From contig NC_134848.1 of NCBI RefSeq assembly GCF_965363235.1, positions 60,598,181 to 60,662,180 on the forward strand: DNA of 64,000 bases, in the 5' to 3' direction. Origin of the DNA: Mytilus galloprovincialis. Lineage: Eukaryota; Mollusca; Bivalvia; Mytilida; Mytilidae. The position numbers and the translations under genes are program-made. Each line of letters begins with the position of its first letter. Within the stretch, counting starts at the first letter, position 1. The notes under the pieces were generated by a model. That model saw only the letters and a list, made by a program, of their open reading frames with translations. It ran no database searches and was not told the DNA's origin. Below are positions 1 through 64,000 of the stretch, one piece after another.

Positions 1-2605
1 CGAGATGTGACCTGAACGATTACGCCTGGGACACAGGGTGTCCGCATCCAACTTTACCAAAAGAAGCAAAGCCAAGATATCACGTTGGGCCTGCTGCAAT
101 ACGTATGTATATTTGCCGAGGCGCTGTCAGTTTTCTTTTAAATAATGAGTTTGGTATATGTCGCCTATCTTCTATTACATGGTTTGGTATATCTCGGTTC
201 TCATTTTGATATGCTTACTTAGACTATGTCCGTCCATAAAATAGGTTTTAATGTTTAAAAATGATGTCTTAAGCATCAGGTAATATCAATAACATTGAGA
301 GAGGAAATGGGGAATATGTCAAAGAGATCACAACCCGACCAAAGACCATACAAAATTCGAAGGCCACCAATGGGTCTTCAACGCAGTGAGAAAATCCTGT
401 ACCCGGATGTGGTCCTGAGCAGGCCCCTACACAATATATCTATTAATTTAACATCGTGGTAAGTGCGGTGGTTGACATTTACTCGTATCTTTATGCGTGC
501 AACTTAGGACAGTTGGAATTCCGATCAGCTCTGTAATAGCCGACAACCTGTATACCAGCTGCAATAGTTTGCACCTGTCCTAAGTCAGAAATCACTAGTT
601 TTTGTTTGTAGATGTGGTTCATTAGCGTTTCTTGTTTCTCGTTTTGTATATAGATTAGACCGTTGCTTTTTCCCGTTTAAATACTTTTACACATGTCATT
701 TTATGGCACTTTATAGCTTGCTTTTCGGTGTGAGCTTAGGTTACATGTTAAAGACCGCACTTTGATCTATAATGGTTTACTTTTACAAATTGTGACTTGG
801 ATGAGAGAGTTGTCTCGTTGGCAATCATACCACATCTTCTTATATCTATATTTTGATTGTTGAGAATATGTTTGTTGATAAAAATTGTTACCGAAAGACT
901 CATGTTAAAACACGTCTTCCTTGTTCTCACACAGTGACCAACATTATTTTATATTGTCCCTTAAGTAGTGAACTACCAAAGTATTATATCCGTTTTGTGC
1001 ACATGCCAATTTATTTCCAAGTAATTTGAATAGAAAGCACTTATGAGAAAAATTGTAAAATGAACTGGTAAAGAATATACATAATAACAAAAATGCAGAA
1101 TTTCATAAAAATGACCATTATTTTGAAAGTGGTTTCCAGTACAACTATGCAATATCTTATATAGAACAGTCGCGCAATGTGTAGCACCTATTCAGGACGC
1201 TATTCATTTTATTTTGTAATTAGGGAAAGTTCTGCTAGATATTAAATATCGCTATACGCTATATAAAACATTCCCTCACAAACATTTTGATCCAAAATTA
1301 ACATCAGTAGCAAGAAAAGTGCAAAAATTAAACCTGGCAACATGCTTAGTTCCTATCTATAGAAATCATGAAATAAAAACTCCGCGAAAATTAATCACAT
1401 TGCAATATAACGTCATTTAAACTATACTGGTACCTGTATTTTGCAGCTGAAGAACCACTACCACTAGGTTATAAGACAGGAAATGAACCTGCACCTAAAC
1501 CTTGTGAAGGAAAACGAACAATAGACGCGTTCAACGATAATAACCTGTATAAATCTTTAGAAAAACTTCTAGATGAGGGTAAGTACAGTTGGTTTAACAA
1601 TGTAAATGAGTAATGTTACAACCAGCAAAGAGATAACTGGACTGTCAATGTGGTCTTTACACAACAATTGTACTACTCAATGTAACAGTGAGAAAAAGAA
1701 AAGAAAAAACAACAGGAAAATTAAGAAATAAAGAAATAAAGTATTTATTTCGTCAACAATCACATTCATAAGTTTTTAAATTTACATACAGTCACTGTGT
1801 GCAAATCCTAGTTCTGACGACCTAACATAAGGTGGTTCACAAAACTACAGGAATATAACTCTCTAAAACCAGCAGAACGTTTTACAAGTTTTTATTACTT
1901 AGGAAATAGCTTCTGAACATCAAACATAGTGTTTGTCCAACTGCTATGTTTACATTGAACTGTTTCCGGTTTATTGAATTTTTCATATATTTTATAAAAA
2001 CAGTTATGAAAAATAAACAAGTAAATATGGTATTGAGATTAGTCGTTATTACTAAACTCGTCAAATAATTCGTTATACGAGTTGTAACAATGATAAAAAT
2101 ATGTTCCACAATCATGACTCATTTTATGTTAAAGGCTGATTTCCTTAAAATTGTGATAGCTATAGGGAAACATTTAAAAGTAAAACACATTTAACGATTA
2201 GTCATCCCGAAATTGGCGATTGAATTCTAATAGGAGTTATTGCCCTTAGGTGATAATAGTAATTCATGTTTAGAGTTGATTTATTCTAGACAGAATATGC
2301 ACGTGATATGGATTAAATTTATTCACAGTCTCACTGAGAGTATGAAAGATTGAAGTCGATCATTGTTGTAAATGATGTTGCGTATATAGTTATCAAAGGT
2401 ACCAGGATTATAAATTTATACGTCAGACACGCGTTACGTCTACATAAGACTCACCAGTGACGCTCGGATCAAAATAGTTGTAAAGCCAAACAAGTTCAAA
2501 ATTGATTATAATGCACATACTAGTTAGTAATTTCATCTTATTGAAGTCTTTGAGTTTCTTAACACGATATATTTTGTTTCAGATTGGTATTATAGAGGGA
2601 CATAA
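1..2605 (+). CDS. 3' exons of an unrecognised gene, copy A (partial)
   Basis: Three spliced coding segments are visible: 1-102 (5' part lies outside the window), 1,447-1,578 and 2,583-2,605, ending in TAA. Junctions are canonical: donors GTATGT at 103 and GTAAGT at 1,579; acceptors TTGCAG at 1,446 and TTTCAG at 2,582. Both introns are phase 1, so the frame stays open. The encoded end is hydrophilic, with a Pro/Gly-rich stretch, one conserved cysteine (PKPCEGKRTIDAFND), a leucine-rich segment (KSLEKLLDE) and a short final exon, DWYYRGT. Copy B at 21,695-25,648 keeps the same exons, phases and nearly the same protein, while the introns differ by many insertions. This supports real coding sequence. 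I do not recognise the family and see no catalytic motif. Since the 5' end is missing here, the intact gene may begin upstream. Confidence 0.6.
293..455 (+). repeat. Dispersed repeat, copy A only
   Basis: The stretch containing AATGGGGAATATGTCAAAG and CCACCAATGGGTCTTCAAC interrupts the alignment of the two segmental copies; copy B reads straight through near 23,515. A related shorter copy lies at about 9,440-9,545. It looks like a very common mussel dispersed repeat and was probably inserted after the duplication, or lost from copy B. Confidence 0.5.
560..860 (+). repeat. Common bivalve dispersed repeat (GTTGTCTC..GGCAATCATACCACATCTTCTT family)
   Basis: The block ends in GAGAGTTGTCTCG, a short spacer and ATCATACCACATCTTCTT. 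Further copies or pieces with this 3' end lie at about 11,930, 12,540-12,620, 19,910-19,980, 40,900-41,110, 46,180-46,630 and 47,820-47,940. Reverse-strand copies lie at about 4,340-4,440, 51,310-51,420 and 61,440-61,770. It is absent at the matching place in copy B (about 23,600-23,700). No reading frame is shared between copies. Confidence 0.6.
1825..2125. repeat. Old TTAA-type MITE relic shared by both segmental copies
   Basis: AAGGTGGTTCACAAAACTACAGG followed by ATAACTCTCTAAAACCAGC closely resembles the start of the MITE at 13,423 (AAGGTGGTACCTAACACT, ATAACTCTGTAAAGTCAGC). The matching sequence in copy B is at about 24,971-25,280, so this insertion predates the segmental duplication. The right end is decayed. 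Confidence 0.5.
2388..2495 (-). repeat. Degenerate hammerhead-type (retrozyme-like) repeat, copy A only
   Basis: Read on the minus strand it has the family outline: GAGCGTCA, CTGGTGA, GTCTTATGTAGAC, then CGTAACGCGTGTCTGACGT. The core is broken: CTGATGA has become CTGGTGA and GAAA has become GTAA. The element is missing from the matching intron of copy B (about 25,530-25,580), so it postdates the duplication or was lost there. Confidence 0.6.
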
Positions 2606-5600
2606 CAAGCCTTAGGATAGATAGTTATCACCAACTTTGCAGTAATGACTTTATTACAAAACTCATGTTACGTAGTGAGATTGCAACTGAATTGTACTTT
2701 TATTCATAATTTAAATCATCTTTTTGAAACTATACTTATGATCGTTAAATATTTACACTTGTTCGTGTTAAATAAATAAATAATAAAAACACACAAACAT
2801 ATACAGCGTATTTTCTCTATTTCGCCTTCTGACAAAGACATTAAACTGTAGTTTGTTTTTTCTGATTAGAATGAAGAAACAAAATGTTTGAAGGACTGTG
2901 TGAACTCATTACACGTAGGGCTTGCTATTCATTTAACTTCTTCCTTTATACTTTAAAGTATCTAATCCAGATTTGGTGATTATTGGTGCAGTTTTCGAGT
3001 ATGACACCACTCAAAGAGTATAAACTTAATTCCAAATTCTTTCTGGCAAATTCCATTAACATTGACAAAATCTATCGTCTGGCATTATCAACTAAAGATA
3101 CGAACGGAAGACAACTTACCTTTTACTTTGTAAAGGAAATTTACGTAGAAAATGATTGATGAAAAAGTAATAAAGCTAAACTTCCAACTTATATGACAGT
3201 TGTTAATACTTCCGTTACATTTAAAGACATGGCTTATCTTGACCACTTTTGAAAATATTCGAACTCGTTAGTCAAGATTCACATATACGTTAGTCAAGAT
3301 TCACATATACGTTAGTCAAGATTCACATATACGTTAGTCAAGATTCACATATACGTTAGTCAAGATTCACATATACTTTCTTTTCTTTTCGAGTGTTTAA
3401 TTTTTTGAACAGCGGTATACTACTGTTGCCTTTATTAATTTGCATTATCATGTCATTTTGACACTTCTATCAAAATTTTGTGTTGCTTTTAATTTAAATG
3501 TTGTAATAAGCGCTTATTCGGTTTGTAGATTCTCTGTGCAGTTAATGCGTATGCATTGTGTTAGGTTAACGACATCGTTTAGATAGGAAATACATATAAT
3601 TGCGTGAATCTAAATAAGATCGATCTTATTTGAATCGATTCTTTTTTGTGTAAACGCTTAGATTGACCGCGATCGATCTTTTTTCAGGTGCTTCGTATAT
3701 TTAGATAGGAAAATAACGATCAGAACAGTTCTTTTTATGTGGTAGTGTTCTTGTGCAATGTAAACTCGAACTGGCCTTTTTGAAGATCGATTCAAATAAA
3801 GATCGATTCAAATTTGTTGCTAGTGTAAACGGGGTCTAATTCTTATTTCATATCAACATGTGCACTTCCAAATTCATTTGAAATAACTGATTGCAAGAAT
3901 GATACACTTATTTTAAAAACAAAGAAGACATGTTTGCAATAACTCGTATATGTTATTTGCATTGAAAACACAGATGTTCTCATCTATTTCCATTTAAAAT
4001 AAACTATTGATCTGTATATATAATAAAGTGACTGATCGATCGCTGACGGTTGTCACGTTAATTGTCAAATAGAATCTGTCAGATAAGTCAAATAAGCTTT
4101 ATTTTATTAGTTACCGAGGCGATCATTCAAAAACTAGTCAAGAACTAGTCAAGAACTTGGTCAATCACCAATCAGTTAGTTTTCCGACAAAGAGTAACAC
4201 TAATCGTTGCAAGTAATGTAGCTAAACATCTGACTTGTATGACAGTTATTCATACATACGTTATACATGTTATATTGACATGAGCAAAACAAATCAGACA
4301 TAATACTAACAGGTATATGTGACAATGTGAATAATAGTTGGTATATCATCCATGAGACAACTCTCCATCCAGGTCACAATGTATAACACAGTTTACAATT
4401 ATAGGTCAAAAGTCGGTCTTCAACACGGAGTCTTGTCTTACATCTAACAAATACAACCACTGAGCAACAGGTTCCTGAGGTAGAGCAGGAGCAGAAAAAT
4501 ACAGCGGGTTTGAACGTTTCTACAGGCGCCATTCTTCAGCCTTACCTGAGACAGAAATGTAACATTACAACATATTTTTTTGGAATTTTCCTTCCATTAT
4601 TTTTCAAATAATTAAGAAAACAAGGAAGTATCAAAGATTTGTCACGAGCATCAAGTTTTTTAAAATCAAGGCCATAAAAAATAACTAATACTTATCAACA
4701 AATTGAATATCCGGTGATGAAATATAAATATGTGACAATGTGTAATACAAAATAAAAAACCCAATACCACGCACTTTTTAATTTAGTGTAATTTTTATTA
4801 TTACGATGTTTTAAAGAGTATAACTGAATTGTTTCCTTTTTGAAAGTATTTATAATGAGGAAATTGTAGTATTATGGTATTACAAATCTACATATTGTTG
4901 CCAATACCTTTAAACTCGACAAGGAAGATTTAGATTTAAACTACAATAGCAGTAAAAAGATCGAAAAGATTCAACCGCAATTATTTATAAGGTTAATTTG
5001 TCGTATCTTTACACATGTTACACTAGGCAATTCACTAAGTATGCAATAAATTGACCCATTTAAATTGAGTTTTCCGACCAGTTTGGAACCATATATTGAA
5101 CAAGGTATGTACTCTTTAAATTTATTATTGGTTCTGCGTACGTGATTTCTCACAAAGTTTCAAATATATGTAATAGTTTCAAATCTTAATTACTACAGTG
5201 TAAGTCGACCAACAGATTATTATTTAGAGTCTAATTTTTTGAAGGCATTAGTATGAGAAATAAAATTCAAGAAGTCATAACAGGGATCGGAAAAAAATAA
5301 ACTGTGACTGATTTCTTCTTAACAATACAAAAAAAGAGTTTTATCATTATTGGAAACATACAATTGATACCATTCAGCCAAATACGTTCAGTTAAAAGGT
5401 ACAACTAAAATACCATACTTCACAAAGTAAAATTAAAAAGATGTCAATGGACACTACAAAAAAATCAAACTTCATATATAACGGAATACGTTCAAAATAA
5501 TATTCCTAACTCGGCACAGAGCAACACAAACAGATATGATAGCCTATTATGACAACAATTCAGGCCCAGAAACCAAAACTGTGTCAACGTGTAACACAAA

Positions 5601-6437
5601 CATGCAATACAAACAACTTAAACATTAAAAAATTATTCAAAGAAATCCAACAACGACGCCAACAAAAAAGATTGTCTAGTTTATGGAGAAAGACGCTGAA
5701 TTATATGTTTTTGAAGTAGATAGAACAAAGTATATATGATGTAAACTTTCTCGATGAAGTAAGTGTTTAGTCAATATAAAAATAAGGGCCCATAGAATGA
5801 AAACAACACTATAAAGGCTTTCGTCAGCACCTCACCGCAGTGTCCAAAATATATAATAGCACGACGACAAATTAAGGGAACACTGTTAAGAAAACTAAAA
5901 GACACACAACTTTAGAACTTAGAATCTATAACTTAAGACCATATAAACGCAGTAGATTTTTTATTCAGCATTATCAAAGTACTGTCTGGTTATATTATGT
6001 ATTTGATATATTTTGATAATAATGCTATGTTATCTATTATCACAGTATTTAGTTTTGTACAATGATTCCATAACAAAATATCTTGGGAAGTGTTGTGTAT
6101 TGTATTATATATTGTTATTTCTTGTTATAGTCTAAATTGCTATTAAAAGCAAAGTTGCCCTTTTTTATTTTATCTTTTAGCTAATGTCTGCCTAATTTGC
6201 AATTGGTAAGCTATTGTTTGTTTTCACTTATCAAATTTCCCATTTTGCGATGAAATATCTTTTTTTTATTTAACACTCTTCTAAGTTTCCATTTGTTATT
6301 ATGAAGTCTGGTTTTGTGATATTGTGCTCTGATGCGCGTTTCATTTATGTTTACCAGATGTTATATTTTTTCATATATAAGCGGCTAAATCTTCTAATCT
6401 TGTGAAATGACATTTATCATTGGTCCTCTTTATTATA
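2606..6437. other. Intergenic region upstream of receptor copy A
   Basis: No coding sequence is seen. Contents: a 22-bp tandem repeat (3,267-3,376); a short insert at about 3,395-3,440 resembling the Penelope-like 3' tail (CAGCGGTATACTACTGTTGCC); a segment at about 3,612-4,480 absent from copy B, with repeated GATCGATTCAAAT and GTGTAAACG motifs; and a reverse copy of the common dispersed repeat (4,340-4,440). From about 4,490 the sequence again aligns with copy B (about 26,850 onward). A likely 3' splice site, TTATTATAG, ends at 6,438 just upstream of the receptor ATG, suggesting a 5' UTR intron. Confidence 0.5.
3267..3376 (+). repeat. 22-bp minisatellite, five exact units
   Basis: The unit GTTAGTCAAGATTCACATATAC occurs five times head to tail with no visible change (110 bp). 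Copy B has one unit, near 26,309. The identity of the units implies a recent expansion in copy A. Confidence 0.9.
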
Positions 6438-6450
6438 GGTTATTTTTAAA

Positions 6451-8595
6451 ATGAGAACATACATCATATTTGTGCTGACGTTTGGTTTCCTATATATGAT
6501 CAAAAGTCATGTAGCGCAGAAGGAATGCCATAAAAATTGTAAATGCACAATTATGCCTGCAAAGAAACGCCAAGCTATCTGCACTGGACGAGATTTACAT
6601 TATATTCCACAATTTCCAGACGCTATAATTTCTGTAATAATGAGCGGAACAAATTTGACTCATATCGGTGAAAATGGATTCCAGAATTTGACTGGCATTA
6701 AATTGAAAGATTTAAAATTAAATAACAATCTAATTTCATTCATTCATGAATATGCGTTTGTTAATTTGAAATTTCTGGACAGTTTGCGTATTTTTCAAGA
6801 AACACATTTAGATGTTGATGTAATAAAGGTGTCCGTTGGGAAAATGAAAACAACAAATCTCCGATCTTTGTATTTTCAACATAATAACTGGCTTGTTCTT
6901 CCAATCGACATGTTTTCTAGTTTTTCATACAGTCAAATACGAAATGTTCAAATTGGAGGTAACAGTTTTTCCAAACTAAATTTTACGACATTTTCACCAT
7001 TAAAAAAATTGGGAAAACTGTTTTTGAGTAAAAATGAAATTGAACAAATTGATTTAAAAGGCATTCCAAAGGATCTAATAGACTTTCGTTTGAATGAAAA
7101 TCTTCTCCCAAAGGTTCCGGAATGGTGTAGGAAGGATAACCGTGATGTCAGTTTAGTACGAAAATTGGAAGTTTTAGATTTAAGCGATAATAATATTGGA
7201 GATATAAGAATAAAAGCTTTTCAATGTTTGCCAAATTTGAAAAAGCTTATACTCAATAGAATACCAATGAAGAGAATTCGGTCAAATATATTCGCATCCC
7301 TTCCAGTTTTGTATTCTTTACAAATCTCGAAAATAGGGTTCCCTTTGCAAAAGATCGACGATTATGCGTTCAATAGTTCATCTCTTTCACATCTGTATAT
7401 GGACGTTGCAAATTTCCATTTTGATCGAGAGGAACTTAATCCAAAGACTATTTTTTCCTTGTCACCAAATCTAAGTTTCCTAAACTTAGACCATAATTTT
7501 TTGCCTAAAAACGAAACAAAGATGCAACAAATATTTTCACCTTTGGTAAGGCTGAAAAATTTAATAATATCCTCCACAAGTCTTTTTATTCTTCCAAAAA
7601 ATGTCTTCCCGTACTTAAAATCACTCGAGACATTGACCCTAAGTTCAAACAGGTTGTCAGATTGGAATGACGGTAGTGACATATTTCGGAATATGACGTC
7701 TCTTAGAAATCTCAATCTGAAAGATAATTTCATCAAAATTATAAACAAAAAAACTTTCCCTGCAGACGTACTCAAATCACTAAAAGTTCTGGATTTGAGC
7801 TATAATTCTGTTGTATGCACGTGTGATCAACTATGGTTTACAGAATGGATTAAATCAACTAAAGTGAAGCTTCTCAGTTATCCAACGCTATATAAATGTA
7901 GGGCACCACCCGCGCTTGATGGAACCTTATTTCAAAAGTATGTTAACTCTTCTAAGGATTGTCCTCCATGGAATCCTATTTATACCACGGTGATTATCTT
8001 GTTATTGTCAGCAACGGTATTAGCTGTCATATTTGCGATAATAATAAAATGTCAAACAAACATTAAAAACTATTTATACCTATGGAGAATCAATTACAAC
8101 AGAAGAAAAGGTTATCTCCCCTTGCAGGATGCAGATAATTTCGAATATCATGCATTTGTTGTGTATTGTGATGCTGATCGCCAATGGGTTCACCAAAAAT
8201 TTCTAAAGAAACTAGAACAAGATGAAGGAATGAAACTTTGCATTCATCATAGAGATTTTGAAATCGGGGAATCAATTACTGCAAATATCAATAACTATCT
8301 AGAGAAATCATGGAAAGTGGTTGTTATTTTATCAAATGATTTTGCAAAAAGTGAATGGTGTCAATGGGAGGTTGATGTCGTTCAAGAGCGGAGGCGCAGA
8401 CAGGGAAGGGATGTATTTTTATTGATTATGCTTAAAGATATTGACTCTAAACATATGACCAATCAACTCAGAGCACTTCTAGACAGTGCATCAAGTCTGA
8501 AATATCCTGTTGGTGTTGGCGAAGAACTGTTCTGGACGGCAGCAGTGGAGACCCTGAGAAAGCCATTTGGGCATCCACCGACAGCACTGTTATGA
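6451..8595 (+). CDS. Toll-like receptor, LRR-TIR, intact copy A
   Basis: A 714-residue type I membrane receptor in one coding exon. Residues 1-22 form a signal peptide (MRTYIIFVLTFGFLYMIKSH). A cysteine N-cap follows (C26, C30, C32, C44), then leucine-rich repeats to about 450 (motifs such as LEVLDLSDNNIG and LRNLNLKDNFI). A single C-terminal cysteine cap starts at C456 and C458. The transmembrane helix spans about 510-534. The TIR domain spans about 564-705: box 1 YHAFVVYCDAD, box 2 LCIHHRDFEIG, and an FW pair at 694-695 (ELFWTAAVE). A single C-cap cysteine cluster is typical of vertebrate-like TLRs. TIR domains signal in the cytosol through adaptors such as MyD88; the ligand cannot be told. 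The box 2 BB-loop position usually held by proline is isoleucine (I605). The start codon gives the signal peptide and lies 13 bp after a plausible splice acceptor. Confidence 0.93.
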   Translation: MRTYIIFVLTFGFLYMIKSHVAQKECHKNCKCTIMPAKKRQAICTGRDLHYIPQFPDAIISVIMSGTNLTHIGENGFQNLTGIKLKDLKLNNNLISFIHEYAFVNLKFLDSLRIFQETHLDVDVIKVSVGKMKTTNLRSLYFQHNNWLVLPIDMFSSFSYSQIRNVQIGGNSFSKLNFTTFSPLKKLGKLFLSKNEIEQIDLKGIPKDLIDFRLNENLLPKVPEWCRKDNRDVSLVRKLEVLDLSDNNIGDIRIKAFQCLPNLKKLILNRIPMKRIRSNIFASLPVLYSLQISKIGFPLQKIDDYAFNSSSLSHLYMDVANFHFDREELNPKTIFSLSPNLSFLNLDHNFLPKNETKMQQIFSPLVRLKNLIISSTSLFILPKNVFPYLKSLETLTLSSNRLSDWNDGSDIFRNMTSLRNLNLKDNFIKIINKKTFPADVLKSLKVLDLSYNSVVCTCDQLWFTEWIKSTKVKLLSYPTLYKCRAPPALDGTLFQKYVNSSKDCPPWNPIYTTVIILLLSATVLAVIFAIIIKCQTNIKNYLYLWRINYNRRKGYLPLQDADNFEYHAFVVYCDADRQWVHQKFLKKLEQDEGMKLCIHHRDFEIGESITANINNYLEKSWKVVVILSNDFAKSEWCQWEVDVVQERRRRQGRDVFLLIMLKDIDSKHMTNQLRALLDSASSLKYPVGVGEELFWTAAVETLRKPFGHPPTALL

Positions 8596-8939
8596 TAACA
8601 CTTCTTAATGTGAGAATTTACGAAGTATTAACTATGATGGTTATTTGATTAACGATTAAATTCAAATGCATTATGCATTTGTGTTTCTAGTAATGCATAT
8701 TTCTACACGAAATCATATCCATGGAATTGTTAGATAAAAACATGTATAATTAAAAATATATCTGGTTTGAAACCATGTATCTTGAAAAAAAGCTTTTAAA
8801 CGTTTAGTACTGTTTTCCCTACGGTGTCCTATTGTTGCTTCTATGTCAATTTCTCTTTGGTGGAGCGTTGTATTTAAAATATCCTACAATATACTCTGGT
8901 TTAAATATTTATTAAAGCAGTCAAAGATTATTTTAGTTC

Positions 8940-9055
8940 GTTCTTTATTTGGTCTTAACTTTTTTGGATATGAGCGTCACTGGTGAGTTTTTTGTATTTA
9001 GACGAAACGCGCGTCTTGCGTACTAAATTTAGTCCTGGTATCTATGATGAGTTTA
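8940..9055 (+). repeat. Degenerate hammerhead-type repeat
   Basis: ATGAGCGTCAC, TGGTGAG, a lengthened stem II (GTTTTTTGTATTTAGAC), GAAA, then CGCGCGTCTTGCGTACT. GAAA and the GTC cleavage triplet remain, but CTGATGA is CTGGTGA, so cleavage activity is not expected. Confidence 0.6.
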
Positions 9056-9720
9056 TTTATTGCTTGCTTGTTTCAAGTCACGATGATATACACATTCAAG
9101 CTACAAAATGCAAAGTTGATCGTTGATGATTCTTCTGACAGTTGATAATTTGTTTTATCTATTTGATGATTTCTGTTTTCCTATTGCAGCTATCTTCCAG
9201 TCCTCGCAGCACAGTTTATCTAATTTTATTTTTTCTAAACCATTTCGATCCTTTTATCCCCGTCGTTATCACTTACACAACTTTCACAACATACACAACT
9301 TACACATTAATTATTCATTTGTTTTCTTATTTCGTCTTTAATATGCATTTAAGATTTATCTTTAAACGTTAGGCATGCCAAAACCAATCAAATCATGTAT
9401 TTAATAAAGTGTCCTGTCAGTATAGCAATACATAAAAAATAAAATTGAGAATAGAAATAGTGAATGTGTCAAAGAGACAGCAATCCGACCAAAGAGTGGA
9501 AAACAGTACCAGGCCATAAATGGATTTATAATACAGCGAGACAATCAATGATCAATCTAAATGCATACAGTAAACCATATGTATCTCGGGATACATAAGA
9601 TAGTTAGTTTTTATAATGTCATGAGATTGCTGTCTCATATAGCTGACAAAAGTCTGACCATGAAAAAAGGTGGAAGATACAAAAGTAAAATTTAAGACTC
9701 CAACCGGAGGTAAACCGAAC

Positions 9721-10099
9721 GTATACCCACAATGCAATAGTTCCCCCCCTCCACAATAAAAACAAGTGAAACTGCGAGCTTCTGCTCACTGATGATACCC
9801 CCGCCGCAAGTGGATAATATTAATAGTGTAAAAATATGCAAGTGTTCGGTAAACAGGAAGTTGTCGAGTGATGAATCTGAAAACGCATCACACGGTATAG
9901 CTGACTTATATAAATCCTGAAACCAAATTTCAGAAATCCTTGTATTGTAGTTCCTGAGAAAAATGCGACGAAAAATATTCATGGGACGGCGCGACTGACT
10001 GACGGACTGACGGACTGACGGAAGGACGGACTGACGGACTAACGGAAGGACAGACAGAGGTAAAACAGTATACCCCCCTTTTTTTAAAGCGGGGGTATA
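9721..10099. repeat. Probable inserted element with TATACCC / GGGGGTATA ends and GGACTGAC repeats
   Basis: Compared with the related repeat at 13,690-13,760, this copy has about 380 extra bases between AAACCGAAC and the ACAGAC/AAAAAA stretch. The insert begins GTATACCC and ends GCGGGGGTATA. Near its right end is a run of short GGACTGACG-like repeats (9,985-10,055). Boundaries are approximate and no target duplication was resolved. Confidence 0.4.
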
Positions 10100-11447
10100 A
10101 AAACAGACCAAAAAAACCCGACGAAAAGAAGAAAAAAGTCAACAATACACTACAAAAAAACTACAGATTGGCAAACATGAAATATACCAAAAACAGTGTC
10201 GAACTCATGAGCTCGGGAAGGTAAGATGTTTCTGATTAACAAGTGGTACAAGTCGTGTTGATAGTGTTAGTACAACACGTGATTCGTCCTTAAGTTGTAA
10301 GTTGTACACATGAATATTCAACAGAAACGGATTTGTCGTATAAGGGAATTACATGCAAAAAAAGTATATGAAATTTTAATTTCTCGACCGACATAATTCA
10401 CATAAATATATAGTGTTGAAAGTTTCTGAACATTCCTACATTCATAACCTTAAAGTTTTGCCAACGAGATAAGTATGTACTAACTAAACATCTCACTTAC
10501 ATGTTTATGAAAGTCATATAAGACTCATCTTTGAGCAAAATAAACAGTCATTATGGGTAAAAATATCAACTTTTAGAATCTTCTTGTTGAAAACTGTTGT
10601 GATTTATTATAAATGACATGTCGTGTTCAATACCAAAGTCAAAAGCTATTTTTCACATTGATGCATGGGATTTCTTTAAAATAATTACACGAACATACAC
10701 GAAGTTGATGAACGATTTGTGTTAATGTATTTTTCACATTTGTTCAAATTGATTCATTGACAATCTACAATTATTACAAAAAAACCGAAAGTAAAATACC
10801 CACCATATATCAACATGAACAGCACAAAAATATTACTATCTTATTGGTACATACCAAGTGCAAAGTGACGTACACAGATTCGAAAATTTTTCATGAATAA
10901 AAGAGGTTATTCAATATAGAAAAAATTGACAGAAAACTAAAAGCACAACCACGACATTATAACAACAATAGTAAAGCGTAGTAACCTCATTTGAAGTTAA
11001 CGCTACATCAAGTAAAGTCCACCTTCAGCGGAAAGAAGAAATGTTACAAAAACAGCAACTAATAACAAGTTTCCCAAGCTACGAATGTTTCTCAGTTATT
11101 CGAATCAGAAGATCATAAAAATATTAATGAAAAGATATGTGAAAACTCTCCATCATATTCCAAATGTACAAAAAGTAATAATTGTAGGTCAGAGATGAAT
11201 CAGTTATGAATCTCGTCTCGTACCAATAAGCTATTTAGGGCCCTTAAATGACCAGTGTAAAACAATTCAAACAGAATATAGTTTGTAAATACACTCATCA
11301 TATATACCGTGATTAAAATTTGATATATTCGCACAGACGCTTGTTTCATCTACAAAAGACTCATCAGTGACGCACGCATCTAAACATGTAAAAGGCCAAA
11401 ATAGTACGAAGTATTTTTTTCATTTAATATATGCATTTCACTGACAG

Positions 11448-13109
11448 ATCAAAGGACTACATGCAGATAGGACAGAATTGAATGCCATAGAAATTATATG
11501 TGGAAGTAGAAGTGGTGAACGTTGTGGCGATACGGCCAGTTCTTATCAGCAGCAATGGGGAAAGTGGACTATGGAAGCACTTTGTCCAGCAAAGACATTT
11601 CTTACCGCATTTTCTCTTCAAGTAGATCAGTACGATGTAAGTTGATTAGATCCAAAGATGTAACAAATATTTACTAGTTTTAAGCTATTGCAAATCTTAA
11701 CAGATTTCCTTCTGAATGATATAATACTAAAAATGCTGGATAAATTAAACACTGTTTAATTTGTTGGATTCTCCTTTGTAAGTGTAATTAAAGTCCATTA
11801 CACAAAGTCTGTATGGACGAACTTTCAGAAAAAATATTTTGCAATATAAAATATACATTGAACTCAAATTTGGAAATTCTAAGCTAAGTGATGTGATGTT
11901 AATTGGTTTCTGGTGGAAATTTGTTCAATTGGAATCATACCACATCTTTTTAAATTCAAATGTGTGCATGTGTCATATGATATTGTTCATTTTTTTCCCT
12001 TTTCTCGCGCTTCACCATCATACAGGCGGACATTGAAATAACTATTCATGGATTCGAACGTTTATATTTGAAGTTTATTGTTTGAGTGCAGTACTATAGT
12101 TAAGTTTGAAAATTATCGAACACTGTTAGCAAGATAGTTTGAGTTTAATTTTTCTAAAAATCGACAATATAGATGAAATATTTCAAAGAACTATTTATAA
12201 TGCTTAAACTAGATTTGTAACTTCGTGTAAATTTCACCTTAGATGTTTGCATATTCTCTAGGGTTCATAGTATTTTGTTTCACTTATATCTTCTGTTTCT
12301 TTTACACTGATTAAACCCTTTGTATTATACCTAATTGAACGAATCACAAACTATATCTCAAGTTCTGAAATATATTTTTTTTAATTTTCCGAAACTATAT
12401 AAACGTGGATGACACTGCCAATTATATTACCTTTTAACAAGACGACGGCTGTCACGTGTGGAGCAGGATCTTTTTTACCCTTCCAAAGCACATGAGATCA
12501 CCTCCAGTGAAAGCCATACGTTATCCTATCCTATAGTTGTTAATTCATGTGTCATTTTGGTCTCTTGTGGAGAGTTCAACTTGTCTCTTTGGACATCAGA
12601 CCACATCTTCTTTTTTTTATTTTTGTTTGGGTTCGTGTTACTCAGTCTTTATTTTTCTTTGCAGTTTCTTGTTTACTATTATTTGTCTGTTTGACTTTTT
12701 CATTTTTAGTCATCCCGTTGTCAGTTTATTTCGATTTATAAGCTTGACTGTTCTTCTGGTATCTTTCGCCTGTCTTTTGATTAATGGTTAATGACAACAG
12801 GTTGCATTTGCCAAACAGCAAATTCACTCTTAGTGGAAAGTACTCATAACATTTTTTTTGTAGGCTTACAAAGGAAGTACAGGTGCCAACTACGTCAGAT
12901 TCAGATGCAGATATTTCAAAGATGAATATTTTGAATTTGACTTGAGCGTTTCTCCTGGGCATGGCCCATATGGTTCGTACGGTGAATGGAGTGAAGCTTG
13001 TCCAGCGAACAGTGCCATATGTGGTGTAAAGACTAAAATACAGGCTAAACAAGGAATGTTTGTCGACGATACCGCACTAAATGATGTTGAATTCTTCTGT
13101 TGTGAATAA
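11448..13109 (+). CDS. VMO-I-like gene, last two exons (5' truncated paralogue)
   Basis: Two coding exons, 11,448-11,636 (63 codons) and 12,864-13,109 (82 codons with TAA), joined in phase 0 with canonical CAG acceptor, GTAAGT donor and TAG acceptor. They encode the second and third parts of a vitelline membrane outer layer protein I domain, a secreted three-fold beta-prism. Diagnostic pieces are NAIEIICGSRSG, EALCPAKTFLTAFSLQV, NYVRFRC, SYGEWSEACP, AICGVKTKI and DDTALNDVEFFCCE. The six cysteines visible in the last exon match the second copy at 54,911-55,156. The signal peptide, Apple-like exon and first VMO-I exon present at 36,500-38,811 are not found between the receptor gene and 11,447. 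Either they lie upstream outside the window, or the gene is a truncated relic. The reading frames themselves are intact. Confidence 0.75.
12420..12790 (+). repeat. Dispersed repeat within VMO-I intron 3 (paralogue A)
   Basis: Contains GACGACGGCTGTCACGTGTGG, AGCAGGATC, TTTGTCTGTTTGAC and CTGGTATCTTTCGCC. The same family appears in reverse orientation at 14,145-14,370, and related pieces lie at 33,830-33,930 and 59,810-60,010. It is absent from the matching end of intron 3 in the second VMO-I gene, so it is probably a recent insertion. Confidence 0.5.
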
Positions 13110-13110
13110 A
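13105..13110 (+). promoter_or_regulatory. AATAAA overlapping the VMO-I stop codon (copy A)
   Basis: The last codons TGT GAA TAA followed by A create AATAAA, so a canonical polyadenylation hexamer overlaps the stop codon. The same arrangement is present at 55,152-55,157. Use of the signal is inferred, not shown. Confidence 0.4.
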
Positions 13111-14499
13111 GAACTGCATTTTTAAAGCACAATGTACAACAATTGAACACTTCCGGTGCTTTAGATTTAAAAATCAAAATTCAGAAGTTATTTTTACACT
13201 TAATACAAAAGTGTTGTCTTTACATTTTATAAATTACAATGTTACATTATGTATCAAACTGTATTGTATATTTTATTTCAGTTCCTTTTTGTTTGTTTGT
13301 CTCAAAATGTAAAATTAACTTCTGTCTCGGGATAGTTATTTTTATAACGTCATGAGGTTGCTGTCTCATATATCTGACAAATTTCTGACCGTTGTAAAAG
13401 GTGGAAGATATAAATGTGACATTTAAGGTGGTACCTAACACTACAGGGAAATAACTCTGTAAAGTCAGCTAAACGTTTAATTACGTTGTGTTGTAAAGGG
13501 AATATTAAGCTTCTCAGTGATCAAATTTGGTGTTTGTCAAACTGCTATATAACCTGTGTTATTTTTCTGATAAATGGTTGGTTCAACATTTTTGAAAATT
13601 TTATATTTTTGTTAAAGGGTAAAAGTAAATACCTTGTCAAAATTTTATGAAAATTATACGAGCCAAATTTATTTTAGTGAAAGTGTTGGGTACCACCTTA
13701 AGACTCCAACCGAATGTAAACCGAAGGTAACCTGGCAATCCCCCCTCTTCCAATTAAAAAAAAAACAGACAAAAAAAATACGAAAACAAGAAAAAGTCAA
13801 CAATACACTACTAAAACTACAGACTGACCAATATGAGATATACCAAAAAACCAGTGGCGAACTCAGGATCTCGGGAAGGTAAGCTTTTTCTGATTCACAC
13901 GTGGTACCAGTCGTGTGGATGGTGTTAGTACAACACATGATTCGTCCTTCAGTTTTAAGTTGTGCACATGAATATTCAACAGAAACGAATTTGTCATATA
14001 AGGGAATTACATTCATAAAAAGAATATGAAATTTTGATTTCTCAACTGACACAATTCACATAAATATATAGTGTTCAAAACTTATAAACATGAACTTACA
14101 TTCATAACCTAGGAGTTTTGCATACGAGATAAAAGAGGGACGAAAGATACCAGAGGGACAGTCAAACTCATAATCGAAAATAAACTGACAACGCCATGGC
14201 TAAAAGTGAAAAGGACAAACAGACAAACAATAGTACACATGACAAAACATAGAAAACTAACAACACGAACCCCTACAAAAACTAGGGCGATCTCAGGTGC
14301 TCCGGAAGGGTAAGCAGATCCTGCTCAACATGTGGCAACCGTCGTGTTGCTTATGAGATTGCAAAACTGGTAAATAGTCTTATTCGGTAGTCAAATTTAC
14401 GACAGGGAAGGGGATTGTAGTTACGACATATCCGATATCATTTGTGAAACGGTTATTTCATAACGTGATGGCGTCCGTAAAATTTACGAAGAGATGATT
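13110..14499. other. Downstream repeat region
   Basis: No gene. Holds the 3' end of VMO-I copy A, a copy of the 9,550-10,450 repeat split by a TTAA-flanked MITE (13,423-13,701), and at about 14,145-14,370 a reverse copy of the repeat found at 12,420-12,790. Confidence 0.6.
13423..13701. mobile_element. MITE with TTAA target duplication
   Basis: A 279-bp unit runs from TTAAGGTGGTACCTAACACT to AGTGTTGGGTACCACCTTAA, so the near-perfect inverted ends are each flanked by TTAA. The related repeat at about 9,670-9,700 reads AATTTAAGACTCCAACCGG without the element and is the empty site for the filled site ATTTAA..TTAAGACTCCAACCG. TTAA duplication is a hallmark of piggyBac and Kolobok superfamilies. 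No transposase is present, so it is non-autonomous. A relative lies at 61,123-61,320. Confidence 0.88.
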
Positions 14500-15504
14500 T
14501 CAATTCACCATTTGGAACTTTTGATTTAATAGCTTCCTTGTGAGCAACAACCCTCTATCAAGAAAATCATGATAGTAAATGCAAGCACGGGAATATCGTA
14601 TCAATTGGGAGAAATATACACCGTATGCAGGTGCTGCTGGAATGTTGCTACTGAGAAAAGGAAAGTTCACAATTGGAAAGCTGAATTCATTTCTTTTGTC
14701 GTAAAGTTTTGTTTTCAATCGACCCTCATTGTCAATTTCTAGATGTAAGTCAAGATATGCGGCCGACTTAACTGTATCTGTTGTATCCTTTATCTCTAGT
14801 TCAATGGGATATCTGCGTTCGACATAGTCACCAAATTTTGAATTATTTAGTGACAGAACATCATCTATATAGCGGAAAGTAGAGTTAAAGATTATTGCTA
14901 ACTTCTTATCTTTCTTCCTAAGAAGTTCCTGTATGAAGTCAGCCTCATAATAATAAAGAAACAAGTCGGCAAGAAGAGGGGCACAATTCGTTCCCATTGG
15001 AATGCCGATAGTCTGTTGAAAAACACGTCCTCCGAACGTAACAAATATGTTGTCAATCAAGAAATCAAGCATCTTGATAATGTGAGTTTCAGAGAATTTT
15101 TTGTTTGAAGCAGGGTGATCCTTTACAAAGTAGGATTTATTCCTTCCTAAGACAAGATACTTGTATCTTCGTTTGCCATTGTTTTTTATGAAACAAAGCA
15201 ATACCGACTCTTTCAATTTGTCTTTTAGCTTGGAATGTGGAATACTTGTATAAAGTGAAGTAAAGTCAAATGTTTTAATACTATTATAAGATGAAAGAGA
15301 GTTAGATTGTATGTACTCTAAAAGATCTTTGGAGTTTTTAAGTATCCACATCTGATTGACACCACCTCTAGAATAGGCAGTTTCACAATAACTTTGAAGC
15401 TCGTCTTTGATTGCTGATGAAATAGATGTTAATAATTTAGAAAGAGGTTTCGTGGAACACTCGGAATACCCAGACATATACAGTTGTTTATAAGGACACT
15501 TATG

Positions 15505-15810
15505 GACAGCCCAGTAGTCAGCACTTCGGTGTTGCCATGAATATTAATTATGTGGTCATTTTCATAAATTTCCTGTTTACAAAACTTTGAATTTTTCGAA
15601 AAACTAATGATTTTCATGTCCCAGAAATAGATTACCTTAGCCGTATTTGGCACAACTTTTTGGAATTTTGGATCCTCAATGCTCTTCAACTTTGTACTTG
15701 TTTGGCTTTATAACTATTTTGATATGAGCGTCACTGATGAGTTTTATGTAGACGAAACGCGCGTCTGGCGTACTAAATTATAATCCTGGTGCTTTTGATA
15801 ACAATATATT
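15505..15810 (+). mobile_element. 5'-truncated hammerhead-ribozyme retroelement (retrozyme-like)
   Basis: The stretch from CCCAGTAGTCAGCACTTCGG to TTTTGATAAC matches the second half of the 356-bp unit seen at 22,813-23,168, followed by one ribozyme copy. It starts inside the unit, a 5' truncation as expected from target-primed reverse transcription. It sits inside the Penelope-like gene and forms the left part of the 790-bp insertion flanked by TATG (15,501-15,504 and 16,295-16,298). Confidence 0.7.
15728..15771 (+). ncRNA. Type I hammerhead ribozyme, intact core
   Basis: Stem I is GCGTCA (15,728-15,733) pairing with TGGCGT (15,766-15,771): A-U, C-G, U-G, G-C, C-G, G-U. CTGATGA follows at 15,734-15,740. 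Stem II is GTTT/AGAC closed by a TATGT loop, with one G-U pair. GAAA follows, then the stem III segment ACGCGCGT, a palindrome. The cleavage triplet GTC ends at 15,765. All core nucleotides needed for hammerhead cleavage are present. Stem III is too short for a stable hairpin in one molecule but palindromic, so dimeric action is expected, as known for Penelope-associated and metazoan retrozyme hammerheads. Confidence 0.8.
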
Positions 15811-15812
15811 TA

Positions 15813-15916
15813 AGAGATAACTGTATTGTATTTGAAGCTTTAAGGACGTCTATCGGTAGTTTTACTGTCGCAAATTTAGTTTACCGCAAAGCTTCTAATG
15901 CAATACAGTTATCTCT
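15813..15916. repeat. Short foldback element
   Basis: AGAGATAACTGTATTG at the left is exactly complementary to CAATACAGTTATCTCT at the right. The arms extend imperfectly through GAAGCTTT/AAAGCTTC around a roughly 50-bp centre. It lies within the 790-bp insertion, directly after the retrozyme-like copy. Confidence 0.7.
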
Positions 15917-16294
15917 ATTCTAATGCAAAACAAGTTCATAATTAAATTTCAATCATTATTTCAGTGTAAAATCTTCATTAAAGAAAAATCCGCGAAAAGA
16001 TGTTATTTTCTTTGTTCCCTACACTAGGTGACGTCATAGGTATGCTTCCGGCGTTAAACTTAAACACCGGGCGTTTTCTGGCTTCTGTGCCGCTTCAGAA
16101 TGTAATAAAATTTGATAAAGAGAAGATTTTTAGGTGCAACATGTGAGTTTTTTGGCTTATTATTGTAGAAATTACATGTCAATACATTCAGCAATTCAAA
16201 ATGTCGGCTTCCTTAGTTACAGACAAGGAGATAGAGAATTTTACGCTATCTGTCATCAAATCAGAACCATTGATACAAAATAATTGCATTAGAA
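15917..16294 (+). other. Right part of the nested insertion, with a short ORF
   Basis: This piece of the TATG-flanked insertion contains a small open frame beginning at 16,201 (MSASLVTDKEIENFTLSVIK). Its downstream part is really the antisense of the interrupted reverse transcriptase gene. A TTATTATTGTAG tract before AAATTACATG could be a splice acceptor. It may be a captured 5' gene piece or a separate element; I cannot name it. Confidence 0.35.
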
Positions 16295-16907
16295 TATGCA
16301 GTTTAGGTATCCAATACAGTGATGGAAGATCCAGTTCATCATCTTTGGTTAAAATTCCAAAGAAACTTAGAACAGACCTATGATTTCCTCTTTGGTAAGT
16401 GTCGTGAGGGTATATGTTGGGTTTCCAAGTGAATTGTCAATACCTAATTCGTTTATCAATCAGTTAATGTAATGAGTTTTATACACAAAAACGATGTTGT
16501 TTGGGGCTTTATCTGCGGGGACAACAACATATTTGTCATGAAGGTAGGTTAAGTGTTTTGCAACATTAGGATCTTTAAAGATTGACGCAGCATGGGCATT
16601 GATAGACCCATTCAGTTTCTTAATTCTGATTTGTATCAACGACCTCACTGCCTTAATCAATTCGGAAAGAGTGTCTACGTCTTCTTTCTCACGCTTAGCC
16701 CATTGCCTGGCATAATCCTCGACTGAATCCATCAAAATTTTAAAGTTATATTTCCAATTGATGGATTTCGGCTCACGATATTTTGGACCTTTCGATAACA
16801 CATTTCGTAGGGAAGCGTTATTAACAATGTTGAGGTCACCGGTAATAACGTGGCCAGCCGGATTATCATTATCATCGGACACCATTTTCAATTCCTTCAG
16901 AATTCCC

Positions 16908-17290
16908 TTAGTTCTGTGACAGCATGAAGGAATAGTTCTTCAGTAAACTGTTGAAAACCATGGCTGATAGTTCCTTATGCTTCAGTTTAATGGAGTACAA
17001 TTTTTTACTAGCATTTACCATTACATGATATCTGTCACTACTCTTGAGTATATTAGAATGTGGCAGTAGTTTCGCTGCTCTATTGTAACCAGTTGAACCG
17101 TCATCACCAGCTAATTCTCTCATTTTAACACCTCTGTTGTCCAAATCTTTTATCATTTCAACAACCATATCTGGTTCCATGCCTTTGGCAGATCCTGTCC
17201 AGTTTTTCGCACATTTATGTTTAGGGACTGGAATTCCTTTTTTCTGTGCATTTTTACAAATGCGACATCCTTTGCAACGAATGGAATAAT
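16908..17290 (-). pseudogene. Mutator-like transposase fragment (central region)
   Basis: Minus-strand translation shows RCKGCRICKNAQKKGIPVPK, then HKCAKNWTGSAKGMEPDMVV, then ELAGDDGSTGYNRA and further sequence to SFMLSQN. The C-x2-C and N-W-x-G-S-x-K-x-M-E-P-D pattern and the G-D-D-x-S-T motif match the Mutator-like transposase domain found in many molluscan repeats. GDD probably holds one catalytic aspartate, an inference from the family. Only the centre of the protein is here. The N-terminal part may be the piece at 20,590-21,160 on the same strand. Confidence 0.7.
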
Positions 17291-20200
17291 AATTCCAAAT
17301 GTTCAGGGTATGATGACATCAGCAGTACTATCAAGCTGTCCCATGTGAATTATTTTATTGACTTATATTCAAAACTTAAGGTAGATTCACTGTATACCTA
17401 TCTTGTGTTATACAATAGCAGTACATTTACTGGTTTGTTCTTTGCCTAAATTTGCAAATTTTGAGACAGATTTGCAATCTATGTGTGAGCCTTTTTTTTA
17501 TATGACTGCAAAAACAAAATACAATGATACGATGTTGTTGTCTGTATTCTTTAAATAAATTTTTCAATTTGACCATTTAAGTGGAGATAACGCTTATATT
17601 TTCTAAGTAGAAATTGAAATTTTCATTTTTTATCTTTTTTTTAATACTGTATGCAATAGGTCTACTGTATTATGGAATGATTGTAAGGTATATGTGTCAG
17701 TCTGACAGGTCAGGTGTCATCTGAACCTTGACCTCATTTTCATGGTTCATTTGTTATAGTTAAGTTTTTGTGTTTTGATCTATTGTTTTAATACTGTATC
17801 GATAGGTCAACTATATTTGGTGTATGGAATAATTGTAATGTGCCAATTTTTATCTGAACATGACCTCATTTTCATGGTGTAGTTTGTTTCTTAGATAATA
17901 TATACAAAAGGTCAACTATATTTAAAATATGTAAGACATTTCGGCATGTGAACTCCTGTTAAATTGTAGAAAGAAAACATGTTCGGTGACACAATTTTTT
18001 AATTTCTATTTTCTTGTAGCATAACTTAAGACCTATCTTCTCATGTTTAGAAATAGCATTTCATGTTCTTGAAAAAAGCACAGTAAAATCTTCCTTTTGG
18101 CAAAGTATTAGAAAATTCTTCCTGAGGCAATATATACTAACAATCCACCTGAACATCACATACCTGATAAACTATCATAAGACCTGCCTGACCCTTTTTT
18201 TGCCAGCAGGTGTCGGTCGAAAGCTTTAACCCAGTGTCTGTCCCTGTGTTCTCATTTTCCTCTTAAAAAACCAGTACCAAATATCAAACCGACAACCCTT
18301 TGTTCAACATACATGTATGTATGAAATAACAGTGGTCAAAACAGAAGTCAGTAATGTATTGAGTATAAGGATCTATCAAAGTGAGTTAAGAAATTACCAA
18401 GTATACTTGAAATTCTATCTATCAGTGTCTAGATAGATAAGATAAATAGAGCTAAATCAAGCGCTTTACCCAAGTTATTTATTGTAAGATACTGTCAACT
18501 CAGTTCAAAGTGGAAAATAATGGATTGTTAAAAATTGGCTACTCATTTATAATGAATTTTCATTAACTGCAGTTTGACCCCTATTTTCTATTTATACCAA
18601 AAGCAGATGTGTAATTTTTGTCAGAGATCATAATCATATATTAACCTTTTAAGTAGACACCCCATTGGCAAGTAGTTTTAGGTTTATTAAAGAAAAACAA
18701 TACCATGTACATGTATACATTTGTGGACTAGAAAATCAAAGAAATGTGATATCAAAAGGAGAATATACATCATAAGTTTTGTTAAAATGTATACAAGTTC
18801 TATTTATATTACTTCTGACTTTGTGTATAATCAAATAGATAAAGATATATAACAAACATATGGTATTACAGATTAAGAAAAAATTAAGGATTAAAGAGTA
18901 GACAACTCTTGAAAGTATCTGTAATAACACATGTAAGATAGAGTTATATCCCTGACTTAATTGTCTCATGGGTTCTAGATTATTTTATGTATTGTAAGCT
19001 TTAAAAAGGACAAACCTGCACCAATAGTCATAGACTGAAAAGCTTCATCCAATAGGGATTTGTGTTCTGAATTGGTTGCTTGTGTTTCCATAACAATGCC
19101 GACTTCATTTTCTCTACTTTTTAATGTTTTGTGGTGAGGGTAATGGACAGTCATTGTAGAAAGCAGATTATTAACCTGTGTCTCACCAATCCCGACATGT
19201 ATATTGTACCAGACTTATTTTACATGTACATGTATGTTATTATATAATTGACACCATTAAATTTAAATTGTATCAGTTCTTGTGATTTGTGAGAACATGA
19301 ATCCTGATTTCAGGATTTCATAAATGATTTGTATTTGAGCAAGAATATATATATTATAAACAAATTTTTTTATAACTTTTTATGCGAAGTGAAAAATGTG
19401 TTTCCTGTCCTAGATATAATTCACTGTTAAAAAATCCAAAAAAAAAAATGTATTGGTCTTGCCTACTTTTGCTGATACAATGTAATTGCACACTCAACAA
19501 AAATGAGGAGAAAATTCAATAAAAATATTCCTCTCAATACTGTCTTAGGAGTGTTAGAAGCTTCTGTCCAAACTTGGTAAAAATCCAGGATAGTTTATGA
19601 ATCTTATATTTTTTTAAAAACTGCATTGACATTGAAATTGTATGTAATGTTAACTGGAAGAAAAACTAAGTCTATTTATATATATAAATGTAAAATAAGA
19701 ATGGAATTTTTTTACAAATCTTACTTCCATCTTTTGATAAAAAATAAGCTTAAGTTTAAATTTGGTACAATTCCAGTATAGTTTAAGAAAGTTATTTAAA
19801 TCTTAAAAAGTTTAACCACAGATCTAGAGTGAATTTAATGTTTAATTTCCTGGCAGAAAAACTAATTTATTAATAAAAAACGGAAAATTGTTGTACGGTA
19901 CCTATAATTGTTAATGTCTGTGTCATTTCGGTCCCTTGTGTAGAGTTGTCTCATTGGCAATCTAATATTATAAAAAAAAAGATTTCTTGAGTTGTTTTAA
20001 AGTCCTAATATTTTTTGTTTTTCACAGTTTTATATTAAATGTTTTAATATATTTGAATATTTGAATTTTATTAACCTGATAAATTCTTCTATAGGATAAT
20101 TGCACACTGCAACTATTAACATGTACAATTGACTAAATTTCAACTTTAATTTTGAATTAAGATTTTACAAAATTACAAAACAGTGCACCAGAATTCAGAC

Positions 20201-20589
20201 ATTTAGTCTAACCTTAAACCTAATATGTATTGCTATTACATCAAGTCAGAAAGTAACCTTTTTTATTTTATCGTTTGGATTTCTTGACCAGGCCTGATAT
20301 TATTGTTTTGAGGAAATTTGGCAAGTTTATCGAAACATCAAAATGGTTAATTTCATAGGTTTCATACATGTACCTTGTTTTAGAGACGAACTCTTCTCCT
20401 CCCCAATGTCAGTTCAGAATTTGACTTCCTTTTTTTATAATAATGGTAATCATTTCAAAAATTTACATCTGAAAAAAAAAAGTTGTTCTTGAAACAACAA
20501 TCTAAATGTCATGAACGAATTGCTGATATGAAATTTGCATTATGCATGCATTTATTTTATTAAGACAAGGGGCAGCTTACATGTTCTAC
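17291..20589. other. AT-rich non-coding region with a diverged tandem repeat
   Basis: No open frame of interest. At 17,656-17,940 there are about two and a half diverged units starting GGTCTACTG/GGTCAACTATATT and sharing TTGACCTCATTTTCATGGTTC, with a period of roughly 100-150 bp. A short copy of the common dispersed repeat is at about 19,910-19,980. The rest shows nothing I can identify. It may be interior or intron of the decayed Mutator-like element whose pieces flank it. Confidence 0.5.
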
Positions 20590-21160
20590 ATGATATTTCT
20601 TTTTTATGTTTCATAAGATAGTCATCCCCTGTTGCTAATTTGGTGTTAACACCAAGGTGCCTAAACCTCTCTTGTGTTCTGTAGAGTGATGTGTTTTCCC
20701 CAGTCTAATGCGATTTACAGATTCACATACATGACACTTGACATATACTATTCCTGTAACTCCAGATGGTCTAACACCCAAATAATTGTGCAAGTGTAAA
20801 TTAATGGAACATGTGGTGCAGTGTTTTAACTGTTGTGCAATCAGATATATTTCACAAACATATCTACAATGATCTAGTGGTAGCAAATCAACTGGAAGAA
20901 CTTCATCAAACAAATAGTCAGAGTCACTTTTGCCAAATGTACAGTATGTATGATTAGACTCAAAGGAAAAGTTTGGTAATTTCCTTCTTCTTGTTCCAGT
21001 TTTTTGTAAACACCAATTCTTGAACACGTTTTAATTTGGTTACATTTGGGCTTTTGGAAAATTTACCCCGTTTATTTCGTCGAGTTTTCATGATTGTTTG
21101 TAGCAGACGATGGTGTAATTTTACGATTGTTGTTATTATTTTTATAACAAACACTTTTTT
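20590..21160 (-). pseudogene. Mutator-like transposase N-terminal fragment
   Basis: The minus strand encodes a basic start (MKTRRNKRGKFSK), then after frame changes LPVDLLPLDHCRYVCEIYL, a zinc-ribbon-like C-x2-C pair (KHCTTCSINL and VKCHVCESVN), and GVNTKLATG in a shifted frame. This layout matches the N-terminal part of molluscan Mutator-like transposases. At least two frameshifts separate the pieces, at about 21,000 and 20,650, so it is not functional. Its orientation and order relative to 16,908-17,290 fit one disrupted element. Confidence 0.6.
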
Positions 21161-21694
21161 GTTTTTGTTATATCATTGCATGATTTCTTACCAGATTATC
21201 TTCTTTTACTGATGAAAAAACACGCCGATATGTAGTAGAGCTGATTATAGGTATACCTAAATTAATATCGTGACTCAATATTCACTGATACTAGTCCAGG
21301 TATCGACAAAAAGCAGCTTACTTCGTAGGAATCATAGTCTTCATCTCTGGCCATCTTCTGTTTGCCGGAAGTAAATAAAGGCGACTGGAAACTATACTAA
21401 TCGATTTTAAAAAACAAAATATTGGAAACAATGATTGGATAGGTATAAATCTTCAAATTTTGTCATTCAATTATTTTATTGTGTCATTTGAAGTTTGCTT
21501 GTTATTTACGACAGCTTCCCTAGTGACGGCAATGATGTGCAACTTTGTGCGCAGAAGGAGCGAAAATTTGAACCCGCGAACCTCTTTAATAATCATTAAA
21601 CAATAGTGTAATAGTTTCTTCCCTATGATGTGACATAAAGAATCTGTATGAGTAAAAATCATCTTATTAACGAAAAAGATTTTCTTTTTTAAAG
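21161..21694. other. Non-coding stretch before copy B of the unrecognised gene
   Basis: No exon was identified. It ends in a polypyrimidine tract and AAAG acceptor (TTTTCTTTTTTAAAG) at 21,694. Upstream exons of the unrecognised gene were not found, so the duplication may have captured only its 3' end. Confidence 0.5.
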
Positions 21695-24600
21695 ATTACC
21701 AGCGACAACAACTTTTATGCACCTACCTACGGAGATTTCAATCCGAGATGTGACCTGAACGATTACGCCTGGGACAAAAAGTTTCCACATCCGGTTCTAC
21801 CAAAAGAAGCAAAACTAAGATATCACGTTGGGCCTGCTGCAATACGTATGTATATTTGCCGAGGTGCTGTCAGTTTTTTTTTTAACTGATGAGTTTGAAT
21901 ATCCCCTCTGGTATCTTTTGCTCCTTGTCCTCTAATATCCAGTCTGGTATCTTTTACCCCTTTGTCCTCTAATATCCCGTCTGGTATCTTTTACCCCTTG
22001 TCCTCTAATATCCCGTCTGGTATCTTTTACCCCTTGTCCTCTAATATCCCCTCTGGTATCTTTTACCCCTTGTCCTCTAATATCCCGTCTGGTATCTTTT
22101 GCTCCTTGTCCTCTAATTTCCCCTCTGGTATCTTTTACCCCTTGTCCTCTTATATCCCCTCTGGTATCTTTTACCCCTTGTCCTCTAATATCCCGTCTGG
22201 TATCTTTTACCCCTTGTCCTCTAATATCCCCTCTGGTATCTTTTGCCCCTTGTCCTCTAATATCCCGTCTGGTATCTTTTACCCCTTGTCCTCTAATATC
22301 CCCTCTGGTATCTTTTGCCCCTTGTCCTCTGATATCCCCCTCTGGTATCTCTTACCCCTTGTCCTCTAATATCCCGTCTGGTATCTTTTACCCCTTGTCC
22401 TCTAATATCCCGTCTAGTATCTTTTACCCCTTGTCCTTTAATATCCCCTCTGGTATCTTTTGCCCTTGTCCTTTAATATCCCCTCTGGTATCTTTCACCC
22501 CTTGTCCTCTAATATCCCCTCTGGTATCTTTTGCCCCTTGTCCTCTAATATCCCCTCTGGTATCTTTTACCCCTTGTCCTCTAATATCCCCTCTGGTATC
22601 TTTTGCCCCTCGTCCTCTAATATCCCCTCTGGTATCTTTTGGCCCTTGTCCTCTAATATCCCCTCTGGTATCTTTTGCCCCTTGTCCTCTAATATCCCCT
22701 CTGGTTTCTTTTACCCCTTGTCCTCTAATATCCCGTCTGTTATTTATTTGGCTTTTTGAACTATTTTGATCTGAGCGTCACTGATGAGTCTTATGTAGAC
22801 AAAACACGCGTCTGGCGTATAAAATTATAATCCTGGTACTTTTGATAACTATTTACACCACTGGGTCGATGCCACTGCTGGTGGACGTTTCGTCCCCGAG
22901 GGTATCACCAGCCCAGTAGTCAGCACTTCGATGTTGACATGAATATCAATTATATGGTCATTTTTATAAATTTTCTGTTTACAAAACTTTGAATTTTTCG
23001 AAAAACTAAGGATTTTCTTACCCCAGGAGTAGATTACCTTAGCCGTATTTGGCACAACTTTTTGGAATTTTGGGTCCTCAATGCTCTTCAACTTTGTATT
23101 TATTTGGCTTTTTGAACTATTTTGATCTGAGCGTCACTGATGAGTCTTATGTAGACGAAACACGCGTCTGGCGTATAAAATTATAATCCTGGTACTTTTG
23201 ATAAATAATTACCCCTTGTCCTCTAATATCCCCTCTGGTATCTTTTTCCCCTTGTCCTCTAATATCCCCTCTGGTATCTTTTACCCCTTGTCCTCTAATA
23301 TCCCCTCTGGTATCTTTTGCCCCTTGTCCTCTAATATCCCCTCTGGTATCTTTTACCCCTTGTCCTCTAATATCCCCTCTGGTATCTTTTGCCCCTTGTC
23401 CTCTAATATGGTTTGGTATAACTCGGTTACCATTTTGCTATGAATTTTCTTATAGGCTATGTCCATGAACTAGGTTTTAATGTTTAAAAAAGATGCCTGA
23501 AGCATCAAGTAATATCTATTCATTTACCACAGTGCAGTGGTTGACATTTACTGGTATCTTTATGAGTGCAATAGTTGATATTCTGATCAGCTCTGTAAAA
23601 GTCATTGATAAAACTATTTCACCACTTGTGTTGTTTTATGTGTCATTTGGGTCGCTTTCTTATTGAATTGTAACTCCACTTCTAAGTTATTTTGTTTTAT
23701 ATTTGTTGATAAAAATTGTTACCAACAGACTCATCAATGTTAACACATTTTTATTCACACAGAGACCCACGTTATTTGATATTTTCTCTTAAGAAAGTAA
23801 CTACTAAAATATTTAAACAATTGTGCGCAAATGGCAATTTATTTCCAAGCCATTTGTATAGAAAAGGCAGTTATTAGAACATGACTTCGTTCCCGCTCAA
23901 GATAAATTGTCATGTGCTGGCTTAATAAAACACGCAATACAAATTAGAATTCACTGGCGTGGAATAAAAACAAACTAATTGTAAAATGAACTGAAAAGAA
24001 TATAACAAAAATACAGACTTTTATATAAATGACCAATATTTTGAAAGTGGTTTCCAGTAGAACTATGAAGTATCGTATACAGGACAGTCGCGCAATGTGC
24101 AGCACCTATTCGGGACGCTATTCATGTTATTTCGTAAGTAGGGAACGTTCTGCGAGAGATTGAATATCGATATACGCTATAAAAAAACATCCCCTTTCAA
24201 AAATTGCGAATCCTTAATTAACATCAGTAGCAAAAGAAGTGAACAAATTAAACCTGGCAAAAAGCTTAGTTCATAGCTATAGAAACCATGAAATAAAAAC
24301 TCCGCAAAAATTATCTAAAGTGGAATATAACGTCATTTTAACTATACTGGTACCTGTATATTGCAGCTGATGAACCACTGTCACTAGGTTATAAGACAGG
24401 AAATGAACCTGCGCCTAAACCTTGTGAAGGAAAACGAACAATAGACGCGTTCAACGATAATAACCTGCATAAATCTTTAGAAAAACTTCTAGATGAGGGT
24501 AAGTACAGTTGGTATAACTATGTAAATTAGTAATGTGACACCAACACAGAAATAAACTGGGCTGCGTTTAATATCGCAGCGGCTACATAGGGCTACGTAG

Positions 24601-25648
24601 ATGTATGACTTTTGAACGTGTAGCTAGCCTATAGCTTCTACATATATATTGATAGCAGCTAGGCAAAAATCTACGTAGTACTACGTAGCCGCTACGATAT
24701 TGAACGCAACCATGGAATGTCAACGTGGTCTTTACGCAAAAATTGAATTACTAAATGTAACAATGAGAAAAAAAAAACCAACAGGAAAATTAAGAAATAA
24801 AGATGACGAAATCGGAGAGAATACAACTAGTGCAAAAAAGACGATATAAAAGAGAAGGACTAGAGTTTGACTGTATATATTTATTTCGTCAACATTCACA
24901 TTCATAAGTTTTAAAATTTACATTCAGTCACTGTGTATAATTTGCTTTTGTAACTGCTAGTTTTGACAACCTAACTTAAGGTGGATTACAAAACCACAGG
25001 GAGATAACTCTGTAGAAATCAGCTGAACGTTTTATCAGTTTCTGTTATTGAGGAAATAGCTTCTCAACATCAAAACTAGTGTTTTTCCAACTGCTAAGTG
25101 TCTATTGAACTGTTTCCGAGCAGGTTGTTCAGGTTTATTGGATTTTTGAATTTATGAAAATTAAACAAGTAAATATGCTCTAGAGATAAGTCTTTATAAG
25201 TAAACTCGTCAAATAATTCGTATAACGAGTTGTTACAATGAAATAAATATGTTCCACAATCATGACTCATTTTACGTTAAAGACTGTTTTCCTTAAAATT
25301 GGGATAGCTATAGGGGAAACAATAGCAAGTAATACAAATCTAACGATTAGTCATCCCGAAATTGGCGATTGAATTTTAATAGGAGTTATTGCCCTTAAGT
25401 GATAATAGTAACTTATGTTTAAAGTTGATTTTTTTGAGACAGAACATGTACGTGATTTGGATTTAACTTATTCACAGTCTCACTCAGAGTATGAAAGATG
25501 GAAGTCGATCACTGTTGCTAATGATATTGCGTATATTGTTTTTTATGCTAATTTTTGCCTGAAATGCAAGTAAATTTAACTTATGGAAGTCTTAAAGTTT
25601 CTTTACAAGATATATTTTGTTTCAGATTGGTATAAGAGAGGTACATAA
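21695..25648 (+). CDS. 3' exons of the unrecognised gene, copy B
   Basis: Exons 21,695-21,845 (151 bp), 24,367-24,498 (132 bp) and 25,626-25,648 give about 102 residues ending in DWYKRGT. Both introns are phase 1 with GTATGT and GTAAGT donors and CAG acceptors, as in copy A. The first exon reads ITSDNNFYAPTYGDFNPRCD and then LNDYAWDKKFPHPVLPKEAK; the second contains GYKTGNEPAPKPCEGKR. Differences from copy A are mostly conservative (E to D, Y to H, Y to K) and introduce no stops, so selection on the protein was present at least until recently. Intron 1 holds the 36-bp minisatellite and a retrozyme-like dimer; intron 2 holds a MITE. No start codon or upstream exon was located. The family is not recognised. 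It could be a gene end carried along with the receptor. Confidence 0.6.
21897..22742 (+). repeat. 36-bp minisatellite, about 23 units
   Basis: Units of TCCTCTAATATCCCCTCTGG plus TATCTTTTACCCCTTG repeat head to tail, varying mainly at CCC(C/G)TC and TTTT(A/G)CCCC. As 36 is a multiple of three, the array keeps long open frames (SSNIPSGIFYPL per unit), broken where a base is gained or lost (near 22,336 and 22,463). It lies in an intron and is absent from copy A, so the frames are a by-product and not a gene. Confidence 0.92.
22775..22818 (+). ncRNA. Hammerhead ribozyme, first copy, core mutated
   Basis: GCGTCA, CTGATGA, GTCT-TATGT-AGAC, then AAAA where GAAA is required, then CACGCGTC and TGGCGT. 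Loss of the invariant G (G12 position) should abolish cleavage. Stem I and stem II pair fully. Confidence 0.72.
23131..23174 (+). ncRNA. Hammerhead ribozyme, second copy, core intact
   Basis: GCGTCA (23,131-23,136), CTGATGA (23,137-23,143), stem II GTCT/AGAC with TATGT loop, GAAA (23,157-23,160), CACGCGTC and TGGCGT (23,169-23,174). All core bases are kept; one stem III base is changed (ACAC instead of ACGC), weakening its self-pairing. Confidence 0.78.
23208..23410 (+). repeat. 36-bp minisatellite, continuation after the inserted element
   Basis: About 5.7 further units of the same 36-bp repeat, after which the alignment with copy A resumes at ATGGTTTGGTATA. Confidence 0.9.
24559..24711. 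mobile_element. 153-bp MITE present only in copy B
   Basis: The left end GGCTGCGTTTAATATCGCAG and right end CGATATTGAACGCAACC are inverted repeats that continue inward (GCGGCTAC..GTAGCCGC, CTACGTAGAT..ATCTACGTAG). Copy A at about 1,640-1,650 (AACTGGACTGTCAATG) has no such element while both flanks align. The target duplication is unclear. Confidence 0.75.
24971..25280. repeat. TTAA-type MITE relic, counterpart of 1,825-2,125
   Basis: Begins TTAAGGTGGATTACAAAACC and follows the same sequence as copy A. Its presence in both copies dates it before the duplication. Confidence 0.5.
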
Positions 25649-28630
25649 AAAGCTTGAGGATAGATAGTTATCACCAACTTTGCAGTAATGACTGTATGAC
25701 CAAACTCATGTTACGTAGTGAGATTGCAACTGAATAGTACTTTTATTCATAATTCAAATCATCTTTTTGAAACTGTACTTATGATCGTTAAATATTTACC
25801 CATGTTCGTGTAAAATAAATAAATAATAAAAACACACAAACATATACAGCGTATTTTCTCTATTTCGCCATCTGACAAAGACATACAACCGTAGTTTGGT
25901 TTTTCTGATAAGAATGAAGAAAATGTTTGAATGACTGTGTGGATTCATTACACGTAGGGCTTGCCATTATTTTAACTTCTTCCTTTATACTTTAAAGTAT
26001 CTAATCTAGATTTGTTGATTATTGGTGCAGTTTTCGAGTATGACACCACTCAAAGAGTATAAACTTAATACCAAATTCTTTCTGGTAAATTCCATTAACA
26101 TTGACAAAATCGATCGTCTGGCATTATCAACTAAAGGTACGAATGGAAGACAACTGTCAAATACCTGACTTGGTAAAGGAAATTTACGTAGAAAATGATT
26201 GATAAAAAAGTTATAAAGCTAAAGTTCCAACTTATATGACAGTTGTTAAGAGTTCCGTTATATTGAAGGAAATGGCTTATCTTGATCACTTTTGAAAATA
26301 GTCGAACTCGTTAGTCAAGATTCAAATATACTTCTTTTCAATTGTTAACCGAGTGTTTACTTTGCATTATCATGTCATTTTGAAACTTCTATCAAAATTT
26401 TGTGTTGCTTTTAATTTAAATGTTGTAATAAGCGCTTATTCGGTTGGTAGCTTCTCTTAGCAGATAATTCGTATGCATTGTGTTAGGTTAACGACATGGT
26501 TTAGATAGGCAATGCATATAATTGTGTGAATCTAAATCTGGTATAATCAAACAAAAAGGACTGTGTGTTTATCGTATCTGCTTTGTTTTTATTACATGTC
26601 GGATTAGTTGGCTGTTGGTGTTGGATTTGATCTGTTGTACTGTGCTTGCATACACAGTTCACAAACACATCAGCTTTAAAGTGATCGGTTTGATAGGACG
26701 GATAGAATGGAGGGACCTTTATGACGGATTGCCCTCTTCTGCGGTCACATGTTGAACTCTTTCAAATTACGCAATCAAACTTTCGTTTCATTTAATTAGA
26801 ATGATCCTGATTGACAGGAAAATTCAAATAGTCTATGTACTGAAAAATACAACGGGTATAAACGTTTTTACAGGCGCCATCCTTCAGCCTAACCTGAGAC
26901 AGAAATGTAACATTACAACATATTTTTTGTTGAATTTTCCTTCCATCATTTTTCAACTAATTAAGAAAACAAGGAAGTATCAAAGATCTGTCACCAGCAT
27001 CAATATTTGAATCAAGGCCATATAAATGACTAATACTTATTAACAAATTGAATATCCGGTGATGAAATATAAATATGTGACAATGTGTAATACAAAAAAA
27101 AAAAAAAAAAAAAAACCAATACCACGCACTATTAAACTAAGTGTAATTTTTATAACGATGTTTCAAAGAGCATAACTGAATTGTTTCCTTGTTGAACGTA
27201 TTTATAATGAGGAAATTCTATTATGATATTACAAATCTACATATTGATGCCAATAAGTTTAAATCGACAAGGAAAATTTAACTTTAAACTACAATAGCAG
27301 TAAAAAGATCGAAAAGATTCAACCGCCGTTATTTATAAGGTTAATTCGTCGTATCTTTAAACATGTTACACCAGGCGCTTCTCTAAATATGCAATAAATT
27401 GACCTATTTGAACTGAGTTTTCCGACCAGTTTGAAACCTTATATTTAACAAGGTATGTACTCTTTAAATTTATTTCTGGTTCTGCGTACGTTATTTCTCA
27501 CAAAATTTTAAATAGTAGTTTCAAATCTTAATTACTACATTGTAAGTCGACCAAATGATTATTTAAAGAGACCAATTTTTAGAAGGTATTCGTATGAGAA
27601 ATAGAATTCAAGAAGTTATAACAGGGATCGGAAAAAAAATAAACTGACATACGGCTGATTTTTTCTTAGCAATACAAAAAAGAGTTTTATCATTATTTGA
27701 AACATACAATTGATACAATTCTGCCAAATACGTCCAGTTAATAGCTAAAACAAAAATACTATACTTCACAAAGTAAAATTAAAAAGTTGTCTATGAACAC
27801 TACAAAAAAATCAAACCTCATCTCTAACAGAATACGTTCAAAACAATATTCCTAACTCGGGGCACAGCAACACAAACAGATATGATAGCCTATTATGACA
27901 ACAATTTAGACCCAGAAGTCAAAAGTGTGTCAACGTGTAACACAAACATACAATACAACTAACTTAAACATTAAAAAATTATTCAAATAAATCCAACAAG
28001 GACGCTAACAAAAACGATTGTGTAGTTGATAGTTTATGGAGAAAGACGCCGAATAGTATGTTTTTGTAGTAGATGGAACAAACTTTATATGATGTTATCT
28101 TTCTCGATGAAGTAAGTATTTAGTAAAATAAAATATAAGGGCACAGAATGAAAATAACACTATAAAGCCTTTTCGTCCGCACCGCACCGCAGTGCCCAAA
28201 AGAAACACAATAGCACGAAGACAAATTAAGGGAACACTGTAAAGTAAACAAAAAGACTTAGAATCTTTACACTATCTAAACACAGTACATTTTTTATTCA
28301 GGATTATTAAAGTACTATCTGGTTTAACTTATTTGATATATTTTGAAATTTATGCTGTGTTATCTATTATCACAGTATTAGAGTGTATTTTTTTTTACAG
28401 TAATCAAATTTCTCTTTTATAGAAATATTCCTAAATGCGATGAAATATCTTTACTTTTTATTAAACACGCTTCTCAGTTTCCATTTATTATTATGAAGTC
28501 TGTTTTGGTTATGTTGTGCTCTGATACGCGTTTCATTGATGTTTACCAGAAGTTATATTTTTTCATATGTAAGCGTCTAAATCTTCTTATCTTGTGAAAT
28601 GACATTTATCATTGGTCTCTTTTTATTATA
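25649..28630. other. Intergenic region upstream of receptor copy B
   Basis: Aligns with 2,606-6,430 except for indels. At about 26,535-26,845 a unique segment replaces copy A's 3,612-4,490; it includes a short open frame from 26,522 of unknown meaning. A poly-A run at about 27,096-27,116 is expanded relative to copy A. A TTATTATAG acceptor-like site precedes the receptor start, as in copy A. Confidence 0.5.
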
Positions 28631-28643
28631 GGTTATTCTTAAA

Positions 28644-30789
28644 ATGAGAACATACATCATATCTGTGCTAACGTTTGGTTTCCTATATATGACCAAAAGT
28701 CATGTAGCGCAGAAGGAATTCCACAAGAATTGTAAATGTACAATTATGCCTTCAAAGAAACGCCAAGCTAAATGTACTGGACGAGATTTGCATTATATTC
28801 CACAATTTCCAGACGCTATAACTTCTGTAATAATGAGCGGAACAAATTTGACGCATATCGGTGAAAATGGATTCCAGAATTTGACTGGCATTAGATTGGA
28901 AGACTTAAAATTAAATAACAATCTAATTTCATTCATTCATGAATATGCGTTTGTAAATTTGAAATTTCTGGGTAGTTTGCGTATTTTTCAAGAAACACTT
29001 TTAGATGTTAATATAATAAAGGTGTCCGTTGGGAAAATGAAAACAACAAATCTCCGATCTTTATATTTTCAATATAATAACTGGCTTTTTCTTCCAGTCG
29101 ACATGTTTTCAAGTTTTTCATACAGTCAAATACGAAATATTCGAATATATGGTAACAGTTTTTCCAAACTAAATTTGACGACATTTTCACCGTTAACAAA
29201 ATTGGGAAAGCTGTTTTTGAGTAAAAATGAAATTGAACAAATTGATTTAAAAGGCATTCCAAAGGATCTAATAGACTTTCGTTTGAATGAAAATCTTCTC
29301 CCAAAGGTTCCGGAATGGTGTAGGAAGGATAAACGTGATGTCAGTTTAGTACGAAAATTGGAAGTTTTAGATTTAAGCGATAATAATATTGGGGATATAA
29401 GAATAAAAGCTTTTCAATGTTTGCCAAATTTGAACAAGCTTTTACTCAATAGAATACCAATGAGGAAAATTCGGTCAAATATATTTGCTTCCCTTCCAGT
29501 TTTGTATTCTTTACAAATCTCGAAAATAGGGTTCCCTTTGCAAAAAATCGACGATTATGCGTTCAATAGTTCATCTCTTTCACATCTGTATATGGACGTT
29601 ACAAATTTCCATTTTGATAGAGAGGAGTTTAATCCACAGACTATTTTTTCCTTGTCACCAAATCTAAGTTTTCTAAACTTAGACCATAATTTTTTCCCTA
29701 AAAACGAAACAAAGATGCAACAAATACTTTCACCTTTAGTGAGGCTGAAAAATTTAATAATATCATCAACAAGTCTTTTTATTCTTCCAAAAAATGTCTT
29801 CCCGTACTTACAATCACTCGAAAATTTGACCCTAAGTTCAAACAGATTGTCTGATTGGAATGACGGAAGTGAAATATTTCGGAATATGACGTCTCTTAGA
29901 AACCTCAATCTGAAAGATAATTTCATCAAAATTATAAACAAAAACACTTTTCCTGCAGCCGTACTTAAATCGTTAAAAGTTCTTGATTTGAGCTATAATT
30001 CTTTTGTATGCACGTGTGATCAACTATGGTTTACAGAATGGATTAAATCAACTAAAGTAAAGCTTCTCAGTTATCCAACGCTATATAAATGTAGGTCGCC
30101 ACCATCGCTTGATGGAACGTTACTTCAAAAGTATGTAAACTCGTCTAAGGAGTGTCCCCCATGGAATCCTATTTATACCACGGTAATTATCTTGTTATTG
30201 TCAGCAACGGTATCAGCTGTGATATTTGCGATAATAATGAAGTGTCAAACAAACATTAAAAAACTATTTATATCTTTGGAGAATCAATTACAACAGAAGA
30301 AAAGGTTATCTCCCCTTGCAAGATGCAGATGATTTCGAATATCATGCATTTGTTGTATATTGTGATGCTGATTGCCATTGGGTTCATCACAAGTTTCTAA
30401 AGAAACTAGAACAAGATGAAGGAATGAAACTTTGCATTCATCATAGAGATTTTGAAATCGGGGAATCAATTACTGCAAATATCAATAACTATCTAGAGAA
30501 ATCATGGAAAGTGGTTGTTATTTTATCAAATGATTTTGCGAAAAGTGAATGGTGTCAATGGGAGGTTGATGTTGTTCAAGAGAGAAGACGACGGCATGGA
30601 AGGGATGTGTTTTTATTGATTATGCTTAAAAATATTGATTCTAAACATATGACGAATCAACTCAGAGCCCTTCTAGACAGTGCATCAAGTCTGAAATATC
30701 CAATGGGCGTAGGCGAAGAACTGTTCTGGACGGCAGCAGTAGAAACACTAAGAAAGCCATTGGGGCATCCCCCGACAGCACTGTTATGA
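28644..30789 (+). pseudogene. Toll-like receptor copy B, frameshifted before the TIR domain
   Basis: Signal peptide, LRR ectodomain, C-terminal cysteine cap and transmembrane helix align throughout with copy A. In the A-run at 30,258-30,263 there are six A instead of five (8,065-8,069 in copy A). The frame then shifts at about residue 539, adding 23 unrelated residues up to a stop at 30,330-30,332. The TIR domain continues open in the next frame (30,316-30,789, FEYHAFVVYCDAD to ELFWTAAVETL). The first cysteine of the N-terminal cap (C26 in copy A, ECHKNCKC) is phenylalanine here (EFHKNCKC). As read, it would give a 562-residue membrane protein without a signalling domain. It may be a recent pseudogene, a decoy-like truncated receptor, or a homopolymer error. 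The still-clean TIR frame suggests the shift is young. Confidence 0.88.
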
Positions 30790-31125
30790 TAACTGTAATA
30801 AATTTAAACATGAAATTTTAGAAAATGGTTAACAACTGTGTTACACTGTTATTTCTTAATATGAGCATTTAGAAAGTATTTACTTTGGTAGTTATTGGAT
30901 TAACGATTTAATTCAAATGCATTATGTATATGTGTCATTGGTTATGAAGATTTCTTCATGAAATAATATTCATTGAAATGGTAACTTAAAAAATGTATAA
31001 TTACAAATATATCTTTTATTAAACAATGTATTCAAAACAAAAATGAAATAAGCTTTATTATTTTCCATACGGTGACCTATTGTTGCTATCTTCTATGTCA
31101 ATCGGAGGACTTACCTTGTTTGTGT
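30790..31125. other. 3' flank of receptor copy B
   Basis: Aligns with the copy A flank until about 31,105 (CCTATTGTTGCT..TCTATGTCAAT), where the duplication ends and Penelope-like sequence begins. No gene. Confidence 0.55.
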
Positions 31126-32213
31126 TGGATACATAAGCTTCACAAATTTCCGAACAAACAACGGTACATTGCCGGCTCATCTGCATGTTCGACTAAAAAA
31201 ATTGTCCATTAGATCAACACAAAATTCTGTCCGTAGTGAAAGAGGGTCTTCAGAAATACGGTGAAACTGTTTACTTGCGTAGTGGTATTAACCATATGTG
31301 GATTCTCAAAAACTCTAAAGAACTTCTGGATAATTTTAAATCTCGATCTTTTTCTGAAATTAGTTCTGTCAAAAAATTTTCAACTCTGTATATCACCATT
31401 CCCCATGAGAAATTGAAAAATCGTCTAAAAGAAATAATCCATAATGCTTTTCAACATAAAAATGGTAGCATACGCTATAAATTTATTACTTTGGGATACC
31501 ATAAGGCATATTTTGTAAATAGTGAACAAAAAGGTAAAACATGTTACACCGAGGAACAAGTGATCAGTATGCTGGAGTTTCTGATTGACAATATATTTGT
31601 TAAATTTGGAGGTAGACTTTTTCAACAAATTGTCGGCATTTCTATGGAAACGAACTATGCGCCTCTTTTTGACGACCTCTTTTTATTTTGATATGAGTCG
31701 GAGTTCCTTCAGACACTTGTCAAAACAAGTGTATAAGATCAAGGAAACCAGGTCATTTAATTTCACATTCAGATATAATGATGATGTTCTTTCCATTAAC
31801 AATCCAAACTTTTCTGATTGGGTTCCATTAATATATTCTCCAGAACTAGAAACAACAGACACGGCTTCCTCCGCCTAATTTTTAGACTTATACCTCGAAT
31901 TTGACATACACGGTCATCTCAGTACCAGAATCTATGACAAACGAGACGATTTTAATTTTGAAATTATCAATTTCCCCCACCTTAGTAGCAATATATCAAC
32001 TTCACCTGCATATGGGATATACATTTCCCAACTTATTCGGTATTCAGGAGCTTGCAGCTCCTACTACGATTTTGTAAAACGTCACCAGTGTCTGAGCAGA
32101 AAGTTAATGAACCAGGAGTATGTCAAAGAACGTCTCGTTCTTTTTCTAAAAAAGTTCATCGGAAGATACCAAGACCTTGTTGATAACTTCACAAATAATA
32201 CACGATGGTCTTG
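31126..32213 (+). pseudogene. Penelope-like reverse transcriptase relic
   Basis: Reading across frames gives WIHKLHKFPNKQRYIAGSSA, then INHMWILKNSKELLDNF, FLIDNIFVKFGGRLFQQ, FRYNDDVLSINNP, TRIYDKRDDFNFEIINFPH and GIYISQLIRYSGACSSYYDF. Damage: an in-frame TAG near 31,190, a frame change near 31,690, a TAA at about 31,876, PMGTN changed to SMETN, and the catalytic YIDD changed to YNDD. It abuts the end of the segmental duplication and continues into Penelope-like 3' sequence. Confidence 0.8.
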
Positions 32214-32339
32214 AAGTATAGATTATGTGTACTGACGTTGTTTATCATCGTAATAACGTGTTATAGTATTTCTTTATTTGTTTTTTTAATATTAATTTTA
32301 CTGTTTAGTCTATTTTTGGAGATATCCATCTGACGTGAC

Positions 32340-35110
32340 TCTGTACTTATACATCCCGTCATTGTGTTATTGTGCTATGGTACATTTTTGTATTCTTGTC
32401 TTTCATGTTTGCTGATATGCTTTGTCTATATGCCTTTTTGTGTTTCTTTGTTACATACCACTTGGCTCTGTACTTATACATCCCGTCATTGTGTTATTGT
32501 GCTATGGTAAAATTTTGTATTCTTGTCTTTCATTTTTGCTAAAGTGCTTTGTCTATATGCCTTTTTGTGTTTCTTTGTTACATATGACGTGGCTCTGTAC
32601 TTTTTTTTACTGATTTTGCCGTTTGATTAGGGACTTTCCGTTTTGGGTTTTCCTCGGAGTTTGGTATTTTTGTGATTTAACTTTTTTGCAATCTTACAAC
32701 ATCTTCTTCTGTCCCCTGCGTAACGCGTTGCGGAGGACATGGAAATACCGGGCGTCCGTGTGTCTGTCCGTCCGGTCTTGTGAGCGCTCTCACAGGTAGA
32801 ATTCTTGCCAGATTTGTATAAAACTTTTACTACAGGTCAATATCAGCAATATCTCGGACAAGTTCTATAATAGCGGACAATCGACTTTTCTAAAAAGAAT
32901 TATGCCCCTTTCAATTATAAAGTATGTGCAACGCGGGGGACATTGGAACTCTGTGCTTTTATTGATATTTTTTAAAGTATTCAAAGAATATTCTATTAAT
33001 ATTTCCAAGTCGCGTTGAGCTACACGTTGATGCTACATAATGTTAAATTGATCTTTGATGATTCTTTTGACAGTTGATAATTTAGATCTATTTTATAATT
33101 TCTGTTTTCCTATTTCATGTTTTAACAAATACCAGTTGATCGTTTGTTTATCTTCCGGTCCCTGCAGCAAAATTTATTTCATTTTAATTTATCTAACAAA
33201 ATTTCAAGCCTTTCATCCAGGTCGTTCTACCGTACACAACCTATATATTGCATTAATTATTCATTTGTTTTCGTCTTTAATATGCATACTATATTTACCG
33301 TCAGACGTAAGGCAAGCAAAAATCAATCAAATAATGTATATTATCAAGTTCTATATCATTAGGAGAATAGATGTTTACTTTTAAATAATAACAAAAAATC
33401 TACTTGTTGCATATTTGTAACAATATTTCTTTGGGAATTGTTTTATTGATACAACGAAATCGGTATCGACCGTTTTAATATTACAGAAGAATAATCCATT
33501 TTCTTTCCACGTACGGATATCATTTTTAAAATGAAAGCCGCTTTCAAGCGATTAAAGTTAGAGACAAAACCAATGAGAAAACGTAATGCATACAGTAAAC
33601 CATATGAGTCTCTGGATGCATAAGATAGTTAATCATTTTAATTTCATGAGACTGTTGTCTCATATACCTGCATGACTGACCGTTAACAAAGGCGGATGAT
33701 ACCAATGAAACATTAAAAAACTTAAACAGAAGAAAAACTGACAATCCCATGAAAAAAAAAAAAAAAAAACAACCGAAAAAGTCATCAATACACTGTATAA
33801 AACTACAAACTGACCAACACGAGCCCTACCAAAAACCGGGATGAACTCTGGAGCTCCGGAAGGTGAGCAATTTCTGCTTCACATGTGGCACCGGTCGTCT
33901 TGATGGTGTAAGTAAAAATGATAAGTTTGTAAGTTGTAAGTTGTATACATGAATGTCAGACAGCAACGGATTTGTCGTATAAAGGAATTACATTCACAAA
34001 GAAAAAAACGGAATATTAAATTTTAATTTCTCGACCGACGCAATTTATATACATGTATAGCTTTAAAGTTGATTATTCGTTTGAAAGACATGCTCTTACA
34101 TTTAAAACTTGAGAGTTTTTCCTACGAGATAAGTGTGTACATGTACATTTGTTCCGGTGAAGATTTGTTTTATTAGTAATAGTACCCTTTTTAAAAACTT
34201 TTGTATTGCAGGGTATGGTGCTCGTTCTATGTCGATGCAATATAACGTGTCTGCGTACTTGTTGTATGTGCCCTTCTATTTTATAATGGTTTTGGTATTT
34301 GCTGCTAATAATATACCTGCATATTCATAATTGTTGTCTTTGGTTAATTGTTGATTATTTAGTACATACTAAAAACACATTTTATATTGCTTTATTCTTT
34401 ACAATCAACATGTCTGTTTTTATATTCGTTCATACATATTTCTTACATTCATTACTCTATCTCTTTCTCCTCATTGTTTGAATCGTTAATAATATGTACA
34501 TTGTAAATTCAACCAAATAAAAAATCAGTTCGACATTCAATATCTTAACAGTTGTTTTCAAAACCTCCTCAATAAAAAAGACAACTCAAAATATCCTGCA
34601 GTTTTGTAATTTAGTTAAGTTGATTAATATTAAGGAGTCTACTTTAATGATGGTTACCACCTCCTCTTTTTAGAACCAGAAAACAAAAACATAACAAAAG
34701 CATAAAAACAACAACATCATGGTGTCGAGCTGTTCTACTGTTTTGTAGCGAGTACAAATACATTTTACATTTTCAGACATCGTGAACTTAAAATGTATCC
34801 AACAAATAAAAAAAATCTGGCATGGTTATTTTGATTCATCATTTCCATATTCGGTCTTTTGATTTCATGATAGTGGACTCCTTTGTAGTATTGGTGACAT
34901 AGATGATTCCGTTTATCTTTTAAGGTTCATCATCCCAAATGAATGAATAAATTTTATTATTTATTTGACGTACCATATTGTCATCTGGACATGGGATGGA
35001 CAGGAACGGATGATTCAATTTTGATATTATTTGATATTTTATAATTTTGTAATTGTTACTTTATCAAATTGGGTAAGTGACTGTTATAACCATTTATGTA
35101 ATATGTTTTT
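32340..35110 (+). repeat. Long dispersed repeat, forward arm of an inverted pair
   Basis: Matching landmarks, forward and reverse-complement: GTGAGCGCTCTCACAGGTA (32,780 and 60,645), ATTTGTCGTATAAAGGAATT (33,970 and about 59,735), GGTGACATAGATGATT (34,890 and 58,827) and GGTAAGTGACTGTTAT (35,070 and 58,718). Spacing is kept over more than 2 kb. No protein is evident, so it is a non-autonomous element or an element's 3' region. Confidence 0.7.
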
Positions 35111-35317
35111 CTATTTCTTGAATTCGAGGAACACAACTTAGGTTTAGGTTTTGATAGTATAATATTCTGTCTTAATCAACACATCGGCCCAATAGTTTGA
35201 AGGCACTCTAACTGCATGCCAGTCTACACTTTACACACAATTCGTCTTGCCTATGTGTTTAATACCTATCCATGTAACGTTTGTTTTGTCTAAGTTTATT
35301 TCAATCTATGAACAAAT

Positions 35318-35780
35318 TATGGCTTTTTAACTGTTTTGACCCGAGCCTCACTGATGAGTCTTATGTTGACAAAACGAGCGTCTGGCGTATTAAATTATAA
35401 TCCTGGTACCTTTGATAACTATTTACACCACTGGGTCGATGCCACTACTGGTGGACGTTTCGTCCCCGAGGGTATCACCAGCCCAGTAGTCAGCACTTCG
35501 GTGTTGACATGAATATCAATTATATGGTCATTTTTATAAATTTCCTGTTTACAAAACTTTGATTTTTTCGAAAATCTAAGGATTTTCTTATCCCCAGGAG
35601 TAGATTACCTTAGCCGTATTTGGCATAACTTTTTGGATTTTTGGGTCCTCAATGCTCTTCAACTTTGTATTTGTTTGGCTTTTTAACTGTTTTGATCTGA
35701 GCGTCACTGCTGAGTCTTATGTTGACGAAACTCGCGTCTGGCGTATTAAATTATAATCCTGGTACCTTTGATAACTATTA
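35318..35780 (+). mobile_element. Retrozyme-like element, second head-to-tail ribozyme dimer
   Basis: Same organisation as 22,743-23,207. Predicted cleavage sites at 35,382/35,383 and 35,738/35,739 again define exactly 356 bp. The interior, including the ACTGGG/CCCAGT and GCTGGTG-type pairing arms, is almost the same. Both ribozymes are damaged: the first has GCCTCA in stem I and AAAA for GAAA; the second has CTGCTGA for CTGATGA. This copy is therefore older or relaxed. It lies about 700 bp upstream of the Apple/VMO-I gene. Confidence 0.8.
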
Positions 35781-36499
35781 AGTATAGTAATTTGTTATCA
35801 TTGTTACCTTATCTCATCATGTATTGATAGATATTCTCGTTTTCGTGTTATTGCATCATTTTATTAAACTTATTTTATAATTCTTTTTCACTTATACATT
35901 TTGGAGTAATTAAAATTGGTATATGCATTTTGAAGGATGTTTTTAGAACATTCATAAGGTATTTTGTCTTCTCATCGACACAATATATCAGACAGCCTTT
36001 AATAATTCACTTTAATTACTGTATTTAATAATGATAAAATGTATATGATGATTCACAGAAGAAATAAATATAAAAATTTGATTTATCATCTATATTTGAA
36101 TTCATACGTTTTAATCATTGCAATGCATTATATAACTGCTTTGTTTATTTCAATCGATACTTCAGCATACTTAAAGTGTTTAATATAACTACAACAAGTC
36201 TTATCTCTGGAATCAAAGAGAAACTAAGAATACCAAAGGGACACGTGATGTGTTAGGGACGCAGAAATTTCTAATATGAATTGACATTTGACTCTGAAGA
36301 CCTATGATATATGTTAAGTGTGTGCATACATTTTTAATCAAACTGAATCTATCATGTTTAAAAGGAAGTAGTCTTGAATTCAAACGGAACTAGATTAATT
36401 GCAGTTATCAAATGAATTTACATGTAAATGCTGTGCAGTATTTGGTTTAAAACTTTAAAACTTATCTTATTTTATATAGATTTTTTCGTTGTATCAGAC

Positions 36500-39400
36500 A
36501 TGCAAGGATATGTTATCGCTTCGATATGTAGCTTCCTATTTCAAAATGCGGTGTCGGCTGTTGGAAATTATCAGACGAGAACAGAATACTTTAGAGTAGA
36601 AAAGAATAAGAAAATCAGGTCAGTGAATCTCACAGCCATAGGGAGAATGTCTGAAAGTCAATGTGCAGTATTTTGTTTGACTTTCAGTGACAGATGTTGT
36701 GAGATTACTTATATTAATTCGACTCAAGAGTGTAAACTTGATCAGTCCGGATGCTGTCATACGAATTTTGACAATGTATCTGGTTCAAACATCCTACATA
36801 CCAGTCGTAAATATGTCGGTAAGTCTAATCTTCACTTATAATTTACTTATAATTAAAGGCAATGGAAAAATGTTCATAATAGGGGAAGTCTAGGATACCC
36901 TGATATATTTCCCTTTTTACAGTATGTGTTTAAGTACGGCCATTGCTTTGCAAAAGAAAAGCTATTATTTCCATTGTCAACTTTAAAAAAAAGCTTTTCT
37001 CATCGCTTATTTTAACACGTATTACAATCTGAAAACGTTTAAAAATAGGAATACAATATTATTTCTTAAACTATGATATCTTGTACAGTATAGTAAGCTA
37101 TAAAATGCATCAGATGACAATTTAATAGAGAGAGTCAATAGTCCGATTTGCTTTCTTCTTTAGAAAGGTAGAAAGAGCATGTTAAAGTAACCACGTTATA
37201 TTTATGTTGAATAGACACTAGTTTAAGCTTGTTCTTGAGAGTGTCAATCTTCTTTTAAACTTATGTTAATTTTCTTACTTTAAACATGATTTAAACAAGC
37301 TATTTGTTGCCAATTTCTCATATATACTCACACCGTTTGAACTTGTAGTGGGGGTAGATTTTTGCAAAGTTCAGGGTTTTTTTCTTTGTCTTTGAGTTTG
37401 TTTACTTGCGTTTAGTTTGTTTTGTGTCATCATGGTCATGAATGTAAGCACAATATCTTTTCTTTTCTTTTTTTAAAATTCAAAAGATGAACAATTACCT
37501 GATGGAAATTGAATATGAAAAGTCTTTCTAATATACTTAAATTATGCTTCAAATATTAAACATAAGTTTATTAAACTGCAATATGATTTTGTGCATTATA
37601 ATTTTGTGGAAGACAATTTTGATACAGTATTGTTCTAGGTTAAAAAGTGTTTTTCGTAAAATAATTGCATGGACAGACGATAGTCACTTAACAAATAAAT
37701 TTGTATCTGAAAGTCTATCTTGTTCATTTTGTTGATAAATACTCAACATTTGTTTAAACAAACTTGCACTTATGATCAAGATCCATAATAAATTATATAT
37801 CAATTTGTCAAGACATAATGTTGCAACCTTTAAGTAAAAATATAAAGCTGGTGCAATCTTTATAAAGATGGGAAGACATTTTTTTTAAATAACCTTAATA
37901 AACCTGATAATACACTAAAGGATAACACGCTTTACTTTGTAAGAGGTTGTTTTTATCAATATTTGTTTTAACTGCATAGGATTTGTGTCAGTTGCTTTTA
38001 AAATTTTTTGGAAGTTTCGTTCTTTTTCTTTTATACATATGATTACATTTGTTTAATACGCAAGAATTTTCAATGATAGGAAAAATGTATATACTGCTGC
38101 TAGTCAAGAACCTTGTGAATGCTTCTTTCTAATCTGTATGCAGCTCTTTCGTTTTTTTTAGCGTTTAACGTCGGAACAAGGACTATTGGAATTGTTGTTG
38201 ATTTTGGCTATATCTCATTTAAGGATGTTTGCTCCTCTGTTTTAGAATAACAAGGTTTTTAAAAGACTGTTTTAGATTAATAGAATATGAATAAGGGAAC
38301 ATAAAAATTAGGGAAAATTTTTAGGTCCGTGATCTAGTTTTTGAGATATAAACATTTAAAAATGGCGGGAAATTGTTCTCTCTAGATTTTCCTTACATTT
38401 AACATTGACACCTTTTTCCTTTCAAAAGCTATGAAATAATAACAAGGATTTTATAAAATTTTCAGAAATGGCTATTTAAACTATATGCAATAAATTTATG
38501 GAAAGAAAAGTAGGGGTCAGTGGTCAAAATTTTTATTGGCACTACGTGAATAAAACTAGAGGAGTCCGAATGTCTGACATAAAGTCAAAAACAAAAGGAG
38601 CGAAAATTGTTTTGCAATGGTTGTTGACATCTATATGTTGATTGATTGTTTTTTTTTGTTTAAATTCCATCCATTTTGAGGAAGGTTTTTTTTTTTTACT
38701 ATTTCAGGCTATAATAAGATATTGTCTGTAACTAATGGTGGATATTTTGGTAATTGGGCAAATGAAGAATTTTGTAGAAAAGGTCTTTATGCTGTTGGTT
38801 ACAGAATGAAAGTATGTATACTTCTATGATAATCGTTAAATAACTATCATTAAAACGTTAAGTTAAGACTATTTAACTTCTACAATCAGATACCAACTAC
38901 ACGTGGTGAATATCTTTACTTTATACTAAAAATCGTAACAAAATATCGTCAAAATAAAATAACTATTTGGTTAATTGTGCGAGCAGTAAATGTAAATAGT
39001 TATCAAAAGTACCAGGATTATAATTTAGTACGCCAGACGCGCGTTTCGTCTACATAAGACTCATCAGTGACGCTCATATCAAAATATTTATAAAGCCAAA
39101 TAAGTACGAAGTGGAAGAGCATTGAGGGTCCAAAATTCCAAAAAGTTGTGCCAAATACGGCTAAGGGGACGACCATTTGATATTCTGGGGGGGGGGGGGG
39201 GCAAGAGGATTTTGAAAATAGATAACTCAGCCTTGATAATCACAAAAATAAATGGTTTGTTCTGTGGTAGTTTGAAAATAAATTACCTGACTTGCAATGT
39301 ATAGAAAATAAATAACTCAGCAGGTCTAATCGAAAGTATACGAGATGGCACCAGATTCTTCATAAATTCATCTTTTTTCCCAAAAAAAATCGGGAAACAC

Positions 39401-42400
39401 TTCCCAAATTTTTTAATAACAAAAGTATAAATATTATTTAAATATACTTGAAATGTCTGAAAATTGGTTTCATTTAACTTGAAGTATATTGTCTCAGGAA
39501 ACCTTACCTCACCTTTATTTTAACAGGGTCGTAACTCCATGTAGGAAATTTCAAAACCAAACGCTTGTCTCCATATCAAATTGTGTTCACGGCCTTGCAA
39601 GAAGAAAGTTCTGTTTTCCCTCAGACTTATAGCCCTGATTTTTCGGGATCAATGTTTCTTATTTATTTGTCTTTTGTTCATTGATTCCCCTTCTGTATTC
39701 TGTTAGTGTTGCATTCCTTTTGTAATCTAGTAATTTTGTTATAAACTTGATCATGAGTTTAAAAAAAAAAAAAACAGCAGCCACAGGCTTAACTATGTGA
39801 ATTCCATTTTTGCTTTATCATGCACATTGGTCTTTTGATGTTTTCCCTAGAAACTTCAGTCTTACACTGAATTTATACATTTTGCTTTGAGACCAAAATA
39901 TTGTCAAAAAATTATTAAAACAAAACTTCATTTTCAGATTATGAAAGGGTCTTCCGAACACCCAGAAAGCATGATTTTGCATCATTTGTTCTATAGCTTC
40001 TAGGGCCTTCAGTGGCTCCAAAACCCTTCAAAAAAATGTTTGCCTCGCTCCGCTCGGCATAGTAGGTTGGCCAAAACATTTAAAAGTGCCTAGTTATAAC
40101 TAAACTTAATACTATGTGTATATGCAGTTGGGAATTTAAAAGATTCATTTCTGTAGAGGGGGATGGTTAATCTAATTAAATGTTACATAATGACTTGACT
40201 ATACTATATGTATTATTAATAAACAAAACATTTAAAAAATTGTATGTTTTTCGAATATCAAAAATATAGTTGTGAAAATGAATAATCAGTCCCTTGCTTT
40301 AATGAAAATGAAAAATCTTGCTTCAATAGTGCAGAAAATGAATAATCTGTCCTCTTAGTTTGCAAAAATAAATAACCGATCAAAAACAAATCCTCCTGCC
40401 CCCCCCCCCCCCCCCCCCCCAAAAATATCAAATGGTCGTCCCCTAAGGTAATCTATTCCTGGGATAAGAAAATCCTTAGTTTTTCAATAAGTTCAAGTTT
40501 TGTAAACCAAGTTAACATCAAATCGTCTATAAAAAGTGAAAATACCAAACTCCAAGGAAAATTCAAAACGGAAAGTCCCTTATCAAATGGCAAAATCAAA
40601 AGCTCAAACACATCAAACGAATGGAAAAAATGACATATTCCTTACTTGGTACATGTATTTCCTTATGCAGACAATGGTGGAATAAACCTGTATTTCTTTT
40701 TGTATCCATTTCATGAGTTTTTTATATGATTTTTATAGTTTTTTCTCATGTTGTACTGTTACACCAGGTTAGATAAAGGGTTGGGCGCCGCTAACATGTT
40801 TAACCCCGCCACATTCTGTATGTGGCTGTCCCAAGTCAGGAGCCTGCAATTCACTGGTTGTCTTCTGTTGCTGTGTTACTTATTTGTTTTTTTGTTCTTT
40901 ATTTGCACATAAATTACATGAATTAGGCCGTTAGTTTTCTAGTATGAATTGTTTTACATTTGTCATTTCGGGGACTTTTATAGCTGACTATGTGGTATGA
41001 GCTTTGCTCATTGTTGAAGGCCGTACGGTGACCTAAAGTTGTTAATTTCTGTGAAATTTAGACTTTTTGAAGAGTTGTCTCATTGGTAATCAATGACATA
41101 CACATTTTTTTTTATATAATAGGTTAACATCACATATTTTAGAATCTCCTTGCTGATTACATGTAGTGTCCCATACCATTATGTCAAATCATAAGTCATT
41201 CTCCACATTGATGCAGGGGCTTTCCCCAGATGTGCACTTAAACATGCACACACATACCTTATTTTGATTCAATAATATAAATTATATGTGTCAAAATATT
41301 TCTCACCGGGGGTCACAAGTATTTCGACCAATTCAATGGCAATCTAAAATTATTAAAATCTGAAGTTAAAAAAACCCTCAAAATATCATCAAAGAGAGCA
41401 AGCAAATCAGTCAATAAAGAAGTATCAATATCTAATTGAGTATAAGTACAAAGCCACGTGCCACAGATTACAAAGTGTCTTTAACTCATTTAAAGTTCAC
41501 AATACACCAAGTCCAGTCCACCAGCAGGGGAAAGAAGAAATATTAGAAGTGACTAAATACAACAACCTAATCACAAGGTTCTCAAAACATGAATAAATAT
41601 CAGTAAGTCAAATCAGAAGATCTTACAATACATGTTTGCAATTAATCGTTTAAGGATGTACTTAGGTCAGGTTTATGAATTTTTGTCAGATGTTCAAACT
41701 CCATTGGTTTTTCTTCTACGATACAGGGTAAAATGTATTGCTACATAACACCCATGTTTTTTCATAAAAGAATTGAATATCCCATAAAAGGTATTTTACC
41801 AAAATTGAAACAGATTCTAGATTACTTTTCTTTCGATTTTAGGCCCAAATAATACCAAGGCAAATATAAGGCAAAAGTCCGAGACAGCCTTTTCCCATCA
41901 TTTAAAAAAAAATATCTCAAAAGGAGCTCAATAACCTATCATTTTCTTAGCTTATGGTGTACCTAAACTAATGCTATTCTGACTTATAGCATCAATTTTA
42001 AATTCTAGATTTATTTAATTTTACCTAAGTACACCCTTAATGTATGCATTTCACTGACATTTCATTTCAAAAATATTGTGATGAGATATATTCCAGCACT
42101 AGTCTTAAAGTGATGTGGATTCTTAAAAAATTCTAAAGATCTACTGCTAAATCTTAGATCTAAATTTCTGCAATTTTGCAGCATCATTAAAAATTTTGAT
42201 TTGTCTACGCTTTACACTACTATTACCCATGGTCAATTAAAAGATCGACTTCAACATCTCATTAAACAGAGCTTTTTCTATAAAAATGGAAATCGTAGAT
42301 ACAAATTTCTTGTTTTTGGTTATAATAATTCTACTTTTGTGAAGAGCCACACTGATTCTACCCATAAAATATACTGAAGAGATGATATTATCAAAATGCT

Positions 42401-45400
42401 GGACTTTTTGATTGACAACATATTTGTTGAGTTTGGAGGATTGATATTTCAACAGACAGTCGGTATTACAGACAGTACTAATTGTGCATCTCTACTGGCT
42501 GATTTGTTTTTGTACTCGTATGTAGCAGAATTCATTCAAAACCTTCTAAAAGACATAAAGAAAAAGCACCTTGTGAAATTCTTTAATTTCACTTTCAGAT
42601 ATATTGATGATGTCCTCTCACTGAATAACCCGTATTTCAGCCAATACTTACATCTCATATATCCAAGTGAACTTAAAATTAAGGATACTACTGGTACTAG
42701 GAGGACTGCTTCATACCTTGATCGTTTACTCAATATTGACACAGATAGACGACTTCACACTAAAATCTATGACAAACGGGACGATTTTAACTTCCCAATT
42801 ATCAACTTCCCATTTCTCAACAGTAACATACCCTCTGGCCCATCGTATGGTGTTTACATATCTCAGTTCATACGTTATACTTGTGCATGTTCAAACTATA
42901 CGGAATTCATATACAGGAGTGTGTTCCAACAGAGTTATGAAGAGGAAAGATTAAAATTAACACTCCGTAAATGTTATGGACACCATCACGAATTGGTTGA
43001 TCTAATGATGTTTCTTTGTCTAAACTAACTAACGACATTTTTACCACGTCTTAGATTGTGGTTTATCATCTACGTCGTCTGGTCTTCTAACTACCGAAAA
43101 TGACCTATTCCCAAATATGACTGTTTTGCTGAGTGTAAAGTCGCATTGATATAAGACGTGTCTCGGTATTTGTTCATCCAACATTCATGTATTTAGTTAT
43201 GATGTCCATATGTAGTTATTGTTGGATGTTGTTTTATGTCTTATCGTTTATGGTTTTAATTCTATTTTTCTTTTTCTTTATGTATATAAAAGTAAAGATA
43301 TTAATCATTTAGTTCATTTATATGATTTTTAGGTTAAAAGTAACTATATGCACATGATTCATTTGTGAAAAACCAGGGTTTTAAAACACAAATAATGACA
43401 CCATTACTAACACAATTTTATATTAATATTGTTGTAATGGTTAGAAAAAACATCAAATAACACCATTACAAACTTAATCCCAATTTCCTATTGTAATTTT
43501 AGAAATTTACCTGTGACGTCATTTTTTGTGGCGTTGATACATTCGTGTGACGCATAGTTTATTATTCTGTTGTGCTGTAATTGTGTTTTGTCGCAAATTA
43601 ATCTTAGATGTTCGTTGTTATTCTGTGGTTTACATGGTGAAATGGACTATTATATTAATATTTAATGTATTTCTCTGTCCTGAATGTCCTTGTATTTATT
43701 TGTACTTTATTCCTGTCACGTAATGTTGTTTTTATCGGTATTGTTAACATTGCTATATAAGCGGGAGGTTCGGCAGGCCATTTTTTCTTAAAATGTCCTG
43801 AACCAGGTTAGGAATATGGCAATTGTTATCACATAGTCCGTGTTTATGTATGTTGGCGTTTTTTTTAGCAGTTCCGTTTTGTTTCCTCTTATACCATCAA
43901 GTGTTTCCCTCAGTTTTGGTTTATGACCCGGATTTGTTTCAGTTAAATAGATTTATGACTATTGAATAGCGGTATACTGCTATTGCTTTTATTTACAGAT
44001 CGAAGGACCACATTTAACAGATAAGACAGAACTGAATGACATAGAAATTATCTGTGGGAGTAGAGGGAGTGATCGTTGTGGTGACACGGCAAGTTCTGGT
44101 CAGCAGGTATGGGGAAATTGGACAGGAGAAGCACTTTGTCCAGCTAAGACATTTCTTACCTCATTTTCTCTACAAGTAGAGAAATACAATGTAAGTTGAT
44201 TTAATCTAAAAATGTAACAAATATTTTCTCGATTTAAGCTATTAGAAATCTAAACGAATTTTATTATGAATGATATACTAAAAATTCTTGCAAAACAAAC
44301 CACATGTTTGTTGTGTTCAAATCTCCTTTGTAAGTTTAATTAATTAAGACCATTACAAAATGTCTGTATGGATATACAGATAATTTGCAATATGAAATAT
44401 GCATTGAACTCAAATTTTGAAATTCTAAGCTAGGTGATAAGTTGTTAATGTATTTATTTTTGTCTTTGTACTTTGATATCTATATAATAATGTTTCTGTT
44501 TCTGATTTCAAGAAATATTACAAGGGGACAATATTTCGTATTTCCTATTCCAAAAGATTTTTTTATGGGGACTTAAACAGACTAGCACTTTTGATCTATA
44601 AACATTACTCGGTGTCCGTCATTCATGCAATAAAGAATCTAAGTGAACTCGAATATGTTAAAATTACCTGTGTTTGATTTTGAATTTTTGAATTTTTAAA
44701 CTTTTCTGTTAAACAAAATAAAAAGGAATTGTAATGCCAGAGGTTGATATTGTTCTTTTAATCGCGAGTTTTTTTTTTCTGTAACATTTAATATCATGTA
44801 TAAGTTTAACATACTGAAAATTACGTAACTTTCATACATTTACTACCTTAGTAAAGTTAAAACATTGATGTAAAAAAAAACATCAGGGTAAGAATTAGAG
44901 AAACTGATCAATCAAAAACCTTGGTATTCCATTGTAGCTCTTAGATTGTTATCATTGTTTCATTTAATATTCATTAAGCCCAGTTACCAGGGTTTGGATA
45001 TTGGCATGATGCCGAGGATACATTTTAACAGTATAATTTCTTATCATTATTAATGAAATTGTACTAAAACTAATGTTATGTAAATGTACTAAAGCTAATG
45101 CTATGCTATTGTACTAAATCAATGCCACAATTACTTTAGGCAAAATTCACCTTAGATTCAGCTGTTCTGTTTTGAATTTTTGGGGTTTTCATTTATCTAG
45201 TTTCACTTATCATAGATGCCAGGATAAACATGTTGTACGCGTTCGTCTACAACAAACTCACCAGAGACGCTCGTACCAAAAAAAGTTAAAAAGGCGAAAT
45301 TAAGTATGAAGCTGAAAAGTCGAAAGATTTTGCCAAATACATCTAAGGTAATATTCATAGGGTAGATAATCTTAGTATTTTGAAAATTTCAAATTATTTA

Positions 45401-48400
45401 ATTTTTAAGGCCTGGAGATTTTTAATTTCGATCGTACCAAGTAAGGTTATTTTACAAACTCGTTTCGTGTTCTTGTAAAAATGTCACATATGTTGATATG
45501 CCGAATGGATATTTACGCATACTATAAACAAATATTTGCGAAAATAAATCGTCTTATGTACACATATATGTTTACAAATCTCTACCAGAGATCAAATGAC
45601 ATAGAGGTAACCAGCTATATGTCACCGTACGGCCTTGAAAATGAACAAAACCCATACCGCATAGTATGTGCATGAGCCAGCCAAGTATATATAATCTAAA
45701 TAATTCATTCACAAAATATTTTCCGATTTCCAGAAATAATATTGCTTGAGCCGTTCTTTGTCCTCTGTCACCTTTACAAAGACCTAACAGGTATAAGTGT
45801 GATTTATCCGTTTCTTCTGGTTTTTGCGTAAAAAAAGTCATTGCCATCTTTTGGAAAACACGATGAGGCCGACACCTTGTCAAAATGATAACAAAAGGGA
45901 AGAGGGTGTAGGTCGTATCCCAGGGATAAATAACCTTAGCTGTATTTGGCTTAACCTATCGAAATATTGGGTCCTCAAAGCTCTTTAACTTTTTACTTCA
46001 TTTGACATTTATTCTACCAACTTGGAGATATACATGTTTACTTCATCTGTTGGCGTGCTGATTGAATACGAAAGATTACGTTATGTTCTCTCAACCAGTG
46101 TAACATGTTTATAGAGACAAATAATTACCAGAATATTATACATGTACGTTTTCTCATCGATATTTCATATATAGCTTCATTTTACCACAGTTGGCCTGGA
46201 GATCCTATACTTGGCTGGCTCATGCACATACTATGCGGTATGGGTTTTACTCATTTTCAAGGCCGTACGGTGACCTATAGCTGTTTACTTCTATGTCATT
46301 TGGTCTCTGGTAAAGATTTGTAAACTTATTGTGTATATGTTTAAACCCGCTGCATTTGTTTGCACCTGTTCTAAGTTAGGAGCCTTGATGTTCAGTGGTT
46401 GTCGTTTGTGGTTCATAAATGTTTCTCGTTTCTCGTTTTTTTTATATAGATTAGACCGTTGGTTTAACACTAGTCATGTTTGGGGTCCTTTATAGCTTGC
46501 TGTTCGGTGTAAGCCAAGGCTCCATGTTGAAGTCCGTACGTTGATCTTTAATGGTTTACTTTAACAAATTGCCACTTGGATGGAGAGTTGTTTCATTGGT
46601 ACTCATACCACATTTTCTTATATATATGTGCTATACATTTGATATGATGTTGTTAATTTTTTCCCCTATTCCCGTTTATCACAATCATACAGCACTAGTT
46701 CTCCGTTAAAGCGCCCATTTTATGACTTATTTTGTCCCACCGTTAGAAAGCAAACCTAACGACTTCGAGTAATATACCCGTAGCTTGTTATACTTATATC
46801 TGAGAATTTTTAGATTTCTTTATTATCTATATGTTTGATTTAAATAAAGTTTAGTATAGTTTTCACAACGATAGTGATCGTACCGGCCGTCCATAATGTT
46901 TTCTTCGTAAACCTGAAATTTCCGTAGATGAATAAAAGACCAAGCAGGACAAAATATTTAGTACAACACAGAGTGTGATATAAGTAAAATTTGATCATAA
47001 GGTTACCATAAATAGTTTTATTTATAACAATGGTCATTTATTTCAAATTACATCAGTCTGAAAAACTAAACAAAGTTGAAAACTGCAGAGATTTGTTAAG
47101 CATGTAATCTCCGTGGAATGGTCAAATCTTAACAAACACCAATTTTGTAAATAAACTCCACATCCAATAGATCGATTACGGTGTCAACATTAAATTTTAG
47201 AACAACTTTTATCTTCAGATACTCATATTATGGTTCATAAATGACGAAATCGTCGAAATGTAACCTCCGTGGAATGTAATCTCCGTTGACGTTTTGGTAA
47301 AGGGTGCTTTCTATCACGTCCGCACTTTTTATCGAGTATGGCATGCCAAATAAACATATAAGATATTTATAACGGATGGTGGATATATCACTTAAATATC
47401 AATAATATATTGTTATCAGAAGACATACAAAGACACCATGTACCAATTTTAATAATCAATTGTTTGAATGTAACAGAGTTGCTTATTTCTTAAATCTAGA
47501 AGCAGAAGAAAAAAAAAAAACGGACGTTTGTATAGCAAGTAAATAATGTAAACCCGTTATCAATATTCAAGATATGAAACTTCTATGAATAATATAATTT
47601 TTTTTTATATCGAATTCAACAAGATTTAACAATTATGCAACTCCAAGTAGCCATACAAATTGCTCTTCCTTATGAGTGTTTTCGTATTGCACAAGGAGGG
47701 AAGCTTATAATTACACCACAGCCCGGTCGGATTTTGCTTTTTCCACCGGCCCACCGTGGGCAGCCTACCCTAGCTATAATCTCATTTTTGTAAAAATAGT
47801 GATTTCAAATATTTTATCAGGGCCTTTTATAGCTGTGCTTATTGTTGAAGGCCGTACGGTGACCTATAGTTGTTAATGTCTGTGTCATTTTGGTCAGTTG
47901 TCTCATTGGCAATAATACCACATCTTCTTTTTCATATTATCTGCTTTTTTCAATTAACTGTACTTGCCAGTCTTTTGATTAATCAAAAGAAATTGCATGC
48001 CTACTCCTATGGGTGGGCAGAGGGGGCAAGCTAGAAATTTTGACCACCCGGCGCCCACTCCCACTGTGAACGGGTGGACAAAGCAAAATCCACCTGAGCT
48101 GTAGTGTACTTTCTTTCATTATTAAAAAAAAATTACGACGTCGGCCTAAAGGGGATTATATATATTATTAACAAAACCTTGTACAACATTCTTTTCGAAA
48201 ATAGACACAGTAAAATAGATTAAACAAAACTACCCGTTACAATGATACACTGTATATATATATTACGGTCTGTTTTAGGTGAGGGAATCTACATTTCTGA
48301 ACTCTGTAATTCTTTAGCCATTTTTCGCTCTAGTCAGTAAGAAATATATGAACTTTTCTGTAAAGTTCTTATGTTCAGTTCCTGCATTTGAAAACTTCTG

Positions 48401-51400
48401 TATAGTATGATAAGATTTTGACAAGATATATTGTCTTGCCTGTATCAATAACACACGTATGACGACACTACTCCATGTAACCCCCTTTTTATTCTGTCGC
48501 TGTACTGCTTAAATGATACCATGTATCAATTAGAATTAAGATCAAACTTGGAGGAAAAAAAACACCAAGTATTTCATTTTTTTTCAAAATAAGATGGAAA
48601 GCTTAGATAATATACAAAAGTAAAGATGACATGAGATATATTTGATCATATTTTCCTTGTGATCTGAGGTACTAGTAATGTGGAGTTGAACGTTCAGAGA
48701 CAGTACCGGTAGTTAACCGGCATGAAAGATATCTGAAATCGGAGAGAATAAAAATTTGATCATCAAAAATAGATTTTATCCTTGATTACTTATCTGTCCA
48801 ACACAATATAGAAATAAACAGTGCTTATCAATCAATTGTTTCGGGAGAATATTAAAATTTATTTAAGACTTTTTGGTACTAAAAAAAATATTATACCCCC
48901 AAAAAATCGAAGACAATGTCAACCGTCCTCAAGCATCAGTATGAAACTGAGGACCAAGAATTATGACAATGTTTTGATTTTGCAAATCCTTACAATTCCA
49001 ATCGATTGTCCATTAATATGTTTTAGAATTATAAAGATACCTAAGGTTTCACCTCAATCAATCAATGTTACAATCGACTGATTTGACTATATTTGTCACA
49101 GTCCTTTTCGTAATATAGCTCATCAACTCATTCATTTCTTTGACATCCTTATATTTCAAATACTCGTCGCTGGACGTAAATGATGACGATAAATAAAAAA
49201 AAAAAAAAAAACGCTTCGGACGCATGGAATGTATATCTTTTTTTTTCACCAACTATTGCAGATCTTTTTGTTGCTTATGATTATCGTGATCTGACATCTG
49301 TCACAAACTATTTTTTTCAAAGTGTGCAAAACTATAAAAATAATTGTTGACACAATGCAGGAGGAGGATGCAATAGGAGACGAAATGATACGTTAACTCA
49401 TGCAAGATCAGGAGTTTAGCGAAAAACACCGATGTTTATGAATGTATGAAATATGCATCGTAATTTCATTTGAACAGTTGCGTTTACTACCAATTTGAAA
49501 GTTAAACATTTCATCCGGAATGATCTACTAGAATATTGTCAATAATAAATTTAATATGCAGAAGACGCAAAGTTTCATTATTCTTCAAATCATTTATCCC
49601 TTTTATTTTTTATTTTACCTTTTTTCAATTTTCATTTTTTTTTTACTTTTCAACCAAATGGTGTTATTTTCTATTCTTAACTTGATTGCCTTTTTTCTTT
49701 ATTCTTTTTTTAAGGGGTGGGGGTGGGGGAGGGGATGTTGTCTTTATTTTTTTTTATTTGTAAACCATCTCATATATCTTGAATTATCTCAAATAACTAT
49801 CTGATATTCAAGCGGAAAAGGATGCATAATTCTACTAGCATAAGAGGATCTACTAGAAGAAGCTGTTTATTTGGTCGTTTATGGTTGTCTTAAAATTAAA
49901 GTCAGTGAGATTAATAGACTACAGCAAACCAACAAAGAGGATGAAAAAATAATCCATGAAAATGATTTTATATTTCATATATTGCTGGATTATTTTTTGT
50001 CGTGTCTCTCTCATCGTTGTTTTTTTTTGTGTATATTCATATTGAGGCCACCCTTAAAAAATTGTTTGTTTGGCATTGCCGACTCACACCATCAGCAGGT
50101 GGGTAGGTAGGTAGGGATTTTTTTTTTTTTTTTTACATTTAAAAACTTTATATATCACAACCATGATGACTCTAGATCACAGCCAAAAGCAGTGCAGCAT
50201 TGTTGTGTGTACAAACTTCTGGTTTCTTTGATAGGGGTTAATGTCACATTCTACAACACATGGATAATTTCATGTCAAACATTCAGTTTTTTTGGAGGAG
50301 TAAACCAAAGTACCCAGCAGAAATATATCTGTGGTAGGGAACTGACATTAACCATGTAACATGTTAGACATGAAAATTGAATCTTAATTGTGGGACTGTC
50401 CATTGAATAGAAGCTTAATGTCACATCTTGAAATTGCCTTCAGTTTGGTAAACTTATCATATTTTAATCAGTTCGACCACTACAGTTCCTTGTACAAATA
50501 GATGATTTAAAGCTTTGATTGTTTGCTTGTTTGATGGGATTAAAAGTAACTTTCTACACCATATGGGCAAATTCATTACAGTCAGTTTTATTGGTGGACG
50601 AAAGCGTAGTGCACAGAGGAACCTTATTATAAATGTCATGACAATCTAACCTTAATTTTGTGAATGCATACATGTACTTATCCCTAGAGGTGATAAGACT
50701 AGCATTGATACATGCAAATTTTGCGGAACTACCAAATGGTCAAAGCCACTACAGCCCCTGATCAGCTTTGAGAATAGCAAAATATCACAAATTTAGAAGG
50801 TTGGCACAAGAACAGTCATGAATGCCTCACCCTGGCAGGGTGTTTATACTGCATTTGTAATAACAGCAGTAAAAGTATGATAATTTCAAAATATAAATAT
50901 GCTGTAGGACAGACAATTTTTACAGATAATTAAAAATAAGTTTTAAGGTTGTTATGATTGTTTGATTGACAGGGTTCTGGATATGCATGACATAAATACA
51001 GTTAAATTCATGAGCCCTTGCTTTGCTTAAAACAATGGAACACTACCAGTAGATATATTTATAAATATGTTGCCGTCAGATATCTTTTCTGTTTTAAGAA
51101 TTATCTTATTCATGTTAAGAAGAAAGAGAGGGGTTGGGTTCATAAATTCTTGACACACAAAAGAGGCTAGCCTTTGAAATATGTATGTTTTGTACCAGGC
51201 TAACCTCTACTGGTACAAAACTACTATAAACCTGTAAATCTGGGACCATATTGGTCTTTTAGCTTTGGTGCTTTCATGCAGGTACACCTTTCAGCCATCA
51301 AGCCAATGCATCATCATCTTGAATAGATATAAGAAGATGTGGTATAAGTGTCAACGAGACAACTCTCCATTCAAGTCACAACTTGTAAAAGTAAACAATT

Positions 51401-54400
51401 ATAGGTCAAAGAATACATTGTTTTGGAATTTACATGGCAACATGCTTTGTTATCTGGTTCAAGGAAAATTTGTCAATGATAGATTTCACATATTTAAGAG
51501 ATCTTTCAGAGGTTAAAGCCACAGATGTTTGTTCTGTCATGTCTGGGTGAAAAGCTTCTATCTCATGATGTGAGGATGCAAAGCAGACACCAACAAATTA
51601 CAGTGTCACTGTCTGCTTTACCAAAGACGACATTTGAGTTCTGAACAAGGCCTTTCAGAACATCAACCCATGTTCCATCTAAAGAATAGGTGAACATCTT
51701 ATTTTTAATAAAATGTTCCTCTCCCTTGACTAGAGCATAAGTGGATGCTATCCACTGCCTGTCTTTTTGACATTTTTGGCAGACTTTTATCGAATCTATG
51801 TCATTCAAACGCTTGCTCTGAATACAGTGTACAACAAGCACTTTAAAGATCATGATTTGAAATAAGTAAAGCACGGAAACAAACTCCGCGGATATGATCA
51901 AAATTCCGGCGGTTTTCCGATTTTTTTAATACAAAAAAAATACAAATTTTGAAACACCAATAAAATTATTCGGGCGGCAAGTTTTTCAGTGGGTCGGGCG
52001 GCAATGCCAAACAAATGAAATTTTATTTTAGGCCTGAACCTTTTCAATTATTTATCACCGACAACGCATGCAAGATCAGGGATGATTCCAGGTGTTTTCA
52101 AATGGGTCCCTAGAACATCAAATTGGGAATTTTTATTCTATTTGGGAATTTTTTAAGCATAAAATCTAAGACGAAATAACATTATTTTCCTGTAAAAACG
52201 GAAAATGTATATTATTAAGTTTAACCTGTACACTGATGTTCATGTAAGTTGTAACATAAACATTTTGAATAATTATGGATGGGCTACTGTTATTACATGA
52301 ATATCATTGAACATGATGCACTAGTCTGCTAGTCATTGCTAGTCTATCATCTTAGCTATAGTTACGTAGGCCTATTACAAAAAATATATTTCAGCTAACA
52401 TAAAGCACTGAAAAAAATCATTCATCGGGTATTTTTTCCACAGCAGGTCATCTCTATAAATTTACCTTGATTCAAATGGATTTCTAATTGAACTGGTCAA
52501 TTGTCGAATTCAGAAAAGCAATTACAAAAGTTCATATACTTAATTGATAAGATATTTAAAGCATTAAACCAGTGTTCTTTAAAATTATTTGGATCATATT
52601 CAAAACTTTTGAAATAGTTCCATAATGATGACATCGTATTTCATGAATGGTCTATCATCAACATTATTTTCAAAAAACGGTCAAACTTTTGTCTTTTGAG
52701 GAAATAATTTCTTTTTCAAAACAAGTTTTCATCATATTATATAACCGGCTCTGCTGGGCAATCTGCTTTTACGAGATCGGTGACCATTAAACTTTATCCA
52801 TCAATGTTATATCAAAATTTAAATTTGCTCTCTGCCGAGGTCTGCTTTGACACCCATTTTTATCAACCTGCTGGGCGATCTGCTTTTACAAGATCGAATA
52901 CTCCCATAACATATTAATCAATTGAATTCGGCTGCTAAAATTGTTTGCCACATGTTGACATAATTAAATCGTTGTTACAAACTATGAAAAATTATAGTTG
53001 CCTTAATCGGTGAGAGAAACTTTTCCAGAAATATCGATTTTTATTTTATTTTCCTTAATTGGGAATTCGTTTTCATGTACATTTTTTTGGGGCCGCTGGC
53101 CGATTTAAGGGCCGCTCAGCGGCCCTAAACTATATAGTGGAATCATCCCTGAAGATCTTATTAATTTTTTAAATGTTCTTCTCCCGGTCATAAATCTACA
53201 TGAAATATTTGCCACTGTGCGTTCAGACAACATATATCAATAAATCTTATATCCTATATTTGTAAATTGCAGTATTATAAAAACTGTAAACATAATCAAA
53301 TAAGTGATTCGTTTAAACTTTGGTCAGATATTGTCAGTTACATAGTGTGTTAGTGACCTACATGTAATACGATATATACGGGGTCAGTAAATTCCATAAT
53401 GGAGTTTGAGCCAAAATAAAACCTCATGTGGAATTTACTGACCCTGTATATATCGTATTAGGTCACTAACACACTATGTAACGAATTAACTCTATAATAC
53501 CGACTATCTTGATTTGTTAAATGTATACTGGAGTTGTCTCATTTGCAATCATACCATATCTTCTTATTGTTATATTAGAGTGTTCAATTTTAAGGACATA
53601 CTCCCATTGGTCTGCACAAAAAATTAATAGACACTTCTTGTCTCTCTCCTTATTTTTTTCAAATTTCCGACACATTGAACGCATCAAAGTTACAAGAGTT
53701 GAGTTTCGGCTTCGAAAGAAATTTTCAAAACAGTCCTAGACCAAAGCAAGGGATTCAAGCGTTATACGCCATTCTTGTGCATTTTGAAATTGGAACAGTT
53801 TAAAAGTTATATATTTGTTTACAGTATAAGTATGACCACATCAGTGATAAGTCATGGTAACACAGATTGGTAAATAAGATTATGATGAAAAGGAGGAGGA
53901 TTCATTGTCGAATTATATATATATTCGGGTTGAAAGCATGTTAATACGATATCAATATTGATCCTGCTTTGTACAGGTCTGACATCCTGACTGAATTGTT
54001 TAGCATACTAGTTCACACGGAAAAAGCCTAAAGGCAGATTTATCACCTTAATTTGTGTTGAAGAGATAAAAAAGACTTATATAATAATGCAGACATGACT
54101 GAATATTATGCTTAATTTAAACTAACAAGAAAAACGAGAAACAAGAAATAAAATTTTACGTGAAATAATAAAAAAACAAATTGTTAAGCATTTTGGTACT
54201 GAAAATCACGACGTCAAAGCAAATAAAATGACGTTACAATATCTTTTTTTAATTTTCTTTCACCTAAACTCTCTCGATCATTACAAATTAACGGTAAAAT
54301 ATTACATGCTGAAATTTATAGGGTGGGTAGAATACACTATGAGGATGTTCCATGTTCTTTATAAACAAGTTTTGATGAAATTTATTTTTTATCATTTTTT

Positions 54401-55156
54401 ACTCTGACGTTGGGCGCTTTAACGGAGAACCAGTGACAGTCGTACTTTGAAATTGGTTTTATTGGATTCGACCTTATTTATTTGTAATTCATTGTTTTAG
54501 TACAGTTCTATAATTAAGGTTGCAAATTATTGGACACACAGAGCAAATTAGTGTAAGATTGATTTTCTACAGAATAATCATATAGAAGACACATTTCAAA
54601 GATTGATTAATTAGACGTTTGCATATTCTACTCAGGTTCATAGTGTTTTAATATCCTTAAATCTTCTGTATTTTTCGCTTATCAAAACTTTAGTTTTGTA
54701 TCTAATTAAAAGTTCACAAACCATATCTCATGCACTGATATATACTTTTTTTAATTTTCCGAAACTATATAAAGTGGATGACACTGCCAACTATATCTCT
54801 TTTTAAGTAACGGTTGATGACAACAGTTTGCATATGCGCCACACCAAATTCATAAATTTATACTAAGTTGAATGAACTCAGAACATGTTTATTTTCTTTT
54901 TGTTTGGTAGGCTACAAAAGACAGTACAGGTGCCAACTACGTCAGATTCAGATGCAGATCTTTTAAAGATAATTTGTTTAACTATGACCTAAGCTTTCCT
55001 CCCGGGTATGGCAAATATGGCTCTTACGGTGAATGGAGTGACGCTTGTCCAGTGAACAGTGCCATATGTGGTGTAAAGACTAAAATACAAGCTGCCCAAG
55101 CAGCGGGATTCGACGATACCGCACTTAATGATGTTAAATTCTTCTGTTGTGAATAA
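36500..55156 (+). CDS. Secreted Apple/PAN-like plus VMO-I domain protein, four exons
   Basis: Coding exons are 36,500-36,818, 38,708-38,811, 43,999-44,190 and 54,911-55,156 (stop TAA), 861 bp or 286 residues. All donors are GTAAGT or GTATGT and all acceptors end in CAG or TAG; intron phases are 1, 0, 0. Exon 1 gives a signal peptide (MQGYVIASICSFLFQNAVSA) and a cysteine module (SESQCAVFCLTFSDRCCEIT, QECKLDQSGCC) resembling an Apple/PAN domain. Exons 2-4 give a complete VMO-I domain of about 180 residues: SVTNGGYFGNWANEEFC, EIICGSRGSDRCGDTASSG, ALCPAKTFLTSFSLQVE, NYVRFRC, SYGEWSDACP and DDTALNDVKFFCCE. VMO-I proteins are secreted beta-prism proteins first known from egg vitelline membranes; Apple modules bind protein or carbohydrate. 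ATG at 36,500 was preferred over 36,428 because it directly starts the signal peptide and follows an acceptor at 36,479. The Apple assignment is moderate; the VMO-I assignment is strong. Confidence 0.85.
36819..38707 (+). other. Intron 1 of the Apple/VMO-I gene
   Basis: AT-rich with no coding sequence seen. At about 38,221-38,600 there is a stretch (AAGGATGTTTGCTCCTCTG, ATGGCGGGAAATTG, GGGGTCAGTGGTCAAAATTTTTATTGG) that reads like a dispersed repeat, but no second copy was found in the window. Confidence 0.45.
39030..39073 (-). ncRNA. Type I hammerhead ribozyme, intact core
   Basis: Minus-strand order: GCGTCA (39,073-39,068), CTGATGA, stem II GTCT/AGAC with TATGT loop, GAAA, ACGCGCGT palindrome, GTC cleavage triplet (ends at 39,036), TGGCGT (39,035-39,030). 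Every core base and all stem I and II pairs are kept. With the 15,728 copy it is the best preserved ribozyme of the window. Confidence 0.82.
39165..40443. mobile_element. PIF/Harbinger-like non-autonomous element with TAA target duplication
   Basis: The 1,279-bp element has inverted ends GGGGACGACCATTTGATATT and AATATCAAATGGTCGTCCCC, each flanked by TAA (39,162-39,164 and 40,444-40,446). A three-base TWA duplication and ends rich in G are typical of PIF/Harbinger elements. Removing the element plus one TAA restores the interrupted retrozyme-like repeat. Just inside each end is a homopolymer, about 15 G on the left and about 21 C on the right. No transposase was found. Confidence 0.88.
40520..41640. 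other. Intron 2 segment with dispersed repeats
   Basis: At 40,530-40,620 a piece (ACCAAACTCCAAGGAAAATT, ACGGAAAGTCCCTTATCAAA) resembles 60,775-60,830 and, inverted, 32,615-32,670. At 40,740-41,110 is a copy of the common dispersed repeat ending in GAGTTGTCTCATTGG. From about 41,120 to 41,640 the sequence aligns with 10,560-11,110 upstream of VMO-I paralogue A, giving intron homology between the two genes. Confidence 0.55.
41650..42040. mobile_element. MITE with TTAA target duplication, second family
   Basis: A 391-bp unit from TTAAGGATGTACTTAGGT to ACCTAAGTACACCCTTAA with near-perfect inverted ends and TTAA at both borders. Its ends are related in pattern (TTAAGG..CCTTAA) to the 13,423-13,701 MITE, but the interiors differ. 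Confidence 0.82.
42060..43994 (+). mobile_element. Penelope-like insertion at the splice acceptor of VMO-I exon 3
   Basis: In VMO-I paralogue A the intron ends GCATTTCACTGACAG before exon 3. In this gene GCATTTCACTGACA (42,046-42,059) is followed by 1.9 kb of foreign sequence that ends just before ACAG at 43,995-43,998, which serves exon 3. ACA is thus repeated at both borders. The insert carries the reverse transcriptase relic at 42,110-43,028 and Penelope-like 3' sequence (TTGCTATATAAGCGGGAGGT, GCGGTATACTGCTATTGC). Confidence 0.78.
42110..43028 (+). pseudogene. Penelope-like reverse transcriptase relic
   Basis: Open from 42,396 to 43,028 (MLDFLIDNIFVEFGG, FRYIDDVLSLNNPYF, AYG-like SYGVYISQFIRYTCACSNY) and extendable upstream to WILKNSKDLLLNLRSK at 42,118. 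Two lesions interrupt the upstream part: one extra A in a run near 42,130 and a TGA near 42,373. The conserved GIPMGTN is altered to GITDSTN, while the catalytic YIDD is kept. The 5' half of the element is missing. Confidence 0.82.
44191..46697 (+). other. Intron 3 of the Apple/VMO-I gene, left part
   Basis: The first 250 bp align with intron 3 of paralogue A (ATGTAACAAATATTT). Farther in are a degenerate reverse hammerhead repeat (45,205-45,385), a ribozyme-less piece of the same unit at about 45,900-46,010 (CCTTAGCTGTATTTGGC), and two copies of the common dispersed repeat (46,180-46,320 and 46,350-46,630). No gene. Confidence 0.55.
45205..45385 (-). repeat. Degenerate 5'-truncated hammerhead-type repeat
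   Basis: On the minus strand GAGCGTCTCTGGTGAG, then GTAGACGAACGCGTACAAC; GAAA and GTC are lost. Upstream family sequence (GCCAAATACATCTAAGGTAATATT read on the plus strand in two parts) confirms membership. Confidence 0.55.
47711..48110. repeat. Foldback element carrying a nested common repeat
   Basis: The left arm CCACAGCCCGGTCGGATTTTGC plus TTTTTCCACCGGCCCACCG is complementary, with mismatches, to the right arm CGGGTGGACAAAGCAAAATCC plus ACCTGAGCTGTAG. A copy of the common dispersed repeat sits in the middle (47,820-47,940). Confidence 0.6.
50110..51901 (-). other. Possible decayed gene piece on the minus strand
   Basis: A 112-residue open frame at 51,563-51,901 contains KVCQKCQKDRQWIASTYALV and LDGTWVDVLKGLVQNSN. 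It has no recognised family. Downstream on the same strand (50,200-50,640) two related blocks share TTAATGTCACATTCTACA-like and TTCAGTTTTTTTGG-like sequence, as an untranslated region might. Weak evidence: it may be a transposon interior or a chance frame. A reverse copy of the common dispersed repeat is at 51,310-51,420. Confidence 0.25.
52077..53151. mobile_element. hAT-like non-autonomous element
   Basis: A 1,075-bp element with perfect 14-bp inverted ends CAGGGATGATTCCA / TGGAATCATCCCTG, flanked by AAGAT on both sides (52,072-52,076 and 53,152-53,156). CAGGG ends suggest hAT, although hAT duplications are normally eight bases. Inside are two direct copies of CTGCTGGGC(A/G)ATCTGCTTTTAC about 120 bp apart (52,749 and 52,869). 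Near the right end is a GC-rich palindrome, AGGGCCGCT-C-AGCGGCCCT. Confidence 0.72.
53337..53482. repeat. Near-perfect 146-bp foldback
   Basis: GTTACATAGTGTGTTAGTGAC at the left is complementary to GTCACTAACACACTATGTAAC at the right. The arms go on through AATACGATATATAC and GGTCAGTAAATTCCA, leaving a centre of about 35 bases. Transcripts would form a hairpin of roughly 55 bp. Confidence 0.88.
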
Positions 55157-55157
55157 A
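55152..55157 (+). promoter_or_regulatory. AATAAA overlapping the VMO-I stop codon (copy B)
   Basis: GAA TAA A at the end of the coding frame forms the polyadenylation hexamer, exactly as in the paralogue at 13,105-13,110. Confidence 0.4.
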
Positions 55158-56339
55158 GAACTGTAACTACTTAAGCAAAATGTACAACAATTAAACACTT
55201 TCGGTGCTTTTGAATTAAGTAAACTAGGGAAATTTATAATGTAATAAGTTATTTATTTAACTTGAAACAAAAGTGCAATCTTTACAGTTTATAAATTACA
55301 ATTTTACTTTATGTAGCAAACTGTATTGTATATTTCATTTAAATTCCTATTTGTTGTTGGACTAAATGTAAGTGGCATTAGACGCAGACATTGGGATTTT
55401 GTTCCTAAACCTACCGTTGTCTTTTTCATCATCATAAGCATAACCGTTATATATTGCACTAAACAATTTTTACAAAGTTCGATTATAACGTCATTGGCTT
55501 TCGTTTTTTTTTTTATCCCACTGCACCAAGGAATGAAATGTTTTGATCGTGGTGGCATCATTTTGTCGATCAACACTTTGACCACAACTTTTACCTGACA
55601 TATTATTTGATTTCAATAATAGTTTAAAATAGACGTATAATACATCGTTTCGGATGGCGATGAATCTAAGCATTAGCGCTTCCGACTTGTGCAATTTATG
55701 TAGTGACTTTTTGTTTAATTCGTTATGGCAGTATTCTTTGCGCATGCCTTTGTCCAAGTGGTATTTGGGGTTTCCCGTTGACTTAAAAAATAAGATTTTG
55801 GACCATATTCACAAATGAACCTATTTTATGCCCGCAATACTACATTGTAGTTTTCTCATTTCCTTCGAATATTCGTCGAATAGAAATTCACTTAGAGACA
55901 CAATGTTTGGTAATTTTGTAATAAACTTGCTGATAAATATATTTTTTTTTTCTAAATTTTAACTGACCTCAACTCTGAGAGATCACTTGTATTAAAACAT
56001 TCATCACATAAAACCGAGTTATACAAATCCAAGCTAGACAACCGTAAATCATGTATCTTATCATTGGACAGCAGTTCGTGACTTTATTAAGCCATCTCTA
56101 AAGTTTATAAACGTGACAATTTCATAACTATTTTTCGTATAATGTTTATACTTGTAATTTTTATTGTATATTTCTTGTTGTTTGCTTGACCCATATGAGT
56201 GTACTTTGCATGTAAAATTATAATTATTATGCTTTGACTCACAACATATTGAAAGATCAAAATGATAAACTATACTGCTGTTATTAAATCTTGTTTCTAA
56301 ACAACCTTATTTCGGTTATATGTGCTAAAATCATCCTTC
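55157..56339. other. 3' flank of the Apple/VMO-I gene
   Basis: The first 200 bp align with the flank of VMO-I paralogue A (GTACAACAATTAAACACTT, GTATTGTATATTTCATTT). The rest shows only short open frames that cover each other on both strands and no identifiable feature. Confidence 0.5.
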
Positions 56340-56818
56340 ATGTTTCTGGCTTTGCCGACCTCTTCTTGTTGTCATATGAGTAGGGTTGCCTTCATACGCT
56401 TATCAAACACGTGACGATCAAAGAAGCACGATCCTTTGATTTGACATTCAGATGAAATGATGATATTTTTTTGATTAAAAAATCCAAACATTTCTTATTG
56501 GGTTCAATTAATAGATCATTCAGACCTAGAAGTTAAAGAAATAATAGACAATGCTTCATCCGCTTCATTTTTTAGACTTATACCTCGACATCAGCGGTGA
56601 TCCCAGTACCAGAATCTACCACAAACGAGTCGCTTTAAATTTGGAAATTATCAATTTCCCCCACCGTAGCAGTAATATATCAACTTTACAATCATATGAG
56701 ATATACATTTCCGTACTAATGCGGTATTCAAGAGCTTGCAGCAGTTACTCAGATAATCGAATAATTTTATATCAGACTAAGTCCTTGAAAACGCAAGCAT
56801 TCAATTATATGGTATTAT
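56340..56818 (+). pseudogene. Penelope-like reverse transcriptase relic
   Basis: The translation, with stops, follows the other copies: FGFADLFLLSYE-like start, SFDLTFR (then TGA), SASFFRLIPRHQR or in the other frame FLDLYLDISGDPSTRIYHKR, then LEIINFPHRSSNIST, SYEIYISVLMRYSRACSSY. The catalytic motif is lost. It most resembles the relic at 31,126-32,213. Confidence 0.72.
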
Positions 56819-58689
56819 GATTCAGCTTACTAGTATATTGACTGATTGTTTTAGTAAACTATTCTATATACATTCGGTCATTCTACTGGTCGCAATACAT
56901 CAGGTTGTTTTCTCAAAAACCTTTGTTATCCATCTACAAGTTTACTTACGTGTTTCCCTAGTCAGGAACTGTGTCTTTGTTTCTTAATGGGTGATTTTTG
57001 TTTGCTGCTTTTTTCTTTTTTCTTTTTGGTAATTTGGTAATAATGACATATCGTGAAAATTTCTTTTGCATTGAATCTCCACTTGTGAGGACGAGGGCTA
57101 TTTATGTCTTGACAAAAGTACAAATGTTTGTCTATTTTTTTTAGATTATACATTGACCTCTAGATGTCTTTTTGATTTTTATGTTGCTACGTTGTTTTTC
57201 TTATCGACATATATCAAGCATATTCGTTTATTCCTATGAGAAAGTATTTCCACAAACTTAGAAATATGAGAAACACAGTTTTATTGCAAAATATTTCTTT
57301 CTTATAAAAAAACGAAAAACTACGACACTTAAAACAACATATAAAACTAGAAGACTGATACCAATAAGCTCATCAAGAAACCAGGTTGATCTCAGGTGCT
57401 ACCTATTTACAACGCTTGAAAGCTAAAAGATCGGGATCACAATAATGCGACAGCTTCATCTGTTGTTGCTCGAATCAATGAACGCGTGTGTTATGTCCTC
57501 CGTATTCTGGAATTAAAAATTCAATTAAATTCATTTCAATTCAATACAATATTGTACTTCTATAACATTTAAGCTTGAATCAGGACATCTTTGAACATTA
57601 ACATGACAGTTTACCATTCTTAACACGCACTGAGGTTGACGCTCTCGATGTTATAAGTTGACGGTTTCTTTTCCACCGTGCAGTCTTACATAGAGCTGGG
57701 ATTGTTTTTCTCTCCCCATAAACATATAATCACAAATTTCTAGAATTTAGAACATCAAGCAGTTTGAATAAAAAAAGAATGTTAAAAATAATTGAACCGT
57801 TATTTCGAGTCTATGCATAATATATATAAAGATGATAACACCAATTCAAAATAACGGGATGCACAAAATGTACTTTGATTGCCATTAATTTTATCCCACT
57901 GAAATCAGTCATTTTTTTTCTATATTTTAATTTAGAAAATATTATTTTTTTCAAACTTTTGTATCTGGGCGTCACTAGTAGATCTTGTGTGGACAAAATG
58001 CACTTCTGGCGTATTAAAATATTGAACTTGTTGCCTTTTGTTGGCTGTTGTTCGTGTGTTTCTTTGTCAATTGTGTTCTCCAATTTATTTATATTGTAGT
58101 CCTGTGGTGTTGAGTTGTCATTTTAATGTTATATTTCACATTGCTATACAAGAGGGAGGTTTGGCATGCCACAAAACCAGTTCAACCCACCATGTTTTCC
58201 TTTAAAAAGTAAAGCATTTTTTTTTAAACTGCGTAGTTTGTTTCGGAAAATGATTTATATATTAAAATGGCGTCATACTCTATCTTCATGTTGTCTATCG
58301 AATGTTTAGTTCATTATGAGTGTGCTTTGATGTATGTGTCTGTTGAACCTTTCGTGCAGGCTGATACATTTTCATCATTTTAACTGGGTGCTTACCATCA
58401 AGAAAACACAGACGTGAACTTATACAAAAAAAAAAAAAAAAAAAAAAAAATAAAAAATCATTGCAAAGTCCACTTACATGTATATATATATATATGTGAT
58501 TGAGAATTAAACCATGAAGATATACTCTCTTTAAGTGCATAAAACATAAAACGGAGATAATAAGACAAGTTATCAAATCATAATTATGAGAAATCTAGCA
58601 TTCCTCTTTGACATCAACTGACCACTGATTAAAATTCGACTTCAACAGTGATGATACGATAATGGGTGATATTGATTAAGGATATTAAC
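56819..58689. other. Non-coding region with Penelope-like 3' pieces
   Basis: At 57,952-58,030 is a highly degenerate hammerhead-type repeat (GGGCGTCACTAGTAGATC, CTTCTGGCGTATTAAAAT). At 58,060-58,200 is a piece of Penelope-like 3' sequence (TTCACATTGCTATACAAGAG, GAGGTTTGGCATGCCACAAA), related to 43,720-43,790. A poly-A run lies at 58,427-58,451. No gene. Confidence 0.5.
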
Positions 58690-60960
58690 TATTAAACATA
58701 TTACATAAATGGTCATAACAGTCACTTACCGATTAATAATTACAAAATTATAAATTATCAAATAATATCAAAATTGAATCATCCGTTACATAAAATTTAT
58801 TCATTCATTTTGGATGATGAACCTACAGAAATAAATCATCTATGTCACCAATACTACAAAGGAGTCCACTATCATAAAATGCAACGACCAAATAAGGAAA
58901 TGATGAATCAAAATAACCATGCCAGATTGTTTTTTTTTGTTGGATACATTTTAAGTTCACACGATGTCTGAAATAGTAGAATGTATTTGTACTCGCTACA
59001 AAACATTAGAAAAGCTCGACACCATGATATTGTTGTTTTTATGCTTTTGTTATGTTTTTGTTTTCTGGTTCTAAAAATTCTTAATTTTAATCAACTTAAC
59101 TTAATTACAAAACTGCAGGATATTTTGAGTTGTCTTTTTATTGAGTACGTTTTGGAAAACAACTGTTACGATATTGGATGTCAAACTGATTTTTTATTTG
59201 GTTGAATTTACAATGTACATATTATTAACGATTCAAACAATGAAGAGAAAGAGATAGAGTAATGAATGTTAGAAATATGTATGAACGAATATAAAAAAAC
59301 ATAGATGTTGAATGTAAAGAATAAAACAATATAAAATGTGCTCATATTGTGTACTAAATAATCAACAATTAACCAAAGACAACAATTATGAATAGACAGT
59401 TGTATTATAAGCAGCAAATACCAAAACCATTATAAAATAGAAGGGCACATACAACAAGCACGCAGACACGTTATATTGCATCGACATAGAACGAGCACCA
59501 TACCCTGCAATACAAAAGTTTTTAAAAAGGGTACCATTACTAATAAGACAAATATTCACCGGAACACATCATAGGTACATGTACACACTTATCTCGTAGG
59601 CAAAACTCTCAAGTTATAAATGTAAGAGCATGTCTGTCAAACGAATAATAAACTTTGAAGCTATACATGTATATAAATTGCGTTGGTCGAGAAATTAAAA
59701 TTTTATATTCCTTTTTTTTGTGAATGTAATTCCCTTATACTACAAATCCGTTGCTGTCTGACATTCATGTATACATCTTACAACTTACAGACTTATCATG
59801 GGTCTTGATTTTTACCGACAATATCAAGACGACCGGTGCCACATGTGAAGCAAGAATTGCTCACCTTCCGGAGCTCCAGAGTTCATCCCGGTTTTTGGTG
59901 GGGCTCGTGTTGGTCAGTTTGTAGTTTTATACAGTGTAGTGATGACTTTTTCGTCGTTTTTTTGTTGTTTGTTTGTTCTTTTGTTTTTTTTTTTGCCATG
60001 GGATTGTCAGTTTTTCTTCGGTTTAATTTTTAAAGACGAAAACAAATGAAGAATTTATGCAATATGTAGGCTGTGTACGGTAGAACGACCGTGATGAAAG
60101 AATTGAAATTGTTTTAGATAAATTAAAATAAATACAGTAAGCTGCAGGGACCGGAAGATACACAAACAATTTACAAAAACAGGTTAATCGTTTGTTTATC
60201 TTCGGGTCCCTGCAGCATAATGTATTTCATTTAAATTTACTTAAACAAATTTCAAGACTTTCATCCCGGTCGTTCTGTCGTACACAACCTACATATTGCA
60301 TTAATTATTCATTTGTTAATACATGAAATAGGAAAACATAAATTATAAAATAGATCTAAATTATCAACTGTCAGGTGAATCATCAAAGATCAATTTTACA
60401 TTATGTAGCATCAACGTGTAGCTCAACGCGACTTGAAAATATTAATAAAATATTCTCTGAATGCTTTAAAAAATATTAATAAAAGCACAAAGAGTTCCAA
60501 TGTCCGCGTTGCACATATTTTATATGTCCAAGGGGCATAATTCTACTTACAAAAGTCGATCGTCCGCTATTATAGAACTTGTCCGAGATATTTCTGATAT
60601 TAACCTAAAGTTAAAGTTTTATAAAAATCTGGTAAGAATTGTACCTGTGAGAGCGCTCACAAGACCGGACAGACAGACGCACGGACGCCGGGTATTTCCA
60701 TGTCATCCGCAACGCGTGACGCGGGGGACAAAAGAAGATGTTGTAAGATTGCAAAGCAGTGAAATCACAAAAATACCAAACTCCGAGGAAAACCCAAAAC
60801 GGAAAGTCCCTAATCAAACGGCAAAATCAGTAGAAAAAAGTACAGAGCCACGTCATATGTAACAAAGAAACACAAAAAGAAATATAGACAAAGCACTTTA
60901 GCAAAAATGAAAGACAAGCATACAAAAATGTACCAAAGCACAATAACACAATGACGGGAT
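58690..60960 (-). repeat. Long dispersed repeat, reverse arm of the inverted pair
   Basis: Reverse complement of 32,340-35,110 with indels; see that entry for landmarks. An internal duplicated block at about 60,180-60,310, in the opposite sense, suggests rearrangement within this arm. No coding sequence. Confidence 0.7.
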
Positions 60961-61122
60961 GTACTTCATCATGTAAGAAAATTGTCATAAATTGGTCAAA
61001 AGATTTATCACAACATAGAACAATACCAATCATAGAACTGCCAAGTGAACCGGTTAACAATCTAAATGCAATCAAAAGGAAAACCGTGAAATCTTATTTA
61101 CATTCTACACATTAACAGGCCT

Positions 61123-61320
61123 TTAATGTGGTACCCAACACTTTCACTAAAATTAATTTGGCTCGTTTAATTTTCATAAAATTTTGACAAAGTATTTACT
61201 TTGACCCTTTAACAAAAATATAAAAAAAAAAGCTTAATCTTCCCTTTACAACACAACGTAATTAAAACGTTTAGCTGACTTTACAGAGTTATCTCCCTGT
61301 AGTGTTAGGCACCACCTTAA
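61123..61320. mobile_element. Shorter TTAA MITE of the 13,423 family
   Basis: Inverted relative to 13,423-13,701: TTAATGTGGTACCCAACACT at the left and AGTGTTAGGCACCACCTTAA at the right. It is 198 bp against 279 bp owing to a central deletion of about 80 bp. Confidence 0.82.
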
Positions 61321-61439
61321 TATGTCTAAGTACAGAGTTTGTCCAAATGTGTCAAAACAATCAGGTATCATAGTAAACGTCAAATTCATAAGTTGAGAAA
61401 CTGCGTGAATGATAAGTTGAAAAACTGCGTAAATGATTG

Positions 61440-62300
61440 ACCAATTATAAAAATAGAAATTTTAGTACAATTGTCAATGAGACAACTCTCCACAAGAGTC
61501 CAAATGAACAAGAATTTAACAACTATATGTTACCGTACGGCCTTCCACAATGTCCAAATTCCATGCCGCATAGTCAGCAATAAAAGGCACCGAAATGACA
61601 AATGTAAATCAATTAAAACGAGAAAACTAAGGCCTAATTGATGTACAAGAAATGAACGAAAAACAAATATCTAACACATCAACAAATACAGAATGTAGCG
61701 GGATAAACATATTAACGTGTGCCAAACCCTGCCCCTTACCTGGAACAATGGTGTAACAGTACAACAGAAGAACATACTATAGCTAGAGGTTCTGCAGAGC
61801 CTGTCTCGCTCACCTTGGTCTATGGGCATATCAAACAAAGGACACTCTCCAACACTGTAGAAGATAATAGACCATGATAAAAATCTCTATTTTGTTGATC
61901 TTGCATATCTTATCGTTTTGTCTGTTTAGTTTCTTTGACTTGGCCAAGTTTGGTTAAATTTGTCCTAGTAGTGTCAGGAGAAGAACTTTGTAAAAGATTA
62001 CAAAATTGAAAAAAAATTGAAAAAAAAAAAAAATGATTATGACGGACAATAACTCCTAGAGGGGTCGGGTTATTTGATTTTTTTGGTCATTTTGAATTTT
62101 TTGTATATCTGACTTTATTGAACAATTTTGCTGTTTACAGTGTAACGTGTAACCAGGCGTTTTTATATTAAACGAACGTTCCAGAACAAACTTGGATCCA
62201 AGTTGTCCACAAACAAAACGACAGTACCATAAACTTTAACTATCTGTTATGCACAATGAACCAAAATATATACACTGACTCTTTGTGGATATAAAGTAAC
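61440..62300. other. Reverse copy of the common dispersed repeat and plain flank
   Basis: 61,465-61,770 contains AATGAGACAACTCTCCACAA and TGTTACCGTACGGCCTTC, the reverse of the family at 560-860. The remainder to 62,300 has nothing identifiable. Confidence 0.5.
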
Positions 62301-62309
62301 CGGGTGATA

Positions 62310-62580
62310 CGGTGCTTTCTGTCCGCAATTCGCTTTTTGTCCGCTTTTGCTTTTTGTCTGATAATTTTGCTTTTTGTCCGAAACTTTTGCTTTTTGTCCG
62401 TTGCTTTTTGTCCGTTTTGCCTTTTGTCCGATTATTTTGCTTTTTGTCCGAAACTTTTGCTTTTTGTCCGTTTTACCTTTTGTCCGATTATTTTGCTTTT
62501 TGTCCGAAACTTTTGCTTTTTGTCCGTTGCTTTTTGTCCGTTTTGCTTTTTGTCCGATAATTTTGCTTTATGTCCGATAT
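62310..62580 (+). repeat. Short minisatellite based on TTTGCTTTTTGTCCG
   Basis: About 15 units of GCTTTTTGTCCG alternating with spacers such as ATAATTTT, AAACTTTT or TTTT, giving a higher-order unit of roughly 58 bp. Pyrimidine-rich strand bias creates overlapping open frames that are not genes. Confidence 0.88.
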
Positions 62581-62734
62581 AAAATGTGTATATTTTTGGC
62601 AGGTTTCATTTTGAACTTCAAAATACCATGTCCTTTTAGGAGTTAAATACAGACCATACTCACATTATAAATGATTTGTACATGAAATTTCATGTCTTTT
62701 ACAATATATTGCATTACCTCTAAAATGGCTCGAA

Positions 62735-64000
62735 GCACTAACATCCTAGACCCGTAGGTGTTGGTCAACAGAGGGCAAGGGAAATACTCTTGTATATCCC
62801 TAAGTCTAAACAACAACTATTGAAAGCTGGCTAAACTAAGACATACTCCAGGTAGGCCATTATACCAGAAGAAGAGGTAGTCAAACCCTTATAAATGGCT
62901 TATAGCACTTATGTCCTGGATCTACACGAGTTTATCAGCAACGAATTAAAAGGGGCATGAGTTTCGCCGGTATATCACGAAGTAAAAATAAACCTCATTA
63001 TTGCCAGCTCTTCAAACTAATAGACTCTCCACGTTGGCCATTATACCAGAGGTATAGGTAGGCAGTGCCTCTTAAATGGTCCATGGGCCATGGCACTTAT
63101 GTCCTCGACCCGTACGAGTTGGTCAGAAGAGGGTAAGGGGAATACTCTAGTATATCACACAGTCCACCAAAAATAGTGACGGCTGCCCAAACTAAGACAT
63201 TTTTAGGTGCGCCCTTATACTAGATGTTGGAGTAGTCATTCTCTTAAAAATGGCTCATAGCACTTATGCTATAGACCCGAACGAGTTTGTCAACAATGAG
63301 TTAAAAGGGGGATGAATTAGCCCGGTATATAACGAAGTTGAAATAAACTGTTGCCCGCTGGCTAAACTAAGAAATTATCCACGCGGGCCATAATATGAGA
63401 GGTAGAGGAAGGGATTGCCTCTATAAAATGACCATGAGCACGGATGACCTAGACCCGTACGAGTTAGTCAGCAAAGTGTAAGGTTGGTACCCTAGTATAT
63501 AATAAAGTCGAACTAAACTATTGCTGGATGGCTAAGAGATTCTCCGCGTGGGCCATGATACCAGAGGTAGAGGTTGTCATTGCCTCTAAAATGGCCTAAA
63601 TCACTTATTCCCTAGAGAAGTACGCGGTATCATCAAAGGGTTTAAAAGGGAGTTGGAACCTCTGTTTACAAGGAAGTCGAAATAAATTATTGCCGGCTTG
63701 CTTAAGTACGAGATTCTCCAAGTTGGCCATTAATCCTAGGTTAAATGTGTGCATTGCCTTTTAAATGGCTGATAAAACTAACGCCCTAGACCTGTACGAG
63801 TTTGTCAGCAAAAGGTTAAAGGGGGGATGCGATGCCTCTTTTTACAACGAAAATATAAATTAAGCCGACTGGCCTAACTAAGAGATTCTATACGCGGGGT
63901 ATTATATCAGAGGATGAGGTAAGCATTACCTCTAACATAGCCATAACACGTATGTCCCAGACCCGTGTAAGTTAATCAGCAAAGGGTAAGGGGGTACCTA
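62735..64000 (+). repeat. Satellite-like tandem array, unit about 173 bp, runs off the window
   Basis: The landmark GCACTTATGTCCTAGACCCG and variants recurs at about 62,735, 62,905, 63,093, 63,260, 63,438, 63,601, 63,776 and 63,946 (spacings 163-188 bp). Each unit also has TGGCTCATAGCAC, GTACGAGTT(G/T)GTCAGCA, GGGTAAGGG, TATATCAC and GGCCATTATACCAGAGG. Units are well diverged, so the array is old or evolving without strong homogenisation. Confidence 0.85.

Follow-up and report, generated by a model that had tools for sequence, protein, structure and literature searches.

How does a small non-coding element, only about 1.3 of its own units long, come to carry two hammerhead ribozymes, and what determines where its copies begin and end? 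The question is raised by a locus in a stretch of 64,000 nucleotides of Mytilus galloprovincialis (the window, C11:60598181-60662180 of the 1.385-Gb host assembly). A sequence-only reading of the window had seen there a retrozyme dimer inside a minisatellite, with two direct hammerhead blocks as its limits and a circular RNA of roughly 356 nt as its product. By its features, not by clone identity, the element fits the animal non-LTR retrozymes, a kind already known in mussels. As argued below, the element, here termed copy A, is quite probably a copy of such a retrozyme made from an RNA circle, by reverse transcription that started at a fixed site and ran for a random distance.

The features of copy A and its surroundings are listed here, with the unit numbered from the predicted cleavage site, that is, u1 (22813) is the first base after cleavage and u356 is 23168.

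21898..22740, no strand: 36-bp minisatellite, left part
22741..23211, + strand: retrozyme copy A, about 1.3 units, by local alignment to tandem units
22775..22818, + strand: hammerhead 1 (type I), RF00163 22.8 bits, core G changed to A at 22801
22813..23168, + strand: full 356-nt unit (u1-u356), predicted content of the RNA circle, from the spacing of the predicted cleavage sites; GC 38%, compared with 33% in the window
23131..23174, + strand: hammerhead 2 (type I), core intact, RF00163 29.3 bits, predicted cleavage 23168/23169
23169..23208, + strand: 3' tail (u1 to roughly u40), reaching the common 3' end of the family, from genomic copy ends
23209..23409, no strand: 36-bp minisatellite, right part

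Copy A runs from u285 through one full unit to about u41-47, and its 3' boundary is ambiguous (23204 to 23215), because the target sequence is similar to the element. The assignment to the retrozyme kind therefore stands, whereas the hammerhead blocks are not the limits of the element: the copy is about 1.3 units long, and it has two ribozymes because it exceeds one unit in length. The minisatellite does flank it, as had been noted, and looks like a landing site only.

The two hammerhead blocks, about 110 nt each and 97-98% identical, are direct repeats spaced 356 bp apart, in agreement with the predicted distance between the cleavage sites. Scoring with a hammerhead covariance model, which the sequence-only reading had proposed, returns Hammerhead_1 (RF00163) matches at 22775-22818 and 23131-23174, but only with a lowered threshold, below the gathering score of 34; since both score less than that, a default Rfam scan of the window gives no match. 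The E-values are 3.7e-5 for the second block and 0.0053 for the first in a 601-base search, and 0.004 and 0.56, respectively, in a whole-window search. With the type I model (E up to 1), further matches in the window are found at 39030-39073 (-), 15728-15771 (+) and 35345-35388 (+), and a 39-nt core pattern with no more than three mismatches occurs six times in the window, compared with 0 in 100 shuffles.

Block 2 keeps CTGATGA...GAAAC, and block 1 reads CAAAAC, with the core G at 22801 (which we take to be G12 in hammerhead numbering) changed to A; the second ribozyme is thus core-intact and the first lacks the invariant G, as originally described. Loss of this G is expected to abolish cleavage. 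Judged from its sequence, hammerhead 1 is probably inactive at its predicted cleavage site, 22812/22813. Consequently, the predicted 356-nt circle is unlikely to be released from the copy A locus itself, because release requires two active ribozymes and the first is without the core G. The non-coding nature of the element is borne out in the six frames of 22743-23207, where the longest stop-free stretch has 94 codons, with stretch ends counted as open.

Then, does copy A have relatives nearby? The window holds 11 pieces of the family, two of which are the halves of one split copy, giving 10 copies. Apart from copy A, they are as follows.

2377..2505, - strand: copy E, 0.37 unit
8944..9059, + strand: copy F, 0.32 unit, diverged (84%)
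11284..11412, - strand: copy G, 0.35 unit, diverged (80%)
15507..15808, + strand: copy C, 0.85 unit, 5'-truncated, hammerhead core present
35300..35779, + strand: copy B, 94% identity with A, about 1.3 units, 5' boundary at 35300 or 35320 according to scoring
38991..39166, - strand: copy D, 3' part of the insertion-split copy
40443..40507, - strand: copy H, 5' part of the split copy D/H
45207..45398, - strand: copy J, 0.62 unit, diverged (78%)
45913..46010, + strand: fragment I (u204-300), without the common 3' end
57926..58049, + strand: copy K, 0.35 unit, 68% identical

Copies A and B hold two hammerheads each because each is about 1.3 units long. The 3' end lies at u36-49 in 9 of the 10 window copies (with D/H taken as a single copy), fragment I being the exception. 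Stem III, which had been described as a short palindrome, is palindromic in copies C and D (ACGCGCGU) but not in copy A (ACACGCGU). The insertion that splits D/H (1,276 bp, 39167-40442) has inverted ends (GGACGACCATTTGATATT... plus poly-G) and a 6-bp duplication, CCTTAG, and looks like a DNA transposon. Copy E has no counterpart in the paralogous segment near 25540. This segment belongs to a segmental duplication, in which 1-9000 and 21744-31100 are 76-94% identical in pieces; two long frames within it (6439-8595 and 28632-30789, the second split over two frames) look, by sequence, like LRR-TIR receptors. Other features of the window include a weak Rfam MIR9555 match just beyond copy C (15813-15916, -; 35.7 bits, compared with a gathering score of 119), a Mutator-like transposase fragment (16908-17318, -; PF20700, E 1.9e-26) and further tandem arrays at 32333-32602 (127-bp unit) and 62313-62579 (unit of about 18-20 bp).

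Across the host genome, a 32-nt core has 9,105 exact occurrences, compared with 0 for the reversed control, and exact motifs had 0 matches in viral contigs and 0 in bacterial and archaeal contigs. At one place (G000:C1:5210240-5210449), two exact hammerhead cores lie in opposite orientation less than 200 bp apart. Two sets of copies were fetched. The best-match set consists of 39 loci from the top matches to the whole element and is biased to long copies; it represents 37 independent loci, because L037, L042 and L045 represent the same insertion, present three times. The position sample takes the first 20 clusters along contig 1, each of which needs one exact core.

The 3' end is located at u39-46 in 53 of the 59 fetched copies (36/39 best-match and 17/20 position-sampled), compared with about 1.3 of 59 expected under a uniform distribution, and the other six end at u51, u52, u22, u34, u4 and u335. 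The 5' ends are compatible with a uniform distribution in the best-match set (KS test, p 0.54, n=39) and depart from it nominally in the position sample (p 0.048, n=20), where they lean towards the region upstream of the hammerhead, a pattern that exponentially distributed lengths would probably produce. Clustering of 5' ends just upstream of the hammerhead, suggested by the window copies, was rejected, the genome sample being much more scattered. An LTR-like reading of the two hammerhead blocks is ruled out by 5' ends that are not fixed among genomic copies. A hot spot at u198-201 accounts for 6 of 57 5' ends (simulated P 0.006; e.g. L015, L020, L043, L049) and is perhaps a pause site of the reverse transcriptase.

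Lengths range from 0.3 to 5.4 units among fetched and window copies, and unit-aligned lengths from 426 to 1760 nt in the 39 best-match copies and from 111 to 1907 nt in the 20 position-sampled ones. An exponential fits both sets, with a mean excess of 393 nt beyond 420 nt for the former (p 1.0, 38/39 copies) and of 436 nt beyond 73 nt for the latter (p 0.31, 18/20). As far as the sequences of the copies go, then, a common 3' end is accompanied by scattered 5' ends and by lengths that are not whole numbers of units and have an exponential tail.

Counts of 28-nt motifs in the genome (no more than three mismatches) are 31,974 for u10-37, 43,116 for u325-352, 23,691 for u219-246 and 18,913 for u47-74, with 0 for all four reversed controls; they are uncorrected for possible differences between the motifs in how well each is conserved and how wide a family it covers. 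The lowest count is found just 3' of u41 and the two highest adjoin it on the 5' side, which is the pattern expected from a start at u41. The profile does not strictly fall with distance, because there are more matches to the hammerhead (43,116) than to the tail (31,974); the u325-352 motif probably captures a second related family as well.

How would such copies be made? In the proposed mechanism, a multimeric genomic copy would be transcribed, its hammerheads would cleave the transcript into 356-nt units, and the unit ends would be sealed to give an RNA circle. A reverse transcriptase encoded elsewhere would then start cDNA on the circle at u39-46, beside a hairpin and about 40 nt downstream of the sealed cleavage junction, pass the hammerhead and go on around the circle, the probability of termination being about the same at every base, and the cDNA would be joined to the same break that primed its synthesis. 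Copy A would be a product of 1.3 turns that landed in the minisatellite, with unit release now probably lost, the first ribozyme being mutated. We infer, then, a circle as the template, priming by the target and a role for the hairpin. For testing the mechanism, the common 3' end and the length law offer a site (u39-46), a hairpin and a genome with thousands of copies. A more specific claim is that the start near u41 is fixed by the adjacent hairpin, and that a trans-acting eukaryotic reverse transcriptase produces cDNA of several turns from a covalently closed 356-nt RNA, stopping without memory after a mean of about 400 nt. If this is true, copies in the genome record how far the reverse transcriptase travelled round the circle, and the role of the hammerhead is to make the circle, not to set the ends of the DNA copies. 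The claim may or may not hold, and we regard the two outcomes as evenly balanced.

The units within a copy bear on the nature of the template. Among the 55 units of 21 multi-unit copies, 33.5 have their nearest neighbour in their own copy (ties counted half), compared with a mean of 1.2 and a maximum of 6 in 500 permutations of the labels; for the other 21.5, an equal or nearer neighbour occurs in another copy. For derived non-CpG alleles common to at least two copies, there are 101 cases in which every unit of a copy has the allele and 89 in which a subset does, whereas the permuted means are 8.6 and 341, respectively (200 permutations). The 89 subset alleles and the neighbours in other copies count against the model, although recurrent mutation or conversion could explain them. 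When a subset allele is found in two copies, its unit index agrees in 10 of the 57 pairs (a count with no chance figure); therefore, there is no sign of ordered inheritance from a parent array. Between copies A and B, in an alignment read by eye, five sites group the blocks by copy and one by position, the latter being a CpG that bears the core G change in both left blocks. Only 2 of 221 indels fall at the junction (u350-u6), a figure lowered because the position sample was chosen for an intact core (u325-356), and 14 of 221 fall at u36-50, somewhat more than an even share (about 9). Likeness of units and few junction indels are thus read from the copies themselves.

Could a circle be unnecessary? 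A linear multimeric read-through transcript of a genomic array, reverse transcribed and truncated at its 5' end, would likewise yield scattered 5' ends and more than one unit, and arrays are indeed present among the best matches. However, unit-specific variants should then be inherited in order, which the few same-index pairs (10/57) do not suggest, and common alleles fill all units of a copy far more often than in the permutations. A separate RNA 3' end at about u41 would also be needed, and we consider this explanation unlikely. Multiplication of the circle from RNA to RNA, with reverse transcription of the resulting multimer, would produce the same likeness of units within a copy, and such replication is raised in the literature (PMC7229834, PMC7761336, in the parts drawn on here). 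It is nevertheless decidedly unlikely, since a further polymerase would have to be involved and an RNA 3' end near u41 would still be needed; the results here neither require nor contradict it.

That the arrays are ordinary satellite DNA expanded by unequal crossing-over, with the hammerhead incidental, would agree with the near-constant length of the tandem unit, and the adjacent 36-bp minisatellite is an array of such a sort. Yet the flanks differ while 53 of 59 copies, sub-unit copies included, have one 3' end, and the exact core is kept in 56 of 64 units (the best-match set plus A and B, chosen by whole-element likeness and not by the ribozyme alone), so this explanation is highly improbable. 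End-to-end template jumping between linear monomers, of the kind known from R2-type enzymes, is hardly credible, because copies should then end at u356, where hammerhead-cut linear monomers end, whereas no copy of the 59 has its end within u350-356 and junction indels are rare (the lowered figure of 2/221), although L064 does end at u4, near the cleavage site.

For copying from a circle with a fixed start, is the start site marked by a structure? The interior of the element had been described as highly self-complementary, a description that the folds do not support. The circular fold of the unit gives -72.3, compared with -71.0 +/- 4.6 for 100 dinucleotide shuffles (z -0.27), the interior folded alone gives z -1.2, and the majority sequence of 45 units, folded as a circle, gives -75.5, compared with -72.0 +/- 5.4 for 60 shuffles. 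Only one local hairpin pairs better than shuffles: in 85-nt sliding folds of the majority sequence, the segments that begin at u29, u40 and u55 have z values of -2.5 to -3.0, and the remaining segments lie between -1.9 and +2.2.

22860..22917, + strand: local hairpin u48-105, from 85-nt sliding folds and the 45-unit majority sequence folded as a circle

This hairpin is located directly 3' of the common copy end (u39-46).

The insertion sites agree less well with the mechanism. Target-primed insertion is expected to leave frequent duplications; however, only 2 of 51 copies have convincing ones, L034 (10 bp) and L062 (9 bp), which counts against the model. Also at odds with it are the six copies with other 3' ends, the nominal departure of 5' ends from uniformity, the hot spot at u198-201, the motif counts that do not strictly fall with distance and the indels at u36-50. 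Apart from these two, a regular target-site duplication was sought in 34 and in 51 copies and not found, and the best reading is that insertion mostly occurs without target duplication. Paired flanks are only slightly more similar than mispaired ones within 20 nt (4.85 vs. 4.35, p 0.005) and 40 nt (6.01 vs. 5.77, p 0.048), with no excess within 150 nt (p 0.74; n=51 throughout). Within 150 nt, L025 (14-nt match) and L058 also score above the control's 99th percentile, but away from the junction. For inverted repeats in the flanks, the mean scores are 4.45, 5.60 and 8.68, compared with 4.30, 5.70 and 8.40 for mispaired flanks. The flanks differ among fetched copies, except for the one insertion present three times, and in 49 copies no sequence preference beyond AT richness was seen by eye. 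For copy A, the phase of the minisatellite would fit either about 8 bp lost or about 28 bp duplicated, alternatives that look alike in a 36-bp array. The paralogous segment 1-290 has neither the array nor the retrozyme; it has only some sequence similar to a single, degenerate unit of 36 bp (alignment score 12, compared with 6.7 +/- 1.3 and a largest value of 13 in 500 shuffles).

Where might the reverse transcriptase come from? Copy C abuts, on the opposite strand, a fragment at 14500-15543 (-) that matches RVT_1 (E 3.8e-6, 27.2 bits, just below the Pfam cut-off of 29.6) and that we would read, from its sequence, as Penelope-like. A loose first look gave 54,721 candidates of this Penelope-like family in the genome. 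The best 120 among those scored comprise the window copy and 119 others that match it at 90-91% identity; in 118 of these 120 the match is free of stops, and some form tandem arrays that repeat about every 3,370 bp. A hammerhead was looked for in 1.55 kb of this abundant family and not found (E up to 5). Copy K was considered as the ribozyme of an upstream Penelope-like fragment and rejected, as no GIY-YIG frame match occurs in the window (E up to 1). A Penelope-like element is a candidate source of the enzyme used by the retrozyme. Elsewhere (G000:C8:61212150-61217956; L068, L069), Penelope-like sequence carries a GIY-YIG-like frame (Pfam E 0.006, below the cut-off), which lies upstream of the reverse transcriptase of the next unit and in frame with it (hand count, with the intervening stretch excluded), and the sequence covered 3' of the last reverse transcriptase is without such a frame. 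This placement, with the absence after the last reverse transcriptase, suggests an endonuclease N-terminal to the reverse transcriptase. Naiad elements have their endonuclease in this position.

How does the element compare with known systems? In M. galloprovincialis, non-LTR retrozymes have units of 350-390 bp and about 5,000 hammerheads, their circles have been demonstrated on northern blots, a copy self-cleaves in vitro with a kobs of about 0.1 per min, and Penelope-like elements are proposed to mobilise retrozymes (Cervera and de la Pena, 2020, PMC7229834). In the parts drawn on, synthesis of multi-unit cDNA from the circle has the status of a proposal (PMC7229834, PMC7761336), for which the common 3' end and the length law are genomic evidence. 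The main-text parts of PMC7229834 on which we draw do not mention that copies have a common 3' end, begin at random 5' positions, can be shorter than a unit or follow a length law, and its supplementary files may hold more; the passages of PMC7761336 drawn on do not mention a fixed start site or a length law.

Like plant LTR retrozymes, the element has hammerheads repeated within one copy and, putatively, a circular RNA intermediate (PMC7229834, PMC7761336). However, plant LTR retrozymes have type III hammerheads in LTRs and 4-bp target-site duplications (PMC7229834, PMC7761336), whereas the element has a type I hammerhead and no constant LTR-like ends, and target-site duplications are mostly not seen. 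Identity with them was rejected, as the type I model matches and the 5' ends are not fixed; because the 5' ends are inconstant, the element has no LTR pair. Penelope-like elements with minimal type I hammerheads (PMC7229834, PMC7761336) share the type I hammerhead and the tandem copies with it; identity with these was likewise rejected, there being no reverse transcriptase reading frame and no stop-free stretch of more than 94 codons in 22743-23207. As in the mussel non-LTR retrozymes described in the parts of PMC7229834 drawn on, we find a type I hammerhead, multimers, low GC and thousands of copies (the 9,105 exact cores). Animal non-LTR retrozymes have a unit of 150-450 bp in dimers to multimers, a type I hammerhead, a GC content below 50%, no protein coding, no LTR, PBS or PPT and, when present, target-site duplications of more than 4 bp. 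With regard to duplications, the element offers no more than the two convincing cases in 51 copies (10 and 9 bp). It has a 356-nt unit in copies of up to 5.4 units, a type I hammerhead, GC below 50% and no protein coding.
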